Part shown: piece after piece, positions 1-21,282 of the stretch
Layout: each line of letters opens with the position of its first letter
Position numbering within the stretch: position 1 is the stretch's first letter
DNA from: a virus
IMG/VR virus record: IMGVR_UViG_3300047281_000061
Location: 1-21,282 of that record
Direction: 5' to 3' (one strand)
DNA: 21,282 nt
Notes under the pieces: generated by a model
Database searches by the model: none
What the model saw: the letters and a program-made list of their open reading frames with translations, nothing else
Told to the model about the DNA's origin: nothing
Position numbers and translations under genes: made by a program

Positions 1-1
1 T

Positions 2-172
2 AGCGGGCTTGTATTTCGTAACAATGAATTAGAAAAGTTTGCCGAGTTGATCGTCAAAGAATGTGCTCAACTCGCTCGTGACACCAATTTAGAAGATGTC
101 GAAGGTGGTGACAATGAAGTTTTGCGAGCCGCAAAACTTCAGATTCTAGAACATTTCGGAGTTGAAGAATGA
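2..172 (+). CDS. 3' end of a small conserved phage protein (partial)
   Basis: Only the last 56 codons are present; the gene enters from outside the window and ends at a TGA at 170-172. The readable part is acidic and helical, with the run KFAELIVKECAQLA followed by ILEHFGVEE at the C-terminus. This layout, a helix with LIVKECA and a short FGVE tail, is typical of small uncharacterised proteins seen repeatedly in T4-like phages, but no function can be assigned. Its last codons carry the ribosome binding site GGAG (158-161) for the next gene, whose ATG overlaps its stop as ATGA, so the two are translationally coupled. Confidence 0.75.
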   Translation, partial: SGLVFRNNELEKFAELIVKECAQLARDTNLEDVEGGDNEVLRAAKLQILEHFGVEE

Positions 173-315
173 TTGAAATTAGACCAAACATTGGCCGTAG
201 ATGGCTAGTCAACAAACCTTGGTATTGTGAAGGCGCGGTATGGAAACCAGCATTTGAATATTTCTATATCGAATCCGGCACACAATTTGAATTTGATTTC
301 GGAGTTGAAAAATGA
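169..315 (+). CDS. Small hypothetical protein, 48 aa
   Basis: A 48-residue product starting MIEIRPNIGRRW and ending EFDFGVEK. The start is supported by GGAG seven bases upstream and by the ATGA overlap with the preceding stop. It is rich in aromatic residues (several Trp, Tyr and Phe) and has no membrane segment. The end of the gene repeats the end of the gene before it: the 19-base string TTTCGGAGTTGAARAATGA occurs at both junctions, serving as C-terminal codons, ribosome binding site and stop/start together. Function unknown. Confidence 0.7.
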   Translation: MIEIRPNIGRRWLVNKPWYCEGAVWKPAFEYFYIESGTQFEFDFGVEK

Positions 316-635
316 GACTGATGTTAGGCACCAAGGAACGTCCAAGTTTGCTTGTTAATATAGGTCAAGAGTACGGTGCCGCACACTTTGACTTTTGGGT
401 GGTCAACGGCGCCTGGGAAGGTACATTCTATAATGGATATGTAACTGTACATCATCCTTATAACCCACATTCTAGTCTTGACCGAGTTGAAATTCTGTGT
501 AATAATCAAGACAGACTGCGATGTGGCGCCGGAGAATATCAAGATGTGTTCGACAACTTCCACGACGAGAACTATGTTGCACCCAAGCGTGAACCAGTGG
601 TATTTGCCGATATGGATGATGACATCCCTTTTTAA
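312..635 (+). CDS. Hypothetical protein, 107 aa
   Basis: A 107-residue protein that overlaps the previous stop as ATGA, with GGAG at 301-304 as ribosome binding site. It contains many aromatic and acidic residues, a central HHPYNPHSSLDRVEIL stretch and an acidic tail (DMDDDIPF). There are no signal peptide, membrane helix or recognisable catalytic motif. The acidic DDIPF ending resembles C-terminal tails of single-strand DNA-binding proteins, but the rest does not look like an OB fold, so this likeness is only noted. It belongs to the coupled run of small genes that leads to the macro-domain gene. Confidence 0.7.
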   Translation: MRLMLGTKERPSLLVNIGQEYGAAHFDFWVVNGAWEGTFYNGYVTVHHPYNPHSSLDRVEILCNNQDRLRCGAGEYQDVFDNFHDENYVAPKREPVVFADMDDDIPF

Positions 636-646
636 GGATTAGAAGA

Positions 647-817
647 ATGATTTTATTTGATAAAGAATATACCGGTGAATCCATTGTAGATATGGATCGT
701 GATGTTAATGAATTCTTTTCTGATTCATTGATTGACGATTTTGATATTCCGCAAGACGACAACGGTATCATGCAAGGCAGCTTCCGTGTCACAGTAGATT
801 GGGTACCGACAAAATGA
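647..817 (+). CDS. Small acidic hypothetical protein, 56 aa
   Basis: Reads MILFDKEYTGESIVDMDRDV onward to DWVPTK. A ribosome binding site AAGGA lies at 634-638, followed by AGAAGA directly before the ATG. The product is strongly acidic (many Asp and Glu) and short. The stop codon overlaps the next ATG as ATGA at 814-817, which keeps it in the same coupled cluster. No domain is recognised; the gene call rests on the overlap pattern, the ribosome binding site and codon use like its neighbours. Confidence 0.65.
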   Translation: MILFDKEYTGESIVDMDRDVNEFFSDSLIDDFDIPQDDNGIMQGSFRVTVDWVPTK

Positions 818-993
818 CAAATCAACATTACAATCGTTTAGAAGACGGTCCAATGGACGAGATTGATGCCGCTATTTGGAGTGGAGACTTGTTTCACAAT
901 CGTGAGAACATTGCTGCCTTCCGTAAAATGATGGCACGATGGGAACGCGGCCTGCAATCGTGCGAAGATATTTTGAATGAAGTACCAGAATGA
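814..993 (+). CDS. Small conserved phage protein, 59 aa
   Basis: Starts MTNQHYNRLEDGPMDEIDAA. The ATG at 814 is chosen over an in-frame TTG at 799 because it makes the ATGA overlap used throughout this cluster. The core, IDAAIWSGDLFHNRENIAAF followed by RKMMARWERGL, is a pattern I recall from many small phage proteins of unknown role. It is predicted helical and soluble. Its stop again overlaps the following start as ATGA. Confidence 0.7.
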   Translation: MTNQHYNRLEDGPMDEIDAAIWSGDLFHNRENIAAFRKMMARWERGLQSCEDILNEVPE

Positions 994-1277
994 TTTCATG
1001 TAAAATTGTAAACACTGATTGGGGCCATGTCATGAAGGTCCCACTGACCGGGGTTGGTACAATCTTTGGTGTAACCGTTACGATTGATAAACTCGCACTG
1101 CCGCAGTATGAAGTCAATCTATTAGAAATGCTATCAACCGAGACAGGGGTAAATCGCTTTATTGATTTTGTTAACGAGCATTTACCTGATGCTGACCTAA
1201 AGATCAAAGAAGAATTTGTAGCAGAATTTAAGTTATTCGTCAAGCGCAAGCGTGGCGATATTATACCAATTTTTTAA
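990..1277 (+). CDS. Hypothetical protein, 95 aa
   Basis: A 95-residue protein starting MISCKIVNTDWGHVMKVPLT, coupled by ATGA to the gene before. The first half looks like beta strands (VPLTGVGTIFGVTVTIDKL). The second half looks helical and charged (FIDFVNEHLPDADLKIKEEF) and ends in a basic stretch KRKRGDIIPIF. No catalytic or metal-binding motif is visible. The stop TAA is directly followed by the next ATG with no gap. Confidence 0.65.
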   Translation: MISCKIVNTDWGHVMKVPLTGVGTIFGVTVTIDKLALPQYEVNLLEMLSTETGVNRFIDFVNEHLPDADLKIKEEFVAEFKLFVKRKRGDIIPIF

Positions 1278-1394
1278 ATGAAACGCTATATCGCAGACAA
1301 AACGCACACTGTATTCCTTCCCTACGAAGACGGTATGATTGAATGGCTGAACGAACATTATCCACATTCTAAGTATAGAATTATCGAAGTATGA
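1278..1394 (+). CDS. Very small hypothetical protein, 38 aa
   Basis: The reading frame fills exactly the gap between its neighbours: its ATG abuts the TAA of the gene before and its TGA overlaps the next ATG as ATGA at 1391-1394. It encodes MKRYIADKTHTVFLPYEDGM and continues to HPHSKYR-like basic residues and IIEV. No strong ribosome binding site is visible, so it probably depends on translation of the upstream gene. Function unknown; the call rests on the perfect packing between neighbours. Confidence 0.55.
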   Translation: MKRYIADKTHTVFLPYEDGMIEWLNEHYPHSKYRIIEV

Positions 1395-1738
1395 AAAACA
1401 TATTTGAGATTGACGAAAGTTTTGTATGTAGTGAAATGAAAACCACATACCAAAGCACTCTTGAGAATCCAGATAATCCCACACCTGAGGATTTGATTAA
1501 GATTATCAAGGGCACACATCAGTGGACTACAACATCATCGGGTGATCATCCCGAATACGCAAAACTCAGAAATGAACTTGAAGCAAAAGGATTCATTACT
1601 ACAAGTCGTAATTCATGGAACGGTGATCACGTGCTAAAAGCATTCACACTGAACAGAGTCAAGTTCAACCCACCAGAGACATTTTATTCGGGTGCGGCAA
1701 TGGGATGGACATTAAAATCAAAGAGAAAAGAATTATGA
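1391..1738 (+). CDS. Hypothetical protein, 115 aa
   Basis: A 115-residue protein beginning MKNIFEIDESFVCSEMKTTY. A middle section TPEDLIKIIKGTHQW suggests a helix, followed by a charged helix EYAKLRNELEAKGFITTSRN that could be part of a small helix-turn-helix or winged fold, though this is not strong enough to call. The C-terminus is basic (LKSKRKEL). It ends in an ATGA overlap with the macro-domain gene, so the two are likely translated together. Confidence 0.65.
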   Translation: MKNIFEIDESFVCSEMKTTYQSTLENPDNPTPEDLIKIIKGTHQWTTTSSGDHPEYAKLRNELEAKGFITTSRNSWNGDHVLKAFTLNRVKFNPPETFYSGAAMGWTLKSKRKEL

Positions 1739-2220
1739 ACAAACTAATACACATCAAAGGCGATTTGATTAAACTTGCCCAACAAGGTGAATTCGACGTT
1801 ATCGTCCAAGGCTGTAATTGCTTTAACACCATGGGCAGTGGCCTGGCAAAACAGATTAAAGCAGAAATTCCTGAGGCATATCAAGTTGATCAGGAAACTG
1901 AGGCAGGTGATGTCAACAAGCTTGGTAATTACACCATTGCTGATATTCAAGTGGGTGCGAGTGGATTCACTGTAGTCAACGCATACACACAGTATGACTT
2001 CAACAAGACAGGTGAAACAGTTGATCATTTTGAATACTCCAGCTTTGAAGTCATCCTGCGTAAGTTAGAGATAAGAGCAGGCAGTTGCCGCTTTGGGTTC
2101 CCTCTAATCGGTATGGGGCTGGCGGGTGGTGATAAAGTGCGGATTATGACTCTTCTGGAGGCATTTGCTGTTCGGGTAAATGCGCAAGGTGGTTCTGTTA
2201 CTTTAGTAGAATTCGCTTGA
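1735..2220 (+). CDS. Macro-domain protein (ADP-ribose binding or processing)
   Basis: 161 residues, nearly all one macro domain. Family marks are GDLIKLAQQGEFDVIVQGCN at the start, the loop NCFNTMGSGLAKQI that lines the ADP-ribose pocket, VNAYTQY in the middle and FPLIGMGLAGGD near the end, which matches the phosphate-binding loop. Macro domains of this compact type bind ADP-ribose, and several remove the phosphate of ADP-ribose 1''-phosphate or release ADP-ribose from substrates; which activity applies here cannot be told. The ATG at 1735 is preferred over one at 1705 because of the ATGA overlap with the upstream gene. The gene stands directly before nadV, and its TGA stop lies inside the -35 box of the nadV promoter. 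Its place beside NAD+ salvage genes suggests a role in ADP-ribose metabolism during infection (inference). Confidence 0.9.
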   Translation: MNKLIHIKGDLIKLAQQGEFDVIVQGCNCFNTMGSGLAKQIKAEIPEAYQVDQETEAGDVNKLGNYTIADIQVGASGFTVVNAYTQYDFNKTGETVDHFEYSSFEVILRKLEIRAGSCRFGFPLIGMGLAGGDKVRIMTLLEAFAVRVNAQGGSVTLVEFA

Positions 2221-2245
2221 CTTTTAATACAAAGTCTGTTACAAT
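2217..2245 (+). promoter_or_regulatory. Sigma70-type promoter for nadV
   Basis: TTGACT at 2217-2222, a 17-base spacer and TACAAT at 2240-2245. The TGA stop of the macro-domain gene is inside the -35 box. The spacer begins TTTAATAC, as in the promoter at 3733. The early transcript AGATAAATACTAAGCAGCAA is a diverged form of the leader found at the other promoters. Confidence 0.85.
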
Positions 2246-2283
2246 AGATAAATACTAAGCAGCAAGGAGATAGACTCCGAGCA

Positions 2284-2314
2284 GACATTAATATAAAGGA
2301 TTTTTATATGTCAA
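2284..2314 (+). promoter_or_regulatory. 31-bp leader repeat over the nadV ribosome binding site and start
   Basis: Exactly the same 31 bases occur at 3794-3824, and the nearby GAGATAGAC (2267-2275) also recurs with the same 17-base offset. The element can fold: GACAT (2284-2288) pairs with ATGTC (2308-2312), then after a TAAT bulge ATAAA (2293-2297) pairs with TTTAT (2303-2307), leaving GGATT in the loop. The ribosome binding site would sit in the loop and the start codon in the stem, which fits a translational operator. The folding is read by eye only. Confidence 0.6.
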
Positions 2315-3717
2315 TTACTAAAAACATCATTCTCAATTCCGACTCGTATAAATACAGTCAATTTAATCAGTATCCTTCTGGTACTGAATATGTATACTCT
2401 TACATTGAGTCCCGAGGCGGGCAGTGGAACGATACTGTATTTTTCGGTCTTCAGGCGTTCATCAAAGAGTACCTAACTACCCCGATCACCAAGGAAGATA
2501 TCGATGTCGCAGAAGCTATCATCACAGCCCACGGAGAACCTTTCAACCGAGCAGGTTGGGAATATATTCTTAACACACACGGAGGCAGGTTACCTGTTAC
2601 TATCCGAGCAGTACCAGAAGGAACGATTGTCCCGATTAAAAACGTCCTTGCGACAATTGAGAACACTGACCCAAAATGTTTCTGGCTTACCTCATTCCTT
2701 GAGACGGCTCTCCTTCGTGCAATTTGGTATCCAACAACTGTAGCAACTAACAGCTACGAATCTAAAAAAATCATTCTACAAGCATTGGAGAAAACTGGTG
2801 ATCCTACAACTATTGATTTTAAGTTGCACGACTTTGGTGCTCGTGGCGTGTCTAGTATGGAGTCTGCAGGGATTGGGGGAGCCGCACACCTTGTTAACTT
2901 CATGGGTACAGATACTATCTCTGGCATTTTATATGCTCGTGAATATTATAACGCTGGGGTTGCTGGCTTTAGTATTCCAGCTATGGAACATAGTACTGTA
3001 ACAAGCTGGGGTAAAGAAAATGAAGTTGACTCGTACCGCAACATGGTCAAGCAAAACGCCAAACAAGGTGGTATCTTTGCTTGTGTCTCAGACAGCTATG
3101 ACATTTACGAAGCCTGCAAACTCTGGGGCACGGTCCTTAAACAAGATGTCCTTGACTCAGGCGCAACTTTGGTCGTCCGGCCAGACTCGGGTAACCCCAG
3201 TGACGTGGTTGTAAAGTGTTTGTACATTCTTGAGAAGTACTTTGGTTCTACTACTAACGCAAAAGGCTTTCGTGTATTGAACCCAGCGGTTCGTATCATC
3301 CAAGGTGATGGTATTGATCACGCCAGTATTCACAGCATTTTGTTCTGTATGGAACTTGCAGGATTCAGTGCTGACAATGTGGCATTTGGTCAAGGTGGAG
3401 CGTTGCTTCAACGTGTGGATCGTGACACAATGCAATGGGCAATGAAGTGTAGCGCAATCGGTGTTAACACTAACGGTGAACTACCTTACTGGCGCGATGT
3501 TTACAAAGACCCTGTCACTGATAGCGGCAAGCGTAGCAAGCGTGGTCGTGTTACACTTTGGGAATCGGGTGGTGAATATCAATCATCAGTAACTCAGCCA
3601 ATGGGATGGACTGATAAAGGTACTGTATGGACTGATGTTCTAGCAGAAGTCTATCGTGATGGTGCTCTTGTAAAAGAAATCACCTTTGACGAAGTTCGAG
3701 CAAACGCACGCAAATAA
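2308..3717 (+). CDS. nadV: Nicotinamide phosphoribosyltransferase (NAMPT/NadV)
   Basis: 469 residues, close to the 491 of human NAMPT and similar to phage NadV. It joins nicotinamide to PRPP to give NMN, the first step of NAD+ salvage from nicotinamide. Family motifs run the full length: SDSYKYSQFNQYPSGTEYVY (11-30), FWLTSFLETALLRAIWYPTT (125-144), LHDFGARGVSS (173-183, Asp175 matching human Asp219), SIPAMEHST (222-230, His228 matching the phosphorylated His247), VSDSYDIYEACKLWG (260-274), VVRPDSGNP (289-297, Arg291 and Asp293 matching Arg311 and Asp313), RIIQGDGID (329-337) and FGQGGALLQ (360-368). All catalytic positions I can align are kept, so the enzyme is probably active. It has its own promoter and a leader repeat shared with the next unit, which encodes the enzyme for the second step. 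Confidence 0.97.
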   Translation: MSITKNIILNSDSYKYSQFNQYPSGTEYVYSYIESRGGQWNDTVFFGLQAFIKEYLTTPITKEDIDVAEAIITAHGEPFNRAGWEYILNTHGGRLPVTIRAVPEGTIVPIKNVLATIENTDPKCFWLTSFLETALLRAIWYPTTVATNSYESKKIILQALEKTGDPTTIDFKLHDFGARGVSSMESAGIGGAAHLVNFMGTDTISGILYAREYYNAGVAGFSIPAMEHSTVTSWGKENEVDSYRNMVKQNAKQGGIFACVSDSYDIYEACKLWGTVLKQDVLDSGATLVVRPDSGNPSDVVVKCLYILEKYFGSTTNAKGFRVLNPAVRIIQGDGIDHASIHSILFCMELAGFSADNVAFGQGGALLQRVDRDTMQWAMKCSAIGVNTNGELPYWRDVYKDPVTDSGKRSKRGRVTLWESGGEYQSSVTQPMGWTDKGTVWTDVLAEVYRDGALVKEITFDEVRANARK

Positions 3718-3732
3718 GCAGGAAATTATAGC

Positions 3733-3761
3733 TTGACTTTTAATACAGGTCATGCTATAAT
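3733..3761 (+). promoter_or_regulatory. Sigma70-type promoter for the 3818-natV unit
   Basis: TTGACT at 3733-3738, a 17-base spacer starting TTTAATACA, and a perfect TATAAT at 3756-3761. It lies in the short gap after nadV and drives the gene at 3818 together with natV. Confidence 0.88.
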
Positions 3762-3769
3762 AAGTCATA

Positions 3770-3794
3770 CAGTAGAGAGATAGACCTTCTACTG
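3770..3794 (+). promoter_or_regulatory. Leader stem-loop near the transcript 5' end
   Basis: CAGTAGA (3770-3776) is a perfect complement of TCTACTG (3788-3794), with an 11-base loop that contains GAGATAGAC. It begins only a few bases after the expected transcription start and could shield the mRNA 5' end or serve as a protein-binding site. The matching region of the nadV leader keeps the loop sequence but shows only a short GGAG/CTCC pairing. Confidence 0.5.
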
Positions 3795-3824
3795 ACATTA
3801 ATATAAAGGATTTTTATATGTCAA
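3794..3824 (+). promoter_or_regulatory. 31-bp leader repeat over the start of the 3818 gene
   Basis: The second exact copy of the 31-base element at 2284-2314, including ribosome binding site AAAGGA, the start codon and the first two bases of codon 2 onward (both proteins begin MS). The same hairpin with the start codon in the stem can form. Sharing this element between nadV and the natV unit suggests that both steps of NAD+ synthesis are controlled together (inference). Confidence 0.6.
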
Positions 3825-4171
3825 GCAAAACATTCACCATTTCAAAAGCCTACGTCTTATCAGCAATCAACAAATTAGGTAAGCGTGTCTATTACGACAT
3901 CGATTACCATAGCGGCGGTTATTCATATTGGAGCGTATATTCGCTTAGTTGCAAACGATTTGACTCCTTGGATAAAATCCCAACATTTCGCGGCACTGAC
4001 TATATGCTTACTGACGTAGTTACGCTGGAAGTACTTGAAATCAAAGAACAAGCTAGAGTAGTTGAATCAACTGAACTTGTTTCGGAAGCCCGAGCAAAAG
4101 CAATGTTAGAGATTGTCGAAATTGAAAAAGAGCTGGCTCGCAAAGTTGCTATGTTGGGAGACACAAAATGA
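3818..4171 (+). CDS. Hypothetical protein between nadV and natV, 117 aa
   Basis: A 117-residue protein starting MSSKTFTISKAYVLSAINKL. The first 70 residues carry many Tyr and Ser (YYDIDYHSGGYSYWSVYSLS) and look beta-rich; the last 45 residues form a charged helix (ARAKAMLEIVEIEKELARKV) that could be a short coiled coil. I do not recognise the family. Its stop overlaps the natV start as ATGA, and its leader is identical to that of nadV, so it is regulated with and translated next to the NAD+ enzymes. A partner or regulatory role in NAD+ metabolism is possible but rests on position only. Confidence 0.8.
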   Translation: MSSKTFTISKAYVLSAINKLGKRVYYDIDYHSGGYSYWSVYSLSCKRFDSLDKIPTFRGTDYMLTDVVTLEVLEIKEQARVVESTELVSEARAKAMLEIVEIEKELARKVAMLGDTK

Positions 4172-5190
4172 AAAAATACGACACACTAGTCCTAATCGGT
4201 CGCTTTCAACCATTCCACACCGCTCACTTGTTGCTGGCGCATCGTGCTACTGCAAATTGTAAGCAATTGATCTTTATCTGCGGCAGCGCCAATCAGCCAC
4301 GCACTTATAAGAACCCGTTTACCTTTGCTGAACGTAGACAAATGATTAAGTCGGCAACTGCTGGACTAACAGGTACACTGTCAATTCAAGTTGAAGCAAA
4401 TCCAGACACTATCTACAATGACCAAGCGTGGGCTGTTCGTATACAAGCATTAGTTGCCAAGCACACCAAGCAAGGTGACCGAGTTGGTATCATTGGTCAC
4501 AAGAAAGATCCAAGCAGTTTCTATCTTGACATGTTTCCACAGTGGGGCTTTGAAGAAGTTGAACTACTGGAGCCACTGGATGCTACTGATATTCGCAACT
4601 TGTATTTCAAGCGTGATGTCAATATGAATTTCATCCGCAATGTTGTTCCGCAAACTACTTTTGACTTTCTGGATCAATTCAAATCAACTCCTGAATACGA
4701 ACAAATTATCCGTGAGCGTGAGTTCATCATTGAAAACAAAAAGCAATATGCCAGCTTAAAGTATCCTCCTATCTTTTCAACTGCTGATGCTGTTGTTATT
4801 CAATCAGGTAATGTATTGATGATTAAACGTCGGGCTGAACCCGGTAAAGGTCTATGGGCATTGCCCGGCGGTTATGTTAACGCAGAAACTGATAAGACTG
4901 TAGAAGATGCTGCTATCCGTGAATTGCGTGAAGAAACAATGATCAAAGTGCCCAGTCCTGTGCTACGCGGATCCATTGTTCGCAGTAAAGTGTTTGATGC
5001 TATTGATCGTAGCCCTCGTGGTCGTATTATCACACACGCATTTTACATTCAATTGCCCGATGGTGAGTTGCCTAAAGTAAAAGGCAGTGACGATGCTGAG
5101 AAAGCACGGTGGGTTCCAATCGCAGAGGTTCGCAGTGAAGAATGCTTTGAAGACCATTACGAAATCCTAATGTCATTCCTCGGCGCTTGA
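4168..5190 (+). CDS. natV: Bifunctional NMN adenylyltransferase / Nudix hydrolase (NatV/NadM-type)
   Basis: 340 residues with two domains. Residues 1-185 are a nucleotidyltransferase: GRFQPFHTAH at 11-20 gives the ATP-binding HxxH pair (His17, His20) and DATDIR at 138-143 is the second signature of NadM-type enzymes. This half makes NAD+ from NMN and ATP. Residues 200-340 are a Nudix domain: LWALPGGYVN (229-238) and RELREET (251-257) form the box with the metal-binding Glu pair 255-256. The gap between the GG and RE parts is about two residues longer than the textbook box, as in some ADP-ribose pyrophosphatases. Fused NadM-Nudix proteins of this kind are known from bacteria and phage KVP40, where the Nudix half cleaves ADP-ribose. 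With nadV it completes nicotinamide to NAD+. Its TGA stop lies in the next -35 box. Confidence 0.95.
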   Translation: MKKYDTLVLIGRFQPFHTAHLLLAHRATANCKQLIFICGSANQPRTYKNPFTFAERRQMIKSATAGLTGTLSIQVEANPDTIYNDQAWAVRIQALVAKHTKQGDRVGIIGHKKDPSSFYLDMFPQWGFEEVELLEPLDATDIRNLYFKRDVNMNFIRNVVPQTTFDFLDQFKSTPEYEQIIREREFIIENKKQYASLKYPPIFSTADAVVIQSGNVLMIKRRAEPGKGLWALPGGYVNAETDKTVEDAAIRELREETMIKVPSPVLRGSIVRSKVFDAIDRSPRGRIITHAFYIQLPDGELPKVKGSDDAEKARWVPIAEVRSEECFEDHYEILMSFLGA

Positions 5191-5215
5191 CATTTAATCC
5201 AAAAGCTGTTATAAT
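5187..5215 (+). promoter_or_regulatory. Sigma70-type promoter with standard phage leader
   Basis: Perfect TTGACA (5187-5192), 17-base spacer, perfect TATAAT (5210-5215). The natV stop codon overlaps the -35 box. The transcript starts with AGATACTTAGACAGCAAC, the leader shared with the - strand promoters at 17344-20954. It drives the run 5248-7098. Confidence 0.9.
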
Positions 5216-5247
5216 AGATACTTAGACAGCAACAAACAGGACTTAAA

Positions 5248-5670
5248 ATGAGCACAAATTCAGTAATCGGCGTAATGCATGGCGACAATTGTAAGGCAGT
5301 TTACTGTCATTCAGACGGTTACCTGAGCTACAACGGTCAGGTCCTGCTTGACAACTATGACTCTCCTAAGGCAAATCATCTGATTGCAATGGGCGATATA
5401 AGTGCTCTGGGCAAAACAATCGGCGAGAAAATCAATTTCAATGATGGTATGGAATATGATGAAAATCATGTTGCCAAGCAATGTCGTTTCTACGGCCGTG
5501 ATCGTGGAGAGACGGGTATTGAATTCACTTCTGTTAGTAGCTTTGCTCAATTGTGTGAGCATTTTGATTCTGAATACTATTACATTATGAAAGATGATGT
5601 ATGGTATGTAAGCATCGGTGGCGCTAAGTTGCTGGTGTTGTCTGAGGTTCTGACGAAGGAAGTGGCATAA
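5248..5670 (+). CDS. Conserved phage protein, 140 aa (unknown function)
   Basis: Begins MSTNSVIGVMHGDNCKAVYC and continues HSDGYLSYNGQVLLDNY. This N-terminal pattern (a Ser-rich start, a short turn, then KAVYCHxDGYxxxNG) is one I recall in small proteins of many tailed phages, with no known function. The ribosome binding site AGGA sits in the standard leader. The protein is soluble and beta-rich, with a cluster of aromatic residues (EYYYIMKDDVWYVSIGG) near the end. Its TAA overlaps the next ATG by one base. Confidence 0.8.
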   Translation: MSTNSVIGVMHGDNCKAVYCHSDGYLSYNGQVLLDNYDSPKANHLIAMGDISALGKTIGEKINFNDGMEYDENHVAKQCRFYGRDRGETGIEFTSVSSFAQLCEHFDSEYYYIMKDDVWYVSIGGAKLLVLSEVLTKEVA

Positions 5671-5999
5671 TGGAAGCAGTCGTAGAAACAACAGTATGGT
5701 CTGGCGCAGCGCAGCCTAATCATACTTATTTGTTTGATGGCAACAAGATGCTGGCTTACATTAAGAAAAATGATACTGTTCCTTTTTACTTTAAAGAGCC
5801 TATCACAATTGACAAGCGTGGTCGCAAGTTTGTGGCAGCTAAGCCAAATCCCTTCAAAGCAATCAAGGAAAAAGATACAGTTATCAAAGTGTCAGGCAGC
5901 AAAGGTGCTGTCTACTCTATTGATACAGAAAGCAAGACTTGCACTTGCGCGGGATTTCAATTTCGCGGAACCTGTAAGCATTTAATAGCGATAGCATGA
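5670..5999 (+). CDS. Small SWIM-type zinc-finger protein, 109 aa
   Basis: The C-terminal segment YSIDTESKTCTCAGFQFRGT continuing CKHL has the SWIM layout CxC...CxH: Cys91, Cys93, Cys102 and His104. SWIM fingers bind nucleic acid or proteins and occur in plant transposases, SWI2/SNF2 proteins and some phage proteins. The N-terminal 60 residues hold no known domain, but include two basic patches (IKKND, DKRGRKFVAAK). The finger is at the very end of the chain, leaving only five residues after His104. Likely a small DNA- or protein-binding factor; it overlaps both neighbours by 1 and 4 bases. Confidence 0.8.
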   Translation: MEAVVETTVWSGAAQPNHTYLFDGNKMLAYIKKNDTVPFYFKEPITIDKRGRKFVAAKPNPFKAIKEKDTVIKVSGSKGAVYSIDTESKTCTCAGFQFRGTCKHLIAIA

Positions 6000-6262
6000 T
6001 TTATTACAAGATTAGAAGTAAAGACAACCCAGTGATGTTTGTATCTGGCACTCCAGATTATAATCGCTATGATAATATTGGACGAATCTTTCAAAAGATT
6101 GGAGGGTTGCGGTCATTCTTAACAATGGTTATGAACAACCAAAATCAGAGTCACAAAATATCAGATTGGGAAATCGTTGAGATTGAAATGGTAGTAAAAG
6201 AAGTAAAAGGTGTTCACGAGGTGATCACCCAAAAGAAATTAATGGAATTATTAACAAAATGA
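5996..6262 (+). CDS. Hypothetical protein, 88 aa
   Basis: An 88-residue protein starting MIYYKIRSKDNPVMFVSGTP, joined to both neighbours by ATGA overlaps. The N-terminal part (YYKIRSK...FVSGTPDYNRYD) looks beta-rich, followed by a helix (NIGRIFQKIGGLRSFLTMVM) and another beta/helix unit (WEIVEIEMVVKEV). The order suggests a small alpha/beta fold, perhaps related to phage proteins that modify or bind host factors, but no family is recognised. Confidence 0.7.
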   Translation: MIYYKIRSKDNPVMFVSGTPDYNRYDNIGRIFQKIGGLRSFLTMVMNNQNQSHKISDWEIVEIEMVVKEVKGVHEVITQKKLMELLTK

Positions 6263-7098
6263 AAATCGCAGTATGCTCGGATCTCCATCTTGAATTTCAA
6301 GATATCAACCTTCAAAACACTGAAGGCGCAGAGGTCCTTATTCTCTCAGGTGATATCTTTATCGCTGAAGACTTACACAGTCATCCAGAAACAAAGTACA
6401 GCCATTTAGAAATCAAAGCACTTCAGCACGGCCAGGCTCGTGCGCAGAAATTTCGTGACTTTCTGAAACGGTGTAGCTTTCAGTTTCCCCACGTGGTGTA
6501 TGTTGCGGGTAACCATGAGTTCTATCACGGACGCTGGACCGCAAGCATTCAACATTTGCGTGAAGAATGCGCCAAGTTTCCTAATGTGTATTTTCTCGAA
6601 CAAGATATCAAGGTCATCAATGATGTTACTTTCATGGGCGGCACATTGTGGACTGATTGTAACAAAGGTGATCCACTGACGCTTCACGCTTTGACTGATA
6701 TGATGAACGACTTTAAAATCATCCGCAATGATGATTTGGGTTATACTAAACTGCGCCCTGCTCACACAGTGATTCGGCATCGTAAAACTGTTCAATACTT
6801 TGATAGTGTCCTGGCTGATCGTAAAGATCAAAAGTGTGTTGTAGTTGGGCATCATGTTCCTACTTTCAACAGTACCCATGAACGGTACGCTGGTCAGTAT
6901 TTGATGAACGGTGGCTATCGTTCGGATCTTAGTGAATTCATCTTGGATCGTCCGCAGATTGCTCTATGGACCCATGGTCACACCCATGATCCGTTCGACT
7001 ACATGGTTGGTGATACTCGCGTGGTTTGTAACCCTCGAGGTTACGCGGGCCACGATGAACAAGCTGCTGTGTTTGAATTGAAGTTTCTGGACATATAG
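6259..7098 (+). CDS. Calcineurin-like metallophosphoesterase
   Basis: 279 residues with the full set of metallophosphoesterase motifs: SDLHLE (7-12, Asp8 and His10), SGDI (30-33, Asp32), AGNHE (83-87, Asn85 and His86), VGHHVP (196-201, His198) and THGHTHD (238-244, His241 and His243). These residues hold the two metal ions. The family includes phosphodiesterases, nucleotidases and phosphatases; the substrate cannot be told from the motifs. Phage copies are often placed with nucleotide-metabolism genes, as here. It is the last gene of the unit that starts at the 5187 promoter, and a strong hairpin follows it. Confidence 0.92.
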   Translation: MKIAVCSDLHLEFQDINLQNTEGAEVLILSGDIFIAEDLHSHPETKYSHLEIKALQHGQARAQKFRDFLKRCSFQFPHVVYVAGNHEFYHGRWTASIQHLREECAKFPNVYFLEQDIKVINDVTFMGGTLWTDCNKGDPLTLHALTDMMNDFKIIRNDDLGYTKLRPAHTVIRHRKTVQYFDSVLADRKDQKCVVVGHHVPTFNSTHERYAGQYLMNGGYRSDLSEFILDRPQIALWTHGHTHDPFDYMVGDTRVVCNPRGYAGHDEQAAVFELKFLDI

Positions 7099-7102
7099 AC
7101 TG

Positions 7103-7133
7103 TAGCATTTGGGGAACAAAGACCCAAATGCTA
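7103..7133 (+). terminator. 11-bp stem-loop after the phosphoesterase gene
   Basis: TAGCATTTGGG (7103-7113) is a perfect complement of CCCAAATGCTA (7123-7133), with a nine-base loop GAACAAAGA. There is no T-run after it, so it is not a textbook intrinsic terminator; it could be a weak terminator, a 3'-end protecting hairpin, or a binding site. Its right arm ends exactly where the -35 box of the next promoter starts. Confidence 0.6.
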
Positions 7134-7162
7134 TTGCGTCTGACATGAAAATGTATTATAAT
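7134..7162 (+). promoter_or_regulatory. Sigma70-type promoter for the winged-helix gene
   Basis: A weaker -35 TTGCGT (7134-7139), 17-base spacer and a perfect TATAAT (7157-7162). It lies directly after the 7103-7133 hairpin and upstream of the regulator at 7215. The leader differs from the standard one. Confidence 0.7.
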
Positions 7163-7214
7163 AGTAACACGCTGCGAGATTCACTCTATGCGAAATAACT
7201 TAAAGGAAATTAAA

Positions 7215-7478
7215 ATGACTTCAACTACTAAAATGACTAAACAAGAACTCTTGATCGAAGCACTGGCAACTGGTGAGCAACTTACTGCTTCACAAATTAC
7301 TACACGCTTTGGCATTGCCAATCCAACAGCTACTGTTAGCTCGTTGCGTTTGAATGGCGGATACGCTGTTTATGCTAACAAGCGTGTCAATGAAACTGAG
7401 ACTCGCTATCGCTTGGGTCGCCCAAGCCGCGCCGTCGTCGCTGCTGGTTACCGCGCAATTGCTGCTGCGAATCTGTAA
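7215..7478 (+). CDS. Small winged helix-turn-helix protein, 87 aa
   Basis: 87 residues. The core KQELLIEALATGEQLTASQI followed by TTRFGIANPTATVSSLRLNG shows a helix-turn-helix, and GYAVYANKRV...TRYRLG forms the beta wing. This small winged-helix type is frequent in T4-like and cyanophage genomes and is thought to bind DNA. The tail (RPSRAVVAAGYRAIAAANL) is basic and Ala-rich. The ATG at 7215 is chosen because AAAGGAAA lies just before it; an in-frame ATG at 7188 has no ribosome binding site. Likely a phage transcription regulator; its target is unknown. Confidence 0.82.
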   Translation: MTSTTKMTKQELLIEALATGEQLTASQITTRFGIANPTATVSSLRLNGGYAVYANKRVNETETRYRLGRPSRAVVAAGYRAIAAANL

Positions 7479-7510
7479 TAGTTATATTTCAGTCTTGTAA
7501 TAAGATTGTA

Positions 7511-7566
7511 TAGGTAAGACAGGCACCCGAAAACAAAGCCTGTTACAAAATTTTTATACTTGCCTA
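7511..7566 (+). promoter_or_regulatory. Nested stem-loop in the leader of the cupin-like gene
   Basis: Two nested pairings are visible: ACAGGC (7519-7524) with GCCTGT (7538-7543), and outside it TAGGTAAG (7511-7518) with CTTGCCTA (7559-7566) with one G-T pair. The outer right arm runs into the ribosome binding site AGGGG (7566-7570) of the next gene. ATTTTTAT lies between the arms. This could be a terminator/attenuator or a structure affecting translation; no known riboswitch class is recognised. Confidence 0.45.
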
Positions 7567-7575
7567 GGGGTTTCA

Positions 7576-8079
7576 ATGGGATTATTTCACACTATTATGA
7601 ACAAATTGGGCAGGTATCGGCTGATTCCAGATCGCCAAACGGGAGCAGATTACATGCACCGTTATTATCTCTTTCTAAAAGATCGCAGTTGGTTTCCATT
7701 CAACTTCACGCTGCACAAAATTGTTCGCAGTGATGACCCGGTCTTTCATGATCATCCTTGGTCTTATACAACACTGGTCCTTAAAGGTGGGTACTGGGAA
7801 CATGTCCCTATCTTTAATAAAGAAGGGAAGAAGTTTGCTGAATTCTCTCACTGGAGGGGTCCAGGCAGTATCATCCATCGTAAAGCAAACGAGTATCACT
7901 GGTTAGAATTGGATGACGAGAAGCCAACTACTACTTTATTCTTCATGGGTTCTCAAAAGAGAGAATGGGGATTTTTAGTAGAAACAAAAAAAGGACTACA
8001 TCGTTGGATTGATAATAATCACTATCTGACTGATTGGAAATCTTATCACACAAAACACATCGCAACAAAGAAAAAATAA
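7576..8079 (+). CDS. Cupin-like protein, 167 aa
   Basis: A 167-residue protein whose core RSDDPVFHDHPWSYTTLVLK (51-70) and GGYWEH (71-76) matches the first cupin motif, with His58, His60 and possibly His76 as metal ligands; a second part RKANEYHWLEL (102-112) adds His108. The C-terminal GFLVETKKGLHRWIDNNHYL is also typical for these small phage and plasmid cupins. The fold is probably a single metal-binding beta barrel; the reaction is unknown. The ribosome binding site AGGGG is five bases before the ATG. Its TAA overlaps the following ATG by one base. Confidence 0.8.
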   Translation: MGLFHTIMNKLGRYRLIPDRQTGADYMHRYYLFLKDRSWFPFNFTLHKIVRSDDPVFHDHPWSYTTLVLKGGYWEHVPIFNKEGKKFAEFSHWRGPGSIIHRKANEYHWLELDDEKPTTTLFFMGSQKREWGFLVETKKGLHRWIDNNHYLTDWKSYHTKHIATKKK

Positions 8080-8360
8080 TGAACGACCAAACAAAAGAAA
8101 TCATGCTGATCCTACAAGAAGAGGCCGCTGAAGTTATTCAGGCAGTCAGCAAGTGTATGCGCTTTGGTCCAGATCAAATCAAACCGGGTAAAAATGTAAC
8201 TAACCTCAGTATGCTTGAAGAAGAAATTGGCGATCTTCTGGCAATGGTTGAACTGTTAACTGATATGAATATTGGGGTGACAGTTGAGGGTTTACAACAA
8301 GCTAAAAAGAATAAGTTTGAAAAACTGAAACTTTGGTCAAGTATTACTATTAATAAATAA
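8079..8360 (+). CDS. MazG-like nucleotide pyrophosphohydrolase, 93 aa
   Basis: 93 residues. The all-helical MazG/HisE-type fold is indicated by QEEAAEVIQAVSKCMRFG (13-30) and by MLEEEIGDLLAMVELL (45-60). Glu14, Glu15, Glu18, Glu48 or Glu49 and Asp52 are the expected magnesium ligands. Proteins of this family split nucleoside triphosphates to the monophosphate and pyrophosphate, and phage copies are thought to clean up altered nucleotides or act on alarmone-related pools. The start at 8079 is preferred over upstream in-frame starts because it forms a TAATG overlap with the cupin gene; no strong ribosome binding site is present. Confidence 0.83.
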   Translation: MNDQTKEIMLILQEEAAEVIQAVSKCMRFGPDQIKPGKNVTNLSMLEEEIGDLLAMVELLTDMNIGVTVEGLQQAKKNKFEKLKLWSSITINK

Positions 8361-8364
8361 CAGT

Positions 8365-8703
8365 ATGGAATACATTATCACAGGTCTTATTACCTTTGTT
8401 CTAGGATGGTTCATTGGTACTCTCTTATTGCGAGTTAAGCTGCGAATAGCATTGGAAACTCTTGTTCAACAAGAGATTGATAGTACAATAGCAAAAATCC
8501 CATCACTGCGTACTGAAGTGCGTTCTGGAATTATTTTTGTGTACGACTCAGTTACCAGTGCTTTCATGTGTCAAGGCACATCACTGGAAGATGTTGCTAA
8601 AAAATTAAATGATATTTGCCACGTGGCATTTGCCCAAGTTAATCACGTAGATCAATATTATATGATTGTTGATGGCTATGTAAAAGCAACGGACGCAGAT
8701 TGA
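8365..8703 (+). CDS. Membrane-anchored hypothetical protein, 112 aa
   Basis: Residues 4-23 (IITGLITFVLGWFIGTLLLR) form one membrane helix, followed by a positively charged stretch, which suggests the C-terminal 85 residues lie in the cytoplasm. The soluble part has a helical section (ALETLVQQEIDSTIAKI) and a beta-rich section (IIFVYDSVTSAFMCQGTS). I recall similar anchored proteins in T4-like phages of aquatic bacteria, with no known role. The stop overlaps the next start as TTGA. Confidence 0.7.
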   Translation: MEYIITGLITFVLGWFIGTLLLRVKLRIALETLVQQEIDSTIAKIPSLRTEVRSGIIFVYDSVTSAFMCQGTSLEDVAKKLNDICHVAFAQVNHVDQYYMIVDGYVKATDAD

Positions 8704-8963
8704 ATTCATTTGAGCATATTGCCAAGCAGCTTTCGACTAGATGCTGGCCTGCTGATAAAGTCAACACAATTGATATGAGTGACTACGAGATTTTTTGCAA
8801 AGAATATGTATTCGACAACCTCAGAGGAATCTCATTCGGAGAATCTTTTTGTAGGAAATTTGATATTACTGACTTTGTATTAAGCATTCTACCAAATGAA
8901 ATAAGTGCAAAAAAGCACATTGAAACTATAGGCTATATTAAAAATGACATATCTAGTAACTGA
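8700..8963 (+). CDS. Conserved phage protein, 87 aa, probable TTG start
   Basis: 87 residues from a TTG that overlaps the preceding TGA; the first in-frame ATG (8775) would remove 25 residues. The core [20 protein letters not shown] followed by [10 protein letters not shown] has the pattern FxxYxFxxLxGxxxGxxFCxxFxIxD, which I recall from many small phage proteins of unknown function. Two cysteines besides Cys55 region are not arranged as a metal site. It overlaps the ferredoxin gene by 20 bases, so the two are coupled. Confidence 0.65.
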
Positions 8964-9267
8964 AAATTGTATTAAGTGTAAACACACAGACTGTGTAGAA
9001 GTGTGCCCAGTTGACTGTTTCTATGAAGGCCCAAACTTTCTGGTCATCAATCCAGACGAATGTATTGACTGTGGGGTTTGTGTACCCGAGTGTCCAATTA
9101 ACGCAATTGTACCGGATACAGACAAAAAGATCGATGTAATCTTTTGGACTGACTTGAATTCGCGCCTCAGTGATAAATGGCCGTCAATCACTAAACGTAA
9201 GCCGGCGCCCGATGATGCTGCTGAATGGAAAGACAAACCTAACAAAATTGATTTGTTGGAAGAATGA
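8944..9267 (+). CDS. fdxA: Seven-iron ferredoxin, FdxA type
   Basis: 107 residues, the same length as bacterial FdxA with its start Met. Nine cysteines at 9, 12, 17, 21, 25, 40, 43, 46 and 50 match those of Azotobacter ferredoxin I when its missing Met is allowed for. In that protein the counterparts of Cys9, 17 and 50 bind the 3Fe-4S cluster and Cys21, 40, 43 and 46 the 4Fe-4S cluster. The FdxA-specific C-terminal tail is present too ([20 protein letters not shown]), so this is a full cellular-type electron carrier and not a short fragment. The start Met is followed by [11 protein letters not shown] as in proteobacterial copies, which suggests capture from such a host (inference). It overlaps both neighbours (20 and 4 bases), so it belongs to the phage operon. 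Its redox partner is unknown. Confidence 0.95.
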
Positions 9268-9785
9268 AACAAAAATATATTGACCTGTATATGGACTGGG
9301 CAAACAGAACTGCTCAATTAAGCCATGCCAAACGATTACAGGTAGGCGCAGTTATTGTAAAAGATGATTCAGTTATCAGTTACGGCTACAATGGTATGCC
9401 TGCAGGATGGGATAACAACTGTGAAGCTGAAGAATTTATGAGTGGTGATGCTGGAGGTTGGCTAAGTCCAGAAGAGATTTACGAAAGCTGGCCCTTTGTT
9501 GAAGATGACTTAGACCCCGATTTAGGTTATGCCAGACGTTATCGTTTAAAAACTAAACCAGAGGTCCTCCATGCTGAATCCAATGCGATTGCGAAGCTGG
9601 CCAAATCAAGTCAAAGCGGCCGTGATGCTAGTGTTTTTATTACTCATGCTCCTTGTCTTGATTGTGCCAAACTTATATACCAAAGCGGCATATCTAGTGT
9701 ATACTATCGCAATAGTTATAGGGACGTGGCAGGAATAGAATTTCTAGAAAAGAGTGGCGTCAGTGTTACCCAATACTCTGTATAA
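9264..9785 (+). CDS. Deoxycytidylate (dCMP) deaminase
   Basis: 173 residues. The zinc motif HAESNAI (103-109, His103 and catalytic Glu105) and PCLDC (130-134, Cys131 and Cys134) are complete. The N-terminal [20 protein letters not shown] followed by [14 protein letters not shown] is the form seen in T4-type dCMP deaminases. The enzyme turns dCMP into dUMP, feeding dTMP synthesis for phage DNA. A long section between residues 53 and 100 separates the substrate loop from the zinc motif, as in phage deaminases that carry a regulatory region for dCTP/dTTP. It overlaps the ferredoxin stop by four bases. Confidence 0.94.
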
Positions 9786-9969
9786 TTACACTGCGTTAAT
9801 TGACATACCGTTCGGTGAACTAACGGCTGTAATTGATTGGTGTAATACCAATAATATTGAGCACTGGGATTACTGTATGATTGATAGCGCAGGGGCCCTA
9901 CCGGGTAAATACGAATTTCACTTTACAGCCGAATATGATTACATAAACTTTATGTTATGGAAACGATGA
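9763..9969 (+). CDS. Small hypothetical protein, about 68 aa, GTG start
   Basis: The frame begins inside the dCMP deaminase gene; GTG at 9763 is chosen with AAAGAG about eight bases before it, and another GTG at 9754 would add three residues. The product contains [20 protein letters not shown] and WCNTNNIEHWDYCMIDSAGA, and ends DYINFMLWKR. It looks like a small alpha/beta protein with three tryptophans and ends in an ATGA overlap with the carboxypeptidase gene. Not recognised. Confidence 0.6.
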   Translation: MLPNTLYNYTALIDIPFGELTAVIDWCNTNNIEHWDYCMIDSAGALPGKYEFHFTAEYDYINFMLWKR

Positions 9970-10703
9970 TTAAATTTATTATAGCAACAGCATTATTACT
10001 ATCAACTAATCTATATGCTGCCCCAACATCAATCACTGCCCAAGCTTGGCTAGTGGCAGACGAGAATGGCAAAGTGCTGGAAGGGGTAAACACAGGCGAT
10101 GTCCGCTCTATTGCCAGCATAACTAAATTAATCACAGTAATGACAGTGCTGGACGGTAATCAATCACTTGATGAAATCATATCAACAAAACTTTATCATA
10201 AGCAATTATCCAGAAGAATGCTAATGGAAATGGCAATTGTGAAGTCAGACAATAATGCTGCTACTATTTTATGTGAGCAGTACCCCGGTGGGTATTATGA
10301 ATGCCTTCACATGATGAATCGAAAAGTACAAGAATTAGAAATGTTTGATACACGTTTGCTAGATTCAACTGGATTACGCAGTGAGAACGTTAGTACCCCA
10401 ACTGATTTACTAAAGTTGGTACAGGCAGCAAGCAATTACCCCTTCATTGTGGAAACAAGCAAGCTCTCTGATATTAAACTTCAGACTAAGAAAAATAAGT
10501 GGATCACATTACGAAACACTAATCCATTAGTGGGTCACGGATATGACTTCATTGTTAGCAAGACAGGCTTTATAAATAAAAGCGGCGGATGTATTGTTAT
10601 GAAGCTTAAAACGTTACATGGGATTAGAACAGTTGTCCTATTGGGTAGCAAGAATACACGCACTCGTATACCTGAAGCTGCGCTGATATCAAAACTATAC
10701 TAG
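9966..10703 (+). CDS. Secreted D-alanyl-D-alanine carboxypeptidase-like protein (S11 family)
   Basis: 245 residues. Residues 1-18 (MIKFIIATALLLSTNLYA) are a signal peptide with a cleavage site after LYA. All three penicillin-binding motifs are in order: SITK (51-54, nucleophile Ser51), SDN (94-96) and KTG (199-201). The length fits the catalytic domain alone, without the C-terminal domain and membrane anchor of large DacA proteins, so it resembles small PBP7-like enzymes. Such enzymes trim or cut stem peptides of peptidoglycan in the periplasm. In a phage it may change the wall after entry, help lysis or hinder other phages (inference). ATG 9966 is preferred over 9957 because of the ATGA overlap and the GGA in front. 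Its TAG stop shares CTAG with the opposing gene. Confidence 0.92.
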   Translation: MIKFIIATALLLSTNLYAAPTSITAQAWLVADENGKVLEGVNTGDVRSIASITKLITVMTVLDGNQSLDEIISTKLYHKQLSRRMLMEMAIVKSDNNAATILCEQYPGGYYECLHMMNRKVQELEMFDTRLLDSTGLRSENVSTPTDLLKLVQAASNYPFIVETSKLSDIKLQTKKNKWITLRNTNPLVGHGYDFIVSKTGFINKSGGCIVMKLKTLHGIRTVVLLGSKNTRTRIPEAALISKLY

Positions 10704-10891
10704 TACAGTCGGCTAAGAGGGGGCCATCCTTGTTTAAACCAGGCGCATTGATTTAGTATTATGATAACATCATTTGTGCTTGCGTCGAGCCACTTAGCAG
10801 CCAGTTGTACAAATTTGTACCAATCTTCTATATAAGTAGGATTATCTTGTTGCCAAGCCTGATACATATGCTGAAGTGACTGAGTGTACAT
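10700..10891 (-). CDS. Small hypothetical protein, 63 aa
   Basis: Last gene of the - strand operon 11582-10700. The product MYTQSLQHMYQAWQQDNPTY and onward has a high content of aromatic and Gln residues, with six Trp in 63 residues, and no membrane segment. Its start overlaps the stop of the gene before by one base (TAATG). Its TAG stop and the TAG stop of the convergent carboxypeptidase gene share the four bases CTAG at 10700-10703. Not recognised. Confidence 0.65.
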   Translation of the reverse strand: MYTQSLQHMYQAWQQDNPTYIEDWYKFVQLAAKWLDASTNDVIIILNQCAWFKQGWPPLSRLY

Positions 10892-11373
10892 TACTTAGTG
10901 ATTATCTGAAATGTGAATGTTAATAGTGGAATTACAACCCCTAACGCACCTAAAAAAACTAGACCATTCATGATACCGTTAGCAATGTCTTCTTTTTTCT
11001 GTTGTTTTACTTTGGCGATCAGTGCTTCGGCAGCATTACGTTCTTTCATCATGCGTACACGTTCTTTCATCATGTCATCCCATACTTGAGCATTACCTGA
11101 CCAGTACAACAAGTCTTTTAGTTCACGCTCATTGTCACGTAGGGCTTTGGATGCCATGGCGATTTGTAATGCTTCACTACCAATTTGCGCATCTGATTTT
11201 CCCGCACTATCCATTCGCATTTTGCTAGTAGCAGCATGAACTGCGTCAGCCGATTGAAAGAACGTACTGAACTCTTTGTATAGTCCAGTGACATCTTTTC
11301 CTAATTGCATTGCCGCTTTAATACCCTTGACGGCACCCTGGGCCATGGCAAATGCTGTGAATGGATCAATCAT
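10891..11373 (-). CDS. Conserved phage protein with C-terminal membrane helix, 160 aa
   Basis: Begins MIDPFTAFAMAQGAVKGIKA and has long helices: residues 1-45, a charged centre (ALRDNERELKDLLYWSGNAQ) and KERVRMMKERNAAEALIAKV, then a membrane segment near the end (LVFLGALGVVIPLLTFTFQI). The IDPFTA start and the RDNERELKDLLYWSGNAxVW section form a pattern I recall from many marine and freshwater tailed phages, where the protein remains without assigned role. The gene is coupled on both sides (ATGA upstream, TAATG downstream). Its membrane tail and its neighbour with a signal peptide suggest a role at the cell envelope, possibly lysis (inference). Confidence 0.8.
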   Translation of the reverse strand: MIDPFTAFAMAQGAVKGIKAAMQLGKDVTGLYKEFSTFFQSADAVHAATSKMRMDSAGKSDAQIGSEALQIAMASKALRDNERELKDLLYWSGNAQVWDDMMKERVRMMKERNAAEALIAKVKQQKKEDIANGIMNGLVFLGALGVVIPLLTFTFQIITK

Positions 11374-11582
11374 GATGTTCGAGGCACCAGCATATTCCTA
11401 CAAATTTCAAAGCTACTCCCCTTTTGAGACTTTACATATTCATTTGCGCCGTATGTAACCGGCTTTCCTTTGATTGGCGACCGAAGTTCGCATACCTCTT
11501 TAATAACCCGCTCAGTATTAGGCCATGGATTCGCTGAAGAGGTAGGCAGGAAGAACAGCATTGCTGTGATTATGGTTTGCAT
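11370..11582 (-). CDS. Small secreted hypothetical protein, 70 aa
   Basis: Residues 1-17 (MQTIITAMLFFLPTSSA) look like a signal peptide; the mature part starts NPWPNTERVIKEVCELRSPI and holds two cysteines (EVCEL and FEICRN) that may form a disulfide in the periplasm. There is no lipobox, so it is not an outer spanin lipoprotein. It is the first gene of the - strand operon, placed next to the membrane protein 10891-11373 and close to the secreted carboxypeptidase on the other strand. An envelope or lysis accessory role is possible but unproven. Confidence 0.72.
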   Translation of the reverse strand: MQTIITAMLFFLPTSSANPWPNTERVIKEVCELRSPIKGKPVTYGANEYVKSQKGSSFEICRNMLVPRTS

Positions 11583-11590
11583 GAGATACG

Positions 11591-11604
11591 GTAGTTATAA
11601 CTAC
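11591..11604. promoter_or_regulatory. Perfect 14-bp palindrome between divergent genes
   Basis: GTAGTTATAACTAC reads the same on both strands and lies in the 117-base gap between the - strand operon and the + strand HAD gene. Its place, directly before the first - strand gene and 26 bases before the + strand -35 box, fits an operator for a dimeric regulator. No clear - strand promoter is visible around it. Confidence 0.5.
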
Positions 11605-11629
11605 TCTTATTTTTATTACCCACACTCTA

Positions 11630-11658
11630 TTGACTTACGCAATAAATATGTGTATAAT
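11630..11658 (+). promoter_or_regulatory. Sigma70-type promoter for the HAD gene
   Basis: TTGACT (11630-11635), 17-base spacer, TATAAT (11653-11658). The spacer contains AATAAATA (11641-11648), which matches the NATAAATA form of late promoters in T4-like cyanophages, so the site could serve two stages. The leader lacks the standard AGATACTTA module. Confidence 0.78.
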
Positions 11659-11699
11659 ATTATTTAAGTGACCTATATCAACATTAATAGCATTACATT

Positions 11700-12251
11700 A
11701 TGAAACTAAATGAAATAACAACAAACACTATACCACACCTATACCTAGATATGGATGGAGTACAAGCCGACTTCTTCGGTGCTTGGGCTGATAAGCACCA
11801 CGTGACACATTGGAAAGCAATTCAGGATAAAGAAGGTGAGATTGATGAATTAGCTAACAGTTCTGCTAAGCAAGTATATGATTTCTTTCGCACATTGAGA
11901 CCACTTAAGGGTGGGCTAGAAATTATTAAATGGTTACAAGAACATAATATCCCGTATACCGTGTTATCAGCTCCATTGCGCGGGCCGTTCTCAGACGCAA
12001 GTAAACAAGCTAAAAAAGATTGGCTGGACGAATTTCATCCTGGATCTAGTTCGACTGCTATCTTCACTAGCAATAAGCAAAAGTACGCAGTTACAGACAG
12101 TGTATCAAATGTATTGGTTGATGATTTCGGCCCCTACATTCAGAAATGGACAGATGCTGGTGGAATTCCAGTGAAACACGGTGATGAATCAGAAGAGCCA
12201 GATGCCGCTGAACAAACAATTAATAAGCTGAAGGAGATTTATGGCTACTAA
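11700..12251 (+). CDS. HAD-family 5'(3')-deoxyribonucleotidase-like phosphatase
   Basis: 183 residues. HAD motif I is LYLDMDGV (14-21, nucleophile Asp17 and Asp19), motif II VLSAP (88-92, Ser90), motif III a Lys in SNKQKYA (124-130) and motif IV LVDDF (139-143). The layout, with LKGGLEIIKWLQ before motif II and FGPYIQKWTDAGG after motif IV, is that of 5'-nucleotidase/deoxyribonucleotidases of the NT5C type, which remove phosphate from (deoxy)nucleoside monophosphates. Such genes are common in T4-like phages. The start has no clear ribosome binding site; MKLNEIT at the N-terminus is kept because a later start would break motif I. It overlaps the next gene by 11 bases. Confidence 0.88.
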   Translation: MKLNEITTNTIPHLYLDMDGVQADFFGAWADKHHVTHWKAIQDKEGEIDELANSSAKQVYDFFRTLRPLKGGLEIIKWLQEHNIPYTVLSAPLRGPFSDASKQAKKDWLDEFHPGSSSTAIFTSNKQKYAVTDSVSNVLVDDFGPYIQKWTDAGGIPVKHGDESEEPDAAEQTINKLKEIYGY

Positions 12252-12429
12252 AAAACCCGGACAAGAATTAAAACGATACGAAGTGATAACACAACTTGAT
12301 CCTGAAAACGGAGATGTATTACTTCCTATTCCTCCTATTCTATTAGCACAATTAGGATGGAAAGAGGGCGATGCTATTGATTTCGGCATGGATGATCAAG
12401 GCAGATACATTCTAAAGAGGACTTCTTAA
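12241..12429 (+). CDS. AbrB/SpoVT-like swapped-hairpin protein, 62 aa
   Basis: 62 residues with LDPENGDVLLPIPPILLAQL followed by GWKEGDAIDFGMDDQGRYIL, the strand-helix-strand order of AbrB/MazE-type domains (a GD turn, PxPxxLLxxLGWKxGD, then a strand with DQGRYxLKR). Proteins of this family form dimers and bind DNA, as antitoxins or transition-state regulators. No toxin gene is next to it, so a plain DNA-binding or structural role is more likely. The ribosome binding site GGAG is a good one, located inside the end of the HAD gene. Confidence 0.75.
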   Translation: MATKKPGQELKRYEVITQLDPENGDVLLPIPPILLAQLGWKEGDAIDFGMDDQGRYILKRTS

Positions 12430-12837
12430 ATGGGAACTTATATTGATCCATCTATACTAGATATTATGAACGATACATTATCCGTCACTTCATCACCGAT
12501 CTATACTACTGGCATATCAGGTCAAACACTCATATCGTCAGGCGGCACAGGCGGGGTAGTATGGGCAAATACCGGGACAAATATTGTGGGAAACTTGTCC
12601 AGCAGCTCCGGGGCGCTGAATGTCATAGGTGATGCTAAGTTTGAAGGCGAGATAACTATGAAGGGTGTCAAGCTGTCTGAAACTCTTGCTAAAATTGAAG
12701 AACGATTAGCCATTCTACACCCAAATCCAAAATTAGAAGATAAATGGGATGAACTAAAAGAATTGGGCAAACGCTATAAAGAACTTGAAGCCGAAATCAT
12801 TGAGAAAGAAAAAGTTTGGGCAATTTTGAAAAGATAA
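12430..12837 (+). CDS. Structural-type protein with fibre-like N-part and helical C-part, 135 aa
   Basis: Residues 1-75 are Ser/Thr/Gly-rich and beta-like (SPIYTTGISGQTLISSGGTG), as in short tail-fibre segments. Residues 76-135 form a long charged helix (LSETLAKIEERLAILHPNPK then ELKELGKRYKELEAEIIEKE) ending in AILKR. This two-part order is one I recall from small structural proteins in T4-like cyanophages and pelagiphages. It starts right after the stop of the AbrB-like gene (12427-12429). Probably a virion or fibre-attached protein. Confidence 0.75.
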   Translation: MGTYIDPSILDIMNDTLSVTSSPIYTTGISGQTLISSGGTGGVVWANTGTNIVGNLSSSSGALNVIGDAKFEGEITMKGVKLSETLAKIEERLAILHPNPKLEDKWDELKELGKRYKELEAEIIEKEKVWAILKR

Positions 12838-12840
12838 TAC

Positions 12841-12869
12841 TTGACTTCCGTGTATAAATATAGTATAAT
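12841..12869 (+). promoter_or_regulatory. Sigma70-type promoter overlapped by a late-promoter-like box
   Basis: TTGACT (12841-12846), 17-base spacer, TATAAT (12864-12869). The spacer holds TATAAATA (12853-12860), identical to the T4 late-promoter core. It precedes the gene at 12902. Confidence 0.72.
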
Positions 12870-12901
12870 ATAATTTACTCAACAATGTATACTTTTATCA
12901 A

Positions 12902-13297
12902 ATGACAATGCACCTATCACACCCGGCGTTAACCACATCCGGAAAGTATAAAGGTAAACATAAATTCAAGAATGCTGCTGAGGCTCAGCGGGCACGGGAG
13001 CTTGATGCTTCTTGGAAAGAACTACAGAATAAGTGGGGCGTTGAGCAGGAAGAAAATAAACGCAGACGCGCAATGCGGGCGGAAACGCTTCAATATTCAT
13101 TGACTGTGCCTGAAGGACGCTCTACTAAACATATCCCTTCTCGTAATACAGGAGAAGCAGGGGCCGTAACTCACAAGCCCTCACCGCAATATACTGGCAC
13201 AAAAATGCTAGGCATCGGCCAACTACACAAAAGCAACGCGGTTCCGGTATTCTGCGATCAAGACGCAATTGATATCGCAAGGATGCGCCGTGGCTGA
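12902..13297 (+). CDS. Hypothetical protein, 131 aa, basic
   Basis: Starts MTMHLSHPALTTSGKYKGKH; an ATG at 12908 is an alternative two codons later. It has a charged helix (NAAEAQRARELDASWKELQN) and continues with EQEENKRRRAMRAETLQ, followed by an extended basic part and a C-terminal AIDIARMRRG. The high content of Arg and Lys is consistent with nucleic-acid or capsid binding, but the family is not recognised. Its last eight bases overlap the next gene, which starts at a GTG. It lies in the structural-type section. Confidence 0.7.
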   Translation: MTMHLSHPALTTSGKYKGKHKFKNAAEAQRARELDASWKELQNKWGVEQEENKRRRAMRAETLQYSLTVPEGRSTKHIPSRNTGEAGAVTHKPSPQYTGTKMLGIGQLHKSNAVPVFCDQDAIDIARMRRG

Positions 13298-13559
13298 TCA
13301 TACATATTACTGTAAGATCACCCGCGAACGTGCTGATTTTAAATCCGGACTATACACATTTAGCGGTCCGTCATCTAGTTTCCTCAGATACAATCGGTTA
13401 GTCACACTCAGCGACAAAGTTTGGCTGCAAGGTCCACGTGGTGGCGTTAGGGTTATCAAGGATAGAATGGGTTACAGTTACACGGGATATGTTACTAACA
13501 ATCCAGAGTACATGAAAGAATTCATGTGGGTTAAACTTCAAGCCCAAACAGTTAATTAA
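13290..13559 (+). CDS. Hypothetical protein, 89 aa, GTG start
   Basis: 89 residues starting at GTG 13290 with AAGGA (13279-13283) at normal distance; a TTG at 13269 in the same frame is less likely. The product is MADHTYYCKITRERADFKSG and then a beta-rich section with PRGGVRVIKDRMGYSYTGYV. The GYxYTGYV and NPEYMKEFMWVKL parts look like a small SH3- or OB-like barrel. Unknown function. The gene overlaps the one before by eight bases and is followed at short distance by the IF-1 gene. Confidence 0.68.
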   Translation: MADHTYYCKITRERADFKSGLYTFSGPSSSFLRYNRLVTLSDKVWLQGPRGGVRVIKDRMGYSYTGYVTNNPEYMKEFMWVKLQAQTVN

Positions 13560-13576
13560 GGAATAAAAAGTAAAAA

Positions 13577-13792
13577 ATGGCAAAAGAAGAAGGCATTAAA
13601 ATGGACGGCAAGGTAACTGATGTGTTATCGAATGCCATGTTCCGTATTACATTAGAATCCGGCGCGAAAATAGTAGGTCACATTTCTGGCAAGATGCGAC
13701 AACACGCAATTAAGATATTGCTGGGTGATACTGTTGAGATAGAATTCTCTCCATATGATCTCACTAAAGGCCGCATTACGCGCCGACGATAA
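13577..13792 (+). CDS. infA: Translation initiation factor IF-1 homologue
   Basis: 71 residues against 72 in E. coli, aligned end to end: [20 protein letters not shown], then [20 protein letters not shown] (21-40), [20 protein letters not shown] (41-60) and DLTKGRI (61-67). The HISGKMR strand and the [10 protein letters not shown] end are hallmarks of IF-1, an S1-like OB-fold protein that binds the ribosomal A site with IF-2 and IF-3. Because the whole protein matches, it is probably able to bind the 30S subunit. The ATG at 13577 is supported by the conserved MAKE start, although AAGGA is somewhat far (about 13 bases). Phage-carried IF-1 is rare, mostly reported from very large phages. It may tune translation towards phage mRNAs, many of which lack strong binding sites (inference). 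Confidence 0.95.
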
Positions 13793-13832
13793 TGAAATTT
13801 CATCGAGTCTAAAACAATATAACCAGTGGTTT

Positions 13833-13852
13833 CATAGATAAATACATCTATG
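13833..13852 (+). promoter_or_regulatory. Hairpin over the start codon of the Fe-S carrier gene, with GATAAATA box
   Basis: CATAGAT (13833-13839) is a perfect complement of ATCTATG (13846-13852), with loop AAATAC; the start codon is the last three bases of the stem. No ribosome binding site precedes it. GATAAATA (13837-13844) overlaps and would fit a late promoter, in which case the mRNA could be leaderless. Both readings are inferences. Confidence 0.5.
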
Positions 13853-14179
13853 AATATCACAATAACTCAATCAGCAAGCAATAAAATAGCAGAGCTATTA
13901 GCAGAAGAAGACAATCCTGCTATGCGATTACGAATGTATGTACAAGGCGGAGGCTGTAGCGGAATGAGCTATGGTTTTGCCATGGATGAGGAACTCAATG
14001 AGGATGATTTTGAGATTCCAGCTGGTGAAACTACTATTAGAGTTGACAGCATGAGTTCACAGTATCTATTGAATGCAGTTGTTGATTACGTAGAAGATTT
14101 GATGGGCGCAAGTTTCAAAATTAGTAATCCACAAGCCCAAACAACATGCGGGTGCGGTAGCTCATTTAATCCTTATTGA
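13850..14179 (+). CDS. A-type iron-sulfur cluster carrier (IscA/ErpA family)
   Basis: 109 residues, close to ErpA (114) and IscA (107). The three cluster-binding cysteines are kept: Cys36 in VQGGGCSGMSYGF and Cys100 and Cys102 in TTCGCGSSF. The rest follows the family: ITITQSASNKIAELL at the start, RLRMYVQGGG, and FKISNPQA before the last motif. A-type carriers accept a Fe-S cluster from the ISC scaffold and hand it to target proteins. The gene stands directly before the tail-fibre-like gene, and the window also holds a Fe-S ferredoxin, so Fe-S chemistry is a theme. ErpA and IscA cannot be told apart here. Its start lies in a hairpin and lacks a binding site, unlike its neighbours. Confidence 0.93.
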   Translation: MNITITQSASNKIAELLAEEDNPAMRLRMYVQGGGCSGMSYGFAMDEELNEDDFEIPAGETTIRVDSMSSQYLLNAVVDYVEDLMGASFKISNPQAQTTCGCGSSFNPY

Positions 14180-14185
14180 TAAATA
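14178..14185 (+). promoter_or_regulatory. Late-promoter-like GATAAATA before the fibre gene
   Basis: GATAAATA at 14178-14185 overlaps the stop of the Fe-S carrier gene and is 20 bases before the fibre ATG, leaving room for a leader with AAGGATT. There is no sigma70 -35/-10 pair here, so if the fibre genes have their own promoter this is the best candidate. It matches the NATAAATA form of T4-like cyanophage late promoters. Confidence 0.45.
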
Positions 14186-14205
14186 GTATATAAGGATTAA
14201 ATCTC

Positions 14206-15342
14206 ATGGCAATCTCAGGCATACAAGTAATTAACATTGGCTTACAAAACGAATCGATAGGCAGTGATTCGTTGTATACTGCCTTCACTAAAGCAAACAC
14301 TAATTTCGACACGCTATTCAAAAACGCCAGCCCATACAATACTTTTGTAGCAAATACAGGTATGAGTATTAGCGCAAATTCATCAACTGGTACAGTAACT
14401 TTCACAAATACAGGAGTTACTTCTATTGTAGCGGGAGATAGTAGCATAGTAGTAAGTAATAATCCAGTAACTGGCGTTTACACTCTTGTCGCCCCAGGTG
14501 GTACTGGATCAGGTTCTGGTACAGTAACTAGTGTTGGAGTACTAGGTGGTACTGGATTGACGGTTACTGGATCACCAATCATATCCAGCGGTAATATCGC
14601 AATCGGACTTTCAACAAGTGGGGTAGTCGCCGGGTCATATATTGCACCTACACTAACATTAGATCAGTACGGAAGAGTTACTGCTGCTGCTTCATCTACC
14701 TCAGTCGGAACAGTAACAAGCATAGAGTTCACCCCGGGGACAGGTATTCAAGTAACAGGTAGTCCTGTTACTACGTCAGGCACAGTCAATATCATTAACA
14801 CCGGGGTGACAAGATTGACCGCAGGGTCGGGCGTAATTCTCAGTGGAAGCACAGGTGAGATAACAGTTTCTACTCTGACTACTGGTGGTACAGTGACAAG
14901 TGTCGGAGTAACGAGTAACGCGCTAGTTGTAACAGGTAGTGCGATTACATCCACTGGAACAATCACAGTTGATCTTCCAACTAACTTGGTCATCACTGGT
15001 AACATTACCGGGGGTAATTTGCTGACATCGGGTAAAGTGTCCTTCAACGGTGGTGAGGACCTTGCGAACCTAACAGCAGTCAGTTTAACAACAACTGCTA
15101 GTTACTTTACAACAGCAGCAGCAGAAACCGCAACTTTAGCAGTTGGAATATCTGGACAGATTAAAACATTCATGGCTAATAGCATCACATCTGGTAACAT
15201 GGTCATAACAGTTACTAACGCAGGATGGAAGGCATCTGGCACTGGCACAATGACATTTAGCACATTGGGCGCAGGATGTACATTACAATACATGAATAGC
15301 AAATGGTACTGTATTGGAAACAATGGCGCAGTATTTGCTTAA
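14206..15342 (+). CDS. Tail-fibre-like structural protein with internal repeats, 378 aa
   Basis: The N-terminal 45 residues (GLQNESIGSDSLYTAFTKAN then TNFDTLFKNASPYN) match the start of many virion proteins in T4-like cyanophages and pelagiphages. The middle is a series of Gly/Thr/Ser/Val-rich beta repeats: GTVTSVGVLGGTGLTVTGSP (105-124), GTVTSIEFTPGTGIQVTGSP (168-187) and GTVTSVGVTSNALVVTGSA (228-246). A second repeat type lies at about 63-95 and 193-222 (TGVTSIVAGDSSIVVS and TGVTRLTAGSGVILSG). Such repeats form trimeric beta fibres. The C-terminal part (315-378) is different and ends WYCIGNNGAVFA, a typical tip-like end. AAGGATT gives a good ribosome binding site. Likely a receptor-binding fibre or fibrous virion decoration. 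Confidence 0.85.
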   Translation: MAISGIQVINIGLQNESIGSDSLYTAFTKANTNFDTLFKNASPYNTFVANTGMSISANSSTGTVTFTNTGVTSIVAGDSSIVVSNNPVTGVYTLVAPGGTGSGSGTVTSVGVLGGTGLTVTGSPIISSGNIAIGLSTSGVVAGSYIAPTLTLDQYGRVTAAASSTSVGTVTSIEFTPGTGIQVTGSPVTTSGTVNIINTGVTRLTAGSGVILSGSTGEITVSTLTTGGTVTSVGVTSNALVVTGSAITSTGTITVDLPTNLVITGNITGGNLLTSGKVSFNGGEDLANLTAVSLTTTASYFTTAAAETATLAVGISGQIKTFMANSITSGNMVITVTNAGWKASGTGTMTFSTLGAGCTLQYMNSKWYCIGNNGAVFA

Positions 15343-15357
15343 TAGAAAGAAATTTAA

Positions 15358-15792
15358 ATGCCGACAAATATTAAAATAACCGGGCTCGTTGATATAGGTA
15401 CTGGTATATCATACAACACATTAGTGCCAGTGGTTAGTATGAGCGGAGTTCCTACTACTCGCAGTGCTAACTTACAAACGATAGGAAATGCCATCTTAGC
15501 AGGTGCAGGCGGTGGATACTTTTCAAGTGCTGCGTCAGCAAATTATGCCTTGACCGCAGGATCAGCATTGACCTCCGGAGTTGCCAATACAGTCTCAGAA
15601 TCAGCACAGCCTAACATTACATCAACTGGGATATTACAGAATCTTTCTGTGGCAAGTAGCATTGTGCTTCCAGCTAATATCACAGTAACAGGATCAGATC
15701 CACTTGTTGCTGTGGATAGTGTCATTGCGTATAAGATACCTATTGTGATCAAAGGCATCACTTATTACGTATCACTAACTGCTGCTCCGTAA
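15358..15792 (+). CDS. Small fibre-like structural protein, 144 aa
   Basis: Beta-rich and poor in charge, like the preceding protein: MPTNIKITGLVDIGTGISYN at the start, a Gly/Ala/Ser-rich centre (AILAGAGGGYFSSAASANYA) and the fibre motif SAQPNITSTGILQNLSVASS at about 82-101, which is common in phage tail-fibre proteins. The C-terminal 30 residues (IAYKIPIVIKGITYYVSLTA) form plain strands. It lies 15 bases after the fibre gene and just before the terminator, so it is the last gene of the structural unit. Probably a fibre tip, cap or attached head-fibre protein. Confidence 0.78.
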   Translation: MPTNIKITGLVDIGTGISYNTLVPVVSMSGVPTTRSANLQTIGNAILAGAGGGYFSSAASANYALTAGSALTSGVANTVSESAQPNITSTGILQNLSVASSIVLPANITVTGSDPLVAVDSVIAYKIPIVIKGITYYVSLTAAP

Positions 15793-15803
15793 TTAAATTA
15801 CCA

Positions 15804-15832
15804 CAAAAAAATCTCCCTAGGGAGATTTTTTG
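15804..15832. terminator. Strong bidirectional intrinsic terminator
   Basis: The 16-base palindrome ATCTCCCTAGGGAGAT (15811-15826) is flanked by an A-run on the left and a T-run on the right, so on either strand it gives a stable hairpin followed by U residues. It lies between convergent gene sets: the + strand fibre unit and the - strand unit ending with the gene at 15844. Confidence 0.93.
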
Positions 15833-15843
15833 TTGGGCATCTT

Positions 15844-16050
15844 TTAAGATAGTTTTTCCATCATGTAATCAGTGTAAAGTTCAGCACACATACTTGGGAT
15901 TTCAAGATAGGGATAAGTGAGAATAAACGGACAAGTTGTTTTCCATTTCTTATTAGCCCTGAAAAACTTCAACTCCAACAAGTCTTTTTTGTTTGCCGGG
16001 TTAAATGTATGCTGTGGTGCTAGTTTGTCAGCAAGAATAGAAGATGACAT
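15844..16050 (-). CDS. Hypothetical protein, 68 aa
   Basis: Last gene of the - strand unit before the terminator. The product starts MSSSILADKLAPQHTFNPAN and has a basic centre (ELKFFRANKKWKTTCPFILT) and two cysteines without clear pairing. TAGGA lies about seven bases before the ATG. Short, soluble, not recognised. Gene status rests on the good ribosome binding site and on filling the space between neighbours. Confidence 0.68.
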   Translation of the reverse strand: MSSSILADKLAPQHTFNPANKKDLLELKFFRANKKWKTTCPFILTYPYLEIPSMCAELYTDYMMEKLS

Positions 16051-16065
16051 TGAGTTTTCCTAAAG

Positions 16066-16254
16066 TTATTCTCGGGGCATTGATGCTGCTTCAGCAAGAA
16101 CTACATGAACTTCTTCCAAAGTCTGGCACATAATTTTCACAGTCTTCCAGTCATCAGTTGTAGAACGACCAGTAACTTCGACCATAAAACCGTTGTCATA
16201 CATATTAATAGTCAGGCTATCAGTTACTTTAGATAGTTTGGATGAGAGTTTCAT
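16066..16254 (-). CDS. Small conserved phage protein, 62 aa
   Basis: 62 residues, MKLSSKLSKVTDSLTINMYD followed by NGFMVEVTGRSTTDDWKTVK. The strand pair NMYDNGFMVEVTGRxxxDDW is a pattern I recall from small proteins in several T4-like phages; the last third is a helix (TLEEVHVVLAEAASM). Start and upstream stop overlap as ATGA. No function known. Confidence 0.72.
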   Translation of the reverse strand: MKLSSKLSKVTDSLTINMYDNGFMVEVTGRSTTDDWKTVKIMCQTLEEVHVVLAEAASMPRE

Positions 16255-16706
16255 GCTGGGTCCACATTGTGAAGGTCTGCTGAGAGTTCAGCATCAGCAA
16301 CGATTGAAGCTGAAGTTGCTGATACTTGAGGGAACAACGAGAGGATAGACGCAACTGTCACTTCCTTAGTGACCTTTTTACCGCGTGCCTTGATAGATTC
16401 AAGACTTGGTTTAGCTGAATTAGAAACTTTAACTTCGCCCTTCTTGGACTCTTTGACACGATCTTCCAGAGAATCAGAGATAGTCGCTTGATCAGCCGGG
16501 CTTTGAAAGTCAGCGTGTGATTGAAGAAAGCGAAGAGCCTCAATCTTAGTCATCTCCGATGGCAATTCCATCAAGTCAATACGCGAAGCACCACCTTTTG
16601 AGAATTGTTTAATACGGCGAACAAGATCATTAGCAAAGCGAACTTTGGTAGAACCATTATGAGTGATGATGCCTGCGACTGTGAACACTTGAGTAAGATT
16701 AGCCAT
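16251..16706 (-). CDS. Hypothetical protein, 151 aa
   Basis: First gene of its unit, with AAGGAA before the ATG. The N-terminal 70 residues (VFTVAGIITHNGSTKVRFAN and DLVRRIKQFSKGGASRIDLM) look like a compact alpha/beta domain, followed by a charged linker rich in Lys, Glu and Ser (about 80-120) and a hydrophobic end SILSLFPQVSATSASIVADA. No catalytic motif. The linker's Lys-rich SIKARGKKVTKEV may bind nucleic acid. Unknown function. Confidence 0.72.
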   Translation of the reverse strand: MANLTQVFTVAGIITHNGSTKVRFANDLVRRIKQFSKGGASRIDLMELPSEMTKIEALRFLQSHADFQSPADQATISDSLEDRVKESKKGEVKVSNSAKPSLESIKARGKKVTKEVTVASILSLFPQVSATSASIVADAELSADLHNVDPA

Positions 16707-16737
16707 TTTGATTCCTTAAATATAGAAGCTAAGTTAA

Positions 16738-16755
16738 GTACTGATTATTCAGTAC
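16738..16755 (-). promoter_or_regulatory. 5'-terminal mRNA hairpin
   Basis: GTACTGA (16738-16744) pairs perfectly with TCAGTAC (16749-16755) around a four-base loop. On the - strand it begins about where transcription from the 16763-16791 promoter would start, so it would cap the 5' end of the mRNA. Such hairpins slow RNase E-dependent decay; that role is inferred. Confidence 0.6.
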
Positions 16756-16762
16756 AGATATA

Positions 16763-16791
16763 ATTATAACAGAAACGGACATTATTGTCAA
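16763..16791 (-). promoter_or_regulatory. Sigma70-type promoter for the 16706-15844 unit
   Basis: On the - strand, TTGACA (16786-16791), 17-base spacer and TATAAT (16763-16768). The leader differs from the standard one and starts with a hairpin instead. Confidence 0.9.
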
Positions 16792-16815
16792 TCATTTCTA
16801 TTATAAAAATTTTGT

Positions 16816-16950
16816 TTAAATTTCAGTGTAAGAGACTCTTACATCGAACCCGAATTTTGATCGTGCTTGTTTGGTAGCAGCGATATGACTATCAGCCTTG
16901 ACCATTCCCTGAGCATTGCCGTTTTGATTGAACACGATAAACATTTTCAT
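16816..16950 (-). CDS. Very small hypothetical protein, 44 aa
   Basis: Reads MKMFIVFNQNGNAQGMVKAD and then SHIAATKQARSKFGFDVRVS to YTEI. The start overlaps the stop of the gene before by one base (TAATG), so it is coupled. The order strand, turn (QNGNAQ), helix (HIAATKQARSKFG), strand is a compact small fold and gives good reason to treat it as a real gene. Unknown function. Confidence 0.65.
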   Translation of the reverse strand: MKMFIVFNQNGNAQGMVKADSHIAATKQARSKFGFDVRVSYTEI

Positions 16951-17312
16951 TACAGATTCAACAGTTGTTTTTCTTCGGCGGTGAGCTTGTTCAGAGCCGA
17001 CAATCTAACAAGGTACTTGCGTTCGCTTTCTACGCGGGCAGCTTCCTTCTCTGCCAGATAGCTTTCCAGACTGTCCAGTTCCCATGCTTCACGAGTGTAA
17101 GTAGGACTCATTGCGAAAGTGTCGCGGGTGTTGCTGTCTCTGTCACGGACTACAAACAGATTATCCTCAACGGTCAGTTCAAAGTTATCATTGGTTGCTT
17201 GAGCCAATGCTGCCATCAAGCGAGGAAGATATGTAGCTTCTGCTTCTGCTTCTTGCATATATCGGGCGTTTTCTGCTTCAAGTGCCATTTCTGCTTTAGT
17301 CTTACGTGCCAT
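16950..17312 (-). CDS. Charged helical phage protein, 120 aa
   Basis: Starts MARKTKAEMALEAENARYMQ and is mostly helical with many Glu, Ala and Lys; a short beta part (FELTVEDNLFVVRDRDSNTR) splits two long helices, the second with ESYLAEKEAARVESERKYLV. Coiled coil is likely at both ends. The gene follows a standard promoter and leader with AAGGAAGAA before ATG. No enzyme motif; unknown function. Confidence 0.75.
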   Translation of the reverse strand: MARKTKAEMALEAENARYMQEAEAEATYLPRLMAALAQATNDNFELTVEDNLFVVRDRDSNTRDTFAMSPTYTREAWELDSLESYLAEKEAARVESERKYLVRLSALNKLTAEEKQLLNL

Positions 17313-17319
17313 TTCGTTC

Positions 17320-17382
17320 TTCCTTGTTGCTGTTTAAGTATCTATTATATCAGATTTCGGATTTAATGTCAACCGAAATCAA
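17320..17382 (-). repeat. 63-bp direct repeat, copy 1 (promoter, leader and operator-like palindrome)
   Basis: Identical base for base to 17559-17621. It holds the ribosome binding site and leader, TATAAT, TTGACA, and an 8-base inverted repeat GATTTCGG/CCGAAATC (17353-17360 and 17373-17380) that encloses the -35 box. Confidence 0.9.
17344..17372 (-). promoter_or_regulatory. Standard-module promoter for the 17312 gene
   Basis: TTGACA (17367-17372), 17-base spacer, TATAAT (17344-17349) on the - strand; the leader AGATACTTAAACAGCAAC is followed by AAGGA. Flanked by the GATTTCGG/CCGAAATC inverted repeat. Confidence 0.93.
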
Positions 17383-17552
17383 TAAATTTCTTTGATAACT
17401 TGGAACTCAGTTGCCGGATATTTAGCCTTAAATTCATCCGATTTCACAAATTCATTGAATGCCTTAGCATCAAAGAACATTTTGCTTAGCACACTTTTAA
17501 TGCTACCAATTGGGGTTACCAGAAGATAAACCGATTTTGCTTTGCCTGCCAT
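17379..17552 (-). CDS. Small hypothetical protein, 57 aa
   Basis: Single-gene unit between two copies of the 63-bp promoter repeat. Product MAGKAKSVYLLVTPIGSIKS then a helical, charged part with FDAKAFNEFVKSDEFKAKYP and end EFQVIKEIY. Has AAGGA in the leader. The stop codon TGA lies in the outer arm of the inverted repeat around the next -35 box. Not recognised; the strand-helix order suggests a small alpha/beta protein. Confidence 0.7.
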   Translation of the reverse strand: MAGKAKSVYLLVTPIGSIKSVLSKMFFDAKAFNEFVKSDEFKAKYPATEFQVIKEIY

Positions 17553-17558
17553 TTTGTA

Positions 17559-17621
17559 TTCCTTGTTGCTGTTTAAGTATCTATTATATCAGATTTCGGA
17601 TTTAATGTCAACCGAAATCAA
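17559..17621 (-). repeat. 63-bp direct repeat, copy 2
   Basis: Exact copy of 17320-17382 at a distance of 239 bases, with the same promoter and the inverted repeat arms at 17592-17599 and 17612-17619. The 57-aa gene lies between the two copies, so the unit could be lost or doubled by recombination. Confidence 0.9.
17583..17611 (-). promoter_or_regulatory. Standard-module promoter for the 17552 gene
   Basis: TTGACA (17606-17611), 17-base spacer, TATAAT (17583-17588) on the - strand. The stop codon of the gene at 17618 lies in the left arm of the surrounding palindrome. Confidence 0.93.
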
Positions 17622-17842
17622 AGACGAAATTTAGAAAGAATTTTATTTGCTTCGGTACAGTCCAAAACTTCATCGGACATTACTGTTCGAACTGCTTCAG
17701 CTAAGTCCATACTGAGTTGTTGGTCCTCGTCATCCAGACTTTTTTGCCATTGTGTGAAGTCTTCCAGCGAATCAATGCTCCACATTTTATCCAGCATATT
17801 AACCTGATATTGAGTTAGATTAGTGAGTGTGATTTTGTTCAT
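17618..17842 (-). CDS. Small conserved phage protein, 74 aa
   Basis: 74 residues, MNKITLTNLTQYQVNMLDKM followed by WSIDSLEDFTQWQKSLDDED. The pattern YQxxMLDxMWxxDSxEDFxxWxxxLxxxDQ is one I recall in many small phage proteins of unknown role; the product is acidic and helical. ATG 17842 is preferred over one at 17881 because AAGGAA stands just before it. It is the second gene of the unit starting at 18264. Confidence 0.78.
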   Translation of the reverse strand: MNKITLTNLTQYQVNMLDKMWSIDSLEDFTQWQKSLDDEDQQLSMDLAEAVRTVMSDEVLDCTEANKILSKFRL

Positions 17843-17850
17843 ATTATTCC

Positions 17851-18264
17851 TTAGATAGAGATAGTGTAAGGTTTGTCCCAAGCACCAATGTTAACATCAA
17901 CATAGTAACCTACATCAAAATAGTCTGTCATGATGTCGCTGTTGTCATGGTTACCAGTATTCATTGCGTCAAGTACTTCTTCAATGAAGTCTTTTGCTTT
18001 ACCGTCAAAATGACTTTGAAAGTGATAAGGATTTACTTGCTCGTAACCACTTGTATTAGGTTTGAATCCACGAGATACTTGATAATGATCAGCACCACAA
18101 ACACGATTAGAGTTACCAATAAAGTCAATAGAACCGGACTTAATGTTCAGAACCAAAGTCATGTGATTGCGCACTGCCAGGGAAGCCTTGACACCGTACT
18201 TAGCGCAGATTGCCTTGATAGTTGGGGCGCGTTTTGCTTTGAGTTCTTGGGACATGTAAGCCAT
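17851..18264 (-). CDS. Conserved phage protein, 137 aa
   Basis: 137 residues. The start MAYMSQELKAKRAPTIKAIC and then AKYGVKASLAVRNHMTLVLN, IKSGSIDFIG, and the end TDYFDVGYYVDVNIGAWDKP form a pattern known to me from many phages and plasmids, annotated as hypothetical. The fold appears alpha/beta with a helical N-terminus. Some relatives are accessory regions of large plasmid proteins, but no function is established. It stands behind a standard promoter/leader with AGGA. Confidence 0.8.
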   Translation of the reverse strand: MAYMSQELKAKRAPTIKAICAKYGVKASLAVRNHMTLVLNIKSGSIDFIGNSNRVCGADHYQVSRGFKPNTSGYEQVNPYHFQSHFDGKAKDFIEEVLDAMNTGNHDNSDIMTDYFDVGYYVDVNIGAWDKPYTISI

Positions 18265-18297
18265 TTTGTAATCCTGTTTGTTGCTGTCTAAGTATCT

Positions 18298-18326
18298 ATT
18301 ATATCACCAAAGTGATTTAATGTCAA
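18298..18326 (-). promoter_or_regulatory. Standard-module promoter for the 18264 unit
   Basis: TTGACA (18321-18326), 17-base spacer, TATAAT (18298-18303) on the - strand, leader AGATACTTAGACAGCAAC. The spacer holds ATCAC and GTGAT as a small inverted repeat. Confidence 0.93.
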
Positions 18327-18330
18327 CCTT

Positions 18331-18540
18331 TTATTTGCTTGAAGTGGATTTAAACAAGAAAGATGCCAAGATAGTGATGCCCCACGCCTGCAACCAACCA
18401 ATGGGTTTGACAATGGTAACAGCATCTACCAAACAACCATTCCACAGCATCATGACAGGCCATGCCAGTAGGAATCCAATGAACAACGCAAGGCCGACCA
18501 TGCCTAGCATAATAACAAGAGCAGCGATAAGTTTTTCCAT
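18331..18540 (-). CDS. Small membrane protein, 69 aa
   Basis: Residues 3-35 are strongly hydrophobic (LIAALVIMLGMVGLALFIGF then LLAWPVMMLW), enough for one long or two short membrane helices, and IGWLQAWGITILASFLF (47-63) forms another. The end KSTSSK is basic. The WN..LV.A.T.....GWLQAWG pattern is known to me from many phage small membrane proteins. It is the third gene of the 18983 unit, with AAGGAAA before ATG. It could change the host membrane or act in superinfection exclusion (inference). Confidence 0.78.
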   Translation of the reverse strand: MEKLIAALVIMLGMVGLALFIGFLLAWPVMMLWNGCLVDAVTIVKPIGWLQAWGITILASFLFKSTSSK

Positions 18541-18549
18541 GATTTTTCC

Positions 18550-18711
18550 TTAGATAAAATGTCTTACAACGATTACAAAATTGAGAGCACTTGCGAAGAG
18601 GTTAACGTTGCCCCAGCCCTTATCACCTCGGCTGAAGCAGCTCGTAGCAGCGCGCCAGCTAACAACAATACATACCACATTCAAGAGGTATAGAAGTTCA
18701 AACCAAGACAT
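18550..18711 (-). CDS. Small membrane-associated protein, 53 aa
   Basis: Reads MSWFELLYLLNVVCIVVSWR and then AATSCFSRGDKGWGNVNLFA, SALNFVIVVRHFI. Two hydrophobic segments (about 3-19 and 37-49) are joined by a short basic loop, so a two-helix membrane hairpin is likely. The start overlaps the stop of the gene before by one base (TAATG) and it stands next to another membrane gene. No known function. Confidence 0.65.
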   Translation of the reverse strand: MSWFELLYLLNVVCIVVSWRAATSCFSRGDKGWGNVNLFASALNFVIVVRHFI

Positions 18712-18983
18712 TATGCCGCAGACAACATGTTTGCAGGGACACGCCAGTTGGTCATACCAGACTTGACGATAATGAATTTACGGTTCACCTTACCAACAAT
18801 ACCAATAGTCACTCCACCGCTTCGGGTGTTTGTGAATTTCACATTAGACCCAACTGTCAATGTACATTTGGCTTTGCTGGCCAATTGTCCTCGTACAAAT
18901 TTGATTGCGTCTACCATTGAATTCAGATCATCATTGGAAAATGTGCCTGAGAGAATAGAGCGATTGATTTCTTGTAAAGTCAT
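18711..18983 (-). CDS. Conserved phage protein with SH3-like barrel, 90 aa
   Basis: A helical N-terminal third (MTLQEINRSILSGTFSNDDL then NSMVDAIKFVRGQLASK) leads to a beta part, CTLTVGSNVKFTNTRSGGVT then IGIVGKVNRKFIIVKSG and NWRVPANML. The second part has the spacing of KOW/SH3-like barrels: GxxVxF, GxxxGxVxKVxxKxxxV, WRVPxxML. This family is very common in T4-like phages and is without proven role; the fold suggests nucleic-acid or protein binding. First gene of its unit with AAGGA in the leader. A related barrel seems to be encoded at 20951. Confidence 0.82.
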   Translation of the reverse strand: MTLQEINRSILSGTFSNDDLNSMVDAIKFVRGQLASKAKCTLTVGSNVKFTNTRSGGVTIGIVGKVNRKFIIVKSGMTNWRVPANMLSAA

Positions 18984-19012
18984 TTCAAGTCCTTGTTGCT
19001 GTTTAAGTATCT

Positions 19013-19041
19013 ATTATATCACCAAAATGATTTAATGTCAA
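19013..19041 (-). promoter_or_regulatory. Standard-module promoter for the 18983 unit
   Basis: TTGACA (19036-19041), 17-base spacer, TATAAT (19013-19018) on the - strand. Its leader is the AGATACTTAAACAGCAAC form, followed by AAGGA. Confidence 0.93.
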
Positions 19042-19044
19042 GCT

Positions 19045-19191
19045 TTAGCTTCGTGCCAAATCAAATAAACGCTTAGCTTCTACTTTGTTTTTAGCGTGAA
19101 TGATAACGGTTCGTTTCTCTACGGCGTCTACGCCCAACTGAATCTTGTAAGTTGGCGGAACATGAAAATATGTGAATGTAAATGCTTTCAT
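19045..19191 (-). CDS. Small hypothetical protein, 48 aa
   Basis: Single-gene unit with its own promoter. Product MKAFTFTYFHVPPTYKIQLG then VDAVEKRTVIIHAKNKVEAK, ending RLFDLARS. A strand-rich first half and a basic helical second half. AAGGA in the leader about eight bases before ATG. The stop lies four bases before the -35 box of the next promoter. Not recognised. Confidence 0.72.
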   Translation of the reverse strand: MKAFTFTYFHVPPTYKIQLGVDAVEKRTVIIHAKNKVEAKRLFDLARS

Positions 19192-19220
19192 ATACTGTCC
19201 TTGTTGCTGTTTAAGTATCT

Positions 19221-19249
19221 ATTATATCACCAAAATGATTTAATGTCAA
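19221..19249 (-). promoter_or_regulatory. Standard-module promoter for the 19191 gene
   Basis: TTGACA (19244-19249), 17-base spacer, TATAAT (19221-19226) on the - strand. The TGA stop of the kinase-like gene (19246-19248) is part of the -35 box. Spacer and leader are the same as at 19013. Confidence 0.93.
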
Positions 19250-19716
19250 CCTTTTGACTGTCTGATTTCTGAAAATCCTTCACTTAATGTAGGAACTTCA
19301 AATCCGCGGATCATTTGAACCATTACATGCGAAGGTATGTTTTTCCCGGGCCGCGACTTCAACCGTAGATTCAACTCTGTAAGCTCGGGTGTTTTAAACA
19401 CCACAGCAATGGCCTCATACTCGGGCAACATGTTGAACTTTTTAGCACGGCTTTTAATAGTAGTAGAAGTTTGGTCCCACACAATGTCTTTGCCTGCGGC
19501 GCGGGCAGCTACGACTTGAGCAGCCATTAACTTCACCGCAGTTGGCATGTATGCTTCAAATACTTCATTGTAAGTTTTCTTGTTTACATCTGCGTATTGC
19601 TCAACGAAACGGTCGGTACTAACTAATTCAGTGTTATCCCAATTGAAATCCTGATGCCCGATCCAAGTTGTTTTACCTGCTCCGGGCACCCCTACTAATA
19701 CATATAACTTAGGCAT
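19246..19716 (-). CDS. Polynucleotide-kinase-like P-loop ATPase, 156 aa
   Basis: 156 residues. Walker A is GVPGAGKTTW (9-18). STDRF (33-37) with Asp35 is the place of the catalytic Asp in T4 polynucleotide kinase-type enzymes. WDQTSTTIKSR (80-90) and the lid-like LNLRLKSRPGKNIPSHVMVQ (115-134) also fit the family. It is best seen as a kinase domain of the PseT/AAA_33 type; the phosphatase half of T4 PseT is missing. Zeta-toxin-like kinases have a similar core, so substrate (5'-OH RNA/DNA or a small molecule) is open. ATG 19716 is chosen because it overlaps the upstream stop by one base (TAATG). It is in one unit with a phosphatase and an HD protein. Confidence 0.87.
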   Translation of the reverse strand: MPKLYVLVGVPGAGKTTWIGHQDFNWDNTELVSTDRFVEQYADVNKKTYNEVFEAYMPTAVKLMAAQVVAARAAGKDIVWDQTSTTIKSRAKKFNMLPEYEAIAVVFKTPELTELNLRLKSRPGKNIPSHVMVQMIRGFEVPTLSEGFSEIRQSKG

Positions 19717-20195
19717 TAAATATCGCCCTCCCAATCAAATTTTGCTGATAAATTTACCGGTGTGGACTCTTCGTCTTCATCATAAGTCCAACCTAGCACC
19801 TTTGACATTTTGTGCTTGACTAACAGATTAGGTTGACGATATCGACCAACATCATCAAATCCCATCTGAACGCCAATTTCTGTTACTGCGCCTGAGCGGC
19901 AAATGCCAGCCGTACAATGAACAATGACATTCATATCATTGAGCAAAGCATGTTTAAGCAACCAAACAAGTTCAGCGGCTTGTGAATCACTCACTCGGCA
20001 TTCTTCGTCAAACACCGCGTCATCTTTTTCAATGTCAAGGAACTCAAAGTTGTGGCGTTGTTTGAAGTTGGTCACTGCCTCGGGACTCCACCCTGCTGGA
20101 TCAGTGATGCTAATCAGCATGGAGTTTTCTCCGGGGTCTTTATACCATTTGCCGGAACTAATGTCGCTTGCTGCGCAATTTTGAATGAATGCCAT
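19716..20195 (-). CDS. Dual-specificity / tyrosine-type protein phosphatase, 159 aa
   Basis: 159 residues with the cysteine phosphatase loop VHCTAGICRSG at 92-102: nucleophile Cys94, Arg100 and Ser101, after His93. The upstream part ISITDPAGWSPEAVTNFKQR and EFLDIEKDDA has an Asp in the range expected for the general acid. It is small and single-domain, like dual-specificity phosphatases; relatives in phages are not well known. Targets may be phosphoproteins, or RNA 5' phosphates as in Baculovirus BVP-type enzymes, which would fit its kinase neighbour. ATG 20195 is preferred since GGGA lies before it and the HD gene ends four bases upstream. The C-terminus is acidic. Confidence 0.85.
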   Translation of the reverse strand: MAFIQNCAASDISSGKWYKDPGENSMLISITDPAGWSPEAVTNFKQRHNFEFLDIEKDDAVFDEECRVSDSQAAELVWLLKHALLNDMNVIVHCTAGICRSGAVTEIGVQMGFDDVGRYRQPNLLVKHKMSKVLGWTYDEDEESTPVNLSAKFDWEGDI

Positions 20196-20199
20196 CTTA

Positions 20200-20643
20200 T
20201 TATCCCAATCTTGCTTTGATTTCCATGTAAAAAGTGTGATACTTTGCCATACGAGCAATGTCTTTTTCAGTGACGCCTTTCAGTCTACGGATATCTGTGT
20301 TGTGACGCAGATCAGCCATTTTGACTCGCATAGCATCGGTACTAGCAAATACCCCTTCTTTGTATTCTTCGTAAGTCTGCCCCGGCTGTTTTGTCAGTGC
20401 CCGGACAGCATCAATCACTCGCTCACTGATACCGGCATCACGAAGGTCCTTGTAAGTAACTGAGGTGTCTTCAATGACATCATGCCCAAGAGCCATACAC
20501 ATCAGTTCCTCGTCCTCGGACTTCAGGTAGTGCATAACTTTCAGTGGGTGAAGAATGTATGGAGCACCACCTTTGTCGTATTGACCATCGTGTGCGTTAG
20601 TGGCAATGACTAACATCGTAGCTAACATGTGACCTTTTTTCAT
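20200..20643 (-). CDS. HD-domain hydrolase of the SpoT/MESH1 type, 147 aa
   Basis: 147 residues. HD-family marks match small alarmone hydrolases: NAHDGQYDKGGAPYILHPLK (16-35) with His18 and His32, LGHDVIEDT (52-60) with His54, Asp55, Glu58 and Asp59, and KMADLRHNTD (108-117) with Asp111 and Asn115. The metal and nucleotide ligands are thus present, and there is no synthetase domain. Proteins of this sort remove pyrophosphate from (p)ppGpp; animal MESH1 also acts on NADPH. In a phage it could lift stringent response during infection or act on defence alarmones (inference). It is the first gene of its unit; AAAGGG precedes the ATG, and the kinase and phosphatase genes follow. Confidence 0.88.
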   Translation of the reverse strand: MKKGHMLATMLVIATNAHDGQYDKGGAPYILHPLKVMHYLKSEDEELMCMALGHDVIEDTSVTYKDLRDAGISERVIDAVRALTKQPGQTYEEYKEGVFASTDAMRVKMADLRHNTDIRRLKGVTEKDIARMAKYHTFYMEIKARLG

Positions 20644-20669
20644 TGTGTGCCCTTTCTATCTATGCTTAC

Positions 20670-20698
20670 ATTATAGCATCAAAACCATTTACTGTCAA
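20670..20698 (-). promoter_or_regulatory. Sigma70-type promoter for the HD/phosphatase/kinase unit
   Basis: TTGACA (20693-20698), 17-base spacer, TATAAT (20670-20675) on the - strand. The TGA stop of the gene at 20695 is inside the -35 box. The leader differs from the standard one. Confidence 0.9.
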
Positions 20699-20892
20699 CC
20701 GAAAGAGAATTCCCTAACCCAGTCGAATCGGGTTGTTGCGGGGACCCACTTGAATTGCTCACGCTTTCGGTTTATCTTTTCAAAGTCAAAACAGACCATT
20801 ACCCAATATTTGTCAGTAGAAAAGCCAACTGTTTCAGCGACACGGACGACTTCAACCACTCTACCGTCTGTCATTTTTGCTACTACGACCAT
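20695..20892 (-). CDS. Small hypothetical protein, 65 aa
   Basis: Starts MVVVAKMTDGRVVEVVRVAE and continues TVGFSTDKYWVMVCFDFEKI to a basic aromatic end with EQFKWVPATTRFDWVREF. Mostly beta strands, as in small barrel proteins. AGGAG stands before ATG in its leader. The stop codon shares bases with the next -35 box. Single-gene unit; function unknown. Confidence 0.73.
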   Translation of the reverse strand: MVVVAKMTDGRVVEVVRVAETVGFSTDKYWVMVCFDFEKINRKREQFKWVPATTRFDWVREFSFG

Positions 20893-20925
20893 TGTATGCT
20901 CCTACTAGTTGCTGTCTAAGAGTCT

Positions 20926-20954
20926 ATTATACACCCAAAATGATTTACTGTCAA
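20926..20954 (-). promoter_or_regulatory. Standard-module promoter for the 20892 gene
   Basis: TTGACA (20949-20954), 17-base spacer, TATAAT (20926-20931) on the - strand; leader AGACTCTTAGACAGCAAC, two bases off the standard. The TGA of the next gene upstream (20951-20953) lies in the -35 box. Confidence 0.92.
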
Positions 20955-21199
20955 CCTGTTTTCAGCATCCACATTGTGAGATCGGGTCCGCCTACTAGCA
21001 CACATTGACTACTATATTTTAAGTACCCAGGGAAGTCCGCAGAATAGCGTCCCAGTAGGGGAACAACACGGATTTGCTTGTTTGTTACTTTAACAATCCT
21101 GCCAATCTCTAATGAATTGTGATTGGAAAAAGCAACAGTATCATCCACACTAACAGGTCTACTTAGGATATCGTTGTGAACTGGTAATTCCTTAGCCAC
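20951..21199 (-). CDS. SH3-like barrel phage protein, 82 aa, GTG start
   Basis: 82 residues from GTG 21199, MAKELPVHNDILSRPVSVDD then TVAFSNHNSLEIGRIVKVTN, KQIRVVPLL and LVGGPDLTMWML near the end. The order VxVxDTVAFSxxNxxxIGRIVKVTxKQIxVVP is that of a small SH3/KOW-like barrel, similar in spacing to the protein at 18711-18983 though not close in sequence. The start is uncertain: a TTG at 21208 is possible; GTG 21199 overlaps the end of the gene before. Its stop lies in the -35 box of the next promoter. Confidence 0.7.
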   Translation of the reverse strand: MAKELPVHNDILSRPVSVDDTVAFSNHNSLEIGRIVKVTNKQIRVVPLLGRYSADFPGYLKYSSQCVLVGGPDLTMWMLKTG

Positions 21200-21281
21200 G
21201 CAAACCAACCATTTCTTCTAAAACTTCAAGCAATTCTTTATTAGATAGTTCGGGTAGTTCCCGCAAATGTAAATCCAATTC
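21192..21281 (-). CDS. 3' end of a hypothetical protein (partial)
   Basis: The last 29 codons of a gene that enters from the right edge: ELDLHLRELPELSNKELLEV followed by LEEMVGLRG and TAA. Leu- and Glu-rich, helical. The stop overlaps the next gene by eight bases. Too short to recognise. Confidence 0.6.
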   Translation of the reverse strand, partial: ELDLHLRELPELSNKELLEVLEEMVGLRG

Positions 21282-21282
21282 T

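Follow-up and report, generated by a model that had tools for sequence, protein, structure and literature searches.

A macrodomain gene stands beside a NARP2-type nadV-natV pair in the window (the whole 21,282-nucleotide stretch of viral DNA analysed here), and macro genes recur beside such pairs in other phages far above chance. NARP2 consists of a phage Nampt and an NMN adenylyltransferase, as in KVP40 NadV/NatV, and it is described as restoring NAD+ from other metabolites. We read the cassette, at a probability of roughly 0.45, as an early-expressed NARP2-type phage NAD+ reconstitution set with an accessory ADP-ribose processor; early expression would follow from the host-type promoter-like sites. 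The macro, nadV, orfX and natV genes are intact open reading frames on the plus strand (Table 1). A longer frame, starting at 1705, is available for macro. The 115-residue frame before it matches no PHROG at E ≤ 0.01, and its best Pfam match is weak (HEPN_LA2681, E 0.23).

Table 1. Genes and candidate control sites of the cassette, in window coordinates
Feature	Coordinates	Strand	Basis or remark
115-aa ORF of unknown function	1391–1738	+	stop codon overlaps macro start (ATGA)
macro, stand-alone ALC1/TARG1/DarG-class macrodomain (predicted), 161 aa	1735–2220	+	phrog_335, profile vs PDB, AF2 model
sigma70-like promoter site, TG before −10, upstream of nadV	2217–2245	+	10/12, consensus match only
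leader with AAAGGA before nadV	2284–2310	+	exact repeat of 3794–3820
nadV, nicotinamide phosphoribosyltransferase, Nampt type not Namat	2308–3717	+	Pfam, PHROG, PDB, motif
sigma70-like promoter site, TG before −10, upstream of orfX-natV	3733–3761	+	11/12, consensus match only
second leader copy, before orfX	3794–3820	+	exact repeat of 2284–2310
orfX, 117-aa protein of unknown function	3818–4171	+	4 b overlap with natV start
natV, NMN adenylyltransferase fused to Nudix hydrolase	4168–5190	+	Pfam, PHROG, PDB
sigma70 promoter-like site just after natV	5187–5215	+	12/12, consensus match only

The nadV product carries the Pfam domains NAMPT_N and NAPRTase and matches phrog_448 (E 2.9e-161), and its nearest solved structure is the NAMPT-like 7yqo (E 1.3e-166), presumably a Xanthomonas protein. 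An Xcc Nampt is mentioned in PMC12774641, from which the definition of the Namat clamp motif, GSx6TRD, is also taken. The window NadV has GGALLQRVDRD in its place, by which a Nampt/Namat mix-up was ruled out. The natV product joins CTP_transf_like and NUDIX domains in one chain, matches phrog_395 (E 6.3e-77) and is nearest to 2qjo, a bifunctional NMN adenylyltransferase/Nudix hydrolase (E 2.2e-81); the NMNAT part was matched over residues 9–64 and the Nudix part over residues 206–333 (about 4783–5166). Since NadV is of the Nampt type and an NMN adenylyltransferase is encoded in the same phage, the pair is NARP2-like, and the first-pass annotation, which had proposed an NAD+ restoration pair with a Nudix half in NatV, is borne out by Pfam, PHROG, PDB and motif evidence. 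A NARP1 pair, in which a Prs-like Adps lies beside Namat, does not fit the fragment covered by this record (an Adps could lie elsewhere in the virus), as the Namat motif is missing and the partner is natV, not prs. NAD+ restoration and NADase counter-defence are the functions predicted for the pair from its families.

The Pfam macro model failed to identify the macro protein, which lies below the PF01661 curated cut-off, has no Pfam family at E ≤ 1 and comes from a record that as a whole has no PF01661 match; phrog_335, a homologue profile and the fold were used instead. The protein matches phrog_335 (E 3.6e-41), which is annotated 'phosphatase' and corresponds to the phage macro proteins of the T4 tk.4 group (one listed match is labelled tk.4 and one member 'Poa1p-like'). 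PF01661 is matched at E ≤ 0.1 by 55 of 66 aligned homologues, the window member not being among them, and the homologue profile retrieves 2afc (E 2.4e-17) and 5e3b (E 8.5e-17) from the PDB. The AF2 model of the window protein (pLDDT 96.8) has 2fg1 as its top macrodomain match (VIA Z 19.7, rmsd 2.9, 153 aligned) and meets the fold class of DarG, TARG1 and SCO6735 at Z 16.6–18.4 and the Poa1p structures at Z 17. As modelled, the protein has a macrodomain fold of the ALC1/TARG1/DarG class, in line with its first-pass naming as a macro protein.

Residues N28 and Q86 (window numbering), the equivalents of SCO6735 Asn27 and Gln85, are invariant in all 66 aligned homologues. Q86 thereby takes the place of the catalytic lysine of TARG1 and DarG (K84/K80), and the place of the TARG1 catalytic aspartate, which we take to be Asp125, is filled by Ala (62) or Gly (4). 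ALC1 is a binder, and the phage macro protein might likewise only bind an ADP-ribose signal, as a sponge or sensor, with no enzymatic role. This would agree with the absence of TARG1 Lys/Asp and of Poa1p His23/Phe152 and with the Gln at the lysine place, also present in ALC1 homologues, but SCO6735, with the same Asn/Gln pair, is an enzyme (PMC9411070), and we hold a pure binder to be quite unlikely.

Alternatively, the macro protein could undo ADP-ribosyl modifications that DarT and similar host toxins place on DNA, RNA or protein; its grouping with NAD+ repair would then reflect the NAD+ that these toxins also consume. It shares its fold class with DarG, TARG1 and SCO6735; SCO6735 acts on DNA and protein adducts, and its Q85A variant, altered in one of the two invariant residues, no longer hydrolyses thymidine-ADPr (PMC9411070). 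NADAR, found in the slot of a few phages, removes guanosine-linked ADPr, but an E. coli phage NADAR (gp30.3 type) that was active in vitro gave no protection from DarT1 in cells (PMC11125620). The DNA-contacting Lys34, which SCO6735 needs on DNA, is moreover not kept, its place being Ser, Gly or Ala in 65 of 66 phage proteins, and the place of Val25 (or Ile), described as specific to SCO6735, is Gly in 65 of 66 (PMC9411070). The Nuc_deoxyri_tr2 and SLOG-like genes that fill the same slot are also unfit for such a role, which on balance we find rather improbable.

The label 'phosphatase', the 'Poa1p-like' member, the Poa1p structural match and the RNA ligases found near several cassettes would suit a housekeeping enzyme that clears ADP-ribose 1''-phosphate arising from RNA repair, from RES-type toxins or as a by-product of the ADPR-PP of NARP1. 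The active-site comparison argues against it. His23, Ser30 and Phe152 of Poa1p, which are mutated in deposited structures and which we take to be functional residues of this ADPR-1''-phosphatase, correspond to Gln25, Thr32 and Ala130 in the window protein; across the 66 homologues the His23 place holds His in 37 and Gln in 29, and the Phe152 place Ala in 62 and Gly in 4. NARP2, besides, makes no ADPR-PP, and we consider such housekeeping very unlikely. Handling of ADP-ribose or its derivatives is the predicted role, with residues other than those of Poa1p. Direct evidence of deconjugating activity is described as lacking for phage macro proteins outside toxin-antitoxin systems (PMC9503650).

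Among the matches listed, searches with NadV or NatV gave 95 distinct natV-nadV cassettes; a macro gene lies inside or within 2 kb of 59 of them and is absent there from 36. Macro density reaches 177 per Mb between the cassette ends, against 6.1 in the flanking 2 kb and 2.2 at 2–10 kb. These counts leave out loci lacking a partner gene inside 4 kb, as well as repeats of the same nadV sequence (158 loci reduced to 95 for NARP2, 80 to 77 for NARP1), vary with cassette label thresholds that differ slightly between analyses, and come from samples leaning to close kin (best 80 of 265, 104, 136, at least 551 and at least 499). In the best 80 NadV matches, macro was detected by HMM in 45 loci, compared with 53 (window included) by single-linkage BLAST, and the HMM was used. 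Contigs of at least 62 kb make up 29 of these 80, and 19 of them hold phrog_335, which lies within 7 kb of nadV in all 19 and within 2 kb in 16, where 0.78 would be expected. Co-occurrence is thus far above chance, and the first-pass proposal of a three-part set is not contradicted on this point.

The macro gene is not exclusive to natV-nadV cassettes. In a macro-centred sample (best 80 of at least 499; the query was an alignment led by an unlinked Aeromonas phage macro, with 4 of its 12 rows NARP1-linked), nadV or natV lies within 2 kb in 15 loci and is absent there from 65; 8 of 12 named macro-bearing NadV phages have the two genes at least 7.8 kb apart, and 2593 of 50,697 phage records contain a match to the macro query. 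The presence of nadV in 62 of 80 loci fetched with the macro query was set aside as circular. A universal macro-nadV linkage of the KVP40 type was also rejected, since in PVA23, the one KVP40-like phage examined, macro lies about 83 kb from nadV (the shorter way round the circular record); unlike the window, PVA23 also has no natV within 5 kb of nadV.

Gene order is swapped with neighbours kept, as macro-nadV-orfX-natV in the window corresponds to orfX-natV-macro-nadV in several relatives; two close relatives (L005 and L011) have nadV-natV-macro. On the NadV tree (FastTree; sequences below 350 aa or more than 90% alike dropped, 164 to 143) macro has to be gained or lost at least 18 times among NARP2 loci and at least 7 times among NARP1 loci, and the linkage is therefore not one inherited block. 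Starred branches force 14 changes for NARP2 with macro and 7 for NARP1 with macro, on a tree where long branches meet and short-flank loci are possibly mislabelled 'no macro'. On the macro tree (107 rows, SH-aLRT) NARP linkage has to change 16 times, and starred branches force a minimum of 3 changes for each NARP type; with 9 of 104 branches starred this tree is too weak to place origins.

At prs-namat (NARP1) cassettes the excess of macro is modest: among the matches listed it lies inside or within 2 kb of 10 of 77 distinct cassettes and is absent from 67, with densities per Mb of 33.8 (inside), 10.2 (within 2 kb) and 7.6 (2–10 kb). The slot has other occupants. Nuc_deoxyri_tr2, which is deoxyribosyltransferase-like, is enclosed in 11 of 95 NARP2 cassettes; 4 of 77 NARP1 cassettes have it either enclosed or no more than 2 kb away, and at 2–10 kb there is none. 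NADAR takes the slot in Synechococcus phage B23 and Xanthomonas phage XacN1, and one locus (L280) holds both families; NADAR stands there with no excess at NARP1 cassettes (4.8, 6.8 and 3.0 per Mb inside, within 2 kb and at 2–10 kb) and in 0 of 95 NARP2 cassettes; a SLOG-like gene is there rarely. The second largest slot family (48 members, with a short example ORF) was read as overlap or leader sequence and left uncounted.

Radical-SAM proteins and a homing endonuclease also occupy the slot, and such unrelated genes, the promoter-like sites that separate the genes, and a NARP1 excess that macro shows only modestly and NADAR not at all are what would be seen if the genes were together only through a shared, shuffled early accessory region. 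The steep fall in macro density around NARP2 cassettes, a pairing that mostly survives changes of order, and the recurrence of macro beside the different enzymes of NARP1 make this highly improbable. Because a deoxyribosyltransferase-like, NADAR or SLOG-like gene stands elsewhere in the same place, NAD+ reconstitution cassettes seem to include, as a regular but swappable element, some means of clearing ADP-ribose derivatives. More broadly, and tentatively, both NARP types may keep a slot for proteins that act on or bind such derivatives: macro, deoxyribosyltransferase-like, NADAR, SLOG-like, RyDEP, phrog_23621 and orfX. Between them these would disarm the host's signal or adduct and bring the two parts of NAD+ back into use. 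If so, the contents of the slot offer a route to new counters of Thoeris-like immunity and a source of further candidates that break or bind ADP-ribose immune signals.

Under the preferred reading, of a NARP2-type set with an ADP-ribose processor, a host NADase or ADP-ribosyl-based defence would break NAD+. NadV would convert nicotinamide and PRPP to NMN, an activity established for its family, and the adenylyltransferase half of NatV would convert NMN and ATP to NAD+, again by family activity, both assigned here from sequence. The macro protein would most likely strip ADP-ribose from a host-made derivative, releasing free ADP-ribose, and its substrate is more probably a small molecule, be it a signal or a toxic metabolite, than DNA. 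ADP-ribose could then be hydrolysed by NatV's Nudix half to AMP and ribose 5-phosphate, and these may pass into the cell's ATP and PRPP, the co-substrates of NatV and NadV. Points in favour are the co-occurrence, the repeated changes of macro on the NadV tree, the neighbours kept through swaps of order, the swappable slot, the RyDEP precedent and the missing Lys34 of SCO6735. Those against are the Gln shared with ALC1, the Asn/Gln pair shared with SCO6735, the many cassettes with no macro, the modest NARP1 excess of macro and the lack of one for NADAR, the position of most macro genes elsewhere in the broader sample, the order in L005 and L011, the unrelated slot genes and the promoter-like sites between genes.

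Compared with KVP40 NadV/NatV, the window has the same two enzymes, with macro and orfX as extras. SCO6735, DarG and TARG1 share the fold class of the window macro, which is a stand-alone phage protein and lacks both Lys34 of SCO6735 and the lysine of TARG1/DarG. A functional precedent is RyDEP, described as the founding degrader of 2'/3'cADPR, which is encoded in the NARP1 operon of mycobacteriophage DyoEdafos, cleaves this signal and feeds NAD+ synthesis (PMC13232231). That operon resembles ours in having an accessory gene that acts on an ADPR-derived immune signal; it differs in its core enzymes, Adps and Namat, and in its accessory protein, a glycosidase with a RyR domain where the window has a predicted macrodomain. 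In Rheinheimera phage Barba19A, gp033–gp035 encode NAPRTase, ribose-phosphate pyrophosphokinase and a macrodomain protein in a row, a NARP1-like arrangement that, unlike the window, is missing natV; the macro was classed as host signalling, with no link to the NAD genes drawn in the available text (PMC6715854).

Phage Macro, NADAR, SLOG and Nudix proteins have been proposed to counter small ADPr derivatives and NadV/NadM to restore NAD+, with NADAR placed beside NadM/NadV (PMC9503650, PMC7824862); the available text of these papers states no recurrent macro in a NadV/NadM or Prs/NadV cassette. The joining of macro and NAD+ restoration was in print by 2021–2022, and what the first-pass annotation put forward as an extension of the known pathway, a three-part set, is new only in part: the concept stands largely in these papers and in the RyDEP work (PMC13232231), and recurrent macro adjacency, which we did not find in the literature, is the addition made here. 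With macro linked again and again to NAD+ reconstitution of either type, these pathways offer a defined setting for studying the common phage macro proteins.

The first-pass annotation had passed over orfX between nadV and natV and the strong promoter-like sites 5' of nadV and of orfX. The orfX frame is coupled to natV by their overlap; its product has no Pfam family and no PDB fold match at E ≤ 0.001, its AF2 model has a pLDDT of 84.5, and 15 distinct homologues, the window included, lie 2–255 b upstream of natV. With promoter-like sites before nadV and before orfX, macro, nadV and natV need not be one transcript. Only near-perfect sites were used, as consensus matches and not as evidence of function: the scan that contains them gave 13 sites against 9.6 expected, and another scan gave 63 against 52.8 (sd 7.9), little above shuffles. 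The predicted RNA folds of the two leaders give no clear signal (z −2.78 and −1.07). The leader sequence itself has 2 exact matches, compared with 0 in shuffles.

NadV of the window matches the phage family phrog_448 and the bacterial NAMPT structure 7yqo, and it carries GGALLQRVDRD in place of the GSx6TRD motif that marks Namat, the enzyme of the NARP1 pathway (PMC12774641), and is therefore of the Nampt type. In NatV, almost the entire length is covered by a match to 2qjo, a bifunctional NMN adenylyltransferase/Nudix hydrolase, and the Nudix box contains RELREET. Both the NAD+-rebuilding pair and the Nudix half of NatV proposed in the first-pass annotation are thus borne out; in KVP40, NatV and NadV are sufficient for salvage (citing passages in PMC6715854 and PMC7139368).

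Features of the window (a virus record of 21,282 bases) discussed in the text
Feature	Position	Strand	Basis
ORF of unknown function	1391-1738	+	ORF calling
macro	1735-2220	+	phrog_335 match
sigma70-like site, TG before -10, upstream of nadV	2217-2245	+	promoter scan
nadV	2308-3717	+	phrog_448, structure 7yqo
sigma70-like site, TG before -10, upstream of orfX	3733-3761	+	promoter scan
orfX	3818-4171	+	ORF
natV	4168-5190	+	structure 2qjo
sigma70-like site, 12-of-12, after natV	5187-5215	+	promoter scan
metallophosphoesterase	6259-7098		phrog_1649
ferredoxin-like protein, DUF3470 tail	8944-9267		phrog_8732, E 1.4e-43
six further 12-of-12 sigma70-like sites, TG before -10	16763-19249	-	promoter scan, bases 1-19999
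P-loop/polynucleotide-kinase-like protein	19246-19734		
metal-dependent phosphohydrolase	20203-20643		phrog_990

ATGA overlaps join the first ORF to macro and orfX to natV, which suggests translational coupling within each pair. The promoter scan of bases 1-19999 returned 63 sites against 52.8 expected from shuffles and, as this slight surplus barely exceeds expectation, weight is placed only on the near-perfect sites, seven of which are 12-of-12 with TG before the -10. Upstream of both nadV and orfX stands an identical 27-base leader that includes a ribosome site; the orfX copy is largely conserved in four relatives. The 12-of-12 sites and the repeated leader resemble a set of host-type early promoters. 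The cluster may be transcribed early by the host polymerase, possibly as separate transcripts, so "cassette" is a safer term than "operon".

To see whether macro is linked to nadV and natV beyond chance, viral loci, which represent closer relatives of the window, were fetched with NadV (best 80 of 265), NatV (best 80 of 136) and macro (best 80 of 104); a few were recovered in more than one scan, and the macro-fetched loci were left out of the rates because their use would be circular. Among the best 80 NadV-fetched loci natV is present in 73, macro lies within 2 kb of nadV in 40, always upstream, and the two genes share a strand in all 45 macro-bearing loci. With duplicates removed, macro is inside or within 2 kb of 33/59 distinct cassettes from these loci and 47/62 from the best 80 NatV-fetched loci, or 59/95 when the two fetches are united; the density is 177 per Mb inside the 95 cassettes and falls to 6.1 over the adjoining 2 kb and to 2.2 at 2-10 kb. 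Contigs of at least 62 kb account for 29 of the best 80 NadV-fetched loci; phrog_335, the phage macro family, is absent from 10 and present in 19, within 7 kb of nadV in all 19 and within 2 kb in 16 versus 0.78 under uniform placement, these contigs being non-independent and in part near copies. The co-occurrence of macro with nadV/natV beyond chance, whose absence would have refuted the first-pass proposal, is therefore observed. The most frequent order among macro-bearing loci is natV-macro-nadV; several relatives have orfX-natV-macro-nadV, L005 and L011, two close relatives, have nadV-natV-macro, and the window has macro-nadV-orfX-natV.

The 117-aa orfX product has a conserved stretch, YYDxDxHSGGYxYWS, and a predicted beta core with a C-terminal helix, for which no fold match was found in the PDB at E<=0.001. 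All 15 distinct homologues found (L039, L052, L114 and L171 among them) lie 2-255 bases upstream of natV, and orfX travels with natV where gene order differs.

Macro also occurs beside the chemically different NARP1 pair, prs-namat. A Prs/Adps alignment scan gave at least 551 loci; in the best 80, a NadV-like gene lies within 6 kb in 79, and 75 of these 79 genes fit the Namat motif when it is defined loosely. Macro is inside or within 2 kb of 10 of the 77 distinct cassettes from these loci, a modest surplus: the density per Mb is 33.8 inside, 10.2 over the adjoining 2 kb and 7.6 from 2 to 10 kb. The order prs-macro-namat is seen in Vibrio phage Bennett (L234) and in JSF10 (L251), and macro stands a few genes downstream of namat in Pseudomonas phages PsCh (L237) and Boevelstad (L250). 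Of 20 named records, Bennett, PsCh and HY02 were chosen partly because they, or phages like them, were already known to carry macro, and the rest for taxon spread; phrog_335 is found in 12, within 2 kb of a NadV-like gene only in the four phages just named and at least 7.8 kb away in the other eight, the HY02 distance being counted across the joined ends of a linear record (about 76 kb along it). On a FastTree NadV tree of 143 rows, which carries a long-branch warning, a single change divides NARP1 from NARP2, whereas macro is gained or lost at least 18 times within NARP2 and at least seven times within NARP1; the link has been made or broken many times. In a macro-centred sample (best 80 of at least 499 loci, from an alignment headed by an unlinked Aeromonas phage macro), nadV or natV lies within 2 kb in 15 and neither occurs in the available flanks of 61. 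Macro is thus not devoted to NAD+ cassettes, nor is it required by them, since 36/95 NARP2 and 67/77 NARP1 cassettes have none inside or within 2 kb.

The window macro protein has no Pfam match and is detected by phrog_335; its AF2 model aligns best with 2fg1 (Z 19.7), followed by DarG (18.4), TARG1 (17.7), Poa1p (17.4) and SCO6735 (16.6), with coronavirus macrodomains at 13-14, which upholds the domain originally assigned. A profile of 66 phage macros likewise retrieves 2afc/2fg1, 5e3b (SCO6735), Poa1p, DarG and TARG1 from the PDB. Asn28 and Gln86, invariant in all 66, correspond to SCO6735 Asn27 and Gln85, the latter standing where TARG1 and DarG have the catalytic lysine; Q85A abolishes cleavage of thymidine-linked ADP-ribose (PMC9411070). 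In contrast, the TARG1 aspartate is replaced by Ala or Gly, and the window protein has Gln25, Thr32 and Ala130 at Poa1p positions; of the 66 homologues, 37 have His and 29 have Gln at the His23 position of Poa1p. We consider it credible that macro is an ADP-ribose hydrolase or binder, as was proposed.

A census of the slot between the paired genes, which takes in macro-fetched and named loci, covered 393 genes of 159 families in 119 natV-nadV and 92 prs-namat intervals. Macro, with 76 genes (67 in NARP2 and nine in NARP1), outnumbers every other family. Fifteen genes are Nuc_deoxyri_tr2, which we place in the DrHyd group within the TIR-SLOG clade (one member matches PF15891 at E 5.6e-36); three are NADAR (the phage B23 gene matches PF08719 at E 2.6e-48); and three form a SLOG-like family, with a weak DprA match below its cut-off as sole support. 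One NARP1 locus (L280, 8753-9688) has two accessory domains in a single slot, in the order prs, deoxyribosyltransferase-like, NADAR-family, namat. In the macro-free fetches, 11/95 NARP2 cassettes contain Nuc_deoxyri_tr2, and 4/77 NARP1 cassettes have it inside or within 2 kb; at 2-10 kb it is absent. The SLOG-like family is found inside 3/95 NARP2 cassettes, and NADAR is in 0/95 NARP2 cassettes and shows no surplus around the 77 NARP1 cassettes (4.8, 6.8 and 3.0 per Mb inside, in the next 2 kb and at 2-10 kb). Unrelated genes also occupy the slot, including a 12-member family (example radical-SAM), a homing endonuclease and many short ORFs. Where other loci carry macro, the prs-namat slot of Cronobacter phage GAP31 and two viral contigs holds a 177-aa protein (L248:4393-4923, phrog_23621; L259:8771-9301; L267:8774-9304), a candidate new ADP-ribose-handling protein.

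A small ADP-ribose derivative is favoured as the macro substrate on four grounds: macro is linked to both of the chemically distinct forms of NAD+ reconstitution; the slot is common to unrelated ADP-ribose-handling folds; Lys34 of SCO6735, required for action on DNA (PMC9411070), is Ser, Gly or Ala in 65/66 phage macros; and a precedent exists in RyDEP, which lies in a NARP1 operon (PMC13232231). The main rival is that macro reverses ADP-ribosylation of DNA or RNA, as in vitro SCO6735 does on DNA (PMC9411070) and NADAR on both (PMC11125620). With either substrate the product would be ADP-ribose, which the NatV Nudix half could split into AMP and ribose 5-phosphate. The Nudix domain of KVP40 NatV prefers ADP-ribose.

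The association of macro with NAD+ reconstitution is real and recurrent around a known pathway, and would gain in significance if the slot were a functional ADP-ribose module. As to the earlier proposal that macro extends this pathway, the concept was already largely in print: phage-encoded Macro, NADAR, SLOG and Nudix proteins have been proposed to counter small ADPr derivatives and NadV/NadM to restore NAD+, with NADAR as a neighbour of NadM/NadV (PMC9503650, PMC7824862). What stands is the recurrent macro adjacency, which none of the literature passages covered states but which may be in print; one gene table lists NAPRTase, ribose-phosphate pyrophosphokinase and a macrodomain consecutively (PMC6715854).

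The surroundings suggest that the cassette may be part of a wider counter-exclusion region. Among the best 80 of 265 NadV-fetched loci, a 359-aa family, AAA ATPase-like by eye, directly follows nadV in 45, and rIIA-like and rIIB-like genes, also named by eye, lie near the cassette in 21 each. Metallophosphoesterase, polynucleotide-kinase-like and phosphohydrolase families, all present in the window, frequently figure in accounts of counter-defence by nucleotide-signal handling or RNA repair, and the ferredoxin-like gene is possibly a redox auxiliary gene.

Follow-up and report, generated by a model that had tools for sequence, protein, structure and literature searches.

Three neighbouring minus-strand genes of a virus, encoding a predicted RSH-type pyrophosphohydrolase (HD), a CX5R cysteine phosphatase (PTP) and a polynucleotide-kinase-like P-loop protein (KIN), probably represent, in reduced or rearranged form, a phage gene set for the repair of RNA ends, mainly those of tRNA, and for counter-defence. 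We put the probability of this reading, in which both the substrates and the counter-defence role are predicted, at about 0.6. The stretch analysed here (the window, 21,282 bases) is a whole IMG/VR record and probably a fragment of a larger genome; a nucleotide-level search returned no near relative among isolated phages. In related phages, genes of these kinds stay grouped with RNA ligases, a pattern that suggests a viral toolkit for undoing the RNA damage that bacteria inflict on themselves against infection.

HD comes first and is separated from the PTP start codon by 4 nt, whereas the stop codon of PTP and the start codon of KIN overlap by 1 nt (TAATG; Table 1). Because promoter-like sites lie before HD and at the end of KIN, the trio is predicted to form one transcription unit, set within an array of short, separately promoted units; a scan of the window found no perfect sigma-70-type site inside it. 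Perfect TTGACA-16/18-TATAAT sites number nine in the window, against 0.00 expected in shuffled sequences. With its three reading frames, tight junctions and single upstream promoter-like site, the unit matches the operon that a sequence-only reading had proposed, and the three enzyme families named there (HD hydrolase, cysteine phosphatase and kinase) are upheld by profile matches and invariant motifs, which speak against chance. The longer, TTG-started versions of PTP and KIN given by the ORF lister were rejected, as the extension is not conserved in relatives; these starts are probably wrong because the extra 21 residues of PTP are either not open or not conserved there. The nine promoter-like sites themselves span positions 5187-20954 of the window, eight of them being minus-strand sites between 16763 and 20954, and have similar spacers, for example TTAAATCATTTTGGTGA; sites of the same type occur in related contigs.

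Table 1. The three-gene unit and adjoining features, in window coordinates
Feature	Coordinates	Strand	Remarks
HD, predicted RSH-type HD pyrophosphohydrolase, (p)ppApp-hydrolase-like	20643-20200	minus	147 aa, ATG start
PTP, predicted CX5R cysteine phosphatase	20195-19716	minus	159 aa from ATG at 20195
KIN, P-loop polynucleotide-kinase-like protein	19716-19246	minus	156 aa from ATG at 19716
Predicted promoter of the HD-PTP-KIN unit, perfect sigma-70-type	20698-20670	minus	TTGACA-17-TATAAT, precedes HD
Next perfect sigma-70-type promoter-like site	19249-19221	minus	Lies at the KIN end and delimits the unit
Small conserved ORF upstream of HD	20892-20695	minus	Collinear with G001, the closest distinct relative, where a 66-aa gene precedes HD

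Both the sequence and the predicted fold of KIN resemble those of polynucleotide kinases, and activity on 5′-OH RNA is predicted. It matches Pfam AAA_33 (E=2e-16) and Pnkp structures (E=4e-13), the profile search returning Clostridium thermocellum Pnkp, bacterial Pnkp1, mammalian PNKP and T4 PNK, and its predicted model (pLDDT 92) matches Pnkp and T4 PNK folds with TM values up to 0.76. In T4, PseT and RnlA repair cleaved tRNA, as the notes of the T4 record also state; roles in T4 PNK are assigned to Lys15, Asp35, Asp85 and Arg126, and Arg38 contacts the acceptor. KIN shares the P-loop kinase fold and keeps equivalents of Lys15, Ser/Thr16, Asp35, Asp85 and Arg126; across its family G9, P11, G14, K15, D35 and R122 are invariant, and D81 aligns with T4 Asp85. 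It differs from PseT in standing alone, since its 156 aa comprise the kinase domain and no C-terminal HAD 3′-phosphatase domain, in being accompanied by a cysteine phosphatase and an RSH-type HD, and at the Arg38 position, which is Val in the window and not Arg in any family member aligned, so that the acceptor may differ.

As in the T4 system, KIN relatives sit with Rnl1-type ligases. An RNA ligase gene abuts the KIN relative in Caulobacter phage Cr30, DSS3_MAL1 and Synechococcus phage BUCT-ZZ01 (for Cr30 and BUCT-ZZ01 the Rnl1 type rests on a profile match, for DSS3_MAL1 on annotation), phages RcXuper and RpAliso carry, by annotation, a kinase beside an Rnl1-type ligase, and PHROG 8238 joins a KIN-like kinase region and an RNA ligase region in one protein family. 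The label polynucleotide-kinase-like, first given from the sequence alone, is thus borne out by the Pnkp/PNK matches, the predicted fold and the adjoining ligases. The kinase homologue of phage phiM12 is apparently interrupted by a GIY-YIG homing endonuclease gene (L246:7139-8192).

HD matches PHROG 990 (E=9e-60) and TIGR00691 spoT_relA (E=2e-16), and the RSH catalytic motifs (H32, H54-D55, E58-D59, K108, D111 and N115) are invariant. Its nearest solved relative is 7smg (E=5.6e-34), named (p)ppApp hydrolase in the PDB, which we take to be Aph1, with 120 bits against 77 for the next match by profile and 92 against 46 by single sequence. The two proteins have a compact length and the GQxDKxG and NxDIxRL motifs in common, but are 38% identical. 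The window family reads GQYDKGG, that is D-K where canonical RSH hydrolases and PaSpo, the RSH-type hydrolase of Salmonella phage SSU5, have R-K. This substitution and the wide margin in favour of 7smg argue against the earlier SpoT/MESH1-like assignment; HD is predicted to be an RSH-type pyrophosphohydrolase that resembles 7smg more than it does SpoT/MESH1. Proteins of the window type are common in phages (341 phage records). The closest distinct relative of the window also encodes a 425-aa protein (L158:348-1625) with a nucleotidyltransferase-like N-terminus (PGGFHPFHAGH) fused to an RSH-type HD domain.

The exact order of the three genes is, by comparison of contigs, a local variant, and PTP-KIN is the conserved unit. 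HD directly precedes PTP-KIN only in the window and in L002 and L003, contigs of nearly the same phage; the search for this order in other phages, which the sequence-only reading had suggested as a check, thus does not support a conserved three-gene operon. Contig G001 (117 kb), which is the closest distinct relative, has the order HD-rIIA-rIIB-PTP-KIN, with separate promoter-like sites, in the coordinates of locus L157, for HD (5709), rIIA (6208) and PTP (9430) and therefore separate transcription units. Its alignment (locus L157) jumps from 6207 to 9488, where L002 goes on with a 5-base step; the window lacks these 3.3 kb, which hold rIIA-rIIB, together with the promoter of PTP. The trio is best explained by the absence of this segment and promoter, through loss here or gain there, and it is because they are absent that HD would share the PTP-KIN unit. 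PTP is followed directly by KIN in about 25 contigs, with a promoter-like site of its own in those inspected. An ancient three-gene operon was rejected, given that the junction occurs in near-identical contigs only and rIIA-rIIB is absent.

A set of the kind proposed in the earlier reading nevertheless recurs in many phages, where an RNA ligase and also a phosphoesterase of the calcineurin-like type (MPE) join the cysteine phosphatase, the kinase and an RSH-type HD hydrolase. In dozens of IMG/VR contigs PTP, KIN, MPE, an HD hydrolase and an Rnl1-type ligase lie within a few kilobases, in the order PTP-KIN-MPE-HD-RNL1 at several PTP loci and in varying order among the island loci as a whole; the island ligases checked have the K-x-N-G motif and match PHROG 562 (RnlA). 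The HD of these islands is another RSH type, which has R-K and is 49% identical to PaSpo, whereas identity of the window HD to PaSpo and to the island HDs is only about 27-31%, and the RK that both have before the PY-x-H motif, a PaSpo/MESH1-like feature, is missing from it. A search with island HD, from which the best 80 of 579 relatives were taken, a sample therefore biased towards island-like members, gave 35 non-redundant loci whose 2-kb flanks hold MPE in 30, KIN in 25, PTP in 23 and Rnl1 in 18; KIN, PTP or ligase lies within 2 kb in 32 of the 35. Within the same best 80, PTP, KIN, MPE and HD share one strand at 50 of 79 loci, 27 of these 50 also with a ligase. In the isolated phages SSU5, RHph_X66 and D6, PaSpo-type HD has no annotated RNA-repair neighbours. 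These contexts point to a real and widespread phage RNA-repair island, in which the roles of PTP and the RSH-type HD are predicted.

Linkage was assessed in 50 long contigs against uniform placement, with p values combined over contigs that are treated as independent and are only partly so. PTP and KIN co-occur in 13 long contigs and lie within 3 kb of each other in 11 of them (combined p=1e-7), and a ligase lies near KIN at a combined p=1e-3; the placement of window-type HD relative to KIN is that of chance (p=0.50), and relative to PTP it gives p=0.06, a value that becomes 0.18 when one of two related contigs is left out. KIN is found within 3 kb at 15/25 non-redundant PTP loci versus 1/36 window-type HD loci (Fisher p=6e-7), and MPE at 19/25 versus 4/36 (Fisher p=3e-7). 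A serious competitor, to which we give somewhat less than even odds, is therefore that PTP-KIN is a repair pair and HD an independent anti-signalling enzyme that degrades (p)ppApp or related nucleotides, the shared promoter being an accident of the absence of rIIA-rIIB. It would account for the separate promoters of HD and PTP-KIN, with rIIA-rIIB between them, in the closest relative, for the lack of linkage to KIN, and for the fact that phages often have HD but no PTP (HD in 341 phage records, PTP in one). However, in many phages an RSH-type HD of another kind shows tight linkage with PTP, KIN and ligase, and window-type HD itself lies at most 0.5 kb from PTP, in several arrangements, in L074, L076-L081, L087, L088, L091 and L092. 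In Sinorhizobium phage phiN3, moreover, window-type HD, KIN and a metallophosphoesterase fall within 4.3 kb, with HD about 2 kb from KIN; phiM12 has a similar arrangement.

If the trio is, as we prefer, an RNA-end repair and counter-defence set, KIN would phosphorylate the 5′-OH ends of RNA cut by host nucleases, and the treated ends would be resealed by an RNA ligase that the phage encodes at another place in its genome. PTP, the conserved partner of KIN, would most likely take phosphate off an RNA end or repair intermediate, and HD would take the 3′-pyrophosphate off adenosine, either in (p)ppApp or at tRNA CCA ends modified by toxins of the toxSAS or CapRel type. In the wider islands MPE, and possibly PTP, would clean 3′ or 2′ ends, KIN would phosphorylate 5′ ends, the ligase would seal and HD would restore CCA. 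The islands read as RNA or tRNA end repair because of the precedents of toxSAS/CapRel, PaSpo and T4 PseT/RnlA. ToxSAS toxins pyrophosphorylate tRNA at the 3′-CCA end, a modification that, when made by FaRel2, PaSpo of SSU5 is reported to remove (PMC11559606), and CapRel pyrophosphorylates tRNA when triggered by phage capsid protein (PMC9712102). More tentatively, and on balance doubtfully, a single island may counter two attacks on tRNA, cleavage of the anticodon loop (through kinase, phosphoesterase and ligase) and CCA pyrophosphorylation by toxSAS/CapRel (through the RSH-type HD), with PTP, as a new viral cysteine phosphatase family, acting on RNA ends and the window being a compact variant that uses a (p)ppApp-hydrolase-like HD as its hydrolase. 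If true, one phage gene set would answer two separate tRNA-directed defences, and phage alarmone-type hydrolases would count as enzymes of RNA repair no less than of anti-signalling.

PTP appears to be a divergent CX5R phosphatase of a large and almost purely viral family. It matches public models weakly (DSPc, E=2e-4; PHROG 5614, E=5e-9), yet its loop, HCTAGICRSGA in the window, is invariant as HCxAG(I/V)CRSGA in 18 relatives, with H93, C94, R100 and S101 all kept; in the same relatives D54 is invariant and D59 nearly so, and either could be the general-acid Asp. In viral contigs at least 584 relatives were picked up by a profile scan, whereas prokaryotes yielded 3 among 84,980 species genomes, all metagenome-assembled, and isolated phages yielded BUCT-ZZ01 only. 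If the repair reading is right, this family, which counts hundreds of proteins from viral metagenomes but hardly any from bacterial genomes, would gain a genomic context and thereby testable substrates. The predicted model (pLDDT 85) matches VH1/DUSP phosphatase folds in part (TM 0.4-0.5), so the substrate cannot be read from the fold, and the nearest sequences, by weak similarity, are DSPs, which are protein phosphatases. Such neighbours in fold and sequence would be expected of a protein tyrosine or dual-specificity phosphatase that alters host regulation and lies near KIN through shared early expression only; we consider this unlikely, given the modest overlap of the models and the persistence of PTP in the company of KIN, MPE and ligase in divergent phages despite changes of gene order. 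Nor need PTP be the healer of 3′ ends, because the islands carry MPE as a separate phosphoesterase. A baculovirus-type RNA 5′-phosphatase was rejected as a model for PTP, as it reached rank 35 only in the fold search. G001 encodes a second cysteine-phosphatase-like protein (LLFVCSVGMLRSPTA, in the style of low-molecular-weight PTP) just upstream of HD (L157:4857-5273); it is absent from the window and has no Pfam or PHROG match.

In CthPnkp the kinase and the calcineurin-type phosphatase are parts of one protein. The islands share the kinase fold of the CthPnkp/Pnkp1-Rnl-Hen1 systems, but have kinase and calcineurin-type phosphatase as neighbouring genes and add PTP and HD. RNA repair by jumbo phages with ligases, kinases, calcineurin-like and HD-like phosphatases has already been proposed, as has the action of a phage HD protein on alarmones (PMC7824862). 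These systems and the V5-like sirtuin/ligase clusters of PMC9503650 resemble the islands in their ligases, kinases and calcineurin-like or HD-like phosphatases, but the passages of the two papers that were searched do not mention a cysteine phosphatase as a conserved member. Phage Adele is reported to have, as separate anti-defence items, two RNA ligases, an alarmone hydrolase and a kinase that has no phosphatase domain (PMC12846349). A limited literature search, which is weak evidence, found no description of a phage RNA-repair island in which a cysteine phosphatase is a fixed member, or of such an island with a PaSpo-type hydrolase.

The sequence-only reading had suggested looking for an RNA ligase in this genome: none was found in the 21.3 kb of the window plus the 1.9 kb that L002 adds, but G001 and many other relatives carry one. 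In G001 a gene of the Rnl2 type ends about 3.3 kb upstream of HD, and the additional sequence of L002 holds no Rnl2-type gene. This ligase of G001 is apparently split by a GIY-YIG endonuclease gene in an intron-like manner (L157:134-2442; G001 34133-36441). No match to the MPE profile was found in the window; a different metallophosphoesterase is encoded at 6259-7098 (+). Among other repair routes, RtcB ligase was found in none of 36 records and RlaP (PF10127) in none of 32.

Two genes of the window are likely an NAD+ salvage pair, a nicotinamide phosphoribosyltransferase (2308-3717, plus strand; PHROG 448, E=3e-161) and a cytidyltransferase/Nudix protein (4168-5190, plus strand; PHROG 395, E=6e-77). 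Their presence would fit a role of PTP, MPE and HD in processing ADP-ribose phosphates or similar NAD-derived products of 2′-phosphate removal (the KptA/sirtuin route) rather than RNA ends. So would the host systems described in PMC9503650, which couple rhodanese-type, calcineurin-like and alarmone-type HD phosphatases to ADP-ribose processing by ADP-ribosylglycohydrolase systems, and the sirtuin-ligase phage clusters described there. We hold this to be quite improbable: a search of 32 related contigs, many of them fragments, found no KptA/Tpt1 (PF01885) above cut-off, the neighbours are a ligase and a kinase, and the salvage genes lie more than 14 kb off on the other strand. Least probable of all is a zeta-toxin-like or small-molecule kinase in place of an RNA kinase, for although KIN exceeds the Pfam Zeta_toxin cut-off slightly (23.3 versus 22.3 bits) and has no counterpart of T4 Arg38, its AAA_33 and Pnkp/PNK matches are stronger, it adjoins ligases and a kinase-ligase protein family exists.

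Other plus-strand genes of the window encode a cysteine-dioxygenase-like protein (7576-8079), a dCMP deaminase (9264-9785) and a 5′-deoxyribonucleotidase-like protein (11700-12251).
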